From positions 3,304,001-3,368,000 of the forward strand of contig NZ_CP049258.1 of NCBI RefSeq assembly GCF_011046735.1: 64,000 bases of DNA, read 5' to 3'. This document shows positions 1 through 64,000 of the stretch, one piece after another (position 1 is the stretch's first letter; each line of letters opens with the position of its first letter). The notes below the pieces were generated by a model. The model worked only from the letters and a program-made list of their open reading frames with translations, was not told the DNA's origin and ran no database searches. This DNA is from Nordella sp. HKS 07 (GTDB lineage Bacteria; Pseudomonadota; Alphaproteobacteria; Rhizobiales; Aestuariivirgaceae). The position numbers were made by a program, and so were the translations under genes.

Positions 1-165
1 CCCGTCATCGGCGAAGACCAGCTCAGCCCGCTGACCACCGGCATCAGTGCACCATCTCTGCGGCTCGGCCGCATAGATGCTCGCTGCGCTGTACAATAGA
101 GCCAAACAGACAAATAGATTCCGCACAGGCGATAAATTGCCCTGCATGATAAAGGGAACAGACAT
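1..165 (-). CDS. Secreted protein, N-terminal part only (runs off left edge)
   Basis: Fifty-five codons of a minus-strand gene are visible before the window ends. The start is an ATG at 165-163 behind a strong ribosome site (GGGAGGTG, about 4 bases upstream). The first 33 residues look like a Sec signal peptide: a short polar start, a hydrophobic core (VCLALLYSAA) and an AxA-like cleavage region (IYAAEP). The mature part begins EPQRWCTDAGG. The family cannot be told from so little. The reading frame and signal are well supported; the function is unknown. Confidence 0.6.
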   Translation of the reverse strand, partial: MSVPFIMQGNLSPVRNLFVCLALLYSAASIYAAEPQRWCTDAGGQRAELVFADDG

Positions 166-559
166 AATCACCTCCCTGAGATGATACTGAGTCAGGTCGG
201 GAACGGTGGTGCCCCATGCCGCAGCGTCGCCATTTTATCACTTTTGGAGCCTGCCCTGATAGGTCGATGCGCTAGTCTAGTTGGCGGGGATATCGAAAGC
301 CTGTCCGGAAAGGTCGACGGTCGCATTGACTGGTAACAGGAAGACGGCCTCAAGGAAGCCTGCTTTGCGTTTTCGACTGAAGGTTCGCATCACGGCCACC
401 TGAGGTCGGCTAGGGGTCAGATTCGGACTTCATGGCCATGTCCACTGTACGGCGGCTTTCTCCTCAAAACCGGGCATAGCAATTGGCAGCTCGGATGTCG
501 CCTTAGGGCCGATAGAAGACTACGGGGACGAAGTGGGTCTTCAGTTGAGTTCCTATTTC
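166..559. other. Gene-free stretch with one copy of a dispersed repeat
   Basis: No convincing reading frame lies between the secreted-protein start and the end of the TetR gene. The only recognisable content is the roughly 98-bp repeat at 413-510, which recurs at 2743-2840. Confidence 0.5.
413..510 (+). repeat. Dispersed direct repeat, copy 1
   Basis: Begins GGGTCAGATTCGGACTTCATG and closely matches 2743-2840 in the same orientation, with scattered mismatches and no large gaps (shared blocks include CTCAAAACCGGGCAT and GGATGTCGCCTT). A shorter related piece starts near 8922. The two long copies bracket the TetR/FAD-oxidase pair. It may be an insertion-sequence relic or a lineage-specific intergenic repeat. 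Confidence 0.75.
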
Positions 560-1201
560 TCAAGATCGCTTCGCACTACTCCTCGATCTCCGTGAGCTGG
601 CATGCCGGCACGTGCAGGTGGATGCGGTCGGCGAAGATTCGCCAGCAAGTTTCTTTGCGGCCTGGCACGCGGCCTTGGCGTAGGTTCGATCACCATGAAT
701 GAGGATCAACGCTGTCGCTCCCTCCATAAGGAGTACGACTTCGCGCGCCCGTTCCAGAGGGGCCGAGATGCCCGCATTTTCAAGAAGACTTGCCCACCAC
801 GCTTCCACAGCTGCTTTGTGGCGATGAGCAATCGCCCGAGCCGGATGGCCGGGGAGGTCGGCCAGTTCCATAACGATGCGGGTGAATCCGGCTCCCGCCC
901 AACCGGGCTTCGCCGACCACCTGGCGAGCTCGGAGAAGAGGACGTCTATTATTTCGTCAGCGCTTCCAGAATAACGGTCCTCATACTTCCGGATGCGCGC
1001 CAATGACAGCTCGCTATGCAAGGCCAGCACTGATCCAAGCAGTTCATCCTTGCTGGTGAAGTGGTAGTAGAATGTACGCTTGGTCAAACCTGCGAAAGCA
1101 GCGACCTCGTCGACCCCGACGCGGCTAAACCCCTTCCGGTAGAAGAGCTCATAGGCTGCGTCGAGAATTTGTCGCCGGGTGCGCTCTGCGGATCTGGGCA
1201 T
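560..1201 (-). CDS. TetR/AcrR family transcriptional regulator
   Basis: A 213-residue one-component repressor. The N-terminal helix-turn-helix is typical of TetR: residues 8-55 run RTRRQILDAAYELFYRKGF, then DEVAAFAGLTKRTFYYHF, then SKDELL. The rest is a ligand-binding helical domain. It is divergent from the FAD-linked dehydrogenase at 1309, with about 107 bases between, so it probably controls that gene and itself. The last 25 residues are Ser/Arg/Cys-rich and unlike a normal TetR end, so a late frameshift is possible. The ligand is unknown. Confidence 0.85.
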   Translation of the reverse strand: MPRSAERTRRQILDAAYELFYRKGFSRVGVDEVAAFAGLTKRTFYYHFTSKDELLGSVLALHSELSLARIRKYEDRYSGSADEIIDVLFSELARWSAKPGWAGAGFTRIVMELADLPGHPARAIAHRHKAAVEAWWASLLENAGISAPLERAREVVLLMEGATALILIHGDRTYAKAACQAAKKLAGESSPTASTCTCRHASSRRSRSSAKRS

Positions 1202-1225
1202 GCCTTACATTAAGCCAATCCTATG

Positions 1226-1246
1226 TATACCGACTAGTGAGTTTAC
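1226..1246. promoter_or_regulatory. Candidate TetR operator
   Basis: Between the divergent TetR and FAD-dehydrogenase genes lies TATACCGACTAGTGAGTTTA, imperfectly symmetrical about a central ACTAGT. Position and symmetry suit a TetR-family operator. Not proven. Confidence 0.35.
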
Positions 1247-1308
1247 AATTCGACCGCCGAGGCCTCTGGTAGAACGTGACGCTGCTTGTTCAGGTCAGGA
1301 ATATTCCT

Positions 1309-2709
1309 ATGAACGAGACGACACGGTCGCGCCTTGCACCCGCCGCGCGCGCGCAAGCCATTGCAGAACTAGCCGCAACATTCGGCAATCGGCTGGTAAC
1401 CTCACAACCTGTCCGTCAACAGCATGGCAATACCACCACTTGGATCGTCTCCGAGCCGCCGGACGCGGTCATCTACCCGCAGTCCTCCGCTGAGGTTCAG
1501 CAGATCGTTCAAATTTGCGCTCGTCACTTCGTTCCGATTATTCCGTTCGGTGCCGGCACCTCCTTCGAGGGCCACGTCAATGCGCCGTTTGGGGGTGTCT
1601 CCATCGACTTGAAGGATATGAACCAGGTCCTAGAAGTGCACGCAGAGGACTTTGATTGTGTCGTTCAGCCCGGTATTACGCGAAAGCGGCTCAATGAGCA
1701 TCTGCGGGATCAGGGATTGTTCTTTCCCGTTGATCCGGGAGCGGACGCCTCGCTTGGTGGAATGGCCTCGACGCGCGCCTCAGGAACGACCGCCGTTCGC
1801 TACGGGACCATGAAGGATAATGTCCTCGCGCTGGTGGTTGTGCTTGCGAGCGGTGAGGTCATGACCACGTCCAGGCGGGCACGAAAGTCATCGGCTGGAT
1901 ACGACCTAACTCGCCTAATTGTCGGTGCAGAGGGTACACTTGGCGTTATTACCGAGATGACACTGAAGCTTCATGCGATTCCGGAAGCGATTTCGGCCGG
2001 TGTTTGTGCATTCCCTTCGGTCCAGGCTGCCTGCGGCGCCGCCATAGCTGCAATTCAAGTAGGTATCCCTGTCGCGCGCGTCGAACTTCTCGATGAAGTT
2101 CAGATTCGCTCATTCAACGCATATTCAAAGCTCAGCATGCCGGAAACACCGATGCTGTTCCTTGAATTTCACGGATCGGACGCCAGCGTCGCCGAGCAAG
2201 CTGAGTGTTTCGGCGAGGTTGCACGCGACTATGATGGCAGTAGCTTCCAATGGGCTACAAGCCTTGAAGAGCGGACACGCCTTTGGCAGGCTCGTCATGA
2301 CGTTTTTTGGGCAAATTCATCTTTCCGCCTTGGCGCAAGGACCGTTGCGACTGACGTCTGCGTGCCTATTTCACGCTTGGCGGAATGCGTCACCGAGACG
2401 AAACGAGACATTGAAGCAAGCGGTCTTGTTGCGCCAATCGTTGGACATGCGGGTGACGGAAATTTTCATGCGTCCGTCTTGGTAATGATGGAAGACGCCG
2501 ATGAAGTCGCTCGCACTCAGGCGTTCATTGAGCGTATCGCAGAACGTGCGCTTGCTATGGAGGGCACCTGCACCGGTGAGCACGGTATCGGCCAAGGCAA
2601 GAAGCATTTCCTGGAAGCGGAGCATGGCAGTAGCGCTATCGAAGCCATGCGTGCGATCAAGAATGCGCTGGACCCGAACGGCATCATGAATCCCGGAAAA
2701 ATCGTATAG
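1309..2709 (+). CDS. FAD-linked D-2-hydroxyacid dehydrogenase (D-lactate/glycolate oxidase GlcD-like)
   Basis: A 466-residue flavoprotein of the VAO/PCMH class that oxidises a 2-hydroxyacid, probably D-lactate or glycolate, to the 2-oxoacid and passes electrons to a cytochrome or quinone. The FAD site shows PFGAGTSFEGH, then PGADASLGGMASTRASGT and GAEGTLGVIT. The C-terminal cap has the metal-site motif GHAGDGNFH and the ending CTGEHGIGQGK, both typical of cytochrome-dependent D-lactate dehydrogenases. The ATG at 1309 is preferred over a GTG at 1276 because AGGA lies 8 bases before it. Adjacent and divergent to a TetR regulator. The exact substrate is inference. Confidence 0.85.
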   Translation: MNETTRSRLAPAARAQAIAELAATFGNRLVTSQPVRQQHGNTTTWIVSEPPDAVIYPQSSAEVQQIVQICARHFVPIIPFGAGTSFEGHVNAPFGGVSIDLKDMNQVLEVHAEDFDCVVQPGITRKRLNEHLRDQGLFFPVDPGADASLGGMASTRASGTTAVRYGTMKDNVLALVVVLASGEVMTTSRRARKSSAGYDLTRLIVGAEGTLGVITEMTLKLHAIPEAISAGVCAFPSVQAACGAAIAAIQVGIPVARVELLDEVQIRSFNAYSKLSMPETPMLFLEFHGSDASVAEQAECFGEVARDYDGSSFQWATSLEERTRLWQARHDVFWANSSFRLGARTVATDVCVPISRLAECVTETKRDIEASGLVAPIVGHAGDGNFHASVLVMMEDADEVARTQAFIERIAERALAMEGTCTGEHGIGQGKKHFLEAEHGSSAIEAMRAIKNALDPNGIMNPGKIV

Positions 2710-2742
2710 GCAATGGAGCGGACGCCGGCCTCATGTACGCTT

Positions 2743-2840
2743 TGGGTCAGATTCGGACTTCATGACCATGTCCGCTGCACGGCAGCTTTCCCCTCAAAAC
2801 CGGGCATCGTATTTGATAGCTGGGATGTCGCCTTGAGGCC
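2743..2840 (+). repeat. Dispersed direct repeat, copy 2
   Basis: Second copy of the repeat at 413-510, same orientation, just after the FAD-dehydrogenase stop codon. The two copies define a segment of about 2.3 kb holding TetR and the dehydrogenase. Confidence 0.75.
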
Positions 2841-2936
2841 AATACCGGACATGAGATCATAACCAGATTGGCTATCGAACCTGGGAAACAGTATGTTCTC
2901 TCCAGATGACCGAGCATTGGTCGACATGGAGGCCAG

Positions 2937-3356
2937 ATGAACGCGGAAGAGCTTGCCATCATCGCTGAGGTACGCGAACTTCACAGGAGGAGGGGCGAAG
3001 ATTGGCTGCGTAGAGAGCCCGAACTGTATTTGTCGTATTACTGGAATGATGCCGTTATCTTCGCTGTCGGGGAGCGGACGACGTTGCCTGATTTGCGGAA
3101 GTGGTGGCTGGCAGTTTTAGAAGTCGGCGGCGGTCCTCTATCAATTGATCTTCCGCCCGCAGATGACATCGTGATCAGCGCCCTAGGTGATGCCGCGACA
3201 ACAAGTTTCGAGTGGCGGCAGCGGTTTCGGGCAGCCGATGGCGCCGAGTGGGATCGATCGTATTGTGAAACTAATGTCTGGTATCGGCGGAATGATATTT
3301 GGAAGATTGTCCGAATGCACATAACCACCTTGGGCGGCCTACAACTTAAGGAGTGA
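2937..3356 (+). CDS. SnoaL/NTF2-like protein
   Basis: A 139-residue protein with the look of the NTF2-like alpha+beta cone fold: an N-terminal helix (ELAIIAEVRELHRRRGEDWLRRE), a tyrosine/tryptophan-rich strand (YLSYYWNDAVIF), then strands ending WYRRNDIWKIVRMHIT. Such proteins act as small ketosteroid-isomerase-like enzymes or binding proteins; no catalytic role can be assigned. The start has GGAGG 4 bases upstream. It ends 5 bases before the convergent cyclase gene. No signal peptide. Confidence 0.6.
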   Translation: MNAEELAIIAEVRELHRRRGEDWLRREPELYLSYYWNDAVIFAVGERTTLPDLRKWWLAVLEVGGGPLSIDLPPADDIVISALGDAATTSFEWRQRFRAADGAEWDRSYCETNVWYRRNDIWKIVRMHITTLGGLQLKE

Positions 3357-3361
3357 GTTCA

Positions 3362-5101
3362 TCACTCCAAGATACCTGCCCTGTTTAGACCATCGAGCCA
3401 ATGTTCCAAATCCTCCTTCCGCAGATATGGCGACCCCATTTTGTATTCTTCGATTGTGAAGCCTGGTCTCGCAGCGATGCATTTCCGCCAAGCGACGATA
3501 GCATCGTCGATCCGCCCAAGTTTACCGAGACATGCAGTGAGATTGGCGAGGCCACGGTAGTGCTCATTGTTTCGCCACCTCCGGAATGATTCTAGCGAGG
3601 CCGCGTAGTCGCTGAGCAAGTAATAGGCACAGGCAAGGAGTTCATGAACCCAACCCGGATCGAGTGGATCGAGCCGGCGAAGGCGCTCCCCAATATCTCG
3701 AGCTTCGACCGTTCGGCCTTGCCAAAGCCGAAAATATCCCATCCAAGCAAGCACGTAAGGATTTCGCGGCCCGAGCACAATGGCACGGTTCAAATGAGCT
3801 TCGGCGGCTTCGAAATCCCCGTTCCACCGACAATTGCTAGCTATTATAGCCTCGGCGTGTCCACTTGCCTCGCCCAATTCGATAGATCGTTGAGCGGCTT
3901 GAAGAGATAGGACCCGACGCGAGGCGTCGGCCGCGAACACAGATGCGTAGCCATTCGCCTCTGCCAACCATGCATAAGCTCTAGCTGAGGTCGGGTCCAG
4001 CTCTATGGCCGACTCAAAATGCTGAATCGCATTTGCATTGTCCTTTTCGGAGAAGCGGTGAAAGGCCTCTATCCCGCGCAAAAGTGTATCGTAGGCATCG
4101 AGGCGCCCCCGCTTCTCTCGTTTAGAACGATCGATTTCAGCGGCGCCGACCCGCCCGGCAAGTGCCCAGACGATTTGATCGGTAACTTCATCCTGAACAG
4201 CAAATAAATCATCGAGATCGCGATCATAGCGTTCGGCCCACACATGGTTGCCCGAGGAAGCCTCGATCAATTGGGCCGTAATTCGAATGCGTTTGCCAGC
4301 TCTCCGAACACTGCCCTCAACGACATAGCGTACTCCCAGCTTCCGCCCGACCTCAGCGATATCCACGGCGCGCCCCTTGAACACAAATGAAGAATTGCGA
4401 GCGATGACAAAGAGGCTGGGGTTACGACTGAGTTCGGCAATGATGTCCTCCGTGATCCCGTCCGAAAAATATTCTTGTTCCGGATCGGAAGACATGTTGT
4501 TGAAAGGAAGCACCGCGACAGAGGGCTTCGCCGGAAGGGGCAGATTATCAGAGGTCGGCAAGGGTGTGTTAAGCTGCTCTGCCGGCGCGACCTCAAAGGC
4601 GCGCACCGGCTCGGCAATATTTTTGAAGAGTTGTTCACCTAGGTCGACGAATGCGTATGGAAGCTTGCTTTTGACCTGATCATAGATGCTGCGCCCGACA
4701 ACGACAGTACCGGGCGCCGCCAGCTTTTCCAGGCGAGCTGCCAAGTTAACAGCATCGCCATAAATCGTCCCACCATCAGAAATGACGTCTCCTAGATTGA
4801 TCCCAATGCGGAATACCATACGATTGTGGTCGGGCCACTCTGTGTTGCGTAGCGCGATCCACTCCTGGGTTTCGACTGCGCATTGCACGGCATCAACAGC
4901 GCTCCCGAACTCAATCAACAAACTGTCACCAGCGGACCCCACCACTCGCCCTTGATATTGTGCGATCTTGGGATTGATCAGATCTGCACGTAAGCCATTT
5001 AGCCGAACGAGTGTTCCGGCTTCATCCGCGGCCATCAAGCGAGAGTATCCGGCAACATCTGCTGCCAGGATCGCGGCAAGCTTTCGCTCTTGTCGTGTCA
5101 T
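3362..5101 (-). CDS. Class III adenylate/guanylate cyclase with TolB-like and TPR regions
   Basis: A 579-residue protein. Residues 8-165 form a class III nucleotidyl cyclase domain: metal-site aspartates at D15 (AADVAGYS) and D59 (GSAGDSLL), and the NLAAR motif near 119-123. It should make cAMP or cGMP from the nucleoside triphosphate. Residues 192-320 form a TolB N-terminal-like module (PSVAVLPFNNMS, FSDGITEDIIAEL, HVWAERYDR). The rest is TPR repeats. This cyclase-TolB-TPR layout is common in rhizobia. No membrane segment is seen. The TolB/TPR half is closely related to the protein at 6737-8278. Confidence 0.85.
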   Translation of the reverse strand: MTRQERKLAAILAADVAGYSRLMAADEAGTLVRLNGLRADLINPKIAQYQGRVVGSAGDSLLIEFGSAVDAVQCAVETQEWIALRNTEWPDHNRMVFRIGINLGDVISDGGTIYGDAVNLAARLEKLAAPGTVVVGRSIYDQVKSKLPYAFVDLGEQLFKNIAEPVRAFEVAPAEQLNTPLPTSDNLPLPAKPSVAVLPFNNMSSDPEQEYFSDGITEDIIAELSRNPSLFVIARNSSFVFKGRAVDIAEVGRKLGVRYVVEGSVRRAGKRIRITAQLIEASSGNHVWAERYDRDLDDLFAVQDEVTDQIVWALAGRVGAAEIDRSKREKRGRLDAYDTLLRGIEAFHRFSEKDNANAIQHFESAIELDPTSARAYAWLAEANGYASVFAADASRRVLSLQAAQRSIELGEASGHAEAIIASNCRWNGDFEAAEAHLNRAIVLGPRNPYVLAWMGYFRLWQGRTVEARDIGERLRRLDPLDPGWVHELLACAYYLLSDYAASLESFRRWRNNEHYRGLANLTACLGKLGRIDDAIVAWRKCIAARPGFTIEEYKMGSPYLRKEDLEHWLDGLNRAGILE

Positions 5102-5465
5102 ATAAGCCTCCGGCGAACCCTCCGACCGCCAGGCAACTGTCTGATTTTACAAGGTTAGCTTCTCCTCTTGCTCCTTCGCCGTCAAGGCGCTTGGGGGCAC
5201 TGTCCGCTTCGGGTCATTCGCGACCGGGCCGAGCCAGCCGCAAGTCCGGCCATGTCAGCTTTGCCCCCGATAGCGGCCAATTTTCGCAGCGCAGCACGAT
5301 GACGCGAAGGGCCATGTGTGGACGGCTCCGGGCTGTCAAGGTTCTTTTGCATGTCGCAGCGCTGGTCGTAGCAGCCATGTGTTCGGCCTTTGAGCGCGGC
5401 TCATAGGGCCGCTGGCCATAATGCCTTCCGCGGATCAGGTCCCGGTCAAAAGCTCGCATTCGACA
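5102..5465. other. Gene-free stretch upstream of the cyclase, with a dispersed repeat
   Basis: No convincing gene. It contains the short repeat GTCCGCTTCGGGTCATTCG near 5202-5220, found again at 9902-9920 and, shortened, at 11746-11760. It runs into the left end of the IS1111-type element. Confidence 0.45.
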
Positions 5466-6706
5466 ATGCTGTGGCCCATGTGGGTTGTCCTGATCGCCGG
5501 ATCGACCGGTTCTGCGTTACCTGCTGTCAGTCCTTTCCAGCCTTCACATCACGCCGTTGCCGGCGCGATCTCGTCCAAAGTCGCCGTGCCCTAGCGAGCC
5601 AGCGCGACGGGTTCCCTGTAACGCTCGCCCTTGGCCATCATCGCCCAGGCCATGCGGGCAATCTTGTTGGCGAACGCGATCGCGGCCACCTTTGTCGGCC
5701 GCCGCTCCAGCAGCTTGGCAAGCCATGGCCGATGCTTGGTGCCGTGGATTTTCGCGTATCGGATCACCGCCAACGCGCCAGCACAGAACAGCGAGCGCAG
5801 GTATCGATCGCCCTGTTTGGTGATATTGCCAAGCCTCTCCCTGCCTCCACTGGAGTTCTGCTTCGGCACCAGCCCAATCCAGGCTGAGAAGTCGCGTCCC
5901 GAGCGAAACGCCCTCGGATCGGGAATACTGGCGACCAGCGCGGTTGCCAGCGCCGGACCGACCCCGGGGAGTTCGTCGAGCCGACGGCTGGTCTCGTTTG
6001 AGCGATGCCAGGCGTTGATATGCTGGTCGAACGTCAGGATCTGCCGCTTCAGCTGCCATAGTTGACGGCCCAGTGCCTCCAGGCACTCGCGCGCAATCTC
6101 GGGCACGCGTCCATCGTCGGGATCGGCAACCACATCGAGCAGCTTCTCGACGCCATTGCGGCCGACTGGTGCGACAATGCCAAACTCGGCAAGGTGGGCG
6201 CGGATCGCATTGATCAGCGCAGTCTGCTGGCGAATGAACAGATGCCGCGTACGGTGGAGCATCAGACAGGCTTGCTGGTCGGGTGTCTTGGTCGGCACGA
6301 ACCGCATGCTTGGCCGCTGCACCGCCTCGCAAATGGCCTCGGCATCGGCCGCATCGTTCTTCTGGCGTTTCACATACGGCTTCACATAGGCCGGCGGCAT
6401 CAATCGAACCGTGTGCCCGAGTGCCTGCAACTCGCGCGACCAGTGGTGCGAGGACGCGCATGCCTCGATACCAACCACACAAGGCGAAAGCTTCCTGAAG
6501 AAACCGAGAACCCGTGACCGCTTGAGACGCTGGCGAATAACCCCCTGGCCGTCTGCGTCAATGCCGTGAACCTGGAAAACAGACTTCGCAATGTCGAAAC
6601 CGATTGTCGTCACCGCTTGCATATCGAGCTCCTCCGAATCGTGGTCACCTTTTGGCCACCAATCCTATGGCACTTGCGCACCAGGTGGAGGAGCCGTCCA
6701 CAGCAT
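5466..6706 (-). mobile_element. IS1111-type insertion sequence (IS110 family)
   Basis: About 1.24 kb holding a single intact transposase. A 9-bp inverted repeat brackets it: ATGCTGTGG at 5466-5474 and CCACAGCAT at 6698-6706. IS1111-group elements have subterminal inverted repeats, so the true tips may lie several bases outside these coordinates. A 9-bp match in two 100-bp flanks could arise by chance a few percent of the time, so the ends are provisional. The 3' flank of the transposase (5466-5590) is the longer non-coding end. The element sits between two related TolB/TPR genes. Confidence 0.6.
5591..6622 (-). CDS. IS1111-group transposase (IS110 family, DEDD recombinase)
   Basis: A full-length 343-residue IS110-family recombinase. 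The RuvC-like N-terminal domain has the DEDD set at about D10 (IGFDIAKSVFQVHG), E53 (VGIEACASS), D90 and D93 (KNDAADAEA). The C-terminal domain has a helix-hairpin-helix (LPGVGPALATAL) and the NSSGG motif near 256-260 carrying the likely catalytic serine. The opening IAKSVFQVHG is characteristic of the IS1111 group. No frameshift or stop, so the element may be active. Confidence 0.92.
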   Translation of the reverse strand: MQAVTTIGFDIAKSVFQVHGIDADGQGVIRQRLKRSRVLGFFRKLSPCVVGIEACASSHHWSRELQALGHTVRLMPPAYVKPYVKRQKNDAADAEAICEAVQRPSMRFVPTKTPDQQACLMLHRTRHLFIRQQTALINAIRAHLAEFGIVAPVGRNGVEKLLDVVADPDDGRVPEIARECLEALGRQLWQLKRQILTFDQHINAWHRSNETSRRLDELPGVGPALATALVASIPDPRAFRSGRDFSAWIGLVPKQNSSGGRERLGNITKQGDRYLRSLFCAGALAVIRYAKIHGTKHRPWLAKLLERRPTKVAAIAFANKIARMAWAMMAKGERYREPVALAR

Positions 6707-6736
6707 CATAAGCGGACAGGCGATTTGCGTCGGCTA

Positions 6737-8278
6737 TTAAATATTTGCCCGACGAAGCGCGCTGCTCATCTGCTCTGTCCATGCCGGGTTGTGAGCCCTA
6801 AGGGGGGCTAGTACGTCGCCGGGTTGTTTTGCAACGCTGGCCATCTGTTGCGCGCAGCGGCGTGCTTCGTCCCATTTATCGAGCGCAGCATAACAGTAGA
6901 CGAGAACTTCCAGACTGGTCGACCAATTGGGCCGAACCTGTAAGGCACGTGCGGCAGCTTCAAGCGCGGCTTCCCCACGTCCAGAGAAAAGGCGCGCGAG
7001 TGCAAGAATATTGAACCACACAAAGTTCTGTGGATCGTATGGGCTCAGCCGTAGCCCATATTCGAGCGGCGCAGTCGCCTCCGCTGCACGACCGCTGAAA
7101 AGAAACGCCATCCCCAAAACGCAATGGCCCAATGCAAAGCTGGGACTGATTTCGATGGCCTTTCGAGCGGCTCTGATCGCCTGCTCAAGCCGCTCCGAAT
7201 ACACACTGACGATTGCAAGTGCGTAGTGCGTATAGGGGTTTCGTTCGTCAAGACGCACCGCCTTTAGGGCCGCCTCCAGGCCCTCCTGCAAATCAGCGAC
7301 AGGGTTGTCGGACCAGCCATACGGGACCACTCCGGCACTCACTCGCCCAAGCCAAAGATGAGCCTCGGGAAGTTCGGGATCGAGTTTGCAGGCTTGCCGA
7401 AATAGTTCTCGGGCTTTCAGATGGTTGTCACGTGTCACCTGATGGAAGTGCCAGGTCCCGCGACGGACCAGGTCCCAAACCGTGATATTGCCGGTGTGTC
7501 GAGCCGCTGCCTGCGCCCCTTCAGTCCTGAGCAGCTCCGGTTCGATAGCACCTGCCACGCGCTCTGCAATTGCGTCTTGAATAGCAAAAACCTCAGTCAG
7601 TTCGAGGTCATAGCGCTCAGCCCAGATGTGTTGGCCTGATGTGGCCTCGATGAGTTGTGCGGATATACGAATTTGCTGGCCTGACTTTCGCACACTTCCC
7701 TCGAGCAGATACTGTACGCCAAGTTCTTGTGCGATCTGCTTTGCGTCAAGCGACTTGTACTTGTAGGCGAAGCTTGAGTTGCGCGCGATGACGAAGAACC
7801 AGCGAAAACGCGTCAAGGCTGTAATGATGTCTTCGGTGATACCGTCGGCGAGGTATTCTTGTTCTTTGTCGCCGCTCAGATTGGCAAAAGGCAGCACGGC
7901 AATTGACGGTCTGTGCTGACGCTCCGCAGGCGGGGTCTTGCTCGTATCGCCAGCTCCTGCCAGACCGTGCACAGGAAGCCCGACGAAACGATATCCGACA
8001 CGTGGAATTGTTGCAATCCACTCGCCGCCAGCGGGCGTCGGCCCAAGCTGCTTCCTGAGCGCCGCGATCTGGACCGAGAGGTTACTTTCCTCAATCGCGG
8101 CGTCACCCCATGCTTCTTGCATGAGCTCAGCTTTCGTGAGGACTCGACCGGATGACGCAAGAAACGCTTCCAACAGGCGCAGCCCTTTGCTGCTGACGGA
8201 TACCGGCAGCCCCTCGCGGAGAAGCTGTCCGCGCCGCGTGTCAAGGACGAACGGGCCGAAGGCGAAATCGGTAGACAT
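6737..8278 (-). CDS. CadC-like winged-helix regulator with TolB-like and TPR regions
   Basis: A 513-residue protein. Residues 5-100 are an OmpR/PhoB-type winged helix (FGPFVLDTRRGQLL, LLEAFLASSGRVLTKAELMQEAW, ending IPRVGYRFVG). Residues 120-250 are a TolB-like module (PSIAVLPFANLSG, DGITEDIITAL, HIWAERYDLEL), then TPR repeats. No receiver domain and no clear membrane segment, so the signal is probably sensed by the C-terminal half. The ATG at 8278 is chosen over 8326 because the longer form would run through three phased repeats at 8305-8331. Divergent from the cupin gene. Confidence 0.82.
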   Translation of the reverse strand: MSTDFAFGPFVLDTRRGQLLREGLPVSVSSKGLRLLEAFLASSGRVLTKAELMQEAWGDAAIEESNLSVQIAALRKQLGPTPAGGEWIATIPRVGYRFVGLPVHGLAGAGDTSKTPPAERQHRPSIAVLPFANLSGDKEQEYLADGITEDIITALTRFRWFFVIARNSSFAYKYKSLDAKQIAQELGVQYLLEGSVRKSGQQIRISAQLIEATSGQHIWAERYDLELTEVFAIQDAIAERVAGAIEPELLRTEGAQAAARHTGNITVWDLVRRGTWHFHQVTRDNHLKARELFRQACKLDPELPEAHLWLGRVSAGVVPYGWSDNPVADLQEGLEAALKAVRLDERNPYTHYALAIVSVYSERLEQAIRAARKAIEISPSFALGHCVLGMAFLFSGRAAEATAPLEYGLRLSPYDPQNFVWFNILALARLFSGRGEAALEAAARALQVRPNWSTSLEVLVYCYAALDKWDEARRCAQQMASVAKQPGDVLAPLRAHNPAWTEQMSSALRRANI

Positions 8279-8293
8279 GTTTCGAGACCGGTG

Positions 8294-8331
8294 ATTTTCG
8301 TAAGATTTCGGAACATTTCGGAGCATTTCGG
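8294..8331. promoter_or_regulatory. Phased ATTTCGG repeats, candidate winged-helix operator
   Basis: Three copies of ATTTCGG begin at 8305, 8315 and 8325, exactly 10 bases apart, and a degenerate fourth (ATTTTCG) begins at 8294. Direct repeats in phase with the helix are the usual site architecture for OmpR/PhoB-type winged helices. They lie between a winged-helix gene and a cupin gene, so they probably control both. Confidence 0.6.
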
Positions 8332-8403
8332 TCTTGGATTCAAGACTTTTGAGTACCCTCCGGTGAGCTTATGCGCCTCCGACGCATAGTACAGGAGCTT
8401 GCC

Positions 8404-8847
8404 ATGACTATCCTTGAGGCTACTAAGGCCGACAATTCAGTCACTGCTCCCCATAAAGCATTGGTCGTCAAGAGCGGTGCGGGGTACCGCGCAGAACAAG
8501 GTAGCGATTACGAGCCCGGAGTAAGCGCGGAAACGGTCGGCTCAAAATCGCTTTGGCTTGGGATGATCACGCTGCCGCCAGGAAAACGAACGTGGGCGCA
8601 TGTGCATGAGCATCATGAAACCGCGCTTTACATGCTCAGCGGCGATGAAATGGAATTGTGGACTGGCGATCAACTTCAGTATCGCGACATGGTGCGGCCG
8701 GGAGATTATATCTTCATTCCTGCAAACATGCTGCACGTTGCGGTGAACCGAGGCGTGCATCCCGCCGTGTTTATGGGCTCGCGCAATGAAGCCACTGCCC
8801 AGGAAAGCCTGGTTTTACGTCCAGAGATGGACCGAAAGGTGCCTTGA
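8404..8847 (+). CDS. Cupin-domain protein
   Basis: A 147-residue single-domain cupin. Motif 1 is HVHEHHETALYMLSGDEME (metal-binding His and Glu). Motif 2 is PGDYIFIPANMLHVAVN. Such small cupins bind a divalent metal and act as isomerases, dioxygenases or ligand sensors; which one cannot be told. The ATG at 8404 has AGGAG 6-7 bases upstream and replaces an upstream in-frame start at 8371. It is divergent from the winged-helix gene, across the phased repeats. Confidence 0.75.
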   Translation: MTILEATKADNSVTAPHKALVVKSGAGYRAEQGSDYEPGVSAETVGSKSLWLGMITLPPGKRTWAHVHEHHETALYMLSGDEMELWTGDQLQYRDMVRPGDYIFIPANMLHVAVNRGVHPAVFMGSRNEATAQESLVLRPEMDRKVP

Positions 8848-9216
8848 CATTCACATCTTAATCAATCGCTGACCCCGCCGGGAGTTCCTCTGTGGGACAG
8901 TCACGCTGATCAATGTCTGCTCTGGGTCAGACTCGGACATTGAATTAGTCAATTCCAAAGCTCCGCTCGGGGCAAGAGTGCACGCTGCCATTGCATCTGC
9001 TCGAGCTGACTGACGCCTTCCATAATTTGCTTTGGCATATCTTCGCTTGGAGACTTCGGCGGGCGCAAGTCGTCGAGGCAAGGCTTCACCTTGGTTATCG
9101 ATCCTGAGCGACACCTGATACTAACCCAGCGACTGCGGCCAGAGCTGACGCGGCTTTCACGGTATGACGGTGATGATGCGGGCTTTCTTCGCTCTCATTA
9201 GAGCTTGTCGGCTACC
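8848..9216. other. Gene-free stretch
   Basis: No convincing gene on either strand. It carries a short piece related to the 413/2743 repeat (CTGGGTCAGACTCGGAC, 8922-8938). Nothing else recognised. Confidence 0.4.
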
Positions 9217-9621
9217 TCATTCCAGATTTACTGAGCGCCTTTGCGATGGGGGCCAAGGCATAATCAATGGACAGCTAATCGACAATGATCGACACAGCTT
9301 GGTACGGCTCCACATAAAAACCTTATCGTCTATTTGGTCGATCCGCGTAGTGCAAGACTCTTTCTGCTTTCCGAATTTGTCGCAAAGGTTGTTGCCTTTG
9401 ATGCGCCAAGTTCCGGCCACTTCGGGCTTTCCGTCCATATTGGATGTTGCAGTTCCGTCAGCGTTGTATTTGGTGACGCCACTAACCTTGTATTTTTCTG
9501 CCTTCCATTTGAGTGTATGCCCGATGAGCTTTTCTTTGATTTGATCGCCGGTTAAATCGGCGGCCGATGCCACTGAGGTCGAAATAATGAGAGATAGACT
9601 GGCACAAATTAAGTAACGCAT
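9217..9621 (-). CDS. Small secreted protein of unknown function
   Basis: About 134 residues from the ATG at 9621. Residues 1-20 are a Sec signal peptide (MRYLICASLSLIISTSVASA) followed by ADLTGDQIKEKLIGHTLKW. The middle (KYNADGTATSNMDG, VAGTWRIKGNNLCDKFG) looks like the beta-sheet, lipocalin-like 'increasing polarity' periplasmic proteins common in rhizobia. The last 25 residues (after KVFMWSRTK) look out of character, so a frameshift near the 3' end is possible. Function unknown. Confidence 0.55.
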   Translation of the reverse strand: MRYLICASLSLIISTSVASAADLTGDQIKEKLIGHTLKWKAEKYKVSGVTKYNADGTATSNMDGKPEVAGTWRIKGNNLCDKFGKQKESCTTRIDQIDDKVFMWSRTKLCRSLSISCPLIMPWPPSQRRSVNLE

Positions 9622-9792
9622 GAATTCCCTCCCTGTGCCCCGGATATTCAATCAGGGCAGATGGTGGCGCGAAAACCGTCAACTGGCAATACCCATGCAG
9701 CAACTCGTGCCACAACATCCTGTCGCCCAACGGCTACCCAAAATCGATGAGGGCAGCGCGATGCGATCGCCAGCAGGCCCTACAACCTAGCT

Positions 9793-9891
9793 AGAGTGCC
9801 GGACGCTCACATGGAATCGGTCCGGCGCTCTAGCTCTTTGATTTGTGCATCGGATTATCCGAAAACCGCTTCGCACTTTTCGGTCCGATGC
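9793..9891. repeat. Rhizobial palindromic repeat, families P and A in tandem
   Basis: First palindrome 9793-9831 (AGAGTGCCGGACGCT to GTCCGGCGCTCT), second 9847-9891 (GCATCGGATTATCCGAAAAC to TTTTCGGTCCGATGC). The same pair recurs at 26487-26586 and, inverted, at 53419-53542; the second alone recurs at 34805-34874. All four copies are intergenic. Confidence 0.8.
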
Positions 9892-9971
9892 TGTAGCCAG
9901 CGTCCGCTTCGGGTCATTCGCTACCGAGGTCGAGCAGCAGCATCGCCATCACGCTTTATCTTCTCGTTTGC

Positions 9972-10016
9972 GCATGATCTTTTCGGAAAACCGCTTTGAA
10001 CCTTTCCGGATCATGC
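9972..10016. repeat. Palindromic repeat related to family A
   Basis: GCATGATCTTTTCGGAAAAC pairs with TTTCCGGATCATGC to form a hairpin. It is a variant of the neighbouring GCATCGG palindrome. Confidence 0.65.
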
Positions 10017-10230
10017 TCTTGAAGCCGACTGTCCTCCAAGCACGGTCGTGGTCCGCGTGTCGGTGGGTGGGTAGGGTGTGATGGTTCCGTCCCCGCTGAC
10101 TTCCGGTGGCGGCGTTTCGAAGTTGTAGTGTGCTGTTCAGCTGTAGAAGCGGAACGGACGTGGGTATATAGTCGGCCAATTCGAACTCACCTGCTTTGCG
10201 CGCCGAATGCGGCAACTGGGAGATTCAATC

Positions 10231-11727
10231 ATGCGTGGACCCACTTTGGCAGCACTCATGTTGATCGCTGCGGCAACGTCAGGCGTCGCCCAGCAGGAGC
10301 AGAAGCCGAACGTCGTCTTCATTCTCGCCGACAATATGGGGTATGGCGACCTCGGCTCCTATGGCGGTGGAGAGCTTCGGGGCGCGCCGACGCCGCGCCT
10401 CGACCAATTGGCCCGAGAGGGGCTGCGGCTGACGCAGTTTCTGGTTGAACCGGCCTGCTCGCCGTCACGAGCCGCGCTGATGACCGGGCAGTACTCGATC
10501 CGCAACGGCTTGTCGCTGATCATCCTCCCGGGCACGCCCTCCACACTGCCCGCTAAGGCGTTCACGATGGGGCAGCTGTTCAAGGATGCCGGTTACGAAA
10601 CGGCAATATTTGGGAAGTGGCATCTCGGCGTCGACCCGCAAAGCCTGCCGACGGCGCATGGATTCGATGAGTTCTACGGCATTCCGCCGGACATCTCCTG
10701 GGACTCGGCGACGTATGTCAGCACGATGGAGCTGACGCACTCGATCCCGGTGCCGCCCGCGGAACTCCTGGCAAAGGGTCCCCAGATCGTCGAGGCGACG
10801 GCCGGCGGGCCACTGCGGACCGTGAAGCCCTTCACACCGGCGGTGCGCGCCGAGATCGACAACGAGTTGACCGACAAGTCGATCGACTTCATGCGGCGGC
10901 AGAAAAAGGCCGGAAAGCCATTCTTCCTCTACCTGCCGTTCTCCATGGGGCACGTGCCGAACCTGCCCTCGGCGGAGTTTAAGGGGAAGTCGCGGATTGG
11001 CAATTACGGCGACAAGCTGATGGAGGGCGACCATCACGTCGGGCAAATTCTCGACACGCTCAAGGAACTCGGCATCGAGGACAACACCGTCGTCGTCTTT
11101 GCCTCCGACAACGGACCGTATGGCGAGACGGCGCGGGAGTTCGGCAACGAGGGCACGCCCGACATGGGCAATGCAGGCCCGTATCGCGGCGAGTTGGGCG
11201 AGGTGACCGAAGGGGCGATCCGCACCGCCGCGATCATCCGTTGGCCCGGCAAGGTAAAGCCGGATACCACGTCGTACGCGATGTTCTCGATCATGGACTT
11301 CCTGCCCACCTTCGCCCACATCGTTGGCGGCTCCCTGCCGACCGACCGGCCGATCGACGGCATCGATCAGTATGACGTGCTGCTGGGCGAGAGCCCGATG
11401 GGGCACCGCGAGAGCCTGCTCAGTTTCATCGGCGGCGACCTGGTCGCAGCGCGCTGGAAGCAGTGGCGCATCTACTTCACCGACGTCCATCCAACCGGGA
11501 TCGGTCCGCAGCGCCAACCCGGCCTCTTTTCAGCCAGCGCGCCGCTCGCTGGCTACCCCCTCGTCTACAACGTCGAAATGGACCCGCACGAGGACCTCGT
11601 GGTCGGCGGCCTATTTGGCTGGGCAGGGGAGCCCGCATTCAAGGTGGTCGAGGAATACCTTGCATCGGTCAAGAAATACCCCAATCCGCCCGCGCCCAAC
11701 ATCACGGTATTCCGGGCGCGTGACTGA
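10231..11727 (+). CDS. Periplasmic type I sulfatase (arylsulfatase family)
   Basis: A 498-residue sulfatase that should hydrolyse a sulfate ester in the periplasm. A signal peptide (MRGPTLAALMLIAAATSGVA) is followed by PNVVFILADNMGYGD, the N-terminal metal-binding strand. The key residue is Cys76 in ACSPSRAALMTG (CxPSR), which must be converted to formylglycine; no maturation enzyme is in the window. Also present are GKWHLG and ASDNGPYG, the usual histidine and second metal-site motifs. The ATG at 10231 has GGGAG upstream. It converges on the second sulfatase. The substrate is unknown. Confidence 0.9.
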   Translation: MRGPTLAALMLIAAATSGVAQQEQKPNVVFILADNMGYGDLGSYGGGELRGAPTPRLDQLAREGLRLTQFLVEPACSPSRAALMTGQYSIRNGLSLIILPGTPSTLPAKAFTMGQLFKDAGYETAIFGKWHLGVDPQSLPTAHGFDEFYGIPPDISWDSATYVSTMELTHSIPVPPAELLAKGPQIVEATAGGPLRTVKPFTPAVRAEIDNELTDKSIDFMRRQKKAGKPFFLYLPFSMGHVPNLPSAEFKGKSRIGNYGDKLMEGDHHVGQILDTLKELGIEDNTVVVFASDNGPYGETAREFGNEGTPDMGNAGPYRGELGEVTEGAIRTAAIIRWPGKVKPDTTSYAMFSIMDFLPTFAHIVGGSLPTDRPIDGIDQYDVLLGESPMGHRESLLSFIGGDLVAARWKQWRIYFTDVHPTGIGPQRQPGLFSASAPLAGYPLVYNVEMDPHEDLVVGGLFGWAGEPAFKVVEEYLASVKKYPNPPAPNITVFRARD

Positions 11728-11761
11728 GCGGGCCACAGCACCGTCGTCCGCTTCGGGTCAC

Positions 11762-11872
11762 TAGATCACGATGAGTTTGGATTGAGTCAATCCAAACTCA
11801 TAAACGTGATCGTTTCTAATATTCTAGCGCGGGATGCGAAAAACCGGTGCCCACTTTTTCGCATCCCGCGCT
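11762..11872. repeat. Rhizobial palindromic repeat, family B
   Basis: Two adjoining hairpins. One pairs ATGAGTTTGGATT with AATCCAAACTCAT inside a GATCACG/CGTGATC outer stem; the other pairs AGCGCGGGATGCG with CGCATCCCGCGCT. A second copy is at 29460-29563. It lies between two convergent sulfatase genes and could end transcription from both. Confidence 0.8.
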
Positions 11873-11932
11873 CGCGGACATCGCGAGCATCTCTGCTATG
11901 CCGGCTTCGAGGACGCCTCATCAGTGCGCAGC

Positions 11933-14392
11933 CTAGTTGTTCGCTTTGGCGAGCTGACTACGGATAATAGCTTGATCATTTGCTCCGAGCTGTGTTGGCC
12001 CCAGCTTGAAGGCAACCTTGTCGAGCTTTCCGGTGAAGGGGAAAGGCACGCTGTAGTCACCATCGTCGACCGGAGTGCGGGTATCGACGCCCACGTCGAA
12101 GGTTTCGTCGATTGACATGATGAAGGGCACGGTGTGTGGGATTTTGTGGTTTGCAACGTCCTTGCCGTCCACCTTCAGCACGCCGGTGCCGCCCTTTCCG
12201 AAGCCCGGGCCGTCGTAGGTGAAGTCGAAAACGATGGTGTGCTTGCCCGGTGCCAGCGCGTCCTGCCCTTCCCAGCGAAAGCGTTCAAGGTCGAGGGCAT
12301 TATAGAGGAACACCGGCTTGCCCTTGAGCAGATAGAGGCCATAACCACCGAAGCGGCCGCCCAAAGTGGTGATCATTCCCTCCGCACCGCCCTGGGGAAC
12401 ATCCACATCGGCGGTTATGGTGTAAGACTTGTTCAGGATGCTGGGGGCGTCACTGACGGGTAGCCCGGACACCTCGCCCGGGTAGGTGAAGAGGGTTCGC
12501 CCTGCTGTCGCGCTGGGCCGTGGCGCGATGATGCGTGGCAGGACGGAGTTGTCGAGAGGGAAGACATTGTATTTCTCCGCCTCCACCAGGAAAAGCTGCT
12601 GCAACTCGCGCAGCTTGTCGGGCATTTTCGCGGCGAGGTCGTTGTTCTCCGAATAGTCCTCGTTGAGGTTGTAGAGCTCCCATTTATAGCCGTTGATGAC
12701 ATCTTCGGGGAGCTTGACGGTACCGAGGAGCCAGGGTGGGGCAGGCGGGGTCGTCGCCGCGATCCAGCCATCATGATAGATCGCGCGGTTCGCGAACATC
12801 TCGAAATATTGCGTGGTGCGTTTCGAGGGAGCGTTGGCGTTGGCCTTGTCGAAGGTGTAGGCCATGCTCACCCCCTCGATGGGTTTTTGCGCAATGCCGT
12901 TGACAACCAGAGGCGCCGGGATGCCGGTCACCTCCAGGATGGTCGGCACGATGTCGATCATGTGGTGAAACTGCGTGCGGATCCCGCCCGCATCCTTGAT
13001 GTGGTTTGGCCATGCGATGACCATACCCTGGCGGGTGCCGCCGAAATGCGACGCCACCTGCTTGGTCCATTTGAACGGCGTGTCAAACGCCCATGACCAT
13101 GCGACCGACATGTGCGGATAGGTTGGGGGGAGGCCCCAGGCGTCATAGGCCTTCAACTGTTCCGCGATGGGAAGATCGAGAATGCCGTTATAGGCGGTCA
13201 TCTGGTTTGGCGTGCCGACCGTGGTGCCTTCCGCGCTGGTGCCGTTATCGCCGCTGATATAGATGATCAGAGTGTTGTCGAGTTTTCCCTCATCCTCGAC
13301 CTCCTGGATGACGCGGCCAATCTCATGGTCGGTGTAGGCCGCATAGGCGCCGAACACTTCCGCTTGATGCGCGAACAATCGCTTCTCGTCAGCGGTCAGC
13401 GTGTCCCACTTCTTCAGATCATCCGGCCATGGCGTCAGTTGGGTGTTCGCGGGGATCACACCGAGCCGTTTCTGGTTGGCGAAGATCTGGTCGCGCAGGG
13501 CGTTCCAACCCATGTCGAACTTGCCCTTGAACTTGTCGATCCACTCCTTGGTTGGCTGGTGCGGCGAATGGGTGCCGCCTGGGACATAATAGAGGAAGAA
13601 CGGCTTGTCGGGCGCGGCTGAGTTGAGTTGCCGCAAATGACGGATCGCTTCGTCCGCCAGATCGGTGGTGAGGTTGTAGTTGGACTTTCCGACCCAGGGG
13701 AAAATCTGCGTCATGTTCTGATAAAGATAGGGCGTCCACTGGTCGGTCTCGCCGCCCATGAAGCCGTAAAAATAGTCGAACCCCATGCCGATCGGCCATT
13801 GGTCGAATGGCCCGGCTGAACTGTACTGGTAGCTCGGGGTGTTGTGGTTCTTGCCAAACCAGGATGTCGCGTAGCCGTTTTGCTTGAGGATCGTGCCGAT
13901 GGTGGCACTGTCGACGCCGATGACGCTGTCATAGCCGGGATAGCCGGTGGATTGCTCGGAAATGATGCCGAAGCCGACCGAGTGGTGGTTGCGTCCGGTG
14001 ATCAGCGCGGCCCGCGTCGGCGAGCAAAGCGCGGTCGAATGAAACTGAGTATAGCGAAGCCCCATTTGCGCTATGCGATCCATTGTCGGCGTCGGGATGA
14101 CGCCGCCGAACGTGCCTGAAACGCCATAGCCCTGATCGTCGGTCATGATGAGGAGGATGTTGGGAGCACCCTTGGGCGGCACCACCTGGGGCGGCCAATA
14201 GGGCGTGGACTTCGTCGCCTCGAGATTGATCACGCCGCCGAACGGTGGCGGCTGTGGGGGCAGGTATCGCCCATCAATCGTCGTCGTTGCGTCGGGCGAG
14301 CCCGGCGTGCCGGTAATCGTTTGCGCGTGGGCCGCGACGCTGCAGAGCCCGGACGCAATCAGATATGAGAAAAGCAGCTTACGCGAATTCAT
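11933..14392 (-). CDS. Large periplasmic type I sulfatase with C-terminal extension
   Basis: An 819-residue sulfatase of the long arylsulfatase class. Signal peptide MNSRKLLFSYLIASGLCSVA, cleaved near AHA-QT. Catalytic Cys123 is in LCSPTRAALITGRNHH (CxPTR). Metal-site motifs are LIMTDDQGYG and YISGDNGTSAEG. After about residue 560 there is a beta-rich C-terminal region (GGRFGGYGLYLLKGKPVF, KHTIVFDFTYDG) of the kind fused to these sulfatases. The start is set by AGGAGGG 4 bases before ATG 14392, discarding a 23-residue extension. It is last in a minus-strand group with the C45 gene and another sulfatase. The substrate is unknown. Confidence 0.9.
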   Translation of the reverse strand: MNSRKLLFSYLIASGLCSVAAHAQTITGTPGSPDATTTIDGRYLPPQPPPFGGVINLEATKSTPYWPPQVVPPKGAPNILLIMTDDQGYGVSGTFGGVIPTPTMDRIAQMGLRYTQFHSTALCSPTRAALITGRNHHSVGFGIISEQSTGYPGYDSVIGVDSATIGTILKQNGYATSWFGKNHNTPSYQYSSAGPFDQWPIGMGFDYFYGFMGGETDQWTPYLYQNMTQIFPWVGKSNYNLTTDLADEAIRHLRQLNSAAPDKPFFLYYVPGGTHSPHQPTKEWIDKFKGKFDMGWNALRDQIFANQKRLGVIPANTQLTPWPDDLKKWDTLTADEKRLFAHQAEVFGAYAAYTDHEIGRVIQEVEDEGKLDNTLIIYISGDNGTSAEGTTVGTPNQMTAYNGILDLPIAEQLKAYDAWGLPPTYPHMSVAWSWAFDTPFKWTKQVASHFGGTRQGMVIAWPNHIKDAGGIRTQFHHMIDIVPTILEVTGIPAPLVVNGIAQKPIEGVSMAYTFDKANANAPSKRTTQYFEMFANRAIYHDGWIAATTPPAPPWLLGTVKLPEDVINGYKWELYNLNEDYSENNDLAAKMPDKLRELQQLFLVEAEKYNVFPLDNSVLPRIIAPRPSATAGRTLFTYPGEVSGLPVSDAPSILNKSYTITADVDVPQGGAEGMITTLGGRFGGYGLYLLKGKPVFLYNALDLERFRWEGQDALAPGKHTIVFDFTYDGPGFGKGGTGVLKVDGKDVANHKIPHTVPFIMSIDETFDVGVDTRTPVDDGDYSVPFPFTGKLDKVAFKLGPTQLGANDQAIIRSQLAKANN

Positions 14393-14562
14393 GATGCCCT
14401 CCTGTGTTTCCTGCCTCAGGATTGGAGTGAGTGACGGCTCATGCGTGTTCAGCGAAGGCACGGGACTCTACGACACCGTCGAGGAAAACCAAATGAAAAG
14501 TAGGTAATTGCCTCACTCTTCCCTTTCGCTTTGTTATTACTCCCGCACCACGATCCCGCTCC

Positions 14563-15727
14563 TCACCCGGCGAACAACGTTTTGAGATCGATAAGGCGCC
14601 AGTCCCCCTCTTGCGGGATCTTCAGCCAGACCTGCAACGCATTGAGATCGGTGACGATCTGGTAGTTCGTGAGGTCAATGTCCTGCACGGTCGGTTTGGT
14701 GGGGCCACCCCTCTCCCTGAACAATCCGTCGTCGGTGAACAGCGTCAGGTCGAAGATCTCCATCATCTTCGCGGCGTCGATCTTGCCAAGCGCCTCGGCC
14801 GCCCGCTCGCGCACATTCTTGAGCCGGGTCAGCGAGTTGCTGGCGGTGTCGCGAATGTGGATTCCCCAGTTCGGGCTCAGGAAGGTGTTGACCACGCCGA
14901 GGTAGGACGCGGTCGGATCCACGCGCATGTTGGCATAGAGCGCGGTCTCGAAGGAAAAGCAATTGCCGCTCTTGTCCGCGATCCCCCAGATGAGCGGCAT
15001 GTCCGTCCGCGCCCCACCGAAACGGGTACCGATGGCTTGGGCGCTGGAGGATTCCACCAGCCAATCGAACATGGTGTTGGCAAAGGAGGGGCGGTCAACC
15101 GAGATGACCTGGCCGCCCATGGACGTGCCATCGTGCACGTCGGTGTAAACGCCCTTGTCGTTGAGGATGCTCTGGGCATATATCCAGCCGGCCCAGTTCA
15201 TATTGGCGACCTTGTTGGTGCCGTCGGTCGGGTTGAAGACGGTGAAGAAGAGGGGGAAGTCGCAAAACGCCTTGAACCAGTCGAGGTTGCGCGCGGTGTA
15301 GGTATGGCCGTCCCTGGTTGCATCACCCCAGCAGAACAGCGACGAGCATCCCGCGAAGGAGTGGATCTTGGCCTGGTAGACGTCCAGGAAGCCGGACTGG
15401 TCCAGCAGCACGACCTTGTCGACCGGCCAGCCCATCGCATCGGAGACGCCATTGTAGAAAGCCTGCATGCGCGCCGAGGAGGATTCTGAACACACGGGTG
15501 CCGAACGTGGCGCGCGCCACGGCTTCGGTCATCCAGCCCTTGTCGAGCACCGGCTTGACGCAATGGTCCCACAGCGGCTGGACCTTGTCTTTGGCGAAGG
15601 TGCCATATTGCTTGCCCATTTCGCGCCAGTCGCCCTTAAGCCGGCAGACGAAGATCGCCTTGTCGCCGGTGTCGTACAGCTTGCCGGCACCGGATTCCGC
15701 GATAAGGTTCAGTTGATTCGTTGGCAT
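14563..15727 (-). pseudogene. C45-family N-terminal-nucleophile acyltransferase/hydrolase, frameshifted
   Basis: Two reading frames make one protein. The first starts at ATG 15727 (AGGAG upstream) and runs through KGDWREMGKQYGTFAKDKV to ATFGTRVF; the second picks up at ARMQAFYNG and ends at 14563. Frame arithmetic (1165 bases) shows one extra base or two missing, near 15475-15495. The nucleophile motif is present: SFAG|CSSLFCWG, then YTARNLDW. Intact, the protein would self-cleave at Gly-Cys and act on an amide or acyl bond (penicillin-acyltransferase/phospholipase-B-like class). There is no signal peptide in the visible N-terminus. It may be real decay or a sequencing error. Confidence 0.75.
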
Positions 15728-16019
15728 TTTGATAGCTCCTTTGATGTGGGGGAGCATCGATGAGTATTGCACTTGGTGCCCTGCGGGACCGTTGGGGGGC
15801 CGGCTCGACCGAGCGGACCACGTCGACCCATTTCTCAATCTTGCCATCAGCGTTCGGCCTGCCGAAAGTGGCGTAAAAGAGCCAGCGCATCGGCGAGTGC
15901 GGATCCAGCAGCGTCCCCTCCTGGTGCCGCCGGGCAGGGAAGGGCTCCTCGATGTCCTTCAGCCCCGTGGCCATGGAGACAACTTTTTGCACGTCGACGG
16001 CGCCATCCGCCCGGAGCAT
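15636..16019 (-). CDS. Small open frame of unknown function, doubtful
   Basis: A frame of 127 residues opens at ATG 16019, 22 bases after the sulfatase stop, and overlaps the C45 start. Residues 1-70 (DVQKVVSMATGLKDIEEPF, LLDPHSPMRWLFYATFGRP) look protein-like; the last 40 read like out-of-frame sequence. There is no ribosome site. It could be the remnant of a gene once between the sulfatase and the C45 gene. Family not recognised. Confidence 0.3.
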   Translation of the reverse strand: MLRADGAVDVQKVVSMATGLKDIEEPFPARRHQEGTLLDPHSPMRWLFYATFGRPNADGKIEKWVDVVRSVEPAPQRSRRAPSAILIDAPPHQRSYQNANESTEPYRGIRCRQAVRHRRQGDLRLPA

Positions 16020-16041
16020 GGCGGGTGGCCTGATCGGGTAC

Positions 16042-17505
16042 TCATTTCTTATAGCCCGTGAAATCCTCGCCGACCTTGATGTTGGGGTATTCCTTGATGC
16101 TCCGTTCATATTCCTCGATGAGCTTGAAGTCGGGCGCCAGCAGCGCGCCGTTGGTCAGATCGGTGTAAAACAGATTGTTGTCCTCGTGCGGATCGCTGCT
16201 CAAGTCGTACATCATGGGAAGCTGCGGCTTGATATAGCCACTTTGGATGGCGGGATCGGGACTGTTAACCGCGTAGCGGAACACCGTCTTGATAGACTTC
16301 CATTTGATCGACATCAGCTCGCCGTCATTGCCGAAGAACATGTAGCTGTCGCGCCCCGTGGTGTCGCTTTTTCCCAGCATGAAGGCTGAAGCGTCGACGC
16401 CGTCGATCGGTCGGTCCTTGGGCACTCGACTCGACGCACCCACCATCCCCGCCAGCGTCGGCAGCCAGTCCACCGCCCCCAGCATCTCTTGCGTGACGAC
16501 ACCAGCCGAGACCTTACCCGGCCAGCGGATCACCGCAGGCACCCGCATGCTGCCCTCGAACGGCGTGTAGAAGAAGTCGCCGCGCCAGGGTCCGTTCGAA
16601 CCCGGCCCGGTTTGCGGGAGCGCCCCGCCGCTGGCGTTGTCGCTGCTGAAGATGAAGATCGTGTTGTCCTCGACGCCTGCTTCCTTTACGGCATCCAGCA
16701 CCTGACCGACGCGGTAGTCCATTTCGGCAATGACGTCCTCAAATACCCTGCTACGCTCAGTCTCGGTGCCGAAGGTCGGGTTCACCATGACCGGCATGTG
16801 CATCTCGGAATAGCCCACATAGACGAAGAATGGCTTGTCTGCTTTTGCCTCGCGCTTGATGTAGTCGACGGTCTTCGGGATGATGTACTTCTCGTCGACG
16901 ATCGGCCGCACCGCTAGGTCAAGCGGCATCGCCGGCGTCGACGGCTTGCCCTTGACCCCCTCCCAGATCATGGGCACCGGCACGCCGGTGTCCTTGAACT
17001 GCGGCCAGGCGGTATAGCCCGCCTCGTCCCAGCTGTTCTCGATGCCCCACCACTCGTCGAAGCCCTGGTCGTTCGGCAGCCGCCCCTGGGTGTTGCCACA
17101 ATGCCACTTGCCATAAAGGGCGGTGTCATAGCCAGCGTCGGAAAGCAGCTCGGCGATGGTGTATTCCCACGGCGCTAATCCGGCTTTGCCCTGCCCGGGA
17201 AATGGGACGGAGGAGGTTCCTGAGCGCACCGGATGCCGTCCGGTGAGGATGGCCGCGCGCGAAGGGGTGCACTGCACCTCGACATTGTAGTTGTTGAAGC
17301 GGATGCCCTCCCTGGCGAGCGCGTCGATGCGCGGCGTGGGTATCGTGCCGCCGTAAGCCCCGAAGTTTCCCCAGCCGACGTTGTCCACCAGAAAGAACAC
17401 GACGTTGGGCTTCTTTACCTGCGCCAGCGCCGGAAGCGCGGCCAGCGTCGTTGCGCCGATCAGGGCGCAACCAAGGGTGCATAGGCGCTCGCGTAGTTGC
17501 ATCAT
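16042..17505 (-). CDS. Periplasmic type I sulfatase (arylsulfatase family)
   Basis: A 487-residue sulfatase. Signal peptide to about residue 29 (LIGATTLAALPALAQ), metal-site strand PNVVFFLVDNVGWG, catalytic Cys79 in QCTPSRAAILTGRHP (CxPSR), then GKWHCG and FSSDNASGG. The second start codon of MM (17502) is an equal choice. It lies 55 bases downstream of the outer-membrane channel gene on the same strand, so the two probably share a transcript. The three sulfatases here differ enough to suggest different substrates. No formylglycine-generating enzyme is nearby. Confidence 0.9.
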   Translation of the reverse strand: MMQLRERLCTLGCALIGATTLAALPALAQVKKPNVVFFLVDNVGWGNFGAYGGTIPTPRIDALAREGIRFNNYNVEVQCTPSRAAILTGRHPVRSGTSSVPFPGQGKAGLAPWEYTIAELLSDAGYDTALYGKWHCGNTQGRLPNDQGFDEWWGIENSWDEAGYTAWPQFKDTGVPVPMIWEGVKGKPSTPAMPLDLAVRPIVDEKYIIPKTVDYIKREAKADKPFFVYVGYSEMHMPVMVNPTFGTETERSRVFEDVIAEMDYRVGQVLDAVKEAGVEDNTIFIFSSDNASGGALPQTGPGSNGPWRGDFFYTPFEGSMRVPAVIRWPGKVSAGVVTQEMLGAVDWLPTLAGMVGASSRVPKDRPIDGVDASAFMLGKSDTTGRDSYMFFGNDGELMSIKWKSIKTVFRYAVNSPDPAIQSGYIKPQLPMMYDLSSDPHEDNNLFYTDLTNGALLAPDFKLIEEYERSIKEYPNIKVGEDFTGYKK

Positions 17506-17560
17506 CGCCTCCCATGTTTGCAGCGCTTTCAGCCAGTCCAGCGAGGTCGAAGCTACAGGA

Positions 17561-18586
17561 TTATTGGTCCTTCGCCTTCGCCAGTGCCGAGATCGGCAGA
17601 TCGATGGTCAGGAACACGCTGCCACCTTCGGTCCGGTTCTCGACGTCGAACTCGTAGTAGCCGCGCAGGTTGGTGTAGATCGGCACCTCGTCCATCGTGA
17701 AATTGTACCCGACCTGCGGACCGAGCGCGAAGGTGCGGCTCTCGAAGTCGCCGAGTGCGGCCCGCTGTCCTTCGTCGGGCGTCAGCTGCACATAGGCATA
17801 GCCGACGGCGCCGACGAAGAGCTGCTCGTTCAGGAAGCGCGATGTGCCGACATCCAGATGCGAATCGATGCCGCTGGTGTAGTCGGTATCGGGGTTCTCG
17901 AAGTTGTAGGTCAGGCCGGCGGTCGCCGAGAACTCCCAGCCGGTCTCGGTATTGAGATAGGTGTAGGCGCCACCCGCATCGATCGCGGCGTGGCCCATCC
18001 CGAGATTGGCGAGCCGGTCGGGGTCATAGTCGCCGACCGGGATACCGCCGGTGACATAGGCCATCCAGTTGTGCACGCCCTGGTTCCAGAAGAGCTGTGC
18101 GGTGGGATAGAGATCGCCAAAGCCGGTGATTTCGTCGGTCCGGCTCGCGGACAGCGGCCCCACTCTGACGTCGGCGGACGTCTGGTTCCAGCCGGGGAAG
18201 AACGTGACTGAAAAGCTCGGGCGCGCGCCCACGATGGTCGTATCCGGGGTATAGGTCGGTGCGATGAACTGGCCGAAGAAATCGGCATCGACGCCGAAGC
18301 TCACTGTGTGACCGCGGTCCAGCTCCACGTCCCCGTCTGCATTGCCCGAATAATAGTAGGACAACATCGGCAGGGAAAACCCAGGGGTCGGCGCGACGGC
18401 GGCGAAGCTCGCATACTGCCCCGGTACCCAGAAGCTGACACCACCCTCGTCCGCACGCGCGGTCTGGCTGGTTGTTGCCAGGGCGACGAGCGAAATCGAG
18501 ACCGCGAGCCGACCGACTCCAGTCCTCCCCGCTGTGCGCCAACGGAGCGCCGCTGCATGTCGCCTTGTCGAATTGCGCCAGGCCAT
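17561..18586 (-). CDS. Outer-membrane beta-barrel channel, MetA-pathway phenol-degradation family
   Basis: A 341-residue protein with an arginine-rich N-terminus and signal sequence (VGRLAVSISLVALATTSQTARA), followed by alternating beta strands with aromatic girdles (PMLSYYYSGNADGDV, GFGDLYPTAQLFWNQG, VGYNFTMDEVPIYTNLRGYYEF), typical of the MetA-like transporter family tied to uptake of aromatic compounds. It is first in the minus-strand sulfatase group, so it may admit the sulfated or aromatic substrate. That role is inference. Confidence 0.75.
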   Translation of the reverse strand: MAWRNSTRRHAAALRWRTAGRTGVGRLAVSISLVALATTSQTARADEGGVSFWVPGQYASFAAVAPTPGFSLPMLSYYYSGNADGDVELDRGHTVSFGVDADFFGQFIAPTYTPDTTIVGARPSFSVTFFPGWNQTSADVRVGPLSASRTDEITGFGDLYPTAQLFWNQGVHNWMAYVTGGIPVGDYDPDRLANLGMGHAAIDAGGAYTYLNTETGWEFSATAGLTYNFENPDTDYTSGIDSHLDVGTSRFLNEQLFVGAVGYAYVQLTPDEGQRAALGDFESRTFALGPQVGYNFTMDEVPIYTNLRGYYEFDVENRTEGGSVFLTIDLPISALAKAKDQ

Positions 18587-18963
18587 TGTCTGGACCTTCG
18601 CTTGTGCCGAAGCTCAACTCGACAAACACACGACCCGTGCAGTGCAGGCTGCGTACCAACACGGCGTCCTCAGAATGTCGCGTGGGCTTTCTTCCGCGTG
18701 GGGGCTGATTGCCGCAAGCAATGTTCTGGCACGGCTTGCATCAACAATCGTACCCCTCCGACCCAAAAAAATACCGCCTTTTCCCTCCTTCGGCAATGTC
18801 CTCAAGGGCAATAGACTGCAGGCGCGTCCTGAGCGACGATTAAATAATCGTCATAAACGATCGGGCAGCCTCCGGAGGAATCCGGTAGAAAATGCTAGTG
18901 ACGACTCTGTGATGAACAACGACGAAGATGCTGCGTTGGGCGGTTTTCCCCGCTATCTCCGTG
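18587..18963. other. Gene-free stretch
   Basis: Upstream of the outer-membrane channel gene and beyond the end of the DUF2721 gene. No convincing gene. It should contain the promoter of the channel-sulfatase group, but no clear promoter elements were picked out. Confidence 0.4.
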
Positions 18964-19401
18964 CTAATAGTGATCATGCTCGTCGAGCCCTATTTTGACT
19001 TCCAGGGCGAACACCACAAGCGAAGCGCAGAGCAGCCCCAAGGAAAAGATAAAGAGAATAGCGGCGGTCCATGCATGGGACCTCCCCGCCAATGCAAATG
19101 CGAAAGCGGCAATGATTAGAATTGCCGCGACAATGCCGCTGTTGATCGCCAGGAAAATCGCTCGGTGGAGCAGCGCCGCCCGCCGCCGCAGGCGCGGCAG
19201 ATCGGCCTTAAGCCGCGATTTGGGATGACCCTCATCGGGGACGTCGTTGATGCTGCGTATGCGGTCGACAACCCCGCTCATCCGCGTCGTCAGGACGGAG
19301 ATGAAGCTCGCAACCGCGCCGAGTAGAAAGGCCGGCGCCACCACATGACCAATCACCTGCGACAGGTGATCGATCGATCCGGGCTCAATCGTCAAGGCCA
19401 T
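18964..19401 (-). CDS. DUF2721 family inner-membrane protein
   Basis: A 145-residue membrane protein. The first membrane segment (VIGHVVAPAFLLGAVASFISVL) is followed by a charged cytoplasmic helix (RMSGVVDRIRSINDV, RRRAALLHRAIFLA) and two more segments (SGIVAAILIIAAFAFALAG and WTAAILFIFSLGLLCASLVVFAL), the layout of DUF2721. The start at 19401 has GGGAGG upstream and discards a 28-residue extension. Function unknown. Confidence 0.75.
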   Translation of the reverse strand: MALTIEPGSIDHLSQVIGHVVAPAFLLGAVASFISVLTTRMSGVVDRIRSINDVPDEGHPKSRLKADLPRLRRRAALLHRAIFLAINSGIVAAILIIAAFAFALAGRSHAWTAAILFIFSLGLLCASLVVFALEVKIGLDEHDHY

Positions 19402-19659
19402 GTTATGCGCCTCCCACCGGGGTTTGATTTCATGTGATTCTATCCGGAAGGCGACCAGATTCGAGTCAAAATTGAATCCTGACACTAGTCACGCTGGAAC
19501 GGGTCCACTGGGGCACCGTTGCTCGCAACGCGCTTGCCTCTGGTGCTGTTGGTTCTGCGTATCGTCGGCATTCACTGATAAGAAGGGCGCCTCGGAAACG
19601 GGGTACTTTTTGCGCTATCGGGCTCGGCAGGAGCTTTCGCAGTCGACCAGGGGAATAGG

Positions 19660-21960
19660 TCAAGGCTGTGTGAGGATCTGTTCAATCTCCGCAGGTAAGG
19701 TAACGGAGGGGTTCAGAGCGCGCGCTCGTTTGGCATCCTCTACCACGCGCCTGCGATCACCAAGCGTATAGGCGACAATTGCCGATACCACCAGCGCTTC
19801 AGCCTGGGGTGGATCGAGGTTCCGCAGCGTATTCGCTGCATCCTGGGCGAGACCAGCGTTGCGCACACGCAGGGCCGAAACCGCAAGCCCTTCCAGCGCA
19901 TTTATCTGGGAAGGCTCGATGGCTACGATGCGGCGGTACCAGTCGATGGCTTTAGCGTCGTTGCCGATTCGGATCTCAGCCTCGGCGCGGGCCAGCAGCA
20001 ATTCGATGCTTTTAGGAGACTTGGCAAGACCGGCCTCGAGATAGCTGCGTGCGCCGGCATCATCGCCGAGCGCCGAACGAAGCCGCGCAAGCATAACCCA
20101 GGCGCCCACGATCTGCGCGTCGAGGCGGACAGCCTCGCTGAAGGATGCCTCCGCCGCAGCCCAGTCGCGCAAAGACAACGCCAGTCCTGCGAGCGCCATC
20201 TGACTTTCCGGCGTATCGGCGAGAGCTTCCCGGGCCGCGCGATATTCACTCAAAGCGCGTTCGAACGCGGTCCGCGTCTCTGCGTCCGTGATCGCGTCGG
20301 ATTCGCCGGCAAGCTCCGCTGCCGCCGCTTGACGCACGCTCCGCACGGGATCGCTGAGCAGCGGCTTGAGGATCGAAAGCCGCCTGTCCGGATCTGCCGC
20401 ACGCGCAGAAGGGATTGCCGCCGCGCGCACGATCTCGCTCTGATCCGAGAAAAGCGATGCAAGCTTGTCAACGAGCGCTGCATCCGCGTAGCCACTTATT
20501 CTCTCGAGCGCGGTCGCGCGCGCGACTGGCGGATTGTCCAGCTTGAGGGCATAGTCCGCGAGTGCCGCCACCGACCTCTGCGTAACTTCCCGGTCAAATG
20601 TCAGGAAGGCCGAGCGGTCCTGCCAGGCGTGATCGGGATGGGGAAACCAGGATCCGATCTGCTGAGCTGCCCAATCGGGCGTCTTGTCCCCATGACAGCC
20701 CGTGCAGACGTCGGGTGCCCCCGCCGCCTTTGACTGGAGCGGGTCCGGCCGGCGGAAGAAGTGATCGCGCCGCTTATCGATGCCCATATAGGTTCGCTCC
20801 AGCATGTGACAGCTCACACACCGCGCGGCTTCTGTGCCCTCCTTGTGGTGATAATGGGCGGGCGTGTCGTAGTTCGCCTTGGTAAGAGTTGGAAACTCCT
20901 GGCGCCCCGCTTCACTGTGGCACTGCGTGCAGATCGCATTGCCATCCGCCACGAGCTTTGCACCGTGTGGTTCATGGCAATTTGAGCACGTGACGCCTTT
21001 CGCCATCATCTTCGATTGCAGGAAGGAGCCCAGGACATAGACCTCGTCCTGCTGCTGACCATCATCGAAATAGAGACCGGGTGAAAGGAGTGCCAGATTG
21101 TAGTGGTCGCTCAGGATCTCTCCGGGTGGGGGGCTGTCGCCCGTAAAGGCGGCGCGTCTGGCATGGCATGGACCGCACACCCTGAGCTCGCTGGTCTGCT
21201 GACCTGCGCCGAGCTTCAGGGAATCGTGCCATGGATCAGGCTTGCCCGCACGGGCAGGGGCATTCGCCCACTTTACATGAGCCTTGGCACTCCCATGGCA
21301 GGACTCGCATGAGATGGTAAGCTCTGCCCAGCGGCTCTGATAGCTCTTGGTTTGCGGGTCGTAACCTTTGACAAACCCAGTCTGGTGGCACTCGGCGCAG
21401 CGGCTTTGCCAGTTCTTGTAGCTTCCGGTCCAGTGCAGACCGTTGCCGGCAGAAACATCCGCCGATGGATAGAGGTGATACCAGGTCTTTCTTTCGGCAT
21501 CCCAAGCGATGTCGAGGACCTGCAGGCGCCCCTTGTCGGTCTCGACCAGATACTGTTGAAGTGGCGCGATTCCGACGGTAAAGCGCACTTCGTACGTCGC
21601 CAGTTGTCCATCAGGCCCATCGGTCTCCACGAAAAATTTATTATCCTTGCGGACGAAGCGGGAGGTGACGTTCTTGTGGGTGAATGCCGCATCATTGAAA
21701 TCGCCGATGACATTGTCCGGCGTCGCCTCGCGCAGCGCCCACCCATGATGTGAATTTCTCCATGCCTTGTGCTGGGCCTCGTGACATCCGGCACATACAG
21801 CGCTCCCCACATACTCGTTCTCTGCGGCAATGCAGCTGTTCGGCGATGCAAGCGCAAGGAGGCAAAGGATGAGGGCGCCAAGCAGGGCAGGACAGTGGCG
21901 GCCGAGGGACTTGCTATCCTGTTCACGCGAGACTGTTTTGCCATTCTTGAGTGATAACAT
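19660..21960 (-). CDS. Octahaem cytochrome c fused to HEAT and TPR repeats
   Basis: A 766-residue protein, probably periplasmic or membrane-anchored (hydrophobic segment ALLGALILCLLALASP near 25-40). Eight CxxCH haem motifs occur in the first half: CAGCH (56-60), CAECH, CESCH, CGPCH, CSNCH, CTQCH, CVSCH and CTGCH. The second half has HEAT-like repeats (IVRAAAIPSARAADPDRRL, SVRQAAAAELAG) and then TPR repeats to the end. The haem part is of the cytochrome c-554/doubled CxxCH type. The TPR part suggests partner binding. It would carry electrons in the periplasm; donor and acceptor are unknown. No maturation genes nearby. Confidence 0.85.
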   Translation of the reverse strand: MLSLKNGKTVSREQDSKSLGRHCPALLGALILCLLALASPNSCIAAENEYVGSAVCAGCHEAQHKAWRNSHHGWALREATPDNVIGDFNDAAFTHKNVTSRFVRKDNKFFVETDGPDGQLATYEVRFTVGIAPLQQYLVETDKGRLQVLDIAWDAERKTWYHLYPSADVSAGNGLHWTGSYKNWQSRCAECHQTGFVKGYDPQTKSYQSRWAELTISCESCHGSAKAHVKWANAPARAGKPDPWHDSLKLGAGQQTSELRVCGPCHARRAAFTGDSPPPGEILSDHYNLALLSPGLYFDDGQQQDEVYVLGSFLQSKMMAKGVTCSNCHEPHGAKLVADGNAICTQCHSEAGRQEFPTLTKANYDTPAHYHHKEGTEAARCVSCHMLERTYMGIDKRRDHFFRRPDPLQSKAAGAPDVCTGCHGDKTPDWAAQQIGSWFPHPDHAWQDRSAFLTFDREVTQRSVAALADYALKLDNPPVARATALERISGYADAALVDKLASLFSDQSEIVRAAAIPSARAADPDRRLSILKPLLSDPVRSVRQAAAAELAGESDAITDAETRTAFERALSEYRAAREALADTPESQMALAGLALSLRDWAAAEASFSEAVRLDAQIVGAWVMLARLRSALGDDAGARSYLEAGLAKSPKSIELLLARAEAEIRIGNDAKAIDWYRRIVAIEPSQINALEGLAVSALRVRNAGLAQDAANTLRNLDPPQAEALVVSAIVAYTLGDRRRVVEDAKRARALNPSVTLPAEIEQILTQP

Positions 21961-22702
21961 GCCGAATGATCTTTTTGCGCCGCGAGTCGGAATCGGCGGT
22001 GAAACGATAGCAGTGATGACCTATCTCAACCGTGCTGTTCCATAAGCCGTTCCATCGGGATCATGTTGTAGTTCAGACGAGTCATGATCCATCCAAGCCG
22101 TCTTACGACCTCTCATCCCCCGTTCCGACATGAGATGTCGCTGGCTCGACGCTCGGGAACGTTACCTTCATCCTGCACCGGCGTCAAATAGCTGTAGCTT
22201 GAAAGAGTCACGTCCTGCACTGAGGAGGCTTCCAGGATCTCGGCGTGACCATCGCCAACGCCTTCGCGGGGGTAGCTGATGAATTGGTCGACGGCCCTTG
22301 TTACTCCTCGTTTCCAGCAGCTGCAGTCGTGCCACAGACGCGTGGCTAGAGGAGATGGTAAGGGAGACGGAGATTATTCGCAGACTCGAGCTCTTCAGCA
22401 TCGTGTTCTTTGCGCTAGTCGCCGGCTTGTTGAGCGGAGGAGTCACCTCTTCGCTGCAGACGAGGCAAAGCGTGCCATGTTTGTATCCGCCACGGGCGCC
22501 ATCTCTCACCACTGCTAGCAAGTCCATTCCTTAGGTAGCAACGCGCATTGCTCCGAGCGGTCCAGAATCTCGCCTATACGATCAAGTTTCCCGTATCGTG
22601 TCGCCGGCCGGTAACAACTGATTGCCGGTCCAACCTTTATTCTGTCCGTATCTTCTGCTACTTGGACACTCATCGCACAGCGCAGTAGGAGGGACCGAAC
22701 CG
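21961..22702. other. Gene-free stretch of about 740 bases
   Basis: No gene could be supported. A hairpin pairs GGATCATG (22058-22065) with CATGATCC (22083-22090). A short plus-strand frame within 22298-22534 encodes a helix and membrane-like segment (EEMVRETEIIRRLELFSIVFFALVAG); it may be the relic of a small membrane protein, but the rest does not look coding. Confidence 0.4.
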
Positions 22703-23363
22703 ATGGGACGCGAGCTATCACTATTCGTGGGAACGTTCACGACCTTGCTCGCGATCATCAATCCGCTCGAAGTCCTCCCCGTCTACCTTAAGCTGTTGGT
22801 CGGCAAAGATGAGGCGACACATCGCGCAGTGGCCTGGAAGGCCTGCCTATATTCGCTATTACTCTGCTTCTTCTTCTTCTTCATTTTCGGCGCATTCATC
22901 CTTCGGCTATTTGGCGTTCCGCTCAGCATGCTTCGCATCGTCGGCGGAATCATTCTGATGAAGATTGGTTTTGAGCTGTTCATGCCCAAAAAGTCGGGCG
23001 GCGACTTGGACATGTCCGGCGCAAACGCAGGAGACGCCAACATCGCCTTTGTTCCCCTCGCGATGCCGCTCATGTTCGGACCAGGGGGGATCGCCACGAT
23101 CATCGGAATGACTTCGATAATCAAGGATTTCCACGTCCGAAATCGGTTCCCTTGTCGCAATTTCGGCAGCGATTGTGGCGACTATGGCAGTCACCTACCT
23201 CTGCCTGGCCTATGCGGAGAGGTTGACGCGGCGCATAGGACCCATGGGCATCGATGCGACTACTCGCATTGTCGGAGTCTTTGTTTCCGCGATAGGAGTC
23301 GGCCTGATCTTCGATGGAGTGATAGAAGCCCTGGAATTGCACGGGCTTAAATCATTACACTAA
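22703..23363 (+). pseudogene. MarC family membrane protein, frameshifted
   Basis: The ATG at 22703 follows TAGGAGGGA. The first frame reads LSLFVGTFTTLLAIINPLEVLPVYL, then FIFGAFILRLFGVPLSMLRIVGGIILMKIGFELF and ANIAFVPLAMPLMFGPGGIATIIG, the signature of MarC/UPF0056 proteins. Near 23135-23145 the frame shifts and the C-terminus continues as SEIGSLVAISAAIVATMAV to 23363. The span of 661 bases indicates one extra base or two missing. MarC-family proteins have six membrane segments and uncertain function. It may be a real lesion or a sequencing error. Confidence 0.8.
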
Positions 23364-23507
23364 ATCTGGCCCATCGCGTCATTTCGCGGCGCCGCGGAAT
23401 TTGGCCGCCATCCGTGCATAACGGACTCGGGGGAGCCGTCCGCCGGCAGATTCATGGCTTCACGGACTGGTCAGGCAACCGCAGCGAATTTACAATCCGG
23501 GATATCG

Positions 23508-24017
23508 CTAGCTACTCTGTGAACTGATCTTCTCGATCATATCGAGATGCATTTGCAGAGTAGGCAAAGTCTTGGCCGCAAAGGCCTGAAGTTCCGCATC
23601 ACTTCCCTCTTTGATGTACTTGCCAAACAGCTCGACAGCCTCTTGATGCGCCTTGACCTGCATCTTGACGTAGGTTTCCTCTCGGTTGTCGGCGGCTTTA
23701 AGCTTGTGGATCAGCTCGCGATGTTTTTTGTCGAGATTGTCGGGCACAGGGTATTTGCCGCCCGCAGCTGCTTTCAGTTCTTCCGCAGCCGCTTTGTGGT
23801 CGGAAATCATTTTTTGTGCGAAGGGTTTGATTTCCGGGTTGGTTGAACCGAGCATCAGTTCACTCGAGAGAATTTCGAAGTTGCCCGCTATACCTGCCTT
23901 TTCGACAAATTCAGCCGGCGAGGGCACACCGGCCGCAGCCGGCCAGGAATTGTAGTAAAAGCTTATGGCAGTGAGTGACGTCAGCGCTGTCGCGCGAAGA
24001 AAGTCCTGTCGGTTCAT
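23508..24017 (-). CDS. DUF4142 family exported protein
   Basis: A 169-residue protein with an N-terminal export signal (MNRQDFLRATALTSLTAISF) and a four-helix ferritin-like DUF4142 domain (EFVEKAGIAGNFEILSSELML, FAQKMISDHKAAAEELK, YVKMQVKAHQEAVELFGKY, LQMHLDMIEKI). The ATG at 24017 with GAGGA 7 bases upstream is preferred to a TTG at 24023. Members are often linked with stress survival, but function is not settled. Confidence 0.8.
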   Translation of the reverse strand: MNRQDFLRATALTSLTAISFYYNSWPAAAGVPSPAEFVEKAGIAGNFEILSSELMLGSTNPEIKPFAQKMISDHKAAAEELKAAAGGKYPVPDNLDKKHRELIHKLKAADNREETYVKMQVKAHQEAVELFGKYIKEGSDAELQAFAAKTLPTLQMHLDMIEKISSQSS

Positions 24018-24253
24018 GGCCAAGTCCTCAGCATGGATGACCCATCATCAAGTTTTCCCAGCCGTCTAGGTTCCATCGCGCTCTCGCCGCCTTGCGCGGG
24101 CAGGCCGAAACCGGTCTGATCAAAAATTCCGCAGGCACGACCGGTGCTGCCCGAAAAGGCGCTGCGCTGCACAATGGACGGGCAGGGGATGACTAGCCAA
24201 AGTGAGCGAGCAAGATTTGTCCGACATCTTTTTATAAGTAATTTCAATGATAT

Positions 24254-24272
24254 AGACAAAATCTGTTTGTCT
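24254..24272. promoter_or_regulatory. Inverted repeat AGACAAA-N5-TTTGTCT
   Basis: A perfect 7-bp inverted repeat at 24254-24260 and 24266-24272, 9 bases before the sigma-54 promoter. It may be an operator. Too close to the promoter to be a normal activator site, so repression is more likely if functional. Confidence 0.4.
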
Positions 24273-24280
24273 CTATAGAT

Positions 24281-24297
24281 CTGGCACGACGGTTGCT
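24281..24297 (+). promoter_or_regulatory. Sigma-54 promoter, full consensus match
   Basis: CTGGCACGACGGTTGCT matches the consensus YTGGCACGRNNNTTGCW at every defined position, with correct GG-to-GC spacing. Transcription would start near 24308 and run rightward, where there is no plus-strand gene for over 1.3 kb. It may drive a small RNA or antisense transcript of the GrdB-like gene, or have lost its gene. Confidence 0.6.
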
Positions 24298-24456
24298 AGG
24301 GTTATTGCATCGCAATATGGTCATTGGGGTTCCTCCCATCTCCTCAAGCGACGATTGCGCAACTCAGGTGCTCGGGGGTTCCGCCCTCTCCGCACCAGGG
24401 GGCAGGCTGGTCAATGGTTGCGCCCGTCTGCCCCCGCCCATTTTTCACGAAGACAT

Positions 24457-25404
24457 CTAATCCGGCTGCCGCAGCGCCTTGGCGACGGCTTTCTGCGCAT
24501 CGAAAGCGGCGCGCCGTCGCGTGATCTCCTCGGGCGAGAGCCTGTCGATATTGCAGTAATCGAGTTTCCACGCCGCCGAGGCGCTCCAGCGCAAGGGCGA
24601 CTGCACGGTGGTGCGCGCCGCCGGCGCGGCCGCGAGCAGCTGCACGGCCAGATCCAGCGTCATGTCCTGCGATGCCTCGTCCCCGGGGCGTCCGGCGGAA
24701 TTGCCGAGCGGGAAATCGGAGAACAGGAAGCGCGGCACGCCGACATATTCGACAATGTCCTTGGCCGCGCCCATGATGACCGTTGCGACGCCGGCTTCTT
24801 CCAGCGCCCGCGCGGCAAGGCTCACCGTCTGATGGCAGACAGGACAATTGGGTACCAGGATCGCCGCGTCGGCGCGGTCCTCGCGGCAGTGCCGGACGAT
24901 TTCCGGACAATCCGTCTCTATCGTCGTGCGATGGCTGCGATTGGTCGGCGCGCCGTGAAACCGCCGGGTGAGCGCGCCGATGCGGCCCTGCTTCAGCGCC
25001 CTCCGCATCGCCCCGAGCGGGAAATAGCTGCCCTGATCCTCGGCCGTCGTGTGGGCGCGATCTATGGCGATGTGCGAGATGCGCAGATCGTGATCCACGG
25101 CCGTGTCGCCGGAATAGACCTGGTAGAATTTCGCCGCCGCATTGTAGGGAGCGCCCGGTCCCTGGTCGCCCTTGTCCGGCTTATAGGGGGCGGCCGTGGT
25201 GATGAGCGCGATGCGGCATTCGCCGAGCGGCTTGGCGAGGGGCGTGAAAGGTACGTGCGCGTAATGCGCCCATTGATAGGGCGCGCCGTAACCCAGCGCC
25301 GAATAATAGCTGCGGGTCCTGGCGAGATAGGGAATGGGGATATCGCTCACCTCGGCGAAGCCGAAGACTTCTGTGCGCTCACCTGTTCGCAGGGCATCCG
25401 TCAT
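24457..25404 (-). CDS. GrdB-like protein (glycine/sarcosine/betaine reductase component B family), cysteine form
   Basis: A 315-residue protein resembling the large subunit of glycine/betaine reductase component B. Near residue 190 the redox motif reads NCPVCHQ where true GrdB has selenocysteine (CxxU type). The later motif SDFPLGNSAGRP matches the family's PLGNP region. No selenocysteine, grdA or grdC is present. In anaerobes GrdB reductively splits glycine or betaine; in aerobic alphaproteobacteria the role of these homologues is not known to me. It is near an MttB-family gene on the same strand, which hints at methylated-amine metabolism (inference). Confidence 0.7.
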   Translation of the reverse strand: MTDALRTGERTEVFGFAEVSDIPIPYLARTRSYYSALGYGAPYQWAHYAHVPFTPLAKPLGECRIALITTAAPYKPDKGDQGPGAPYNAAAKFYQVYSGDTAVDHDLRISHIAIDRAHTTAEDQGSYFPLGAMRRALKQGRIGALTRRFHGAPTNRSHRTTIETDCPEIVRHCREDRADAAILVPNCPVCHQTVSLAARALEEAGVATVIMGAAKDIVEYVGVPRFLFSDFPLGNSAGRPGDEASQDMTLDLAVQLLAAAPAARTTVQSPLRWSASAAWKLDYCNIDRLSPEEITRRRAAFDAQKAVAKALRQPD

Positions 25405-25426
25405 GATAGGGACCTTGCCATTCTAG

Positions 25427-25648
25427 AGCAAATCCCGCCGAAGTTGAAGACTTTGGCGTCAAGGATTTGCTCCAGAATATTGATCTGGCGCGAATCCTTT
25501 TCGGCGAAGTGATTCCACTTCGCCGGGATGCGCGCTAAGCAAATCCCGCCAAAGTTGAAGACTTTGGCGTCAAGGATTTGCTCCAGAATATTGATCTGGC
25601 GCGGATCCTCTTCGGCGAAGTGATTCCACTTCGCCGGGATGCGCGCTA
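25427..25648. repeat. Tandem duplication of a 111-bp palindromic repeat (family C)
   Basis: Units 25427-25537 and 25538-25648 differ at about three positions. Each contains an AGCAAATCC/GGATTTGCT hairpin and a GGCGAAGTG/CACTTCGCC hairpin. Shorter relatives lie at 51268-51315 and 55952-56000. It sits between the divergent GrdB-like and nucleotidyltransferase genes, and ends exactly at the latter's first possible start. Confidence 0.85.
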
Positions 25649-26488
25649 ATGAGCGGGGCGCAAATGGCCAACGGTGAGAGGCTGAGGACTGTCGATGCGG
25701 GCATGGATGAAACGGTGGTCGCGCGGATCGACGCGCGGCTTGCCGATATAGCGCGCGATCATCAGGTGACGATACCGCTCGCGATCGAGAGCGGCAGCCG
25801 GGCCTGGGGCTTTCCCTCGCCCGACAGCGATTATGATTGCCGCTTCGTCTTCGTCCGGCCGATCCAGCATTACCTGTCCCTTTGGCAACGCCGCGACGTC
25901 ATCGAGACGGAAATGGACGGTGTGCTCGATGTCAATGGCTGGGACCTCGGCAAGGCGCTCAAGCTTCTCTTGAAGGGCAATGCCGTCATCGTCGAATGGC
26001 TCAAATCGCCGATCGCCTATGGCGTCGATGCCGGCTTCCGCGACGCGTTCCTCAATCTCGCTCACGAAGTCGCCGACCGGCGTCTCATCGCCCGCCACTA
26101 TCTGCATCTCGGTGAAGATCAGCGGCGCAAGCTTTTCGGCGACGGCCGGATCGTGGCGCAGAAGAAGATATTCTACGCGCTGCGGCCGGCCGCTGCGCTG
26201 CGCTGGCTGCGCCACCATCCGCAGGAGGCGGTAGCGCCGATGCATTTTCCGACTTTGCTGCACCATTGTGATGTGCCGCCTTCGGTGGTCGAGATCGTAG
26301 CCGAGCTCATGGTCCGCAAGGCGGTCACGCGCGAGCTGGGATCGGGACCGATGCCCGAGCCGGTCCTGACCTTCATCGATGCCGAGTACGAGGAGGCACG
26401 GAAAGTTTTTCCGCGTCTGCGTCACGACATAGAACCCGAGCGCCGCGAGCGCGTCGAGGCCTTTTTCCAGGCGACGATCCGGGGCTAG
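25649..26488 (+). CDS. DNA polymerase beta-superfamily nucleotidyltransferase
   Basis: Up to 279 residues. The nucleotidyltransferase motif is SGSRAWGFPSPDSDYDCRF, with the two metal-binding aspartates in DSDYD. It resembles the COG3541-type predicted nucleotidyltransferases. It would transfer a nucleotide to an unknown acceptor. The start is unclear: ATG 25649 adjoins the repeat, 25664 and 25703 are alternatives, and none has a good ribosome site. The stop falls at the edge of the repeat at 26487. Confidence 0.75.
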   Translation: MSGAQMANGERLRTVDAGMDETVVARIDARLADIARDHQVTIPLAIESGSRAWGFPSPDSDYDCRFVFVRPIQHYLSLWQRRDVIETEMDGVLDVNGWDLGKALKLLLKGNAVIVEWLKSPIAYGVDAGFRDAFLNLAHEVADRRLIARHYLHLGEDQRRKLFGDGRIVAQKKIFYALRPAAALRWLRHHPQEAVAPMHFPTLLHHCDVPPSVVEIVAELMVRKAVTRELGSGPMPEPVLTFIDAEYEEARKVFPRLRHDIEPERRERVEAFFQATIRG

Positions 26489-26586
26489 AGCGCCGGACGC
26501 TCTCGTAGAATCGGTCCGGCGCTCTATCTCCTTTATTGCGCATCGGCTTACCCGAAAACCGCACGCACTTTTCGGTCCGATGCTCT
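26487..26586. repeat. Rhizobial palindromic repeat, families P and A
   Basis: Same composite as 9793-9891: AGAGCGCCGGACGCT to GTCCGGCGCTCT, then GCATCGGCTTACCCGAAAAC to TTTTCGGTCCGATGC. It exactly fills the space between two convergent genes and supplies bases of both stop codons, so it could be a two-way terminator. Confidence 0.8.
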
Positions 26587-28159
26587 AATTCACGCTGTTG
26601 GGGAGTTCCGCTTCGCGCCTGGCGATGAAATCGTTGAGCGCTTCCTCGACCGCCTCGTCGAGCTTCGGCTCTTCATATTGGGCGAGCATCGCGCGCGCTT
26701 TCTCGCGCCCGCGCTGGTCGTGGTCCTTGGCCCCTTCGGCCGACCATTGCTCGAAGGAATTGAAGTCCATGAGCGTCGGCATGAAGAAGGCGCTTTCGAA
26801 ATGCTCGAGCGTATGCTGGGTGCCGAGAAAATGGCCGGCGGGGCCTACTTCGCGCACTGCCTGCATCGCGTCCTTGAAATCGGCGAAGGACACGCCTTGC
26901 CCATATTTGTACCAGGAGGCGAGCTGCTCGGTATCGGTGACGAATTTCGAATAGCCGGCGCACAGGCCCGCCTCGAGCCAACCGGCCACATGCCAGATAT
27001 AATGAGCTCCGGACAGAATGGCGGCATGCATCAGCATGTTCGCCTCATAGCCGGCCTGCGCGTCATTGAGCTTGGAGCCGACATGGAAGCCGGATGTGCG
27101 CCAGGGCAGGTTATATTTCCGCGCCAGCGCACCCATCAGGTACATCATCTGCGCCGCTTCCGGCGTGCCGCCCATGGGGGCGCCCGATTTCATGTCGACC
27201 GTCACCATGAACTGGCCGTAGAGCTGTGGGCTTCCCGGGCGCACCAGCTGGGTAAAGGCGAGGCCGGCCAGCGCCTCGGCATTGACCTGCGCGACGGCAC
27301 CGACGGAGGAGGCCGATGTCGAGGCGCCGCACAGCGCGAAAGGCGCCAGGATGCAGGGCTGGTTATGCGCCGCATAGACCTTCAGCGCATCGAGCATGGT
27401 CGCGTCCCACACCAGGGGCGAATTGCAGTTGGTGATCGACACGACGACGGTATTGTCGCGCACGAAATCGTCGCCGAAGACGATGCCCGCCATCTTCATG
27501 ACATCCTCGGCCCGCTCCTTGGCGGTGACAATGCCCATGAAGGGCTTGTCCGAATATTTGAGCGCCGAATGGATGATATGGAGATGCCGCTTCGGCACCG
27601 CGACCTCCATCGGCTCGCAGATGATCGAGCTCGAGGAGTGAAGCGTCGGCGACATATAGGCGAGCTTGTGGAAGTTGTTGAGGTCGGCGAGCGAGCCGTA
27701 GCGACGCTGATTGTCGAGATCGCGCACATAGGGCGCGCCATACATCGGCACGAAGACCGAATTCTTGCCACCGATGGTCACCGAGCGCTCCGGATTGCGC
27801 GCATGCTGGGTGAATTCAGGCGGGATCTGGCTGACGAGCCCCATGAGCAAGGCGCGGTCGATGCGCACCCGCGTGTCGCGCACATCGGCGCCGGCGCGCG
27901 TCCACATGGCGATCGCTTCGGCATCGCGGAACTCGCAGCCCACCTCTTCGAGGATCTTCAGCGACTCCTCATGGATGAGCTCGATCGCCTCGGCGGGCAC
28001 GATCTCATAGACGGGAATATTGCGGGTGAGCGCCGGGAAAGACGGCATCGCCCGGGCGCGCAAGCTTCGCCGGCCTTCGCGCCCGCCGCTACGCCGTCCC
28101 TGGGCCGAGACCTGCTTGGACATTTCATGCGTGTCGATGGCGGGGCGGGTGTTTTCCAT
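26585..28159 (-). CDS. Trimethylamine methyltransferase (MttB) family protein, non-pyrrolysine type
   Basis: A 524-residue protein of the MttB superfamily, corrinoid-dependent methyltransferases acting on trimethylamine or quaternary amines such as glycine betaine. The frame is open throughout, so there is no pyrrolysine codon. Family regions: YEIVPAEAIELIHEESLKILEEVG, then CNSPLVWDATMLDALKVYA and GGTPEAAQMMYLMGALAR. The start ATG 28159 is chosen because the preceding 121 residues of the frame are not protein-like. No corrinoid protein or partner methyltransferase is in the window. It is downstream of the amber-containing membrane gene on the same strand. Confidence 0.85.
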   Translation of the reverse strand: MENTRPAIDTHEMSKQVSAQGRRSGGREGRRSLRARAMPSFPALTRNIPVYEIVPAEAIELIHEESLKILEEVGCEFRDAEAIAMWTRAGADVRDTRVRIDRALLMGLVSQIPPEFTQHARNPERSVTIGGKNSVFVPMYGAPYVRDLDNQRRYGSLADLNNFHKLAYMSPTLHSSSSIICEPMEVAVPKRHLHIIHSALKYSDKPFMGIVTAKERAEDVMKMAGIVFGDDFVRDNTVVVSITNCNSPLVWDATMLDALKVYAAHNQPCILAPFALCGASTSASSVGAVAQVNAEALAGLAFTQLVRPGSPQLYGQFMVTVDMKSGAPMGGTPEAAQMMYLMGALARKYNLPWRTSGFHVGSKLNDAQAGYEANMLMHAAILSGAHYIWHVAGWLEAGLCAGYSKFVTDTEQLASWYKYGQGVSFADFKDAMQAVREVGPAGHFLGTQHTLEHFESAFFMPTLMDFNSFEQWSAEGAKDHDQRGREKARAMLAQYEEPKLDEAVEEALNDFIARREAELPNSVN

Positions 28160-28244
28160 GGGATGGAGCCTAACGCCGCCCGCGCCGGTCTGTCTTCCGC
28201 AAAACGACGCGAATCCGCACTTACCGCCCCGTGAGCGGTATAGA

Positions 28245-28733
28245 TCAGGAGGAGGAAGAGGACAGCGCCGTGCTCTCGGCATCCGGTCCGGCGGTTCCCG
28301 CCTGCCCGGCGCCGCGGCGCCATTCGCGCAGGACGGCCAATCCCAGAAGCACGATGCCGGCAAGGGTGACATAGAGGCGGACCGGTTCATAATAGGTGAG
28401 CAGAACATCCGCGCCGAAGGCGAGAAGGAGCAGTTTATTGCAGACCGAACATGCGACACCGAGAAAGCCCTATGTTCCGCCGACGCCCGCCGCACGAAGC
28501 GAGCATGCCGGACGCCTGACAACCGTATAGACGCCGAGAAGCAGCGAGAGCATTCCCAACAGTCCGATCTCCCAGCCTCCGACGGGCGTCATCCGGATGA
28601 AGAGCGGATTCTCCCATAGCGCCGCCACAGTGCCGAGCATGCCGAAGGCGACCAGCGAAACCGCCATTCCCTTCATCAATCGATATGCTGAGTAGGCCAA
28701 GGCAGGGGTCCCTTGGTGCAATTCATCGATCAT
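28245..28733 (-). pseudogene. Small four-segment membrane protein with an in-frame amber codon
   Basis: A frame of 163 codons starts at ATG 28733, overlapping the upstream stop (ATGA), and ends with TGA at 28245. A single TAG lies at 28472-28470. Both sides look like one membrane protein: KGMAVSLVAFGMLGTVAALW and EIGLLGMLSLLLGVYTVV before it, then GFLGVACSVCNKLLLLAFG and LYVTLAGIVLLGLAVLREWRR after it. The CxxC in ACSVCNK is beyond the TAG. Translational coupling supports a real gene. It is most simply a nonsense mutation or base error; readthrough is a less likely alternative. Confidence 0.7.
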
Positions 28734-29449
28734 CCGACCGGACTCATCCGGGTTTCTCCCGGTCCGGGCGACCCTTGGCGCCGGCGCCAGGTCAGGATGG
28801 AAGCGGCGATCCTGAGCACGAGAACGAGCACAACAAGCCCGGCAAACCAAATCTGAAGTGGGTTTGCGTCGGGTGTCTGCCGGTGAAAATGGAGGAAATG
28901 GATGAAGAGGAAATACGCCGTATGCGCCAGAACAAGCGCCCATAGCACATAGGCGGCACTCTGGACGAACTTCCAGGTGGCGGCGCCCAGGAACCGCACC
29001 GCGCGGTCGGCGGAGGTCATTGCGAGAACCAACCCATAGAGGAGCGCGGCAAGGCCGATAATATTGGCCAGTCCGAAGCCATGCTCGATCATGACATAGC
29101 GGGCGAGATCGGGATGGAATGCCAGCCCGACGAGACGCGCGAGATCCCATTCCAGCCAGCCGTCGAATATGATCAGCGTGTGGATCAGCGCCAGAAGCAC
29201 GGCATAAATGCCGAACTCGCGGCGCAGCGGAACCAGCAGACGCAGCCGGGTCAGAAGGCGCGCCGCCGGACCGATCGCCATCGTCAGTGTCAAGAGGAGC
29301 AGGGACGCATCCGCCGTCGCCCGGTTCCATCTGTGCATGGGGCTCCACTGGCCGTGAACGGCGCCGAACAGATACACGAGCAAGGCGGCGAGGACGATGG
29401 CGAGGATATGGCGCCAGGGAGCGGAGCGCAGAAGAAAGCCCAGATGCAT
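28730..29449 (-). CDS. Ferric-reductase-like transmembrane haem protein
   Basis: A 239-residue integral membrane protein with about six membrane segments (HILAIVLAALLVYLFGAV, LLLLTLTMAIGPAARLL, IYAVLLALIHTLIIF, IIGLAALLYGLVLAMT, YVLWALVLAHTAYFLF, FAGLVVLVLVLRIAA). Conserved histidines in LIHTL and LAHTAYFLFIHFLHFH could bind haem b, as in the MsrQ/YedZ and ferric-reductase-like domain. AGGA lies 7 bases before ATG 29449. It is first of a two-gene unit with the amber gene. The partner is not known. Confidence 0.75.
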   Translation of the reverse strand: MHLGFLLRSAPWRHILAIVLAALLVYLFGAVHGQWSPMHRWNRATADASLLLLTLTMAIGPAARLLTRLRLLVPLRREFGIYAVLLALIHTLIIFDGWLEWDLARLVGLAFHPDLARYVMIEHGFGLANIIGLAALLYGLVLAMTSADRAVRFLGAATWKFVQSAAYVLWALVLAHTAYFLFIHFLHFHRQTPDANPLQIWFAGLVVLVLVLRIAASILTWRRRQGSPGPGETRMSPVG

Positions 29450-29459
29450 TGAAGGTCCT

Positions 29460-29563
29460 TAGATCACGATGAGTTTGGATCGAATCGATAAACGTGATCG
29501 ATTCTAGTGGTTAGCGCGGGATTCTCGCGAAAAACCGGTATCCACTTTTTCGCATCCCGCGCT
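29460..29563. repeat. Rhizobial palindromic repeat, family B
   Basis: Second copy of the 11762-11872 repeat: GATCACGATGAGTTTGGATC, CGTGATCGATTCTAG, then AGCGCGGGAT paired across ACCGGTATCC with CGCATCCCGCGCT. It lies just upstream of the ferric-reductase-like gene. Confidence 0.75.
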
Positions 29564-29667
29564 AGGGTCGGTTCTGGATGTTGCGGGCTGCCTGAATACG
29601 CCGGTTCCCGGCGAACCCATCATCACAGTTCCTTGATTTCACTTGATGAATGGGACATCTGCCGGTG

Positions 29668-30516
29668 TCATTCAGCGACGCCCTCGTCGTCGGGGCCGAG
29701 CCCGCGCGGGATCGAGGCGACGAAGCGCGAGAACAATTCCCCCTGCGAACCGATACCGAGTTTCAAATAAATGTTCTTGCGGTGGATGCGTACCGTGCCG
29801 GTGGCGATGCCGAGCCTTTTGCCGATGGCTTCCGATGAATTGCCTTTGAGCACGAGCTCCACGATCTCGCTCTCGCGCGATGTAAGCCGGCCCTCGCCGA
29901 AATGAAGGAAGGCCGAAGCGAGGAGACGTTCGGTCTCGTTGATCCTCCGGTTCGGGCCCTGACCCGAGAACCGGCTTTCGACATCCTTCCAATGAAGCGT
30001 CGCCGCCGCGGCAACGAGAGGCGCCACGCTTTGTAGCCTTTTGCGCTCCCGGATCGCGAAAGGCTGAAGCCGGGCCGCGTCTCGCATCAGCGAGATAACG
30101 ACGCGGGTCGCGGCATTGATGGGCACCATGAAGGCAATTTCCTCCGAGAGCCCGGTCTGCACATAGTAGGAGCGGAAATATTCGCTTTGCGGGAAGCGGT
30201 CGGGGGCGAGATCGGAGACCCGGTGCGGTCCCGGCCCATGGGCCCTGGGATCGGCAATGTACAAGGGATCGAGGAGATAGGGACCGGCCTGGTAGTCATC
30301 GACGAAGATGCGCCGCTTCGCCGCCGGGAAAGTGTCGAAGAGGTCGATCGGCCGGGCCCCTTGGCAATAGGCGAAGATTACCGAATAATTGAACGGCGCC
30401 ACATGCTTGAGCGCGTCGATCAGGGCCGGGGCGAAATCCGCCGTGCCGATCGCGGCAATGATCGTGGCCAGGCTGTCATTCCAGGCTCTTTCACCGATAT
30501 CGGCTACGTTGGCCAT
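29668..30516 (-). CDS. LuxR family transcriptional regulator
   Basis: A 282-residue regulator. The C-terminal LuxR helix-turn-helix occupies about residues 213-270 (LTSRESEIVELVLKGNSSEA, IGKRLGIATGTVRIHRKNIYLKLGI). The N-terminal 200 residues form a sensing domain (FNYSVIFAYCQGARPIDLF, VSDLAPDRFPQSEYFRSYY), which resembles those of orphan rhizobial LuxR proteins more than a receiver domain. It is divergent from the polyamine-type ABC operon and is its likely regulator. No LuxI-type synthase is present, so quorum sensing is not implied. Confidence 0.8.
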   Translation of the reverse strand: MANVADIGERAWNDSLATIIAAIGTADFAPALIDALKHVAPFNYSVIFAYCQGARPIDLFDTFPAAKRRIFVDDYQAGPYLLDPLYIADPRAHGPGPHRVSDLAPDRFPQSEYFRSYYVQTGLSEEIAFMVPINAATRVVISLMRDAARLQPFAIRERKRLQSVAPLVAAAATLHWKDVESRFSGQGPNRRINETERLLASAFLHFGEGRLTSRESEIVELVLKGNSSEAIGKRLGIATGTVRIHRKNIYLKLGIGSQGELFSRFVASIPRGLGPDDEGVAE

Positions 30517-30523
30517 CCGCTTC

Positions 30524-30589
30524 TATCCCATTTAGGATATATACAGTTGAGCTCTCGACTGCGATCATTTTACCGATTGTGGGATATAT
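30524..30589. promoter_or_regulatory. Candidate LuxR operator region
   Basis: In the divergent spacer, TATCC-N6-GGATA forms an inverted repeat at 30524-30539, and GGATATAT occurs twice in direct orientation (30535-30542 and 30582-30589), 47 bases apart. These are the only repeated words in the spacer and lie where a shared regulator should bind. Confidence 0.4.
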
Positions 30590-30670
30590 CGCCAGAGCCC
30601 GGATGCCGATCCGTCTGCTACCGCCATCAGTATCGACATTCCGCGTGTGGCGCGCGGGCGCGTATTGTTC

Positions 30671-31792
30671 ATGACCCAGAGGGCGACCCCCGACATTTCC
30701 TTTCGCGGCGTGTCGAAGCGCTATGGCGAGGTGGTGGCTGTCGACCAGGTCGATCTCGATCTGCCGAAAGGCGCTTTCGTCTCGCTGCTGGGGCCCTCTG
30801 GCTGCGGTAAGACGACCTGTCTTCGTATGATGGCGGGCTTCGAGCAGCCGAGCGAAGGCGAGGTCTTCATCCGCGGCGATAATGTCACTGGCGTTCCGGC
30901 CTACAGGCGCCCGGTCAATATGGTGTTCCAGCATTATGCGCTGTTTCCGCATCTGAATGTCGCCGACAATGTCTCCTATGGCCTGCGTCAGCGCTCGCCC
31001 AGGCCGCAGCGCGAGGCGATCGCCAAGGCGGTGGACGAGGCGCTGGCGATGGTGCGCCTGCAAGGCTATGGCCAGCGTCGTACCTGGGAACTGTCCGGCG
31101 GCCAGCAGCAGCGGGTGGCGCTGGCCCGCGCCCTCATCAACCGTCCGGCCGTGCTGCTTCTCGACGAGCCGCTGGCGGCGCTCGACCGCAAGCTTCGCCA
31201 TGACATGCAGATCGAGCTGCAGAACCTGCAGCGCAATGTCGGCATCACTTTTCTGCTGGTTACGCATGACCAGGAAGAGGCGCTGTCGATGTCGGACCGT
31301 GTGTGCATCATGAAGGAAGGCCGCCTCGTCCAGACCGGCACGCCACGCGAACTTTATGACGAGCCGGTCAATGGCTATGTGGCGGACTTCGTCGGCAAGT
31401 CGAATTTCTTCGCCGGCATCGCCGGCGCGCCGAAGAGCGGGCTGATCGATGTGGCGCTGGCGGACGGCATGAAGGCGACCGGCCGGGCGTCGCGCTCGAC
31501 ATCGCCGCCCAAGGCCGGCGAAGCCGTTCTGGTGAGCGTGCGTCCCGAGCAGATCAGGCTCGCCGCCGCCGCGACCGACCTGCCCAACCAGGTCGCCTTT
31601 CGCGCCGAGGCGCGTGTTCTCAACCGCATCTTCCTCGGCGAGCAGACTGAGTATGTGGTGACGCATGAGAAGCTCGGCGAATTCATGGTCAGGAGTCCAC
31701 GCCATGGCAATCAGGCTTTGGCCTTCGAGATCGGCGACAAGGTGGCGGTCGGCTGGCCGCCGGATGCCGCCCTGATTCTCTTGAAGGATTGA
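30671..31792 (+). CDS. ABC transporter ATP-binding protein, spermidine/putrescine (PotA) type
   Basis: A 373-residue ATPase that powers uptake. Walker A GPSGCGKT, signature LSGGQQQRVALARAL, Walker B VLLLDEPLAALD, then a C-terminal TOBE domain (VSVRPEQIRLAA, NRIFLGEQTEYVV). PotA-like features include VFQHYALFPHLNV. A GTG at 30647 would add 8 residues; ATG 30671 is preferred on alignment of the FRGVSKRYG start. First gene of the operon 30671-34798 with a binding protein and two permeases. The exact substrate (polyamine or related cation) is unproven. Confidence 0.88.
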   Translation: MTQRATPDISFRGVSKRYGEVVAVDQVDLDLPKGAFVSLLGPSGCGKTTCLRMMAGFEQPSEGEVFIRGDNVTGVPAYRRPVNMVFQHYALFPHLNVADNVSYGLRQRSPRPQREAIAKAVDEALAMVRLQGYGQRRTWELSGGQQQRVALARALINRPAVLLLDEPLAALDRKLRHDMQIELQNLQRNVGITFLLVTHDQEEALSMSDRVCIMKEGRLVQTGTPRELYDEPVNGYVADFVGKSNFFAGIAGAPKSGLIDVALADGMKATGRASRSTSPPKAGEAVLVSVRPEQIRLAAAATDLPNQVAFRAEARVLNRIFLGEQTEYVVTHEKLGEFMVRSPRHGNQALAFEIGDKVAVGWPPDAALILLKD

Positions 31793-31822
31793 GTGCGTAG
31801 AAAAACGATAGGGAGGAAACCA

Positions 31823-32971
31823 ATGTCAGACGACAAGATCATCACACCGCAGAAATTCATGGATGAATTGCGCCGCTTTCAGAAGGGCTCGGTCACGCGC
31901 CGGCATTTTCTCGGCGTCACCGGCTTAGGTTTGGCGACGGCGGTCTTGGGCAGCGCCGTGCCGGGTCTTCGTCCGCGCAAGGCCTATGCCGCGCTTTCGG
32001 GCACGGTCAATCTCACCACCTGGCCCAATTACCATAGCCAGGAGAATCTCGACGCCTTCACCAAGAAGACCGGCGTCGCGGTGAACATGAATGTGTTCGG
32101 CTCGAATGAGGAGATGCTGGCCAAGCTCCAGGCGGGCTCGACCGGCTGGGACGTCTTTGTGCCGACCAATTACACGATCTCGACCTATAAGGGGCTCGAC
32201 CTTATCGACGCGCTCGATCTCAAGCAGCTGCCCAATTACGACGTCAGCACGCAGGATCAGCGCTTCACCTCGGAAGGCACGATCGACGGCACCGTCTACG
32301 CCGTGCCGAAGGACTGGGGCACCACCGGCTTCATCATCAACACCAAGAACGTGACGCAGAATCCCAAGAGCTGGAAGGAATTCTGGGACCTGACCAAGGG
32401 ACCGCTGACCGGCCGCGTCATGGTGCATGACTATCAGCTCACCACCATCGGCAATGCGCTTAAATATTTCGGCTATTCCTTCAACTCGAATGACGAAAAG
32501 CAGCTGGCGGAGGCCGAGAAGCTGATGCTCGAGGCCAAGCCGCATCTCTTCGCCATCAATTCCGACTATCAGCCCTCGATGCGCAACGGCGATGCCTGGA
32601 TGTCGGTGTGCTGGACCGGTGATGCGACGCAGTTGCATCGCGACCTGCCGGAAATGCAATATGTGATCGGCAAGGAAGGCGGCGAGATCTGGACCGACTA
32701 CTACGCCATTCCGAAAGTCGCCCCCAACAAGGAGGCGGCCTATGCATTGATCGACTGGCTGCTGACGCCCGAGATCAACGCCAAGGAAGTCCAGGCGCAT
32801 GGCTATCCCTCGACCGACGCGCGCGCCAACAAGCTGGTGCCGAAGGCGATGCTGGATAATCCGATTCTTTATCCGGCCCAGGATCTGCTGACCAATCTCG
32901 AATTCGGCGCCGCCGCCACGCTGACCAATCCGCTGCGCGCCGAGATCATGGCGCGCTTCAAGTCGGCGTGA
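31823..32971 (+). CDS. ABC transporter substrate-binding protein, PotD/F type, Tat-exported
   Basis: A 382-residue periplasmic binding protein. The N-terminus has a twin-arginine signal (SVTRRHFLGVTGLGLATAVLG) cleaved near AYA-AL. The mature protein begins VNLTTWPNYHSQENLDAFTKKTG, the usual opening of polyamine-binding proteins, and continues with WGTTGFIINT and GDATQLHRDLPEM. The start has GGGAGGA 4-5 bases upstream. The second ABC system at 60 kb uses a Sec signal instead. Ligand unknown. Confidence 0.88.
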   Translation: MSDDKIITPQKFMDELRRFQKGSVTRRHFLGVTGLGLATAVLGSAVPGLRPRKAYAALSGTVNLTTWPNYHSQENLDAFTKKTGVAVNMNVFGSNEEMLAKLQAGSTGWDVFVPTNYTISTYKGLDLIDALDLKQLPNYDVSTQDQRFTSEGTIDGTVYAVPKDWGTTGFIINTKNVTQNPKSWKEFWDLTKGPLTGRVMVHDYQLTTIGNALKYFGYSFNSNDEKQLAEAEKLMLEAKPHLFAINSDYQPSMRNGDAWMSVCWTGDATQLHRDLPEMQYVIGKEGGEIWTDYYAIPKVAPNKEAAYALIDWLLTPEINAKEVQAHGYPSTDARANKLVPKAMLDNPILYPAQDLLTNLEFGAAATLTNPLRAEIMARFKSA

Positions 32972-32989
32972 TGCGAAGACGCATGCTTC

Positions 32990-33058
32990 TTACCCTCGCC
33001 CCGCGAAGCGGGGAGAGGGTAGGGGCCCGCCGCGCGAGCGGCGGGAAGGGTGAGGGGC
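32990..33058. repeat. Palindromic intergenic repeat with two hairpins
   Basis: Outer stem ACCCTC...GAGGGT with a CCCCGCGAAGCGGGG core, then CCGCCGCGCGAGCGGCGG, ending AAGGGTGAGGGG. It is related to the long palindrome at 58121-58253. Placed between the binding protein and the first permease, it could stabilise upstream mRNA or lower permease expression. Confidence 0.65.
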
Positions 33059-33107
33059 ATGCGCGGCGCATGGCCTCTTCCTTCATGCCTTCGTATTCTG
33101 AAACTTG

Positions 33108-33989
33108 ATGAAAAGAGCCGCCGTGGCATCCGCGCCAGCCTCCCGATCGAAAGCCGTGACCGCTCTCCTGGTGGCGCCGGCCGGGCTGTTTTTTTTCTTC
33201 CTGCTGGTGCTGCCGCTCGTCGTCGTCATCATCTATTCCTTCGGCGCCCGGGCCGATGCCGGCGGCTACGCGCCGGCCTTCACGCTGGAGAACTACGCCA
33301 ATCTGCCGGCACGCGGCCAGGCCTTCTTCAACACGCTGACGCTGGCGCCTCTGGGCACGCTGCTCACCGTGCTCTTCGCTTATCCGCTGGCCTATTTCCT
33401 GGCCGTCAAGGCGAGCCCCAATTCGCGCACCTTGCTCCTGGTGCTGGTGATCGTGCCGTTCTGGACGAGTCAGCTTCTGCGTTACTACGCCTGGATCATG
33501 ATCCTCGGCTCGAAAGGCATTCCGAGCTGGCTCGCTTACCTGGGCATAGCCGATCTGCGCATCATCAATACGCCCTGGGCCGTGCTGATCGGTGCCGTCT
33601 ATGGCTTCCTGCCGCTGATGGTGCTGCCCATCTATGTGAGCCTCGAAAAGCTCGACAAGCGCCTGCTCGAGGCGTCCGCCGATCTCGGCGCCGATTCCTG
33701 GCGCACCTTCCGGCAGGTGACGCTGCCCTTGTCGCTGCCGGGCGTCGCCACCGGCTCGATGCTGGTCTTCATCCTGCTGATGGGCGAGTATATCCTGCCG
33801 CAGCTTCTCGGCGGCGGAAAGGTGTTCTTCATCGGCAATGCACTGGTCGATCTCTTCCTCCAGTCGCGCAACTGGCCCTTCGGCGCCGCCGTCTCCACCG
33901 CCCTTGTCGCCATCATGTTCGTGACCATCGTCGTCTATATGCGCTTTGTCCTGAGCCGCGGCGATGTGCGCCGCGCCGCGCTGGTGTAG
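33108..33989 (+). CDS. ABC transporter permease, PotB type
   Basis: A 293-residue inner-membrane permease with six predicted segments (LLVAPAGLFFFFLLVLPLVV, TLLTVLFAYPLAYFLAV, TLLLVLVIVPFWTSQLLRYYAW). The coupling loop that contacts the ATPase reads LLEASADLGADSWRTFRQVTLPLSLPG. The ATG at 33108 directly follows an in-frame TTG. Pairs with the permease at 33992 to form the membrane channel. Confidence 0.88.
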   Translation: MKRAAVASAPASRSKAVTALLVAPAGLFFFFLLVLPLVVVIIYSFGARADAGGYAPAFTLENYANLPARGQAFFNTLTLAPLGTLLTVLFAYPLAYFLAVKASPNSRTLLLVLVIVPFWTSQLLRYYAWIMILGSKGIPSWLAYLGIADLRIINTPWAVLIGAVYGFLPLMVLPIYVSLEKLDKRLLEASADLGADSWRTFRQVTLPLSLPGVATGSMLVFILLMGEYILPQLLGGGKVFFIGNALVDLFLQSRNWPFGAAVSTALVAIMFVTIVVYMRFVLSRGDVRRAALV

Positions 33990-33991
33990 CC

Positions 33992-34798
33992 ATGCCGCTC
34001 CGACTCTACGCCGCCTTCATCTACGTCTTCCTCTACGCGCCCATCGCGCTGATCGTCTTCTTCTCCTTCAATGCCGGACGTTACGCGATGGACTGGCAGG
34101 GCTTCTCGCTCGAATGGTACGGCAAGGCCTTCACCAATCCGATCATCGTCAAGGCGCTGGTGACAAGCATCACCATCGCCAGCTGCACGTCGATCATCGC
34201 CACCACGGTGGGAACGCTCTGCGCGCTCGGCCTCGAACGCATGCGCGGCTGGCTGCGCCAGCTGTTTGACGCCTTGATCTATATCGCCATCATGGTGCCG
34301 GGCGTGGTCATCGGCATATCGACCTTGATCGCCTTCGTGACCGTGTTCGACGCCGTCAATCCGACGCTTGAGGCCATCGGCATGGTGCGGCTGCAAATGG
34401 GCCTGTGGACGGTGATCGCCGCTCATGTTCTGTTCAATCTGGCGGTGGTCGTCCTCATCATAAGGGCGCGACTCGCCGGCATGGACCGCAGCCTGGTCGA
34501 GGCGTCGGAAGACCTCTACGCCACGCCCTTCGCCACGTTCCGGCAAGTGGTGCTGCCGGCTCTGATGCCGTCCATCCTTGCCGGCCTGCTGCTGTCCTTC
34601 ACCTTCTCGTTCGAGGACTTCATCATCGCTTTCTTCGTGGCCGGTCCCAATACGACCTTGCCGATCTATGTCTTTTCCTCGATCCGGCGCGGCGTGACAC
34701 CGGAGATCAACGCCATCGGCACGGCCGTTCTCCTGACGTCGTTGACGCTTCTGATGCTGGCCCAGTTCCTCCTGCGCGCGCGGACAAGATCGCGATGA
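33992..34798 (+). CDS. ABC transporter permease, PotC type
   Basis: A 268-residue permease beginning 2 bases after the PotB-type stop. Membrane segments include YAAFIYVFLYAPIALIVFFSF and YIAIMVPGVVIGISTLIAF. The coupling loop is LVEASEDLYATPFATFRQVVLPALMPS. It ends just before a family A palindromic repeat, which probably ends the operon. Confidence 0.88.
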   Translation: MPLRLYAAFIYVFLYAPIALIVFFSFNAGRYAMDWQGFSLEWYGKAFTNPIIVKALVTSITIASCTSIIATTVGTLCALGLERMRGWLRQLFDALIYIAIMVPGVVIGISTLIAFVTVFDAVNPTLEAIGMVRLQMGLWTVIAAHVLFNLAVVVLIIRARLAGMDRSLVEASEDLYATPFATFRQVVLPALMPSILAGLLLSFTFSFEDFIIAFFVAGPNTTLPIYVFSSIRRGVTPEINAIGTAVLLTSLTLLMLAQFLLRARTRSR

Positions 34799-34804
34799 GT
34801 TTAC

Positions 34805-34874
34805 GCATCGGATTATCCGAAAACCGCTGCGCATGGTCGGGTCGAGCCCGATCACAAGCTTTTCGCTCCGATGC
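34805..34874. repeat. Rhizobial palindromic repeat, family A (long form)
   Basis: GCATCGGATTATCCGAAAAC pairs with AAGCTTTTCGCTCCGATGC around an inner GGTCGGGTCGAGCCCGATC stem. It lies between convergent genes (permease and the small exported protein) and is a likely two-way terminator. Confidence 0.8.
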
Positions 34875-34875
34875 T

Positions 34876-35301
34876 CTATCTCCCGCACTCTCCCGCCGTA
34901 AGGGTGGCATCCGCGATCCGCTGCTGAGCGGGGTCGAGCACGCCATAGAAGGTCTCGTAGCTGGCCTTGAGGGCAGCCTTGGCTTTGATCCGTTCACTCT
35001 GCCGCTCTTGCAGGACCGCGTCATTCGCGCCGTCGATAGCTTGCGCGCCCCCCATCAGGTCGATCTCCGCCGCCCGCACCTCGCGCACCGCAGCGCGATA
35101 GGCCGTGAGGGCCTCGACATAGTCGGACCACGGGCCTTCCTGGCTGGGCGTGACGGCGAGCGCCGCCTTCACCTGACGGATACGTTGCGGAGAACCGAGA
35201 TCGGATTGCCCGAAGGCGGCGCCCGGAAAAGCGGCGAAGGCCAATAGCGCGGCTCCCGGACCGGCGCAGGCAAGAAGGCTGCGTCTGTTCATCACGCTCA
35301 T
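34876..35301 (-). CDS. Small exported protein, Spy/CpxP-like
   Basis: A 141-residue protein with a signal peptide (RRSLLACAGPGAALLAFAAFPGAAFG) and a helical mature region rich in Ala, Glu, Gln and Arg (RIRQVKAALAVTPSQEGPW, LQERQSERIKAKAALKASYETFYGVLDPAQQ). The phrases 'LAVTPSQEGPW' and 'LDPAQQRI' resemble LTxxQ motifs of Spy/CpxP-type periplasmic chaperones. The ATG at 35301 overlaps the L,D-transpeptidase stop by one base (TGATG), so the two are translationally coupled. Function inferred only. Confidence 0.6.
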   Translation of the reverse strand: MSVMNRRSLLACAGPGAALLAFAAFPGAAFGQSDLGSPQRIRQVKAALAVTPSQEGPWSDYVEALTAYRAAVREVRAAEIDLMGGAQAIDGANDAVLQERQSERIKAKAALKASYETFYGVLDPAQQRIADATLTAGECGR

Positions 35302-36080
35302 CACCGATCGCGTCCGCGCTTGGCGCGCCCGAATCTGGGCGCCTCCTGGGCGGCGACCTGTCGCGCCGAGGGCAGGACTACCACTTTGGTCCCGATCGGA
35401 ACACGTTCAAAGAGATCGGCGACATCCGCATTGAGAAGCCTGATGCAGCCGGACGACACCGCCCTGCCGATGCTCTGCGGCTGTGACGTGCCATGGATGC
35501 GATAGAGCGTGTCGACCTCGCCCTGGTAAAGATAAAGGGCGCGAGCACCCAGCGGATTCTCGGGTCCACCCGGCATGCCGCCCGCCCATTGTGCCGCGAG
35601 ATGGTCGCGGGCAACCATCTCCTTGGGCGGCACCCAACGTGGCCACATCGCCTTTCGGCGGATGATCGCGCTGCCCGACCATTCGAAACCTTGCTTGCCG
35701 ACGCCTATGCCGTAACGCTGGGCGCGTCCACCGGATAGAGTGAAATAGAGCTGGCGCGCATCGACATCGATAATGATCGTGCCCGGTGGCTCGGGGGTCT
35801 CGTAGGCGACCTCCTTGCGCCGGAAGCGGCGCGATACCTTGCGCACATCATCATAGGCAATGGGGAACAGCTCCACCTCGGCGCCGGCCGCCACGCCTGT
35901 TTGCGGTGCCACGGGCGTGACGGGATGGGCCCCCGGCACCACGACGTCCGTCGTCGCGAAGGTGGAACGTCCCGTCGTCGCGAGCGACACGAGGCCGGCC
36001 AGCGATGGCAGAAGCACCGAGCGCAGCATGGTGCGCCGGCTCACCATCTCTGGTTTGCGCTTTCTATCCGGACAAAGCAT
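35301..36080 (-). CDS. L,D-transpeptidase (YkuD domain)
   Basis: A 259-residue exported protein. An N-terminal signal (MVSRRTMLRSVLLPSLAGLVSLA) is followed by a YkuD catalytic domain. It has VDARQLYFTLSGG and the catalytic motif HGTSQPQSIGRAVSSGCIRLLNADV, with His and Cys in the usual HxxS...SxGCxR pattern. It should cross-link peptidoglycan (3-3 bonds) or attach outer-membrane proteins to it. GAGG lies 6 bases before the start at 36080; MVSRRTM at 36047 is the alternative. Coupled to the next gene. Confidence 0.88.
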   Translation of the reverse strand: MLCPDRKRKPEMVSRRTMLRSVLLPSLAGLVSLATTGRSTFATTDVVVPGAHPVTPVAPQTGVAAGAEVELFPIAYDDVRKVSRRFRRKEVAYETPEPPGTIIIDVDARQLYFTLSGGRAQRYGIGVGKQGFEWSGSAIIRRKAMWPRWVPPKEMVARDHLAAQWAGGMPGGPENPLGARALYLYQGEVDTLYRIHGTSQPQSIGRAVSSGCIRLLNADVADLFERVPIGTKVVVLPSARQVAAQEAPRFGRAKRGRDR

Positions 36081-36163
36081 CGATGACCTCGTTTGTTGGG
36101 ATCAGGGAGTAGCAGAATTGCGTGGCTTTTACATGGTCTTGGGGGCGCCGAAGAGGATGTCAT

Positions 36164-36547
36164 CTAGCGGGCCTCGAACTGGGCTTGAAGTGTTTCGCCG
36201 GTCGCCAGCTCGACGAAGACCGAGACCGACGCACCGAGGAGCATGGGGGCGGGCAGATTGGCGGACAGCCAGTTCTCGCCGTCCGGGCGCAAGGGAATCC
36301 GGAGTTGCTGCTCCCGCTGGATGATGGTGGCATAGGCGGCGCTGCCGGCGGCGCGAATGGGCTTCTGCCGGGCGTCCGACAAAGCGAAAATGATCGATTC
36401 ATAAGCAGGGCCGCCGATGAACTCGATATGCCGGTTCGCGGCTTCGATGAGCTGCCCGCCATTGATGCCGATACCCGAATGGGCCAGCGCAGGCGAAACC
36501 AGGATCATGCAAAGTCCGACGCCAAGAGCCCGAATTGTCAGTAGCAT
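36164..36547 (-). CDS. Small exported protein, unknown
   Basis: A 127-residue protein from ATG 36547 with a signal peptide (IRALGVGLCMILVSPALA) and a mature start HSGIGINGGQLIEAANRHIEF. The H-rich GG(Q)L start followed by a beta-sandwich-like region resembles the small periplasmic domains beside metal-efflux systems. No efflux genes are nearby, so this is weak. It lies 55 bases after the Cys-rich gene on the same strand. Confidence 0.5.
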   Translation of the reverse strand: MLLTIRALGVGLCMILVSPALAHSGIGINGGQLIEAANRHIEFIGGPAYESIIFALSDARQKPIRAAGSAAYATIIQREQQLRIPLRPDGENWLSANLPAPMLLGASVSVFVELATGETLQAQFEAR

Positions 36548-36602
36548 AGCTTGATCCTCGATAAGACGGCGTAGCCTGGATGGCACGCGGCCCTGTCGGG
36601 AC

Positions 36603-36995
36603 TCAGGCGTGCCCGTTGTCCGTGAGGATCGATCTCGGCGGCCGCTTCAGCCCTTCACCTGCCAGCGTTTCCGGCCATTGGTCGGAAAGGACGCTTGACT
36701 GGTGTCGGCGCGCAGCAGGCGGCTCATCCGCACTGCCGGTCACGATGAAACTGGCGACACAGGTGAAACTGCAACAACTCCGCATAGCGTTAAATGGAGT
36801 CTGCTTGGAAAGGTCGTCGCCGGCACCGAGCATCGGACCATCATGGCCGGTCAGGTCGGCGATAGCCGCCGCGGTCGATGCGCAGGATGATGAACCGGCC
36901 TGCGCCGCGCCCGCGAACAGGAGGGCGAACAGAATCATGATCGACAGGGGGATCGCCACCCATCTGCGCCATGATTTCTGTTTGGCCATAGACAT
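36603..36995 (-). CDS. Small cysteine-containing exported or membrane protein, unknown
   Basis: About 130 residues from ATG 36995 (or 36989). Residues 9-32 are hydrophobic (RWVAIPLSIMILFALLFAGAAQA), suggesting a signal or anchor. The rest has a central AMRSCCSFTCVASF cluster and a polar tail. AAGGAA precedes the start. It is first of four minus-strand genes ending at 34876. Family not recognised. Confidence 0.45.
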   Translation of the reverse strand: MSMAKQKSWRRWVAIPLSIMILFALLFAGAAQAGSSSCASTAAAIADLTGHDGPMLGAGDDLSKQTPFNAMRSCCSFTCVASFIVTGSADEPPAARRHQSSVLSDQWPETLAGEGLKRPPRSILTDNGHA

Positions 36996-37236
36996 ATTTC
37001 CTTGCGTGCCCGGAGCTTGTGGCGGAATTCTGACAGTTCCCACTGGTGAACGCGCATGCGCCGAGGGTCGGGATATGACGGCAATCACCCCGTGCCGTCA
37101 AGACTCGAGCCCGCCCTTCGATGATCACCTTTGCGCTAGTTCCTGTCGGCGCCAGCCCGGGCAGCGGCGGATCGCATGCGTCACTTTGAAGTCTGGCGAT
37201 GGGCTCCGGTTCGTCGTTGTCTGCGCCGCAAGATGC

Positions 37237-37683
37237 ATGACGAGGTGTAGTGATTTGAAGAGCTTTTTACAACTCCCGGCTTCGGTGTTCTCTCTGGCGC
37301 TCGTCGTCGCATTGCCTACGGCGCCCAATGCGGCCCTCGCGCAGCAGGAGAACGCGGCCCGGCAGAGCTACGCGACCATCAGCAGCGCGCAATTGGCCCA
37401 GATGATGGAGAAGAAGGATTTTCTGCTGATCAACGTCCATATCCCTTATGAGGGCGAGATCGAAGGGACGGATGCGTTCATTCCTTTCGACAAGATCGCG
37501 GATAATCCAGCAGCACTCGCCGGCGACAAAAATGCGCGGATCGTACTTTATTGCCTGATGGGAGGAATGAGCGAGAAAGCGGCAGGCGATCTCGCTCGCC
37601 TGGGCTACACGCAGGTTTCCCATCTTGCCGGCGGCATGCGGGATTGGCGAGCAAGCGGCTACCCGATCATCGAGAACAAGTGA
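37237..37683 (+). CDS. Exported rhodanese-domain protein
   Basis: A 148-residue protein with an N-terminal signal (LPASVFSLALVVALPTAPNAALA) and a single rhodanese domain (YATISSAQLAQMMEKKDFLL, INVHIPYEGEI, active site LYCLMGGMS with catalytic Cys, end LAGGMRDWRASGYP). It would transfer or sense sulfane sulfur in the periplasm. The ATG at 37237 is in frame with the signal; upstream sequence in this frame does not look coding. Divergent from the exported-protein group. Confidence 0.78.
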   Translation: MTRCSDLKSFLQLPASVFSLALVVALPTAPNAALAQQENAARQSYATISSAQLAQMMEKKDFLLINVHIPYEGEIEGTDAFIPFDKIADNPAALAGDKNARIVLYCLMGGMSEKAAGDLARLGYTQVSHLAGGMRDWRASGYPIIENK

Positions 37684-37901
37684 AGTTGACTTCGAATAGG
37701 CGCTGAACTGTCATTTTATCCCAGGCGGTGCTTTTGTTTCCACGCAGGTGTCGAGGCGCCCCAGTATTCGATGGTGAAAAAACGTCAACGCATTTGGAAA
37801 AGAGGAAGAATGGATATATTGTCGACGGTGGCTACCTAGAGTTTTCATGTCATCGCAGTCGGGCTTTGGGGGCAGGGCTCTGGAATGGTTCGGGAGCAAC
37901 C

Positions 37902-38726
37902 ATGAACCGACATGACCCTGAAGCGTCTGCCGTCTTCACGGCAGGGGATCATACGGAACCTGTGCCCGCGCCGGAGCGAGATCATGGTGGCATTCAATCC
38001 GTCGATATCGGCATGACCGTGCTCAAGGCCCTCGCCTCGGCCAGGGGGCCGATGTCGCTGAAGGAGATCGGCGCGGCCTGCGGCATGGCACCCAGCAAGG
38101 CTCATCGCTATCTGCACAGCCTGGTCGCGGGCGGCCTGGTCTCGCAGCAAAGACGGTCCGGAAAGTATGATCTCGGTCTCTTCGCCTTGCGCCTGGGCGT
38201 ATCCGCCATACGCCGCATCGATGTCGTCAACCGGGTCAGCGATCATCTCGAGGACCTGGTCGATCAGCTCGATATGCCGGCGCATGTCGCGATCTGGAGC
38301 CATGAAGGACCAATCGCAGTGCGCTGGCAGCGCACGCCCGATTCCCTGATTTCTCCCGACGTGCTGGGCTCGACCTTTCCGTTGCTGCGCTCGGCGACTG
38401 GAAATGTATTCCTCAGCCATATGCCGGCGCGCCTCACCCGCCCCTTCGTCGAGAGCGAGATTCAGAAGGAGAGAGAGCTCGAGAATGCCATCGATTTCGA
38501 TGTCGACGGCATCACCCGGACGGTGCGCGAGCAGGGATACGCCATGACGCTCGGCACCTTTGTGCCGGACTACCTCGGCATCTGCGCCCCCATCGTGAAC
38601 TGGGATGAGGAAATATGCGCCGCCGTCACCGTCGTGGGCCGCCTGACCCGCGATCCCGAGCAGCGCCGCCTCGCTGCCCGGCACCTCACCGATTTCTGCA
38701 AGACCCTGTCGGCGGCGACGCGCTGA
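37902..38726 (+). CDS. IclR family transcriptional regulator
   Basis: A 274-residue regulator. The N-terminal winged helix covers residues 26-90 (SVDIGMTVLKALASARGPMS, EIGAACGMAPSKAHRYLHSL). The C-terminal IclR effector domain follows (DMPAHVAIWSHEGPIAVRWQ, RSATGNVFLSHMP, LGICAPIVNWDEEICAAVTVVG). GGGAG lies 5 bases before ATG 37902. Genes of its usual kind (aromatic or sugar catabolism) are not adjacent, so its target is unclear. Confidence 0.88.
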   Translation: MNRHDPEASAVFTAGDHTEPVPAPERDHGGIQSVDIGMTVLKALASARGPMSLKEIGAACGMAPSKAHRYLHSLVAGGLVSQQRRSGKYDLGLFALRLGVSAIRRIDVVNRVSDHLEDLVDQLDMPAHVAIWSHEGPIAVRWQRTPDSLISPDVLGSTFPLLRSATGNVFLSHMPARLTRPFVESEIQKERELENAIDFDVDGITRTVREQGYAMTLGTFVPDYLGICAPIVNWDEEICAAVTVVGRLTRDPEQRRLAARHLTDFCKTLSAATR

Positions 38727-38890
38727 GCGGCCCCGCTGGAGTTGCGAATAGGTCAGGGTGATTTCTGCGCGGGCAAATTCAGTCGCAATTTCAGGGCTTT
38801 GAGACCAGATCCAGCCGATTGCGGGAGGCTTGAAGGGTCTCCTGGAGACTGGCTTCTTGTTTGCGCCGCGCGGGCGTGCAAACTGGCGCC

Positions 38891-39598
38891 ATGCAGCCAT
38901 TGCGCTTTCTGATCATCGACGATCATCCGCTTTTCCTGGAAGCCCTCGAAATGGCGCTGCATGTCGCCTTTCCCATGGCACGGGTGGAAACGGCGGATTC
39001 GATCGAAGCCGCGCATCTGGCGCTCGCCAAGGGCGCTAGGCCGGATCTGATCCTGCTCGATCTCAAGATGCCCGACATTGCCGGCTTCGAGGGCGTCGTC
39101 AGCTTGAAGGCCGCCAGTCCACGCACGCCGCTTTGCATCATTTCTTCCATTTCGGGCGAGGAGATCGTTCATCAGCTGCGCGATCTCGGCGCCGCAGGCT
39201 TCATCAACAAGAGCGAGAAGCGCGAGAAGATCATTGCCGCCGTGCGCCAGTTGCTCGACGGCAAACTTCATTTCGGTGTGGCGGCCGACATGCCGGTGCT
39301 GCCAGGCGTCGCGGCGCGTCAACGCGAGATCGACATCCTGGCGCGCCTGCGCGAGCTGACGCCGCAGCAATACAAGGTGCTGACCCTCATCTGCGAAGGC
39401 AAACTCAACAAGCAGATCGCCTATGAGCTCGACATCGTCGAGACGACCGTGAAGGCGCACATTACTTCGATCTTCAAGAAACTCGCGATCCACAACCGCA
39501 CCCAGGCGGTGCTGATCATGCAGAGGCTCAAATTGCAGGGGCTGGCCGTGGATCAGCCGGAGAGTGTCATGGAGCTGGAGCCGTCCCGTGCCGGCTAG
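38891..39598 (+). CDS. LuxR-type response regulator
   Basis: A 235-residue response regulator. The receiver domain (residues 5-120) has acidic residues D10/D11 (FLIIDDHPLF) and the phosphorylation site D57 (LILLDLKMPD). The LuxR helix-turn-helix is at about residues 160-220 (LTPQQYKVLTLICEGKLN, DIVETTVKAHITSIFKKL). Its end overlaps the start of the FIST gene, and the kinase follows, so the kinase is its likely partner. Confidence 0.88.
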   Translation: MQPLRFLIIDDHPLFLEALEMALHVAFPMARVETADSIEAAHLALAKGARPDLILLDLKMPDIAGFEGVVSLKAASPRTPLCIISSISGEEIVHQLRDLGAAGFINKSEKREKIIAAVRQLLDGKLHFGVAADMPVLPGVAARQREIDILARLRELTPQQYKVLTLICEGKLNKQIAYELDIVETTVKAHITSIFKKLAIHNRTQAVLIMQRLKLQGLAVDQPESVMELEPSRAG

Positions 39599-40751
39599 AC
39601 AGGGATTCTCCGCCGCTTCGGATCCCGCCATGGCTGTGGCCGAGTTGTTGCGCCAGATCGACCAGCCCGCCATGGCGCTGGTGATCGTTTTCGCTTCGCC
39701 CAGCTACGACCGCGCCGTTTTGGCCGAGGCGATCGGAAGGCTCATGCCGGGCGTCGTGGCCATCGGCTGCACGACCGCCGGCGAGATCACCTCCGAGGGT
39801 TATCGCGAGAATACGTTGACGGGGGTCAGCATGGGCGGCGCCGACTACCGTGCCAGCATCCGGCTGATCGCCGGTCTCGATCGCTTCCGCATGGAACAGG
39901 GCAATTTGGTCGTGCAGGAGCTCTTCGCCGATCTGGGCCTGGCGCCGCTTTCGGTGCGCGCGATCCCGCATCAGACCTTCGGCATGCTGCTCATCGACGG
40001 CTTGAGCCGGCAGGAGGAGATGGTCGTCTCCTCGATCAGCCGTTTCCTCGATCCTGTTCCGCTTTTCGGCGGTTCGGCCGGCGACGGCCTCGATTTCGGC
40101 ACGACCTGGGTCTTTGCCGAGGGCGCTTTCCATACCAATGCCGCGGTGCTGGCGCTGATCGAGACGGAATGCCCGTTCAGTGTGTTCAAGCACGATCATT
40201 TCCGCCCGACCGAAAAGAAGATGGTGGTGACCGAGGCCGATCCGGTGCGCCGGCTGGTGATGGAGATCAATGCCGAGCCCGCCGCCCCTGCCTATGCGAA
40301 GATGGTGGGGCTCGACGAGCGTCAGCTCAACCCGATGACCTTCGCCGCCTATCCGGTCGTCGTCAGGGTCGGCGGCGAATATCATGTGCGCTCGATCCAG
40401 AAAGTCGAGGCGGACGGGTCGCTTCGCTTCTACTGCGGGATCGATGAGGGCCTTGTCCTCACCGTCGCCGACGGCGACGATATCGCGCGGAATCTCGATG
40501 CCGCGCTGACCAGGCTCGCCGACGAGCTGGGATCGCTCGACCTCATCCTCGGCTTCGACTGCATCCTGCGCCGCCTCGAGGCCGAGCAGAAGCAGAAGAG
40601 CCTCGCCGTCTCGCAGGTGCTGAAGCGCCATGGGGTCGTCGGCTTCAGCACCTATGGCGAGCAATACCGCTCGATGCATGTCAACCAGACCTTCACCGGT
40701 GTCGCCATCGGCGGGGGCAGGCGCAAGGCGGAGGAACCACGCGCGCCATGA
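39588..40751 (+). CDS. FIST-domain sensor, NosP-like
   Basis: A 387-residue cytoplasmic sensor with FIST N- and C-domains (LVIVFASPSYDRAVLAEAIG, AIGCTTAGEIT, LFGGSAGDGLDF, then DHFRPTEKKMVVTEAD, LILGFDCILRRLEAEQ, GFSTYGEQYRSMHVNQTF). FIST proteins next to a NahK-type hybrid kinase are the NosP family, haem proteins that sense nitric oxide in Pseudomonas and Legionella (established). Haem binding here is inferred. The GTG at 39588 overlaps the previous gene; ATG 39630 is an alternative. The stop overlaps the kinase start (ATGA). Confidence 0.8.
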   Translation: MPARQGFSAASDPAMAVAELLRQIDQPAMALVIVFASPSYDRAVLAEAIGRLMPGVVAIGCTTAGEITSEGYRENTLTGVSMGGADYRASIRLIAGLDRFRMEQGNLVVQELFADLGLAPLSVRAIPHQTFGMLLIDGLSRQEEMVVSSISRFLDPVPLFGGSAGDGLDFGTTWVFAEGAFHTNAAVLALIETECPFSVFKHDHFRPTEKKMVVTEADPVRRLVMEINAEPAAPAYAKMVGLDERQLNPMTFAAYPVVVRVGGEYHVRSIQKVEADGSLRFYCGIDEGLVLTVADGDDIARNLDAALTRLADELGSLDLILGFDCILRRLEAEQKQKSLAVSQVLKRHGVVGFSTYGEQYRSMHVNQTFTGVAIGGGRRKAEEPRAP

Positions 40752-42982
40752 CGCAAGCCGCCGAAGAGCCGGAAGTCCGCCTGCGCAAGCTCGAGAAGAT
40801 CAACCGGGCGCTGATGAACCGCGTCGAGCGTTCGATGGATTTTTCCGGCAACGGTTTTTCGCTGTTCCAGACGGCGATCCTGCTCGAGGGCCAGGTCAGC
40901 GCCCGGACCGGCGATCTCAAGCGCACGCTGGAGGACCTGTCCGACGCCTATGCGCGCCTCGAGGATGCCCGCGACGACGCGGAAATCGCCAAGCAGAATC
41001 TCACCTCGGCGATCGAGGCGGTGAGCGAGGGCTTCGCGCTTTTCAACGACGCCGAAGAGCTCGTGATGTGCAATGCGCCGTTCCGGTCACTTCTGCCGGA
41101 CATCGCCGCAAGGCTCGAGCCCGGCACATCCTTTCGACGCATCGCGGAGAGCTTCTCGCGGAGCCGCTTCCTGGTGCTCGACCAGCAGAAGAGCGCCGAG
41201 GCCTGGTGCGTGGGGCGCATCGAGCTGTTTCGCAAGCCGCATGCCTCTTTCATCCAGCAGCTTTCCGGCGACCGCTGGATCCAGGTCTCCAACAAGAAGA
41301 CCGGCGCCGGCGCCACGGTCGTGTTCCAGACCGACATCACCGATATCGTGCGGGGCGAGAGGCTGAGACGCGAGCGCGAGCTCGATGAGCAGTCGCGGCT
41401 CCTGCAGGCGACCCTCGATCATCTCCCGCAGGGCATCTGTATGTTCTCCCGGGACCTGCGGCTGAAGGCCTGGAACCATCGTTTCGTCGATCTCCTGAGC
41501 CTGCCGCTGCGCCTGGTGGCGCCGCTCGCCGGCTTCGATCGCCTGTGGGACTGGGTCAGCAAATCTGTCTTCGCGTTCGACCGCGCCGGCGCCTTGCGGG
41601 TCCAGGAGTGGTCGCGCAACCCGTCAGCCGATCTCGATCCGGTCGAGCTCGTCAAGAGTGACGGCACGATCCTGAGGGTCAGCGGCAATGTCATGCCCGA
41701 TGGCGGCATCGTGGTGAGTTTCGCCGATGTCACCGACGAGCGCCGTGCCAGCGACGCTTTGCGCGAGGCGAAGGAGACGCTGGAGCAGCGCGTCGAGGAG
41801 CGCACCGCCGCCTTGACCCGCGAGGTGATGGAACGGCGCGCCATCGAGGTGGAGTTGATCCAGGCGCGCGACACCGCCGAGGAACTGACCAAGAGCAAGA
41901 CGCGTTTCCTCGCGGCCGCGAGCCATGACGTGCTGCAGCCGCTCAATGCGGCGCGGATCTTTTTATCGCTGTTGAGCGGCACGGGACTCGATGCGCGCCA
42001 GGTCCATTTCGCCGGCAAGGTCGATATGGCTTTCGGCTCGGTCGAGGAGGTGCTGAGCACGCTGCTCGACATTTCCCGCTATGATAGCGGCAGCGTCGAG
42101 GCCAATGTCGTGCCCTTGTCGGTGGCCGAGATCCTGGCGACGCTCGCCGCCGAGTTCCAGCCCTTGGCCGATCAGAAGCAGTTGAAGCTGCGCTGCGTGC
42201 CGTCTGAGCTCTTCGGGCTGAGCGATGCGCGCCTCCTGCGCCAGATCATCCAGAACCTGGTCGCCAATGCCGTGCGCTACACGGCGAAGGGGGGCGTGCT
42301 TCTGGGCGCGCGCCGGCGCGGAATGATGATCTCCATCGAGGTCTGGGATACCGGGCCCGGCATCCCCGAGGACAAGCGCGATTTCATCTTCGAGGAATTC
42401 CGGAGGCTCGGCCAGGATCTGCCCGATACGCCGAAAGGGGCGGGCTTAGGCCTTGCCATCGTTCGGCGCATCGCCAGGCTGCTCGATCACAGGATCACCG
42501 TCGCCTCCCATGTGGGCAAGGGGTCGCGCTTTGCGATCGAGCTGCCGGCCTGTGCCGCGCCGACGCGGGTGATCGCGCCCCAGGTCGTGACGGAGCGGCT
42601 GCCGGTGGACCTCGCCCATTTCACCGCCATCGTCATCGAGAACGACCTCGCCATCCTCGAAGGCATGCTGGAGCTTTTGCAGGAAGGCGGCATGCGCGCC
42701 ATTCCCGCGGTATCGGCGGGCGAGGCGCTCGAGACGCTGCAGAGCCTCGACAAGACACCCGATCTCATCATCGCCGACTATCATCTCGATCAGGGAACCG
42801 GTGCCGAGGCGATCGAGGCCTTGCGGCGCGCCGTCGGCCATCAGGTGCCGGCCATCGTGGTGACGGCGGACCATAGCGCCAAGGTCCAGGCTGAGATTGG
42901 CGGCAGCGGAATCGCCTATCTGCGCAAGCCGATCAAGACCGGCGATCTCTTCGCGCTCATCCACAATGTGATCGCGTTGTAA
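40748..42982 (+). CDS. Hybrid sensor histidine kinase, NahK-like
   Basis: A 744-residue soluble kinase. An N-terminal coiled coil and PAS-like region (AIEAVSEGFALFNDAEELVMC, LQATLDHLPQGICMFSRDLR) is followed by a coiled coil, the HisKA domain with His396 in AAASHDVLQPLNAARIF, an HATPase domain (LRQIIQNLVANAVRYT, DTGPGIPEDK, GAGLGLAIVRRI), and a C-terminal receiver with Asp677 (LIIADYHLDQG). No membrane segments. The layout and FIST neighbour match NahK/ErcS'-type kinases, where NosP controls autophosphorylation and downstream signalling on NO. Phosphotransfer to the LuxR-type regulator is inferred. Confidence 0.88.
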   Translation: MTQAAEEPEVRLRKLEKINRALMNRVERSMDFSGNGFSLFQTAILLEGQVSARTGDLKRTLEDLSDAYARLEDARDDAEIAKQNLTSAIEAVSEGFALFNDAEELVMCNAPFRSLLPDIAARLEPGTSFRRIAESFSRSRFLVLDQQKSAEAWCVGRIELFRKPHASFIQQLSGDRWIQVSNKKTGAGATVVFQTDITDIVRGERLRRERELDEQSRLLQATLDHLPQGICMFSRDLRLKAWNHRFVDLLSLPLRLVAPLAGFDRLWDWVSKSVFAFDRAGALRVQEWSRNPSADLDPVELVKSDGTILRVSGNVMPDGGIVVSFADVTDERRASDALREAKETLEQRVEERTAALTREVMERRAIEVELIQARDTAEELTKSKTRFLAAASHDVLQPLNAARIFLSLLSGTGLDARQVHFAGKVDMAFGSVEEVLSTLLDISRYDSGSVEANVVPLSVAEILATLAAEFQPLADQKQLKLRCVPSELFGLSDARLLRQIIQNLVANAVRYTAKGGVLLGARRRGMMISIEVWDTGPGIPEDKRDFIFEEFRRLGQDLPDTPKGAGLGLAIVRRIARLLDHRITVASHVGKGSRFAIELPACAAPTRVIAPQVVTERLPVDLAHFTAIVIENDLAILEGMLELLQEGGMRAIPAVSAGEALETLQSLDKTPDLIIADYHLDQGTGAEAIEALRRAVGHQVPAIVVTADHSAKVQAEIGGSGIAYLRKPIKTGDLFALIHNVIAL

Positions 42983-42989
42983 TCCGGGC

Positions 42990-43418
42990 TTAAGCGGCTT
43001 CGACGATCCGGATCTCGAGCTCTTTGCCAAGCGCGCGCACGGCGCTGTCGATCTGGTCGAGCCTGGACTCATGGTCGAGATCCAATAGCCTGTCCACTTG
43101 CGGAGCATGAACACCCAGCTTCCTGGCAAGATCGGCTTTCCGGGTGCCGGTTTTGATCATGAGCTCATAGAGCGCCAGCTTGGCCGCGACGAGGGTAGAC
43201 AAATAGGCATAGGGCTGGCCCCGTCTGGCCTGCGAGGGTTTGGGGATTTTCTCCCTGTCGCTGATCCGGCCCTGCATCACGGTAGCGATGGCATCAGCAG
43301 CCCGGATCAGAGCGTCAGCCTTGTCTTCGCCAAACGTGGTCAGCTCGGGGAAGTCCGGCGCCGTCACGAGGAGAGTACCATTGCTGTCCTTCTTGAGGAT
43401 CACTGGATAACGCAGCAC
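42990..43418 (-). CDS. hicB: HicB-type antitoxin
   Basis: A 142-residue antitoxin. The N-terminal HicB fold (LRYPVILKKDSNGTLLVTAPDFPELTTFG) is followed by a C-terminal helix-turn-helix (ADLARKLGVHAPQVDRLLDL), which should bind its own promoter. It starts at GTG 43418 with AAGGAGG upstream; the codon overlaps the hicA stop by one base (TAGTG), so toxin and antitoxin are coupled. Confidence 0.85.
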   Translation of the reverse strand: MLRYPVILKKDSNGTLLVTAPDFPELTTFGEDKADALIRAADAIATVMQGRISDREKIPKPSQARRGQPYAYLSTLVAAKLALYELMIKTGTRKADLARKLGVHAPQVDRLLDLDHESRLDQIDSAVRALGKELEIRIVEAA

Positions 43419-43609
43419 TATTTGTCCTCCTTCAGATCCAGGTCTTTCAGTATTTTGAGCCACAAGCCTTTGCCGATTTCCTTGGACCCTCCATGCTGAG
43501 GAAGAACCGATTTGAGATTTCCGCGCCGGACAATCAGATGGCCGCCCTTGCCGGGTTCGAATCGGCAGCCCAGTCGGGAAAGAAACCGCCTCGCTTGGCT
43601 GCTGTTCAT
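43418..43609 (-). CDS. hicA: HicA-type mRNA interferase toxin
   Basis: A 63-residue toxin with the HicA double-stranded-RNA-binding-like fold: SQARRFLSRLGCRFEPGKGGHLIVRRGN, with the catalytic histidine in GGHLIV, then LPQHGGSKEIGKGLWLKILKDL. Such toxins cut mRNA when free. First gene of the pair. No clear ribosome site before ATG 43609. AT-rich sequence upstream (43620-43660) is the likely promoter and HicB target. Confidence 0.85.
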   Translation of the reverse strand: MNSSQARRFLSRLGCRFEPGKGGHLIVRRGNLKSVLPQHGGSKEIGKGLWLKILKDLDLKEDK

Positions 43610-43699
43610 GGCATATCACAACAGAAGTGTTTATTAAACATATATGTTGCTTCGAGAAGAATGCTAGCCATGCGAGATTTCTCCTCTTTGTACGCTGGG

Positions 43700-46600
43700 T
43701 TAGTGAAAATCCCGGCTCTTGACGAGGGCGGGCGGGGCCATTTCGAACAGATCGCCTTGCCGCAGCTTGCGCAATTCGGCGGTGAGGTCGACGAAGCGCT
43801 CGGCGATGACATGGATGACGAGGCCTTCGCGCTGCAGCCGGCCGCGTATGGCGAGGAACTCGCCCGTCATCACCACCCGCCGGTTCTCCGCCAGGACCTG
43901 CGGCCAGACGATGATATTGGCGATACCGGTCTCGTCCTCGAGGGTGATGAAGACGACACCTTTGGCGGTGCTCGGCATCTGCCGCATGAGGACGATGCCG
44001 GCGACGGTGACCTTGGTATTCTGCTTAAGGGTCTCGGCGCGATGGGCGGCGCTGGTGATGGCGCCGAGCTTCTCGAGATCGGCGCGGAAGAAGCGGCAAG
44101 GATGCGCCTTGAGCGAAAGCCCCGTGGTCTCATAGTCATCGATCACCTCTTCGCTGAGCTGCATCTGGGGCAAGGCGATCGAGGGTTCGTGGAACAGCCC
44201 GTCCTCGATATGAGGCGCAAAGAGCGGCAGATTGCTGGCGGAGGCGATGCCCGGCGTCGGCTCGGAGTCGATATCGAGCCGGCTCAGGCGCCGCATGGCC
44301 CAGAGCGCGTTGCGGCGGTCGAGCCCAAGTGAGGTGAGCGCATCGGCTTCGGCGAGCCTCTCCAAGGTGAAGCGTGCCGCGCCGCTGCGGCGGGCGAGCT
44401 GCTCGAGGCTCGAATAACCATTGCCCCGCCGGGCGACGAGCTTTTCATTCACCTCCTCTTCCTTCAGGCCGCCGATCTGGCGGAAGCCGAGCCGCACCGC
44501 CGAACGCTCCTTCGAGAGGCGTTCGAGCGTGCAGTCCCAGTGGCTGTCATTGATGTCGACGGGCCTGACCTCGACATCATGCTCGCGCGCGTCGCGCACC
44601 AGCTGCGCCGGCTGATAGAAGCCCATGGGCTGGCTGTTGAGGATGGCGGCGCAGAACACATCCGGGTGATGGCATTTGATATAGGCCGAGGCATAGACGA
44701 GCAGCGCGAAGCTAGCGGCATGGCTTTCCGGAAAGCCATATTCGCCGAAGCCCTCGATCTGGCTGAAGCAGCGTTCGGCGAAGTCCTGGTCATAGCCGCG
44801 TCGGGTCATGCCGGTGATGAACTTGTCGCGGAAGGTCCTGACCGAGCCCTTGTTGCGGAAGGTCGCCATCGAGCGGCGCAGGCGATCGGCATCGTCATGC
44901 GAGAAGCCCGCCGCGGTGATGGCGATCTGCATCGCCTGCTCCTGGAAGAGCGGCACGCCCATGGTCCGCTTAAGGACTTCCTCCAGCTCATTGGCCGGGC
45001 CGAAAGCGGGATCGGGCGAGGGATAGACGGTCTTCTCGATGCCGTCGCGCCGCTTGAGATAGGGATGCACCATATTACCCTGGATAGGCCCGGGCCGCAC
45101 GATGGCCACTTCGATCACGAGATCGTAGAATTTCTCGGGCTTGAGCCGCGGCAGCATCGACATCTGCGCCCGGCTTTCGACCTGGAACACGCCGACGGAA
45201 TCGGCCTTCGACAGCATCTCATAGGTCGCCGGGTCTTCGTAAGGCAGATCGTCCAGCGTGTAGTAGGGCTTGCGGTACTGGATGCGCAGCATTTCGAGGG
45301 CGCGCCTCAGGCAGCTCAGCATGCCGAGCGCCAGCACATCCACCTTCATGAGGCCGAGCGCGTCGATATCGTCCTTGTCCCATTCGATGAAGGTGCGGTC
45401 CTCCATTGCGGCATTGCCGATGGGCACGGTCTCTGAGAGCGGCTTCTGGGTGAGCACGAAACCGCCGACATGCTGGGAGAGATGGCGCGGGAAACCGATG
45501 AGCTCATTGGCGATGTCGACGGCCTGGCGGATCTTCCCATTGTCAGGATCGAAGCCGGCTTCGCGTATATACTGATCGGGCATGTGGTCGCCATAGCCCC
45601 AGATCGTCTTGGCGAGTGCGGCGGTGACGTCCGGCGTCAGGCCCAGCGCCTGGCCCACTTCGCGAATGGCGCGGCGCGAGCGGTAATGCACGACAGTGGC
45701 GCAGATGGCGGCGCGCTCGCGCGTATAGCGCACGTAGATATATTGAATGACCTCCTCGCGCCGCTCATGTTCGAAATCGACATCGATATCGGGGGGCTCG
45801 TTGCGCGCCTGTGAGATGAAGCGCGAGAAGAGCAGCTTGGTCGATGTCGGATTGACCTCGGTGATGCCGAGACAATAACACACCGTGCTGTTCGCCGCCG
45901 AGCCGCGCCCCTGGCAGAGAATGTATCTGCTGCGCGCGAAGGCGACGACATCATGCACGGTGAGGAAATAGCGGGCATAATCGAGTTCCTCGATGATGCG
46001 CAATTCCTCGCGGATGTTTTTGGCGACATCCTCGGGCACTCCTCCCTTGTAGCGTTTGGCCGCTCCCTTCCAGGCGAGATCGGTGAGATGCTCCTGCGGC
46101 GTCTTGCCGGGCGGCACCGGCTCGTCGGGATATTCATATTTGAGATCGTCCAGGGAGAAACGGCAGCGCGCCGCGATCTCGGCGCTGCGCCGGACGGCCT
46201 CCTCATGGCCGGCGAAGAGATGCAGCATCTCGGCTTCCGACTTGAGATGACGCTCGGCATTGGCGTCGAGACGGAAGCCCGCTTCCGTGATGGTGCATTT
46301 CTCGCGGATGCAGGTGAGCACATCGGCGAGCGGCCGCCGCTCCGGCCGGTGATAGTGGACGTCATTGAGGGCGACGAGCGGCGTGCCGTGCTGGTGCGCG
46401 CATTCGGCGAGACGGGCGAAGCGCTGCCTTTCATCGCCCTTATGACGATGAACCATGCCGAGAAAGACCTGCGCCGGCGCTGCGCCGGCAAGCTTTACCA
46501 GCTGCGTCTTGAAGGCGCTGGTGAGCTTGTCCGGCGGCAGCACGATCAGCATCTGGCCTTCGCGCGCGCCGCAGATCTCATCGAGGCCTATATGGCATTG

Positions 46601-46906
46601 GGCTTTTTTGGCGCGCCGGTTTCCGTCCGTCAGCAGGCGGCAGAGCCGGCCATAGGCGGCGCGATCGGTCGGATAGGCCAGCACCTGGAAACCGTCCGTC
46701 GTGACCAGCCGCACGCCGGGAAGGAATCTTATTTTCCGGCCTTTGGCCTCCGCATGAGCGCGCACCACGCCGGCGAAACTGTTGCGGTCGGCTAGGCCGA
46801 TGGCGGCAAGGCCGAGCTCTTTGGCGCGTTCGACCATCTCGTGGGGATGCGAGGCCCCGCGCAGGAAGGAGTAGTTGCTGGTGACGGCGAGCTCGGCATA
46901 GGCCAT
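43700..46906 (-). CDS. dnaE2: Error-prone DNA polymerase III alpha subunit homologue
   Basis: A 1068-residue C-family polymerase of the DnaE2 (ImuC) type. The PHP domain begins LAVTSNYSFLRGASHPHEMV. The polymerase palm shows CQGRGSAANSTVCYCLGIT and PPDIDVDFEHERREEV, with the paired catalytic aspartates. DnaE2 is the catalytic member of the ImuA-ImuB-DnaE2 mutasome that bypasses lesions after SOS induction, as shown in Caulobacter and mycobacteria. The start is 9 bases after the imuB stop. Full length for the family. Confidence 0.95.
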   Translation of the reverse strand: MAYAELAVTSNYSFLRGASHPHEMVERAKELGLAAIGLADRNSFAGVVRAHAEAKGRKIRFLPGVRLVTTDGFQVLAYPTDRAAYGRLCRLLTDGNRRAKKAQCHIGLDEICGAREGQMLIVLPPDKLTSAFKTQLVKLAGAAPAQVFLGMVHRHKGDERQRFARLAECAHQHGTPLVALNDVHYHRPERRPLADVLTCIREKCTITEAGFRLDANAERHLKSEAEMLHLFAGHEEAVRRSAEIAARCRFSLDDLKYEYPDEPVPPGKTPQEHLTDLAWKGAAKRYKGGVPEDVAKNIREELRIIEELDYARYFLTVHDVVAFARSRYILCQGRGSAANSTVCYCLGITEVNPTSTKLLFSRFISQARNEPPDIDVDFEHERREEVIQYIYVRYTRERAAICATVVHYRSRRAIREVGQALGLTPDVTAALAKTIWGYGDHMPDQYIREAGFDPDNGKIRQAVDIANELIGFPRHLSQHVGGFVLTQKPLSETVPIGNAAMEDRTFIEWDKDDIDALGLMKVDVLALGMLSCLRRALEMLRIQYRKPYYTLDDLPYEDPATYEMLSKADSVGVFQVESRAQMSMLPRLKPEKFYDLVIEVAIVRPGPIQGNMVHPYLKRRDGIEKTVYPSPDPAFGPANELEEVLKRTMGVPLFQEQAMQIAITAAGFSHDDADRLRRSMATFRNKGSVRTFRDKFITGMTRRGYDQDFAERCFSQIEGFGEYGFPESHAASFALLVYASAYIKCHHPDVFCAAILNSQPMGFYQPAQLVRDAREHDVEVRPVDINDSHWDCTLERLSKERSAVRLGFRQIGGLKEEEVNEKLVARRGNGYSSLEQLARRSGAARFTLERLAEADALTSLGLDRRNALWAMRRLSRLDIDSEPTPGIASASNLPLFAPHIEDGLFHEPSIALPQMQLSEEVIDDYETTGLSLKAHPCRFFRADLEKLGAITSAAHRAETLKQNTKVTVAGIVLMRQMPSTAKGVVFITLEDETGIANIIVWPQVLAENRRVVMTGEFLAIRGRLQREGLVIHVIAERFVDLTAELRKLRQGDLFEMAPPALVKSRDFH

Positions 46907-46915
46907 GACGGCGCC

Positions 46916-48472
46916 TCACGCGAAGAAGCCATGGACGAACCAGCGCGGCGCATCGGTCTCACGCCCATAGAGGCCTTCGCGATAGAGCCAGAAGCGCTGG
47001 CCCGCGTCATTCTCGAGGCAATAATAATCGCGGGTCGGCGCAAACACGCTGCTGCGCCACCATTCGGGCGCGATGCGTTCCGGCCCTTGCGCGGCGGCCA
47101 CGCTATGAAACTTGCCGCGCCAGCGGAATTGCCGGGGCGGCCCGTCGGGGATGAGGGCGATGACATCCGCGCGCTCCGCCTGTGGCAGAAGAAGCGTTGG
47201 TCGCGAGCGGTCCGCATCAGCTGTGGGCCAGGCGGCTTTTACGCTGTCCGCCTTGACCAGGATTTCGGCGCGTTCGGGAATATGGCTTTCGACGGGCTTG
47301 AGCTGCCGCACGCTGTCGGCGCCGAGGCGCTGGCGCAGCGCATCGAGAAGGCGCGCATGATTTTGCGCGTCTTCCTGGTGATCGCCGGACGATGCGAGAT
47401 CGCCTTGTTCGCTGTGGATGGTTTCGGCGGCGGTGACGGAGAGGCTGACGCAGTCGAAACCGAAGCCGGCTTCGAGCCCGCGCGTCTGGCCGTCGAGCTT
47501 GAGGGTGATGAGGCGGGCGATATAAGCCGGGTCGCGCGTCGGTGCGGCAAGCCCCAGATCGAGCTGGCGCATTTCGCCATCGACGCGATAGAGGCCGAGG
47601 CGCAGAGCGCGGATGCCGACGCCGTCGCGCTCGAGAGCGGGAACGAGACGTGCCACGAGTTTCCTGGCCGTGGCGACGACGATCTCCTGCGTGAAGATCG
47701 GATCGAGAAAGGAGCGTTGCGCATGATAGACGGGCGGTGGTGCGATATAATGCAAGGCCTCCGGCCGGAGACCGAAGGCCTGGTCGAGGCGAATGAGCAG
47801 CTCCTTCTCGAAGCGCGCCGCGAAGGCCGCGCGCGGCGCGTCGATGAGCATGCCGATGCGCTTGAAGCCGAGGCGGTGCAAGGCTTCATGGGTTTCGGGA
47901 CCGAGCCGCAAGGCCCTGATGGGAAGCGGGCTCAGCGCTTCTTTCTCCCGCCCTTCGGCCAAGGAAAGCGGCAGAGCGGCGCCATGGTGAGAAAGCGCCC
48001 AGGCCGCGCCCGGCGTGCCGGCAATGGCGCAGCGCGCGCTGAGATGGAATTTGCCGAGACGCGTGATGAGGTCCTCGAGCAAGGCATCCTCGCCGCCGAA
48101 GAGATGCGCGGCCCCGGTGATGTCGAGAAAGAATCCGTCACCGCCATTTTCACTTCCCCAGGGCGAGACGGCGGGCGCATAACGTGTCGCCCACAGCGCC
48201 AGGCGGCGGAGTGCCTGCGCATCCTTGTCGGCCTCGAGCAAGCGGGCCTGCAGCAGGCCGCCGGCCTTGGCGCGGGCATCGCTCAAGCCCTGGCCGGCGA
48301 ACAGACCGAGCTTCTCGGCGGCCGGATTCGTGGCGGCGATGCGCGGGCCACCCGACGCCTCGATGGTCAGGACGAAAGGCCGGTCAGGCGCTATATCGCC
48401 CGACGGCCCCTGCGCTGTCAGGAAGCGCAGGACGGGCCATCGTGGCAGCCAGACGGAAACGATGCGACGCAT
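46916..48472 (-). CDS. imuB: ImuB, Y-family polymerase-like mutasome hub
   Basis: A 518-residue ImuB. N-terminal Y-family fold (RIVSVWLPRWPVLRFL, GLSDARAKAGGLLQARLLEAD, GFFLDITGAAHLFGGED). Lacking the usual polymerase acidic triad, it acts as an adaptor linking the clamp to DnaE2. The C-terminal part ends PRWFVHGFFA. It overlaps the end of imuA by 89 bases in a different frame, so the two are translated as a coupled pair. It is expected to bind ImuA and the beta clamp. Confidence 0.92.
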   Translation of the reverse strand: MRRIVSVWLPRWPVLRFLTAQGPSGDIAPDRPFVLTIEASGGPRIAATNPAAEKLGLFAGQGLSDARAKAGGLLQARLLEADKDAQALRRLALWATRYAPAVSPWGSENGGDGFFLDITGAAHLFGGEDALLEDLITRLGKFHLSARCAIAGTPGAAWALSHHGAALPLSLAEGREKEALSPLPIRALRLGPETHEALHRLGFKRIGMLIDAPRAAFAARFEKELLIRLDQAFGLRPEALHYIAPPPVYHAQRSFLDPIFTQEIVVATARKLVARLVPALERDGVGIRALRLGLYRVDGEMRQLDLGLAAPTRDPAYIARLITLKLDGQTRGLEAGFGFDCVSLSVTAAETIHSEQGDLASSGDHQEDAQNHARLLDALRQRLGADSVRQLKPVESHIPERAEILVKADSVKAAWPTADADRSRPTLLLPQAERADVIALIPDGPPRQFRWRGKFHSVAAAQGPERIAPEWWRSSVFAPTRDYYCLENDAGQRFWLYREGLYGRETDAPRWFVHGFFA

Positions 48473-49178
48473 TTACCCACTCCAACACCCACTCACCACT
48501 CGACCCATTGCGGCAGCGCTCGAGCATCACGCGCCAACACAAATCCAGAATTCCGCCCGTCGTATCGCGCCGGGCCGGGGCCGAGGCGATCCGCCAACGC
48601 GTCTCGGCCGCGCTCGCGGCACCCGATCCAGGCGGCCGCAGTAGCAAAAGCGGCCGCTTCGCCTCGCGCGCGGCAAGGCTGAGGCGCTGGCTCGTCTTGA
48701 GATCGAAATTCTGCGCCAGGAGTCCGAGCGTCACCGGGGCTGCGCCTGAGCGCAGGGTCTCCTCGATCGCCCAGAAAGCATCCTTGTCGTTGCGCGCCTC
48801 GACAAGAGTGACGCGACCGGGATCGAGTCCGAGCGCGTTCAGGCCATGACCATGAAGCCGGCCGGCGGAGGCAAGGCTCTGCGCCGAACCGATGACGAAG
48901 ACCGGCTCTGAGGAACTGAGCGAGATCGTGAGTGCCACGAGAAAGCCGAAAGCCGCCGGCAGGTCTTCCGGTGTCGCGGCATGGATCTCATGCAGGCTTT
49001 CGAGCGAGAGGCCTTGCCGGGGCAGATATTTGTCGAGCGGCAGCTCGAAGGAGAAGAACCGGCTTTTAGCCGAACGGCCGAGAGGCGGGGCGAGAAGCCG
49101 GCGCAATTCCTCCAGGCTGGCAGGCTTTGCGGGCCGCCGCCGGGCAGGCTGAGGAGGGATCGCCGGGACAAATTCCAT
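48384..49178 (-). CDS. imuA: ImuA, mutasome accessory protein
   Basis: A 264-residue RecA-related protein (SulA-like ImuA group). Residues 40-190 look like the RecA-fold: LHEIHAATPEDLPAAFGFLV, PVFVIGSAQSLASAGRLHG, VTLVEARNDKDAFWAIEETL, LLAQNFDLKTSQRLSLAAREAKRPLLLLR. It lacks a clear Walker A motif. It is the first gene of imuA-imuB-dnaE2, and its ATG at 49178 lies 13 bases after a LexA box. It takes part in damage-induced mutagenesis. Confidence 0.9.
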   Translation of the reverse strand: MEFVPAIPPQPARRRPAKPASLEELRRLLAPPLGRSAKSRFFSFELPLDKYLPRQGLSLESLHEIHAATPEDLPAAFGFLVALTISLSSSEPVFVIGSAQSLASAGRLHGHGLNALGLDPGRVTLVEARNDKDAFWAIEETLRSGAAPVTLGLLAQNFDLKTSQRLSLAAREAKRPLLLLRPPGSGAASAAETRWRIASAPARRDTTGGILDLCWRVMLERCRNGSSGEWVLEWVNASHRFRLAATMARPALPDSAGAVGRYSA

Positions 49179-49190
49179 GCGAGTCTATTA

Positions 49191-49205
49191 GAACGAAAAG
49201 AGAAC
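49191..49205. promoter_or_regulatory. LexA (SOS) box, alphaproteobacterial type
   Basis: GAAC-GAAAAGA-GAAC, read on the other strand as GTTC-N7-GTTC, is the exact alphaproteobacterial LexA consensus. It lies directly upstream of imuA. LexA would repress the mutasome until DNA damage. Confidence 0.85.
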
Positions 49206-49280
49206 AAAAACAACATGAAAGCCCGCTGATCCGGATTCAGCCTATCCTGCTGGAATCGCTCGCTTTCGAGGCCTCCCGCC

Positions 49281-50225
49281 TCACTCCTGCGGATCCCGCG
49301 CCCGCATCAGGGGCGTGGGGTCGGTCGCGGGCGTCGGGATGGCGACGCCGATGCGGGCGAGCGTATAGCGCACGCGGCGCAGCGCCTCCCGGGCTTTGGC
49401 GCCGAGCTTCACCGCGACGCCGGCGGCGATCGTGTCGATCACGGCCAGATGCGCATAGCGCGACGGCGTCGGCACCAGCACATTGTCGCCCTCGGCGATG
49501 GTGATCGCGATGACGATATCGGCGGCTTTGGCGAGCGGCGTTCCCGGCCGCGTCAGCGCGATGGTGCGGGCGCCGAAGGAGCGGGCGATCTCGATCGCCT
49601 CGATCACCGGCTTCGTGCGGCCGCTGTTGGAGATCGCGAATGCCGTGTCGCCGGGTTTCAGCGTCGCCGCCGACATGCGCTGCTGATGCCCGTCGCTATA
49701 GGCGGAGACCGCGAGCCCCAAGCGGAATAACCGCAGTTTCGCATCCTCGATCATGGCGGCCGAGCCGCCCCCTTGGCCATAGATATCGATCCGCCGGCTT
49801 TCCGCCAAAGCCGCGATCGCCTGGCCGATCGTCTTCGTGTCGAGCTGGTCGAGACATTCGCGCACCGAGCCCGCCGCGCGCATCATGATCGTCTGGGCGA
49901 GCTGGCCGATATCATCGTTGAAGGCGCGGTCCGATTTGAGATAGGCCGACGCCACGGTGAGCGTGGTCGCCAGCCTGATCTTGAATTCGGCGAAGGACCC
50001 GCAGCCGACCGAGCGGCAGAAGCGGGTGACGGTGGGCTGGCTCACTTTCGCCTTCCTGGCGAGATCGGCGATCGTCATGCGGGTGGCGGCTTCGTAGTCG
50101 CGCCCGACGATCGCCGCGACGCGGCGCTCCGACGGGGACAAATCGCTTTCTATACGCTCGATGCGCGAGACGATGTCGATCGCCGGTGGCTGCTCGCCTG
50201 AATTCTCGCTGCGTCGCCGCGCCAT
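49281..50225 (-). CDS. RpiR family transcriptional regulator (HTH plus SIS domain)
   Basis: A 314-residue regulator. The HTH_6 domain covers residues 20-95 (RIESDLSPSERRVAAIVGRDYE, MTIADLARKAKVSQPTVTRFCRSVGC). The C-terminal SIS domain (RRIDIYGQGGGSAAMIEDAKL, GDTAFAISNSGRTKPVIEAIE, ALTRPGTPLAKAADIVIAI) should bind a phosphosugar. It is divergent from the transport and dehydrogenase operon at 50439-58081 and is its probable regulator. AGGA is 8 bases before the start. Confidence 0.9.
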   Translation of the reverse strand: MARRRSENSGEQPPAIDIVSRIERIESDLSPSERRVAAIVGRDYEAATRMTIADLARKAKVSQPTVTRFCRSVGCGSFAEFKIRLATTLTVASAYLKSDRAFNDDIGQLAQTIMMRAAGSVRECLDQLDTKTIGQAIAALAESRRIDIYGQGGGSAAMIEDAKLRLFRLGLAVSAYSDGHQQRMSAATLKPGDTAFAISNSGRTKPVIEAIEIARSFGARTIALTRPGTPLAKAADIVIAITIAEGDNVLVPTPSRYAHLAVIDTIAAGVAVKLGAKAREALRRVRYTLARIGVAIPTPATDPTPLMRARDPQE

Positions 50226-50253
50226 TTCCTGTCCTGTGGCCCCGGTCTGTTTC

Positions 50254-50266
50254 GTAAATAAATTAC
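50254..50266. promoter_or_regulatory. Candidate RpiR operator 1
   Basis: GTAAATAAATTAC is an inverted repeat (GTAA-N5-TTAC), close in form to RpiR/HexR-type sites. It is 29 bases upstream of the RpiR start, where it could give autoregulation. Confidence 0.45.
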
Positions 50267-50373
50267 AGGCTTTTGACCATCGAGCAAGCGATCACCTCGT
50301 AGCGGCGCAATTTTACTCGCTTCCTCACCACGGGTCGGCTAATGCGTGCCACTAGGCTATTGCAGACTCTGAA

Positions 50374-50398
50374 ATTTTGTAACATGATTTGACAAAAT
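50374..50398. promoter_or_regulatory. Candidate RpiR operator 2
   Basis: A perfect 7-bp inverted repeat, ATTTTGT at 50374-50380 and ACAAAAT at 50392-50398, spaced by 11 bases. It is 40 bases before the first gene of the operon. The centre-to-centre distance suits a dimeric regulator. Confidence 0.5.
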
Positions 50399-50406
50399 AG
50401 AAAAAG

Positions 50407-50426
50407 CGACGACACGATTGTCGTCG
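50407..50426 (+). promoter_or_regulatory. Short hairpin in 5' leader
   Basis: CGACGACA pairs with TGTCGTCG around a 4-base loop, 13 bases before the ABC ATPase start. It may affect translation of the first gene or be a third operator. Confidence 0.4.
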
Positions 50427-50438
50427 AGGGCCGGAAAC

Positions 50439-51269
50439 ATGATGGATGCGACGCCTATGCGCAGCGTACCCAGCGCTTCGGACAAGACAGCGCCCAAGAT
50501 GGTCATTGCGGGCGCCACAAAATATTACCAGACCCGCACCGGCGCGGTGCATGCGCTCGACAATGTGTCGCTCGATGTACGAGACGGCGAGTTCCTCTGC
50601 ATATTGGGGCCTTCGGGCTGCGGAAAATCGACCCTGCTCTGGTCGATGGGCGGCCTGCACGAACTGACCAGCGGCGAAATCAGGTTCGGGCATGAGAAGA
50701 TCACCAAGCCGCATCCTGAGATCGCCATGATCTTCCAGGACGCCAATCTTCTCCCCTGGCGCAATCTTGCCGCCAATATCGCTCTGCCCTTCGAGCTCAA
50801 GCGCAAGCCACCCGATCAGGCGCGTATCAACAAGCTGCTCGAACGCGTCAATCTGAAAGGATTCGAGACGAAGTTCCCGCGCGAATTGTCGGGCGGCATG
50901 CAGCAGCGCGCCTCCATCGTGCGCAGCCTGTCGGTCGACCCGTCGCTGCTTCTGATGGACGAGCCGTTCGGCGCGCTTGACGCCTTCACCCGCGACGAGA
51001 TGAACCTGCTCATCCAGGAAATCTGGATGGAGACCGGCAAGACCATCGCCTTCGTCACCCATTCCATTTCGGAAGCGATCTTCCTGGCCGACCGCGTCGC
51101 CGTCATGTCGGCAAGGCCCGGGCGTATCGCCACCATCTTCGACATCGACATACCGCGCCCGCGTCCGGTCGAGATCCAGACGCGGCCGGATTTCATCGAA
51201 CGCGTATTGCATATCAAGGCGAGCATCGATCACGGTCGCAGCCCCAGTGAAGGGCTGGCGATCACTTAG
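50439..51269 (+). CDS. ABC transporter ATP-binding protein, NitT/TauT type
   Basis: A 276-residue ATPase of the nitrate/sulfonate/taurine subfamily. Walker A GPSGCGKS, a Q-loop in MIFQDANLLPW, signature LSGGMQQRASIVRSL, Walker B LLLMDEPFGALD. This is the Ssu/Tau-like set. It starts at ATG 50439 (another in-frame ATG follows at once). First of three transporter genes. The substrate is not a safe guess; context suggests a sugar-related compound rather than sulfonate. Confidence 0.88.
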   Translation: MMDATPMRSVPSASDKTAPKMVIAGATKYYQTRTGAVHALDNVSLDVRDGEFLCILGPSGCGKSTLLWSMGGLHELTSGEIRFGHEKITKPHPEIAMIFQDANLLPWRNLAANIALPFELKRKPPDQARINKLLERVNLKGFETKFPRELSGGMQQRASIVRSLSVDPSLLLMDEPFGALDAFTRDEMNLLIQEIWMETGKTIAFVTHSISEAIFLADRVAVMSARPGRIATIFDIDIPRPRPVEIQTRPDFIERVLHIKASIDHGRSPSEGLAIT

Positions 51270-51315
51270 AGCACATCCCGCCAAAACTACAGACTTTGGC
51301 AATAAGGATTGCTCC
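51268..51315. repeat. Palindromic repeat, family C (short)
   Basis: AGAGCACATCCCGCCAAAAC ... GACTTTGGCAATAAGGATTGCTCC is a degenerate relative of the unit duplicated at 25427-25648. It lies inside the transport operon, between ATPase and permease. Confidence 0.6.
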
Positions 51316-51363
51316 AAGACAATTCGGAAACGATCGGGACATCGCTCAAGGGAGGAATAAGAG

Positions 51364-52215
51364 GTGGACAAGGCGCTGGGCGACAAGATTCCGGAATTCA
51401 ACCGGAAGAAGGCCGGCGGAGGCGGCGACGGTGTCGGCCTGTCGGGCGCGTCCCTGGGCCTCGGCGATCACCGCACCAAGGTCGAGACCCTGGTCATCAT
51501 CCTGGTGGCGGTGGTGATCATCGGCGGCGCCGAGTTCCTGCTCAAATGGTTCAATGTGCCACAATATGTGCTGCCCACGCCGAGCCTGATCGTCACGGCG
51601 CTGTTCACCGAGTGGAAATTCATCCAGTGGCATCTCTTCATCACGCTCTATGAACTATTGACGGGATTCGCCATCGGCGCCTCGATCGGCTTCATCCTTG
51701 CCGCCGTCATCACCCAGTTTCCCTTCGTCGAGAAGATCGTCACGCCTTACATATTGCTGCTGGTCACGACACCGATGCTGGCGCTGGTGCCGCTCCTCAT
51801 TCTCAAGCTCGGCTTCGGCAGCGAGCCGCGCATCATCGCGGTGGCGCTTGCTTCCGGCCCGATGGTGATGATCAATTCGGCGACCGGTTTCCGGCGCGTC
51901 GATCTCGCCAAGATCGCGCTTGCCCGCTCCTTCGGCGCCTCGACCTTCCAGATCTTCACCAAGATCCGCATACCCATGGCGATGCCGATGATCATCGTCG
52001 GTCTCATGGTCGGTTCGATCTTTGGTCTCTTGACCACGGTGGGCGCCGAGATGGTGGGGGGTGCGGAAGGCCTCGGCAACCGCCTCACTTATTACTCGGC
52101 CCTGATCCGCATGCCGCAATTCTTCGCCATCATCCTCATCCTGGCCATCATCGGCATATCGATCTACGTGCTTTTTTACTGGATCGGCAAGAAATGGGCG
52201 AGCTGGGAGGCGTAA
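51364..52215 (+). CDS. ABC transporter permease, NitT/TauT type
   Basis: A 283-residue permease with a long polar N-terminus and six segments (TLVIILVAVVIIGGAEFLL, LLTGFAIGASIGFILAAVI, YILLLVTTPMLALVPLLIL, IGISIYVLFYWI). The coupling loop reads IALARSFGASTFQIFTKIRIPMAMP. It starts at GTG 51364, with GGAGGA 7 bases upstream. It works with the ATPase before it and the binding protein after it. Confidence 0.88.
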   Translation: MDKALGDKIPEFNRKKAGGGGDGVGLSGASLGLGDHRTKVETLVIILVAVVIIGGAEFLLKWFNVPQYVLPTPSLIVTALFTEWKFIQWHLFITLYELLTGFAIGASIGFILAAVITQFPFVEKIVTPYILLLVTTPMLALVPLLILKLGFGSEPRIIAVALASGPMVMINSATGFRRVDLAKIALARSFGASTFQIFTKIRIPMAMPMIIVGLMVGSIFGLLTTVGAEMVGGAEGLGNRLTYYSALIRMPQFFAIILILAIIGISIYVLFYWIGKKWASWEA

Positions 52216-52294
52216 ACGGAGAGCTCGGACTCAAAACAAGAAAGAGAAGTGCGTGACCGGATAACACGACAGCACATAACGGAGGAAACCAGAC

Positions 52295-53416
52295 ATGACT
52301 CGCATGATGATTGGACGGCGCCGCCTGCTGAGCCTGACCGCCGCGGGCGTTTCGGTCGCGGCCTTGGGCGGCCTGGGTGCCCGCAAGGCCCATGCGGCGG
52401 ATACGGTGCGCTGGGTCTCGCCGCGCGGCACCATCGAAGTACTCGACGACTATCCCTATTGGGTCGGCAAGAAATACGGCTATTTCGGCGATATCGAAAC
52501 GACGCTTGAGCCCGGTCCGTCCGACGCGACGGCCTGCGTCAAGCTCGTCGATCAGAACCAGGCCGATATGGGTTATCCCTCACCCGGCGTGTTCTCGCTG
52601 GGCCTGGCGCAGGGCATTCCGCTGGTCTCGGTCTTCCATATGGGCGGCGCCGATGTGTTCGACTTCGCCTTCCGCAAGGGCGAGAAGCCGGCCGACATCA
52701 AAGGCATCGAAGGCAAGACGATCGTGCTGGGTTCCGCCGGCTGGCAATCGATCTGCGATCCCATGCTCAAGGCGGCGGGCGTCGACATTTCCAAGGTGAA
52801 ATATGTCGATGGCGGCTGGCCGGCCTGGGGCACCGTCCTTTCGCAGGGCAATGGCGACGCGGCTCTGTCCTGGGAAGGCTGGCGCGCCCAGTGGAAAGGC
52901 CAGGGACTCGATTTCGACTATTTCCTCGGCCGCAATTTCTCCAAGCTGCCGGCCAACAGCTTCGTCATCCGCAAGGCGGATTTCGAGGATGCGGCGAAGA
53001 AGGACCTCTATGCCCGCTATCTCCAGGGCTGGGCAGCCGGCCTCGAATACGGGCGCCAGAATCCGCGCGCCGCGACGCAGATCGTTATGGAGCAGTTCCC
53101 GGGATTGTCCTCGCAGATGAATCCCTCCGTCGCGACGGAGTCCATGATGCAACTCGCCAATGTCTTCGCCGGCCGCTGGGACGAGCGCAAGAAATGGGGC
53201 TACCACATTCCGGAAAGCTGGCAGCTTTTCTTCGATACGGCGAAGGAGATCGGCCAGATCCAGGGCGACATCAAGGTCGCCGATGTGGTCAAGAACGATC
53301 TCGTCGACGCTGCCAACTCCTTCGATGCAGCCAAGGTCAAGGCCGATGCCGAAGGCTTTGCGCTCTCCGACGACTACAAGAAGGTGGATGTCGAGGCGAT
53401 CAAGGCTAATCTCTAG
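52295..53416 (+). CDS. ABC transporter substrate-binding protein, SsuA/THI5-like, Tat-exported
   Basis: A 373-residue binding protein. Tat signal (GRRRLLSLTAAGVSVAALGG) cleaved near AHA-AD. The mature protein opens VRWVSPRGTIEVLDDYPYW and follows the NMT1/THI5-like fold (VKLVDQNQADMGYPSPGVF, IEGKTIVLGSAGWQSI). It starts at ATG 52295 after GGAGGA. The ligand cannot be assigned. It is followed by a palindromic repeat that may reduce transcription of the catabolic genes. Confidence 0.87.
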   Translation: MTRMMIGRRRLLSLTAAGVSVAALGGLGARKAHAADTVRWVSPRGTIEVLDDYPYWVGKKYGYFGDIETTLEPGPSDATACVKLVDQNQADMGYPSPGVFSLGLAQGIPLVSVFHMGGADVFDFAFRKGEKPADIKGIEGKTIVLGSAGWQSICDPMLKAAGVDISKVKYVDGGWPAWGTVLSQGNGDAALSWEGWRAQWKGQGLDFDYFLGRNFSKLPANSFVIRKADFEDAAKKDLYARYLQGWAAGLEYGRQNPRAATQIVMEQFPGLSSQMNPSVATESMMQLANVFAGRWDERKKWGYHIPESWQLFFDTAKEIGQIQGDIKVADVVKNDLVDAANSFDAAKVKADAEGFALSDDYKKVDVEAIKANL

Positions 53417-53418
53417 AA

Positions 53419-53542
53419 GCATCGGACCGAAAAGCTTGTGGTCGGGCTTGACCCGGCCATGCGAAGCGGTTTTCGGATAATCCGATGCGCAAAACAAAGA
53501 AATAGAGCGCCGCGACGATTCCGTCTGAACGTCCGGCGCTCT
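53419..53542. repeat. Rhizobial palindromic repeat, families A and P (inverted)
   Basis: GCATCGGACCGAAAAGCTTG pairs with CGGTTTTCGGATAATCCGATGC; then AGAGCGCCGCGACG pairs with CGTCCGGCGCTCT. Same elements as 9793-9891 in the opposite orientation and order. Located inside the operon. Confidence 0.8.
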
Positions 53543-53612
53543 TGAAGACAAGCGGCGGCGGCCTTGATCGGCCGCCGCCAGCTTCATTCCTTCCATCCGG
53601 AGAACGGGGCCC

Positions 53613-53948
53613 ATGTTCGTCTTTGATCATGTCGGCATCACAACCACCATTCCCCAGCCCGACGAGAACTGGGTGGAGCAGAGCCGTGTGTGGGTGACCA
53701 ATCCGCGCAATCACCCTGAGCATATCGAGTTCCTGCGCTATGCGGAGGGGACGACCGTGCCCGATGTCGTGCGCAATAATCCGCATATCGCCTTCCGGGT
53801 TGCCGCGCTGGCGCCTCACATCGAAGGGCAGGAGATCCTGATCCCGCCCTTCATCGTCGGCGACTTCCTGGAAGTCGTGTTCATCCGCAAGCACAACACC
53901 GTCTTCGAATACATGCATTATCTCAAAGAAGGCTGGTTCGGGACCTAA
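53613..53948 (+). CDS. Small VOC (glyoxalase-like) protein
   Basis: A 111-residue protein that opens FDHVGITTTIPQPDE, as in vicinal-oxygen-chelate proteins, and continues HIEFLRYAEGTTVPDVVRNN, PHIAFRVAALAPHIEG and FIVGDFLEVVFI. One VOC module; it would act as a dimer that binds a metal. It is the first catabolic gene after the transporter. It may be an isomerase or epimerase for the imported compound. Specific function unknown. Confidence 0.65.
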   Translation: MFVFDHVGITTTIPQPDENWVEQSRVWVTNPRNHPEHIEFLRYAEGTTVPDVVRNNPHIAFRVAALAPHIEGQEILIPPFIVGDFLEVVFIRKHNTVFEYMHYLKEGWFGT

Positions 53949-53983
53949 CCCTTGCCGCGCCCCACATCCGGACAATCCGCTTC

Positions 53984-55171
53984 ATGAGCTACAGGGCCAT
54001 CTACACCTATGCCTGGGATCTCGCCGAGGAAGGTGTCGGCAAAGCCGCCGACCAGTTCCTGAAGCTCGGTCTCGACACGGTGACCATCGCCGGCAGCTAT
54101 CATGCCGGCAAGTTCCTCAGGCCGCATGGACGCTCGGGCAAGGTCTATTTTCCCGAGGACGGCACGGTCTATTTCCGTGCGGATCATGCCCGCTATGGCG
54201 CGATCAAGCCGATTGCGAATGCGATGCTGAAGGAGCGCGATGTCCTGCGCGAGCTGGTTGACGCCGGCCGGATGGCGGTCAATGTCTGGCTGGTGCTGCT
54301 GCACAATACGCCGCTTGGCAGCGCGCACCCCGAAGCCGCGGTCACCAATGCCTTCGGCGACAAATACATTTACAACCTTTGTCCCTCGGCCCCCGCTTCA
54401 CGCGCATATGCACTGGGCCTCGCAAAGGATGTGACCGAAAGCTACGGCGTTTCGGGGATATCGGTCGAGGCAGCCGGCTTCCTCCCCTATGCGCATGGTT
54501 ATCACCATGAATTCGCGCTCAACGCGTCCAACCGCTGGCTCGACGGCATGCTGGGCCTGTGTTTCTGCGATCACTGCGTGAAGGGTGCCGAGAAGGCGGG
54601 GATCGACGCGGCGCGATTGAAGGCGCAGGTCGCACGTGATGTAAGCGACTATCTGGCGAGTGACGTCGATTTTCCAGCCGACATGGCGGAGGCTTTCTGG
54701 CATGCCGATATGTTCGGCGACAACGGATTGGTCGAGTTTCTGCATTGGCGCATGAGCGTCGTGACATCGCTCATCACCGAGATCCGCGCCAGCGTGCGCA
54801 AGGACGTCAAAGTCGCGATCATTCCTTCGGTGGCGCGCCCGACCGGAGGCACCTGGTATGAAGGCAGCGATCTCAAGGCTCAGGCGGAGGCGGCCGGCAT
54901 CATCGAGGCCTGTTTCTATGAGCCGGGTGCGGCGCGCGTGAAGGCCGATCTCTTCGATGTGCAGCGACGGTTGCGCGGCAAGGGCAGGCTGCGCGGCATC
55001 CTGCGGCCGGCCTATCCGGATCTAGCCGAGGAGGCGGAATTCCTGGCCGCCGTCGAGGCGCTCGTCGCAGGCGGCGTCACCGAGCTCGCCTTCTACAACT
55101 GGGGTCATTTACGGCAAGCAAATATGGAGAGGATCGCCAAGGCCATGAGAATTCTGGATCAGCGGGCATGA
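53984..55171 (+). CDS. Uncharacterised TIM-barrel-like protein, possible glycoside hydrolase
   Basis: A 395-residue cytoplasmic protein with no signal peptide. Alternating strands and helices suggest a (beta/alpha)8 barrel: AIYTYAWDLAEEGVGKAADQFL, TVTIAGSYHAGKFLR, MAVNVWLVLLH, GISVEAAGFLPYAHGYHHEF, KVAIIPSVARPTGGTWYEG and ELAFYNWGHL. A CxxC-like pair (FCDHCVKG) is present. E in SVEAAGF is a candidate catalytic acid. I do not recognise the family. It is coupled to the SDR gene (stop and start overlap). It probably acts on the transported substrate. Confidence 0.6.
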   Translation: MSYRAIYTYAWDLAEEGVGKAADQFLKLGLDTVTIAGSYHAGKFLRPHGRSGKVYFPEDGTVYFRADHARYGAIKPIANAMLKERDVLRELVDAGRMAVNVWLVLLHNTPLGSAHPEAAVTNAFGDKYIYNLCPSAPASRAYALGLAKDVTESYGVSGISVEAAGFLPYAHGYHHEFALNASNRWLDGMLGLCFCDHCVKGAEKAGIDAARLKAQVARDVSDYLASDVDFPADMAEAFWHADMFGDNGLVEFLHWRMSVVTSLITEIRASVRKDVKVAIIPSVARPTGGTWYEGSDLKAQAEAAGIIEACFYEPGAARVKADLFDVQRRLRGKGRLRGILRPAYPDLAEEAEFLAAVEALVAGGVTELAFYNWGHLRQANMERIAKAMRILDQRA

Positions 55172-55953
55172 GCTTCAAGGGAAAAATCGTCGCCGTCACC
55201 GGGGCGGCGGGCGGAATAGGCCAGGCGGTCTGCCGCTACTTCGCGAACGAGGGTGCCGCGATCGCCGCCATCGACAAGAAGGCGACCGTCACATCCTTCG
55301 CCGATGAGCTGAAGCGCGAGGGAGTTAAGACAGCGCATGCGGTCGCCGATATCGGCGATGCCGCTTCCGTGGCCAAGGCCTTTGCCAAGCTTGCTGCGGA
55401 GCTCGGCCCGGTGGACATCCTCATCAACAATGCCGGTTACTCCGATCATCCGACGCTGGCGCGGACCGATCCCGCCGGCTGGCAGGCCGATATGAACGGC
55501 AATCTCAACGGCGCCTATAATTGCGCCTTTGCCGTCCTGCCCGCCATGCAGGAGAAACGCCAGGGCTCGATCATCGCGGTGGGGTCCGTCAACGGGCTTT
55601 CGGCGCTGGGCGATCCGGCCTATAGCGCCGCCAAAGCCGGCATGATCTCGCTCACCAGATCGCTGGCGCTCGAATATGGCCGCTTCGGCATCCGCTCCAA
55701 TATCGTATTGCCGGCAACGGTGCGCACGCCGCTTTGGGACGAACGGGCGAAGAAGGACCCGCAGGTCCTGGCGACGCTCACGCGCTGGTATCCGCTGGGA
55801 CGGATTGTCGAACCCAGCGACGTCGCGCATGTCATCGGCTTTCTTGCGTCCGACGCGGCGGCCGCCATCACCGGCGTGGCGCTGCCTGTCGATTGCGGTC
55901 TGACGGCCGGCAATATCGTGATGACCCGTGAATTGACGCTCGAGGATTTCTAG
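55168..55953 (+). CDS. Short-chain dehydrogenase/reductase (SDR)
   Basis: A 261-residue classical SDR. Cofactor motif VTGAAGGIG, NNAGY, catalytic Ser in VGSVNG, and YSAAK with the catalytic Tyr and Lys. The acidic residue after the second strand (AAIDKKA) favours NAD over NADP. It should oxidise or reduce a secondary alcohol in the pathway. The start overlaps the stop of the TIM-barrel gene. Confidence 0.88.
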   Translation: MSFKGKIVAVTGAAGGIGQAVCRYFANEGAAIAAIDKKATVTSFADELKREGVKTAHAVADIGDAASVAKAFAKLAAELGPVDILINNAGYSDHPTLARTDPAGWQADMNGNLNGAYNCAFAVLPAMQEKRQGSIIAVGSVNGLSALGDPAYSAAKAGMISLTRSLALEYGRFGIRSNIVLPATVRTPLWDERAKKDPQVLATLTRWYPLGRIVEPSDVAHVIGFLASDAAAAITGVALPVDCGLTAGNIVMTRELTLEDF

Positions 55954-56000
55954 AGCGCTTCCCGCCAAAGTTGCTCGACTTCGGCGTAAGGAAGCGCTCC
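55952..56000. repeat. Palindromic repeat, family C (short)
   Basis: AGAGCGCTTCCCGCCAAAG ... CTTCGGCGTAAGGAAGCGCTCC forms a hairpin between the SDR and the first Gfo/Idh/MocA gene. Related to 25427-25648. Confidence 0.65.
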
Positions 56001-56024
56001 ACTAAAAGGATAAAGGGCAAGCAC

Positions 56025-57032
56025 ATGGACAGATTGCGCATCGGTGTCATCGGACTGGGCTGGTTCGGCGAAATTCATTGCGACACCATTGTCGGTGTTC
56101 CCCATCTGGAGCTGGCCGCTCTGTGCACCCGCAAGCCCGACCGTCTGGCCGGGCTCGCCCAGAAATATGGCGTGAAGAAAACCTATCGCGATTACCGCGA
56201 CATGCTGGCCGATCCGGCCATCGACGCCGTGTCGATCGTCACCATGTGGGATCAGCATACCGAGCCCGCCATCGCCGCTCTCGAAGCCGGCAAGCATGTC
56301 TTCCTCGAAAAGCCGATGGCCTCGACGGTTGCCGACTGTGCGAAGATCATCGCCGCGGCGAAGCGGTCAAAGGGCATTCTTCTCGTCGGCCATATCTGCC
56401 GCTTCAATCCGCGCTACCGCATGGCGAAGCAGGCGATCGAGGCCGGCCGGATCGGCAGGATCGTGGCGATGAGCTCCAGGCGCAATATTCCCGCCGCCTG
56501 GACGCCCGAGATCCTGAACAAGATCGGACCCATCGTCGGCGACGCGATCCACGATACCGATCTCATGCTGTGGTTCACCGGCGACCGCGTCGTCAGCGCC
56601 TATGCCCAGACCGTGCATGTGCGCGGCCTCAAATTTCCCGATATCGGCCAGACCATGTATCGTTTCGCCGGCGGCGCCACGGCGACGCTCGAGACGGTCT
56701 GGTGCATGCCGGAGAAAACGCCCTTCGACATCGACGAACGCATGTCGATCATCGGCACGGAAGGCATCATCCATATCCAGGACACTTTCCCCAATCTCGG
56801 CATTGTGTCCAAGGACAAGCTGCACAGCCCCGATACGACCTATTGGCCCGAATTCGACGGCGTGCGCGGCGGGGCGCTACGTGATGAATTTGCTTATTTC
56901 GCGACTTGCGCCTTGAATGGAAAGACGCCGAGCGTGGGGCGGCCGGAAGACGCGGCCGCGGCCCTTGAAGCGACGCTGGCGGCGGAAGAATCGGCACGCA
57001 CCGGCAATGTGATCAGGATCGGAGGAAAATAG
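56025..57032 (+). CDS. Gfo/Idh/MocA family oxidoreductase, first of two
   Basis: A 335-residue NAD(P)-dependent dehydrogenase. The N-terminal Rossmann fold shows IGVIGLGWFGEIH, DAVSIVTMW and the family EKPMAST motif (Lys in EKP is catalytic). The C-terminal domain is the beta-sheet substrate part (GDAIHDTDLMLWFTGDR). The start at 56025 follows the repeat and removes 18 non-conserved residues. It is likely to oxidise a cyclitol, sugar or sugar acid. Confidence 0.88.
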   Translation: MDRLRIGVIGLGWFGEIHCDTIVGVPHLELAALCTRKPDRLAGLAQKYGVKKTYRDYRDMLADPAIDAVSIVTMWDQHTEPAIAALEAGKHVFLEKPMASTVADCAKIIAAAKRSKGILLVGHICRFNPRYRMAKQAIEAGRIGRIVAMSSRRNIPAAWTPEILNKIGPIVGDAIHDTDLMLWFTGDRVVSAYAQTVHVRGLKFPDIGQTMYRFAGGATATLETVWCMPEKTPFDIDERMSIIGTEGIIHIQDTFPNLGIVSKDKLHSPDTTYWPEFDGVRGGALRDEFAYFATCALNGKTPSVGRPEDAAAALEATLAAEESARTGNVIRIGGK

Positions 57033-57034
57033 AT

Positions 57035-58081
57035 ATGGCAAAGAAAAAAAGAGTTTTGGTGGTCGGCCTCGGCAATATGGGCATGAGCCATGCGCTGGCC
57101 TATACGCGCATTCCGGGTTTCGAGGTGGTGGGCGTGTGCGAGCGCCGCATTGCCAAGCGTAAGCTTCCCGAGGCGCTGAAGGATGCGAAGAAGTTCTCCG
57201 ATTTCGACACCGCGCTGAAAGAGCTCAAGCCCGATGTCGTGTCGATCAACACGCTGCCCGACACCCATGCCGATTTCGCCATCAAGGCGATGGAGGCGGG
57301 GGCCCATGTGTTCGTCGAGAAGCCGCTCGCCGATTCTGTCGCCAATGCCGAGAAGGTGGTCGAGACGGCCAAGCGCACCAAGCGCAAGCTGGTGATCGGC
57401 TATATTCTGCGCCATCACCCGTCCTGGATCAAATTCATCGAGATCGCGAAGAAGCTCGGCACGCCCCTGGTCTTCCGCATGAATCTCAACCAGCAGTCCA
57501 ATGGCGAGACCTGGGAATGGCACAAGCGCCTGATGGACAGCTTCCCTCCGATCGTCGATTGCGGCGTGCATTATGTCGATGTCATGTGCCAGATGACCAA
57601 GGCGAAGCCGGTCAAGGTGCATGCGATCGGCACCCGGCTCACCAACGAGGTGGCCAAGCAGAATTACGGCATGCTGCAGGTCTCCTTCGACGACGGTTCG
57701 GTCGGCTGGTACGAGGCGGGCTGGGGCCCGATGATGAGCGAGACGGCCTTCTTCGTGAAGGACGTGATCGGGCCCAAGGGCTCGGTATCGATCGTGATGG
57801 CCGAGACCGCCGGCAAGGTGAAGTCCGACGACATCAACGCCCATACCAAGACCAACCAGATCCTCTGGCATCACGCCGACATGTCGAAGCCCGATGAGCG
57901 CATCGACATGACGGACGAGCCCGATCATGACGGGTTGTGCGAGCGCGAGCAGCGCTACCTGCTCAAGGCGATCGAGGAGGATATCGACCTCACCGATCAC
58001 ATGAATGACGGGGTGAAGAGCCTCAAGATCGTCGTCGCCGCCGATCGCTCCATCCATGAGGGCCAGGTGGTCGCACTCTGA
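57035..58081 (+). CDS. Gfo/Idh/MocA family oxidoreductase, second of two
   Basis: A 348-residue paralogue 2 bases after the first. Rossmann motif LVVGLGNMGMSHA, KPDVVSINTLPDTHADF and EKPLADS. C-terminal domain with DCGVHYVDVMCQMTKA. GGAGGAAAAT precedes ATG 57035. Paired Gfo/Idh/MocA enzymes are common in inositol and rare-sugar pathways, where they can act as oxidation and reduction steps. The exact reaction is unknown. Confidence 0.88.
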   Translation: MAKKKRVLVVGLGNMGMSHALAYTRIPGFEVVGVCERRIAKRKLPEALKDAKKFSDFDTALKELKPDVVSINTLPDTHADFAIKAMEAGAHVFVEKPLADSVANAEKVVETAKRTKRKLVIGYILRHHPSWIKFIEIAKKLGTPLVFRMNLNQQSNGETWEWHKRLMDSFPPIVDCGVHYVDVMCQMTKAKPVKVHAIGTRLTNEVAKQNYGMLQVSFDDGSVGWYEAGWGPMMSETAFFVKDVIGPKGSVSIVMAETAGKVKSDDINAHTKTNQILWHHADMSKPDERIDMTDEPDHDGLCEREQRYLLKAIEEDIDLTDHMNDGVKSLKIVVAADRSIHEGQVVAL

Positions 58082-58120
58082 TCGGTCAGATTGTCTCGAA
58101 AGGTGTTCGCCAAAAATACC

Positions 58121-58253
58121 CTCCCCCTTGCGGGGAGGGTCGGCCCGCAGGGCCGGGGTGGGGGTCGGGTGGTATGGATCATGTGTGACGCGAACTCCGA
58201 CGTCGCCCTGCCGCACGACCCCCACCCTAACCCCTCCCCGCAAGGGGGAGGGG
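58121..58253. terminator. Long palindromic repeat between convergent genes
   Basis: CTCCCCCTTGCGGGGAGGG at the left and CCCCTCCCCGCAAGGGGGAG at the right pair across about 95 bases, with inner GGCCGGGGTGGGGGTCG against ACCCCCACCCTAACCCC. It lies between the second Gfo/Idh/MocA gene and the convergent corA, and could terminate both. It is related to 32990-33058. Confidence 0.6.
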
Positions 58254-58282
58254 AAATAAACTTCACACCTTTTGCGGATGTC

Positions 58283-59328
58283 CTACAGCCAGTTGCTCTT
58301 GCGGAAGCGGTAATAGAGGATGCCGCACAGAACCAGGATCACGCCGACCACGCCGAAATAGCCATATTGCCATTTGAGCTCCGGCATGTTGTCGAAATTC
58401 ATGCCGTAGATCCCGGCGATTGCCGTCGGCACCGCGAGTATGGCGGCCCAGGCGGCGAGCTTGCGGGTGATGGCGCCCTGTTGCGCCTGGCCCATCATCA
58501 GGTTCGCTTCGAAGGCGAAGGCCAGCACTTCGCGGAGCGCATCGATGCTCTCCTGGGTGCGCCGTATGTGGTCGGTGACATCGCGGAAATGCGGCCGCAT
58601 CTCGGCATCGATCGGAATCAATTCGGTATGCTCGAGCCTGCGGCAGATATCGACCAGCGGCACGGCGGCATTGCGAAGTTTGAGCAGTTCGCGTCTCAGC
58701 GTATAGAGCCGGCGCACCTGATCGGCGCTGATCGTCTCATGCAGGACCTGTCTTCCAACTCGTCGATCTCTTCGCGCACGCTTTCCAGCACGGGCATGTA
58801 GTTGTCGACGATGAAATCGAGGATCCGGTAGAGGATGTAGTCCTCGCCATGCGACAAGAGCTTAGGGCAGGATTCGCAATGGGCGCGCACGGTGGCGTAG
58901 GTGGCGGATGCGCCATGTCGCACCGAGACGACATAACCGCGTCCGACGAAGAGATGCGTCTCGCCGAAGCCGATCTTGCCCTCGACCATCTGCGCGGTGC
59001 GCGCCACGATGAAGAGGGCGTCACCATATTCCTCGAGCTTGGGGTACTGATGCGCCTTCTCGGCATCCTCGATGGCGAGGGGATGCAGATTGAGCTGCGC
59101 GCTCACCCGGGCGAGAAGATCGCCGCTTGGCTCGAACAGGCCGATCCACACGACATGACCGGGCTTCTTGCGCCACGCGCCCGCTTCGTCGATCTCGATG
59201 TCGGTAACACGTTTGCCTTTGGCATAGACGCCGGCGGCGACGACACCGGGTTCGAGTTTGGGCGGGGCTTTGGGCGGCACCTGGTCTGGCATGACGTAAG
59301 CTCTAGCGAACGGGGCTGTCCTGGGCAA
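58283..59328 (-). pseudogene. corA: CorA-family magnesium/cobalt channel, frameshifted
   Basis: The N-terminal frame starts at ATG 59328 (a later ATG at 59292 is possible) and carries GVVAAGVYAKGKRVTDIEI, HPLAIEDAEKAHQYPKLEEYGD and YMPVLESVREEIDELEDR. The frame then breaks near 58740-58755. The continuation (HETISADQVRRLYTLRRELLKL) ends with two membrane segments, AWAAILAVPTAIAGIYGMNFDNMPE (with the GMN selectivity motif) and YFGVVGVILVLCGILYY, and stop 58283. The span of 1046 bases indicates one base missing. If the gene is whole, it encodes a Mg2+ channel of normal length. Confidence 0.85.
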
Positions 59329-59391
59329 GTCAACGCGCGATCAGAAATAACGGGCACCGGTTTCCGTCCGATCACGCGCCGAATTAGTGGC

Positions 59392-60327
59392 TTATTTTAG
59401 CCTTTCGATGCCGCTCGAGGCTGAGCGTACGGCTTCGAGGTCGCGGCTGAAATGATCCTCGGTCTCGGTGCGTGAGACCGTCAGGTGCTGGCGCATCAGC
59501 GCCGACGCCCAGGCCGGGTCGCCGGCAAGAAGGGCGTCCAGAATGGCGACATGCTCCGTCATCGAGGCGCGGATACGTTCCAGGCGCGAATAGCTGAAGA
59601 ATTCGGCGAGTCGTCTCAGGCGGTTCTGCCGCCGGATGATGTCGGCGATGAGGTCGTTGCGGCTGCCGCGCGCCAGGACCTCGTGGAAAGTGGCGTCGAG
59701 CTCGAAGATCTCGCGCCAGGACGAGGTCTCGGAAAGCGCCGCGAGGGCGGCCTGGTGATCGGCCTTCAGCCGCTCGAGGACCGGGCGGTCGATGACATAG
59801 TCGCGGTCGATGAGCAGCGCCGGCTCCAGGATGCTGCGCAGATGATAACTCTTCAGCATCTGCTCGCCGTCGAATTTCAGCATCGTCCAGCCCTTCCCGG
59901 GGAGCGGCTCGGCGAGGCCCTCGCGCATCAGGCGGCGCAACACCTGCAGGATCTCGCCGCGCCCGGCCCCATATTGGCGCATCAACGCGCTTTCGGTGGC
60001 GGGATCGGGCATCTCATGCAGGATGATGTCGCGCAGAATGCGTCCATAGAGGCCGGCGGATTCGTCGCCGGGCGCCATGCTGTCGCTGGCGACGGGGGGT
60101 ATGAGCAGCATGGTGTAGCCGCCCAGCTCATGCGGACTAAGAACGCCTTCACCCACGAGATGCTGCAGCGCCGCGCGGATGGGGGTGCGCGACACGCCGA
60201 GCTCGCGCGACAGCACCGCCTCGCGCACGCGGATCTTTCCGCTCGGATCCTGGTTGCGGATCCACTCGCTGATCCGGCTAACGAGCTCTGACTGAAGCTC
60301 GCTCTTGAGTTTTTTGGTATTGTCCAT
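59392..60327 (-). CDS. GntR family regulator with two tandem winged helices and an FCD domain
   Basis: A 311-residue regulator. Winged helix 1 (residues 11-75) has VREAVLSRELGVSRTPIRAAL and GVLSPHELGGYTML. Winged helix 2 (residues 90-152) has the same plan: YGRILRDIILHEMPDPATES, LMRQYGAGRGEILQVLRRL, GLAEPLPGKGWTML. The FCD domain follows, with ligand or metal histidines in DATFHEVLA, EHVAILDAL and MRQHL. Most FadR-type GntR proteins have one winged helix, so this is unusual. Divergent from the polyamine-type operon, which it probably controls. Confidence 0.85.
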   Translation of the reverse strand: MDNTKKLKSELQSELVSRISEWIRNQDPSGKIRVREAVLSRELGVSRTPIRAALQHLVGEGVLSPHELGGYTMLLIPPVASDSMAPGDESAGLYGRILRDIILHEMPDPATESALMRQYGAGRGEILQVLRRLMREGLAEPLPGKGWTMLKFDGEQMLKSYHLRSILEPALLIDRDYVIDRPVLERLKADHQAALAALSETSSWREIFELDATFHEVLARGSRNDLIADIIRRQNRLRRLAEFFSYSRLERIRASMTEHVAILDALLAGDPAWASALMRQHLTVSRTETEDHFSRDLEAVRSASSGIERLK

Positions 60328-60360
60328 TTACGTACTTTACATGCAGCAAAAGACATTATA

Positions 60361-60405
60361 GCATTTCTGTATCGCAAGGAAATGCCGTTAGAAGCATTTA
60401 AATGC
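60361..60405. promoter_or_regulatory. Two GCATTT/AAATGC palindromes, candidate GntR operators
   Basis: Site 1 is GCATTTC (60361-60367) with GAAATGC (60379-60385). Site 2 is the perfect 12-bp palindrome GCATTTAAATGC (60394-60405). Both share one half-site and lie in the 100-base divergent spacer between the GntR gene and the ABC operon. Confidence 0.6.
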
Positions 60406-60428
60406 AAACAGGGAGTGGGCGCCGCGGG

Positions 60429-61544
60429 ATGAGGCAGGTCTCCGAACAAGAAGTGCTGCGCGTCGACCAGGCGCGCAAGTCCTTTCGCACCCCGGAAAGC
60501 GGCGTGGTGACACCGCTCGACGGCATCACGCTGTCGATTCGCAACAACGAATTCCTTACCCTTCTTGGGCCTTCCGGGTGCGGCAAGACCACCTTGCTCA
60601 AGACCATTGCCGGTTTCGAGGAACTGGACGAGGGCGAGATCTATCTCGAAGGTCGCGCCATGAGCCCGGTGCCGGCGCATCGCCGGCCCTTCAACACCGT
60701 ATTCCAGAACTACGCGCTGTTTCCGCATATGACGGTTGCCGGCAATGTCGGCTATGGCCTGCAGGTTGCGGGCGTTCCACGCGCCGAGGAAGCGACGCGG
60801 GTTTCCGAGATTCTGCGGCTGGTCGGCCTCGCGGGGCTCGAACGGCGCAAACCCGCTCAGCTTTCCGGCGGCCAGCAGCAGCGTGTGGCCCTGGCGCGCG
60901 CCCTCATCAACCGGCCCCGTGTGCTGCTCCTCGATGAATCGCTCTCGGCGCTTGACCGCAAGCTGCGCCAGTCCATGCAGATCGAGTTGAAAAACCTGCA
61001 GAACACCGTCGGCATCACCTTCATCTTTGTCACCCATGACCAGGAGGAGGCCCTCACCATGTCCGACCGCATCGCGGTCATGGACAAGGGCCGCATCCTG
61101 CAGCTTGGCACGCCGGCGGAGATCTATGACACGCCGGCGAACCGCTTCGTCGCGGGCTTCATCGGCACCAGCAACATCTTCACCGGTCGGCTGGCGAAGA
61201 GCGGCGGCGCCTCACATGTCGAGATCGAGGGCGGCCCGGCCATCACGGCGAGGGCGGATGGTTTCGTTTCGGGCGACAAGGTCGATGTCATGCTGCGCCC
61301 TGAGCATTTCTCGCTTCACCCGGGCAGGACCGGCCCGGGCGGCAGCCTCGAGGCGGTGATCGAGAATATCGTCTTCGTCGGGACCGATCTCCATCTGCAT
61401 GGCCGCCTCGGCAATGGCCTGCCGGTCGTGGCGCTCGAGCGTCATGCCCGGGGCACGGGTCCTCTCGATCTCGGGGCCGGCCAGACGGTCACCCTTCATT
61501 ATCAGGCGACGGCCCCGCATCTCATGAAGAGCGGGGTGACATGA
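60429..61544 (+). CDS. ABC transporter ATP-binding protein, spermidine/putrescine (PotA) type
   Basis: A 371-residue ATPase. Walker A GPSGCGKT, signature LSGGQQQRVALARAL, Walker B VLLLDESLSALD, with Ser in place of the usual Pro. It has a C-terminal TOBE domain (RPEHFSLHPGRT, IENIVFVGTDLHLHGRL). The ATG at 60402 lies inside the palindrome, so ATG 60429 is preferred. First gene of the second polyamine-type operon; its ATP half resembles the protein at 30671. Confidence 0.88.
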   Translation: MRQVSEQEVLRVDQARKSFRTPESGVVTPLDGITLSIRNNEFLTLLGPSGCGKTTLLKTIAGFEELDEGEIYLEGRAMSPVPAHRRPFNTVFQNYALFPHMTVAGNVGYGLQVAGVPRAEEATRVSEILRLVGLAGLERRKPAQLSGGQQQRVALARALINRPRVLLLDESLSALDRKLRQSMQIELKNLQNTVGITFIFVTHDQEEALTMSDRIAVMDKGRILQLGTPAEIYDTPANRFVAGFIGTSNIFTGRLAKSGGASHVEIEGGPAITARADGFVSGDKVDVMLRPEHFSLHPGRTGPGGSLEAVIENIVFVGTDLHLHGRLGNGLPVVALERHARGTGPLDLGAGQTVTLHYQATAPHLMKSGVT

Positions 61545-62467
61545 TGGCGGGCAGTGGCGCCATGACCAGTCAGAGGCGGCGGGCGCTTCTCGTGCTCCTC
61601 GCACCCATCACGATACTGCTTGGCGCCTTCTTTCTGATCCCGCTTGGCATCATGGTAGTCTTCAGCTTCCTGGAGCCGGGGCTCTATGGCGGCGTGGTCT
61701 GGTCCTTCTATCCCTTCAACTATGGCCGCATCTTCGGCTGGCCCCTGGGTGGTGGTGAGGAGTTTGAGCCGCTTTACATCCAGATCATCTTCAACTCGCT
61801 CTATTACGCCGTCATCACCGTCGTCGTGGCCCTCGTTGTCTGTTATCCGGTCGCCTTCTGGGTGAGCCGCATGAGTCCTTTGGCGAAGAATCTCGTGCTC
61901 TTCGCCATCACGCTGCCCTTCTTCGCCAATCTTCTGGTGCGCATCTATGCCTGGCTGCTGCTGTTGCGGCCGACCGGCGCCGTCAACACGGTGCTGATGT
62001 CTCTCGGCATCATCAGCGAGCCACTGAACATGATCTTCACCGAATTCGCGGTGATCGTCGGCCTCGTCTATGTGCTCATCCCCTTCATGTTCCTGCCGAT
62101 CTATGCCAGCGTCGAGCGGCTCGACTGGTCCTTGGTGCAGGCGTCCCAGGATCTCGGCGCCACGCCGTTCCAGACCTTCCGGCGGGTGATCCTGCCGCTC
62201 ACCGCCCCCGGCATCGCCGGTGGCGCTGTGATCGTCTTCATACCGGCGCTCGGCAATTTCATCGTGCCGGCCTTTCTCGGCGGCTCGAAAGTGCAGATGA
62301 CCGGCAATGTCATCGAGCGGCAGTTCCTTCAGGCGCGCAACTGGCCCTTCGGCTCGACTCTGGCGATGACCGTCATGGCGAGTGTCCTGATCCTGATCCT
62401 GCTTTATGTGTTGTGGATGCGCCGGTCCGGCAAGGCGCGGGCGGCCGGGGAGGTGGGGCATGCCTAA
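61541..62467 (+). CDS. ABC transporter permease, PotB type
   Basis: A 308-residue permease whose start overlaps the ATPase stop (ATGA). Segments include LVLLAPITILLGAFFLIPLGIM, YYAVITVVVALVVCYPVAFWV, NLVLFAITLPFFANLLVRIYAWLL, and a coupling loop LVQASQDLGATPFQTFRRVILPLTAPG. It pairs with the PotC-type permease that follows. Confidence 0.88.
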   Translation: MMAGSGAMTSQRRRALLVLLAPITILLGAFFLIPLGIMVVFSFLEPGLYGGVVWSFYPFNYGRIFGWPLGGGEEFEPLYIQIIFNSLYYAVITVVVALVVCYPVAFWVSRMSPLAKNLVLFAITLPFFANLLVRIYAWLLLLRPTGAVNTVLMSLGIISEPLNMIFTEFAVIVGLVYVLIPFMFLPIYASVERLDWSLVQASQDLGATPFQTFRRVILPLTAPGIAGGAVIVFIPALGNFIVPAFLGGSKVQMTGNVIERQFLQARNWPFGSTLAMTVMASVLILILLYVLWMRRSGKARAAGEVGHA

Positions 62468-63296
62468 GCGGCGGCTTTCCCCCGGCTGGGCAGCGCTCAA
62501 TCTCTATGGCGCGGCCTTCCTGCTCTTTCTCTATGCGCCGTTGGCGCTCATCTTCTTCTATTCCTTCAACGCCAATGCCCTCAACATGGCCGTGTGGGAA
62601 GGCTTCACGCTCGACTGGTATCGCACCTTGTTCGGCATGCAGCCGGCGGGAGCGGCCTTCGACGCCGCCTTCACGGAAAATCCCGATCGCATCTTCCAGG
62701 TTCTCCGGAACAGTCTCATCGTCGCCTTTCTGGCGAGCGCCGTCTCGACCGTGATCGGCACGGCGACGGCGCTCGCCACCGCGCGCTATGACTTCATCGG
62801 CAAGCGCATCTATCAGGGACTTCTGTTCCTGCCGATGATGATGCCCGATATCGTGCTCGGCATCGCGCTGCTCATCTTCTTCGTCGGCGTCGGCTTCAAG
62901 CTGAGCCTCGCCACCATCATCATCGGCCACTGCACCTTCCTGTCGAGCTATGTCTATATCATCGTGGCGGCGCGCCTTGCCGGCATGGACAACACACTGG
63001 AAGTCGCGTCCGCCGATCTGGGCGCCGGGCCGGTGACGACCTTCAGACGGGTGACGCTGCCTTTGATCCTGCCGGGCGTCATCGGCGGCTTCCTGCTCGC
63101 CTTCATTATTTCGCTCGATGATGTCGTCATCACCTATTTCATCGCCGGCGTCGACACGCAGACCTTGCCACTCTTCATTCTGGCGATGATGCGGCGGGGC
63201 ATCCGGCCGCAGATCAACGCCCTGGCCGTGCTCTTGATCATGTTTTCTTTCGTGGTGGCGAGCGCCGGCCTCTATTTCAGATCGCGTAGAAACTAG
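62460..63296 (+). CDS. ABC transporter permease, PotC type
   Basis: A 278-residue permease that starts at ATG 62460, 8 bases inside the preceding gene. Segments include LNLYGAAFLLFLYAPLALIFF and GLLFLPMMMPDIVLGIALLIFF. The coupling loop is EVASADLGAGPVTTFRRVTLPLILPG. Translational overlap implies a fixed ratio of the two permeases. Confidence 0.88.
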   Translation: MPKRRLSPGWAALNLYGAAFLLFLYAPLALIFFYSFNANALNMAVWEGFTLDWYRTLFGMQPAGAAFDAAFTENPDRIFQVLRNSLIVAFLASAVSTVIGTATALATARYDFIGKRIYQGLLFLPMMMPDIVLGIALLIFFVGVGFKLSLATIIIGHCTFLSSYVYIIVAARLAGMDNTLEVASADLGAGPVTTFRRVTLPLILPGVIGGFLLAFIISLDDVVITYFIAGVDTQTLPLFILAMMRRGIRPQINALAVLLIMFSFVVASAGLYFRSRRN

Positions 63297-63314
63297 AAGG
63301 AAGAGGAGGAAATG

Positions 63315-64000
63315 ATGAACTGGCTCAGGAAGACCGCACTGACGGGAACTGCTCTTTTGGCATTGGCGGCGGGTCCCGCTTATGCCGCCGGCGAGCTGCA
63401 TCTCTACAATTGGGGCGATTACATCAATCCCGAGATCATCGACAAGTTCGCCAAGGAATTCGACGTGAAGGTGTCGCTCGACACCTATTCGACCAATGAG
63501 GAAATGCTGGCCAAGATCCAGGCTGGCGCCACCGGCTATGATCTCGTCTGGCCGTCGGTCCATATGGCCGACATCATGCTGCAGCTCGGCCTTATCGAGG
63601 AGAGCAAGATCAACCAGTCCAAGGGCTTCGAGAATATCGATCCCACGGCACTGCGCTCCAAACAGGATCCCAAGGCGGATTTCTGTCTTCCCTATGCCTG
63701 GGGACCGGTCGGCATCTTCTACAACAAGACGGTCAGCGGCCAGGACTTCAAGTCGTGGAAGGATCTCTTCGATTATGCGGCGAAGAATCCCGGCCGGGTG
63801 ACATTGCTCGACGACCTGCGCGAGACCCTCGGCATCGGCCTGATCATGAACGGCAAGTCGGTGAACAGCCGCGATCCAGCCGACATCAAGCTCGCCGAGG
63901 AGTTCATCCTCAAGCAGAAGCCCAATATCGCGGCCTTCCGCTATGACGTGATCCCGCTGATCGAGGGCGGCGACATGGCGGCGTCCCATTATTATGTCGG
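63315..64000 (+). CDS. ABC transporter substrate-binding protein, PotD/F type, C-terminus cut by window edge
   Basis: About 228 residues are visible. A Sec signal (MNWLRKTALTGTALLALAAG, cleaved near AYA-AG) precedes LHLYNWGDYINPEIIDKFAK, the typical polyamine-binding opening. FCLPYAWGPVGIFYNK and RVTLLDDLRETLGIGL follow. GAGGAGGA precedes; ATG 63312 is the alternative start. It runs off the right edge. The matching protein of the other operon (31823) is Tat-exported and not close in sequence. Confidence 0.85.
   Translation, partial: MNWLRKTALTGTALLALAAGPAYAAGELHLYNWGDYINPEIIDKFAKEFDVKVSLDTYSTNEEMLAKIQAGATGYDLVWPSVHMADIMLQLGLIEESKINQSKGFENIDPTALRSKQDPKADFCLPYAWGPVGIFYNKTVSGQDFKSWKDLFDYAAKNPGRVTLLDDLRETLGIGLIMNGKSVNSRDPADIKLAEEFILKQKPNIAAFRYDVIPLIEGGDMAASHYYV

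Follow-up and report, generated by a model that had tools for sequence, protein, structure and literature searches.

What is taken up and degraded by an operon that combines an importer and several dehydrogenases with a barrel protein outside the standard families? The operon lies in a stretch of 64,000 nucleotides from Nordella sp. HKS 07 (contig NZ_CP049258.1), hereafter the window, to which all positions refer. The ORFs of the window confirm every gene named in the original prediction at the same coordinates and in the same orientation: a gene for an RpiR-type regulator on the reverse strand is divergent from genes on the forward strand that encode a transporter, a small VOC-like protein, the barrel protein (BARREL), a short-chain dehydrogenase (SDR), and two Gfo/Idh/MocA dehydrogenases (Gfo1 and Gfo2). 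The view that these genes form one catabolic unit opposed by the regulator holds, as the operon is present in 41 of the 72 GTDB loci encoding BARREL (operon-type loci) and thus is no chance arrangement. From this gene content and conservation, the neighbouring genes in relatives and the predicted fold of BARREL, we infer a substrate and a series of reactions. There is about an even chance that the operon imports a 2-amino-sugar in conjugated or otherwise derivatized form, with N-acetylation probable, and degrades it by oxidation at C1 without prior phosphorylation.

The regulator (49281-50225, reverse strand) matches PF01418 (58 bits) and PF01380 (67.9 bits, the SIS domain), both above the Pfam cut-offs, while its best NCBIfam match, the HexR subfamily, reaches 211 bits and stays under the cut-off of 296. 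In 13 type-A relatives, copies that are 65-92% identical are likewise divergent from this transporter. The divergent gap contains a near-palindromic operator candidate, CGTAAATAAATTACA (50253-50267), which we take to resemble HexR sites. Similar sites are found in the corresponding gaps of L009, L010, L011, L013, and L021, with perfect paired arms in the first four. The gap of L031 has an operator-like site with another core at another place, and the loose pattern, run without a shuffled control, was satisfied by yet other sequence with a different core in L017, L018, and L035; the gaps of L030, L034, L036, L038, L039, L040, and L042 gave no match. Scans for promoters (3 sites, against a mean of 2.6 in shuffled sequences) and terminators (8 against 6.1) gave about what shuffling gives.

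The transporter genes encode an ATPase (50418-51269, PF00005), which starts at a TTG and has an in-frame ATG at 50436, a permease (51364-52215, PF00528) with a GTG start codon, and an NMT1/SsuA-like substrate-binding protein (52295-53416). The latter scores 54.8 bits to PF09084 against a cut-off of 20.5, and its single PDB relative at E ≤ 0.001 is 4nmy (7.5e-8). All three are above their Pfam cut-offs, and together they constitute an ABC importer of the NitT/TauT type. The closest NCBIfam families of the ATPase are the SaoA, taurine, and nitrate ATPases, and the permease is SaoP/SsuC-like, in every case under cut-off; among the matches listed no substrate-specific equivalog was reached by the transporter.

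The next gene (53613-53948) encodes a protein of 111 residues that had been named a VOC protein. The gene is there, and the name is probable: H6, E39, H58, and E99 are invariant in 13 aligned sequences and are candidate metal ligands, but there is no Pfam glyoxalase match at E ≤ 0.1 and no NCBIfam match at E ≤ 1e-10. The structural model is poor (pLDDT 61.8) and readable in the C-terminal half only, and among the 50 Foldseek matches listed the top ones are HPPD-type VOC proteins, none below E = 0.014. In L043 this gene is not found in the fetched DNA, and a glyoxalase-family gene (PF00903) is located directly behind Gfo1.

BARREL (53984-55171, 395 residues), which the original prediction could not place, reaches the cut-off of no family in Pfam or NCBIfam, and a sequence search of the PDB gave nothing usable. 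The structure prediction and fold search proposed at that time point to a glycosidase-like protein; the AlphaFold2 model (pLDDT 91.5, pTM 0.91) is a (β/α)8 barrel, and of the matches listed by Foldseek and VIA those to PgaB, the GHL10 protein Cwp19, and GH42 are closest. Superposition on Cwp19 (5oq3) aligns 289 residues with a Z-score of 26.5 and an rmsd of 3.0, a fold of the GHL10 type. The matches listed include no known enzyme with an unrelated substrate, which had been named as the outcome that would speak against the unit; the modelled fold resembles that of a sugar-cleaving enzyme. At the sequence level the GHL10 profile (PF02638) does not match BARREL at E ≤ 1, while a homologue that is 34% identical (L075) is just over its cut-off (28.2 vs 27.9 bits); other homologues score 16 bits (L119) or not at all (L118). 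E162, H40, H107, N108, H175, and Y312 are invariant in 36 sequences.

In the model E162 closes strand β4 (158-162) and R341 comes after β7 (335-340). The catalytic glutamate pair on β4 and β7 of GH42 and clan GH-A is therefore incomplete, the acid at β7 being absent. BARREL shares the fold and the β4 acid position with the GH42 β-galactosidases, as well as a CxCxxC cluster (C193, C195, and C198, plus C133) that we liken to the GH42 zinc ligands, but it has no β7 nucleophile and is only 12-16% identical to these enzymes among the matches listed. With GHL10/Cwp19 (PMC5765458) and the C-terminal domain of PgaB it has in common the (β/α)8 barrel, an acid at the end of β4, and a tyrosine near the end of β6. 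Like Cwp19 it has no acid at the β7 position, while the β7 catalytic acid of PgaB is missing. BARREL differs from GHL10/PgaB by Arg341, where the β7 position has a glycine, and by a sequence in which no signal peptide is apparent to the eye.

The missing acid pair allows BARREL to be seen as a lactonase, where the SDR would oxidize a free N-acetylhexosamine to the lactone and BARREL would open this to the aldonic acid for a deacetylase. Histidines H40, H107, H171, H174, and H175 are invariant, and no lactonase-type family is found among the Pfam-named neighbours in beta-type loci, part of whose ORFs were scanned. Moreover, a GH31 enzyme encoded in six beta/gamma-type loci would already free GalNAc, probably extracellularly. 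The structure matches listed, however, are carbohydrate-active barrels, nearly all of them glycosidases, and a Rhizobium locus (L116) has an Amidohydro_2 protein near BARREL, a family that includes known sugar lactonases. Six Duganella/Rugamonas-type loci (L059, L062, L064, L067, L072, and L078) also speak against a lactonase, since they have BARREL and the PLP enzyme described below but no SDR; nor do they have a deacetylase. We consider a lactonase rather unlikely.

The SDR gene (55168-55953) overlaps the BARREL gene by four bases. Its product belongs to PF13561, has the motifs YSAAK and GAAGGIG, and has 5tt0 as its best solved relative. The coupling of the two genes that was noted in the window extends to relatives. 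Of the 41 operon-type loci, 39 retain the SDR with BARREL, and so do 14 of the 31 others (alpha, beta, and gamma); in all 35 loci where both ORFs were called the SDR starts between -73 and +18 bases from the BARREL stop. A role of BARREL as a core enzyme is consistent with this coupling.

The ORF call for Gfo1 opens at a TTG at 55971, with an in-frame ATG at 56025, and ends at 57032; Gfo2 (57035-58081) follows after two bases. Both proteins match PF01408 and contain the EKP motif, and Gfo2 also has DCGVH. The D...H pattern of Gfo dehydrogenases is thus found in Gfo2 and is absent from Gfo1, which falls short of expectation. Among NCBIfam families both score best against UDP-GlcNAc 3-dehydrogenase (171 and 112 bits, respectively, cut-off 450). 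For inositol 2-dehydrogenase (TIGR04380, cut-off 355) the scores are 169 and 91 bits. The cyclitol or rare-sugar pathway first suggested, to which two Gfo enzymes and the score of Gfo1 to myo-inositol 2-dehydrogenase lend something, has accordingly become very improbable; this score is less than half of the cut-off, no protein of the operon reaches the cut-off of an inositol-pathway family among the matches listed, and the neighbours in relatives are of the amino-sugar type.

The two dehydrogenases might, on the other hand, remove an aglycone without any classical glycosidase. Gfo1 would then oxidize C3 of an N-acetylhexosaminide, the VOC-like protein or BARREL would eliminate or hydrate, and Gfo2 would reduce the product back. 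The presence of Gfo1 in 38 and Gfo2 in 40 of the 41 operon-type loci, the under-cut-off matches to UDP-GlcNAc 3-dehydrogenase, next to which glycoside 3-dehydrogenase families are also listed, and the VOC-like set of metal ligands are in line with such a scheme. Yet BARREL and SDR also occur together in 14 loci that are not operon-type, and in 12 of these the fetched DNA shows no Gfo1-like gene; the GGHGG loop that marks GH109 is missing from Gfo1 and Gfo2 alike. Pathways of this kind use a DUF1080-type lyase, and none is seen among those neighbours that were named. The scheme therefore seems unlikely. The absence of the loop from both proteins also led to the rejection of a GH109 assignment as such. 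The NAD-dependent glycosidases of GH109 and GH188 share the Gfo/Idh/MocA-type fold with Gfo1 and Gfo2, which, compared with the enzymes as described in the accessible part of PMC10755693, lack the GGHGG loop and retain EKP. The match of 6t2b to Gfo2 is confined to residues 6-121. A sulfoquinovose pathway with a sulfonate-type importer and an NAD-dependent GH188 enzyme was provisionally set aside, as both proteins keep EKP and no sulfoglycolysis gene is seen among those neighbours that were named.

The 2-amino-sugar reading comes from the neighbours in relatives, which include deacetylase-type hydrolases, a PLP enzyme of the D-amino-acid type, RidA, 2-keto-3-deoxygalactonokinase (DGOK), and a GH31 similar to α-N-acetylgalactosaminidases. 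Three markers were followed: a deacylase, which is either AMH3 (D-aminoacylase/OngB-like) or AMH12 (another deacetylase-type amidohydrolase), the OngC-like PLP enzyme (DSD), and RidA. Of the 54 BARREL loci that span at least 18 kb, 48 have one or more of them and 20 have all three, while only one of 41 control stretches, all from the family of the window, contains any (a DSD). Near the operon, a deacetylase candidate is found in 34 of the 41 operon-type loci, the PLP enzyme in 12, and RidA in nine. AMH3 is present in 12 and AMH12 in 22 of these loci, seven have neither and none has both, as would be expected if the two were alternative deacetylases for a single function; the AMH12 of L020 passes the NCBIfam model "amidohydrolase/deacetylase family" (384 vs 371). 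In L034 the genes for DSD, SDR, RidA, AMH3, and RpiR are consecutive and adjoin the operon. Against the 2-amino-sugar reading, the markers are not universal: the nearest relatives of the window's genome (L009-L011) have none within about 10 kb, the six Duganella/Rugamonas-type loci given above have DSD but neither SDR nor deacetylase, RidA is the sole marker in L056 and L061, and L055, L057, and L060 have none. The absent β7 acid of BARREL also counts against it. FMO is encoded in 16 of the operon-type loci. DGOK is found in ten of the 31 other loci, four of them with a KDPG-type aldolase and six with GH31. The GH31 of L065, which adjoins BARREL, has the α-N-acetylgalactosaminidase 7f7r (3.3e-116) and the differently named 6m76 (7.8e-117) as its best solved relatives, the next kind of enzyme following at 2.1e-57, and five further loci encode proteins 54-75% identical to it. 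In contrast, the operon of the window encodes no GH31.

AMH3 is close to both D-aminoacylase and PpOngB, and residues were compared in 22 of 25 proteins (those of L051, L063, and L071 fell outside the ORF cluster). At the site of OngB Ser292 there is a threonine in 21 and a serine in one (L075), and at that of Gln298 an aspartate in ten, a threonine in nine, and a serine, an arginine, and an alanine in one each, but never a glutamine. Both signature residues are thus missing in 21 of 22, and AMH3 was not accepted as OngB. The proteins score at least as well against D-aminoacylase as against PpOngB (504 vs 447 bits for L038, 472 vs 452 for L069). The compounds processed by the clusters might accordingly be genuine N-acyl-D-amino acids, or conjugates of these, instead of amino-sugar acids, with BARREL acting on such a conjugate. 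This would agree with an amino-acid permease near BARREL in the Duganella/Rugamonas-type loci, and with DSD, whose only NCBIfam match at E ≤ 1e-10 is 3-hydroxy-D-aspartate aldolase (71 and 202 bits, far under the cut-off of 690). AMH3, however, lacks Leu298, Met254, and Met346 of the D-aminoacylase AfDam in all 22 proteins, with mostly polar residues at the sites of Leu298 and Met346, although Phe191 is kept in 18. As carbohydrate transporters, DGOK, a KDPG-type aldolase, and GH31 also adjoin BARREL, this explanation appears quite unlikely.

The amino-sugar reading has its closest parallel in the ong cluster for oxidative chitin catabolism in Pseudoalteromonas prydzensis. According to the part of PMC9537276 accessible to us, ong shares with relatives of the BARREL locus a D-aminoacylase-like deacetylase, a PLP deaminase, RidA, and an RpiR-type repressor, the family to which, by its sequence, the regulator of the window also belongs. 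Its non-phosphorylated N-acetylaldonate route is one whose parts adjoin BARREL in relatives. Unlike the BARREL loci, ong uses the hexosaminidase OngA, TonB and SSS transporters, and KdgK, and that part of the paper does not mention BARREL, the SDR, the Gfo pair, the VOC-like protein, FMO, or a NitT transporter. The genome of the window has no OngB-type deacetylase at E ≤ 0.001 (query, AMH3 of L038), a type found near the operon in the 12 loci given above; it does encode an AMH12-like protein at 45% identity. The OngC-like PLP enzyme (PF14031/PF01168) and RidA (OngD) are present outside the operon, in a second locus (L112), and are 53-56% and 67-72% identical, respectively, to operon-linked copies (L017-L019, L024, L035, and L076).

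In the proposed pathway the compound would be imported by the NitT/TauT-type transporter and adjusted by both Gfo dehydrogenases and the VOC-like protein, for instance by transient oxidation at C3. BARREL would then hydrolyse the bond that releases the amino-sugar, or open its lactone, and the coupled SDR would oxidize C1 to give an N-acetylaldonate. The acyl group might be taken off by a deacetylase, for which the candidate in this genome is uncertain, and the PLP dehydratase and RidA from the second locus would remove ammonia to leave a 2-keto-3-deoxy sugar acid. A kinase and an aldolase would convert this to pyruvate and glyceraldehyde phosphate, and the RpiR protein may sense a sugar intermediate.

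A wider reading is possible but on the doubtful side. BARREL would found an undescribed glycosidase or lactonase family heading an equally undescribed oxidative pathway of the GalNAc type, from GalNAc via N-acetylgalactosaminate and galactosaminate to 2-keto-3-deoxygalactonate. The family would then extend through alpha-, beta-, and gammaproteobacteria, with a variant form in haloarchaea, and the Hyphomicrobiales operon would be a branch adapted to an amino-sugar conjugate by the Gfo pair, the VOC-like protein, and the NitT importer. The accessible part of a haloarchaeal paper (PMC13260240) does not describe the BARREL unit, and no description was found in the open-licence PMC literature, which is not to claim that none is in print.

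The BARREL operon occurs in soil and water bacteria, and of 152 plasmid records matching BARREL, 114 are from Rhizobium. Most Rhizobium matches listed are distant relatives, about 37-41% identical over some four-fifths of the query, and on many plasmids they are annotated as "hypothetical protein". GH31, DGOK, AMH3, and the SDR offer four starting points toward the substrate. If the proposed pathway is true, the phosphate-free, D-amino-acid-like route known for oxidized chitin would extend to other amino-sugars, the protein family to which these distant relatives belong would gain a role, and a glycosidase-like barrel without the usual pair of active-site acids would have a testable function.

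The genes named in the original prediction were all found where it had placed them, in a genome of 7.18 Mb forming a single contig. An ATPase, a permease, and a binding protein of NitT/TauT type are followed by a small VOC-like protein (53613-53948), a (β/α)8 protein of 395 residues (53984-55171; here the barrel protein), an SDR (55168-55953), and two Gfo/Idh/MocA dehydrogenases, Gfo1 (56025-57032) and Gfo2 (57035-58081). Gfo1 and Gfo2 are spaced by 2 bases, and apart from the overlap of the barrel and SDR genes the remaining gaps in the operon are 35-196 bases. Among named relatives, Rhizobiales bacterium Y(2018), Aestuariivirga sp. YIM B02566, and Taklimakanibacter lacteus are nearest to this genome, their barrel protein being 84-85% and their operon proteins 83-97% identical.

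The ATPase gene is separated by 192 bases from the divergent RpiR gene (49281-50225, minus strand), and this gap holds a candidate operator, the near-palindrome CGTAAATAAATTACA (50253-50267). In a motif comparison with a loose pattern, similar sites were found in the equivalent gap of L009, L010, L011, L013, and L021 (loci from other genomes), the first four with perfect arms. The gap of L031 has a palindrome with a different core, and no such site was found in seven further loci with a window-like operon (type A). Directly beyond the RpiR gene lies what we take to be a DnaE2-ImuB-ImuA mutagenesis cassette (43700-49178, minus strand). At 58283-59328 on the minus strand two ORFs overlap in different frames (58283-58717 and 58696-59328), possibly due to a frameshift or an assembly error; they presumably encode a CorA-like transporter, and 59392-64000 appears to us to hold a GntR/FCD-like regulator facing a polyamine-type ABC transporter operon.

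One scan of genome contigs gave 72 distinct loci encoding the barrel protein. The operon is present in 41 of these, a locus being counted if it has two or more of permease, binding protein, Gfo1, Gfo2, and VOC, and if one Gfo or VOC exceeds 50% identity. Among the 41, which include several contigs that end early, RpiR is found in 32, the ATPase in 37, the permease in 38, the binding protein in 39, VOC in 34, the SDR in 39, Gfo1 in 38, and Gfo2 in 40. Three gene orders occur: that of the window, one with Gfo2 before the barrel gene and VOC after Gfo1, and one with the transporter and Gfo2 inverted after Gfo1. The proposed coupling of the barrel and SDR genes holds: they overlap by 4 bases in the window, and the SDR start falls between -73 and +18 bases relative to the barrel stop in all 35 loci where both ORFs were called (exactly -4 in 14), as measured from mechanical first starts. 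The operon is a real, conserved unit. The barrel gene is rare: within the family, 12 out of 69 genomes have a match (that of G001 being a weak match of 85 residues only), and in a sample of 385 genomes across the class six do, the window's own included and that of G295 weak and partial.

No Pfam family matched the barrel protein at cut-off, NCBIfam gave no match at E ≤ 1, and a PDB sequence search gave none with a meaningful E-value. The structure prediction and fold search that had been proposed for it gave a glycosidase-like barrel. The AlphaFold2 model, built with 36 aligned relatives, has a pLDDT of 91.5 and a pTM of 0.91, residues 174-177 being uncertain. Foldseek ranked PgaB (4p7o, 4.1e-11), the fucosidase 6tvk, and GH42 enzymes at the top, while VIA-align placed Cwp19 (5oq3, Z 26.5, rmsd 3.0, 289 residues) and PgaB (4p7l, Z 25.1, rmsd 3.3, 314 residues) first. 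A homologue in L075 (34% identical) barely passes the Pfam GHL10 cut-off (28.2 versus 27.9); the homologue in L119 scores 16 bits, below cut-off, and that in L118 has no match. Because of the structure matches and the L075 homologue, the barrel protein is most likely a divergent relative of GHL10. In the 36 sequences C133, C193, C195, and C198 hardly vary, a pattern that we take to resemble the GH42 zinc site. E162 at the end of β4, Y312 after β6, and R341 after β7 are invariant in the same set. H40, H107, N108, E162, H175, and Y312 stay invariant in a second set, of 13 sequences including haloarchaeal members, where R341 varies. The paper on Cwp19 describes an Asp at β4, a Tyr ending β6, and loss of the usual β7 Glu (PMC5765458), which E162, Y312, and R341 parallel. 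By its model the protein is glycosidase-like.

To name the neighbors of the barrel gene, ORFs were clustered and representatives assigned by Pfam, with part of the ORFs scanned. Three roles recur: deacylase, a PLP enzyme that carries a D-serine-dehydratase domain (DSD), and RidA. At least one role was found in 48 of the 54 loci that span 18 kb or more, at least two in 27, and all three in 20; L009, L010, L011, L055, L057, and L060 have none. At the same BLAST threshold, 41 control stretches totaling 806,608 bases (21 taken from the window's genome and 20 from five relatives) gave DSD once and deacylase or RidA never; the control was drawn from the window's family only and the test loci are mutually related, so counts are given and no statistic. 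The deacylase occurs as AMH3, which is D-aminoacylase/OngB-like, or as AMH12, whose copy in L020 exceeds the cut-off of the NCBIfam "amidohydrolase/deacetylase family". Among the 41 operon-type loci AMH3 is found in 12, AMH12 in 22, both in none, and neither in seven (four of these below 16 kb). Rhizobium L094 and L116 and Aminobacter L121 have an AstE/AspA-type hydrolase, an amidohydrolase (Amidohydro_2 in L116), a DSD-type protein, and RidA, while Aureimonas L120 has the amidohydrolase and DSD-type protein without the AstE-type gene or RidA. Sugar ABC transporters are present in each of the three haloarchaeal records examined, and two of these also encode RidA, an SDR, a creatininase-family protein, and an enolase-type dehydratase. 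In the Burkholderiales locus L077 two ORFs, presumably an insertion-element transposase, lie between the SDR and an MFS transporter (9626-10992).

These neighbors, together with RpiR, resemble the ong cluster of Pseudoalteromonas prydzensis, which acts on oxidised chitin. There OngB is the deacetylase of GlcNAc1A, OngC yields KDG by removal of ammonia, OngD belongs to the RidA proteins, and OngR is an RpiR-type repressor (PMC9537276). In L034, DSD, SDR, RidA, AMH3, and RpiR are consecutive and adjoin the operon. Of the 25 AMH3 proteins, 22 were checked at the positions discussed in PMC12017989. They retain the metal, catalytic, and carboxylate-binding residues, the exception being Lys252, which is Gln in L075 and L095. 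Of the AfDam residues, Leu298 is replaced by Asp in 10 (the beta/gamma-type loci, L043, L044, and L095), Thr in nine, Ser in one, Arg in L074, and Ala in L075, while Met254 is Ala in all 22, Met346 is Gln in 21, and Phe191 is kept in 18. AMH3 differs from OngB in having Thr for Ser292 in 21 of 22 and never Gln at the position of its Gln298. At these sites the residues point to a substrate that is likely to have a polar side chain; they do not imply GlcNAc1A itself.

In the window's own genome, L112 (G000:C1:1706000-1722000) encodes RidA, a CUT1-type carbohydrate ABC transporter, an SDR, an RpiR regulator, and DSD, and resembles the beta-type barrel operons without the barrel gene. In the best rows, its RidA and DSD are 67-72% and 53-56% identical to operon-adjacent copies in L017-L019, L024, L035, and L076, its binding protein 50-53% to those of L052, L065, and L069, and its ATPase 54-59% to those of L063, L065, L068, and L069. 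The genome also has one 2-keto-3-deoxygalactonokinase (DGOK) and a protein 45% identical to the L020 AMH12; a homology search of it found no OngB-type deacetylase. In this genome the pathway may thus be distributed among loci, its deacetylation step being uncertain.

A DGOK-family kinase is found in 10 of the 31 barrel loci without the alpha operon, accompanied by a KDPG-type aldolase in four and a GH31 in six. The best structure matches of the L065 GH31 are 6m76 (7.8e-117; filed under a different name) and the α-N-acetylgalactosaminidase 7f7r (3.3e-116), the next kind being at 2.1e-57; the five other GH31s are 54-75% identical to it. The kinase, the aldolase, and the α-N-acetylgalactosaminidase-like GH31 near the barrel gene suggest galacto-configured amino-sugars as substrate in those bacteria, a reading that cannot simply be extended to the window operon.

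Roles are least certain for the two Gfo dehydrogenases, VOC, the NitT importer, and a flavin monooxygenase-like protein of about 590 residues (e.g., L030:526-2298, minus strand) that is found near the operon in 16 of the 41 operon-type loci. The best NCBIfam match of both Gfo proteins is UDP-GlcNAc 3-dehydrogenase, far below cut-off; an N-acetylhexosamine substrate would fit this match, which does not prove it. Simple glycoside cleavage may not be the reaction of the barrel protein, the strongest sign being the Duganella/Rugamonas-type loci L059, L062, L064, L067, L072, and L078, which have the barrel gene and DSD with an amino-acid permease nearby, and neither SDR nor deacetylase.

The cyclitol pathway originally considered was not borne out, as the deacylase, DSD, and RidA of relatives point to amino-sugars, a reading that replaces it with moderate confidence. 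The operon represents a variation on a type of pathway already described, and it centers on an uncharacterised protein family.
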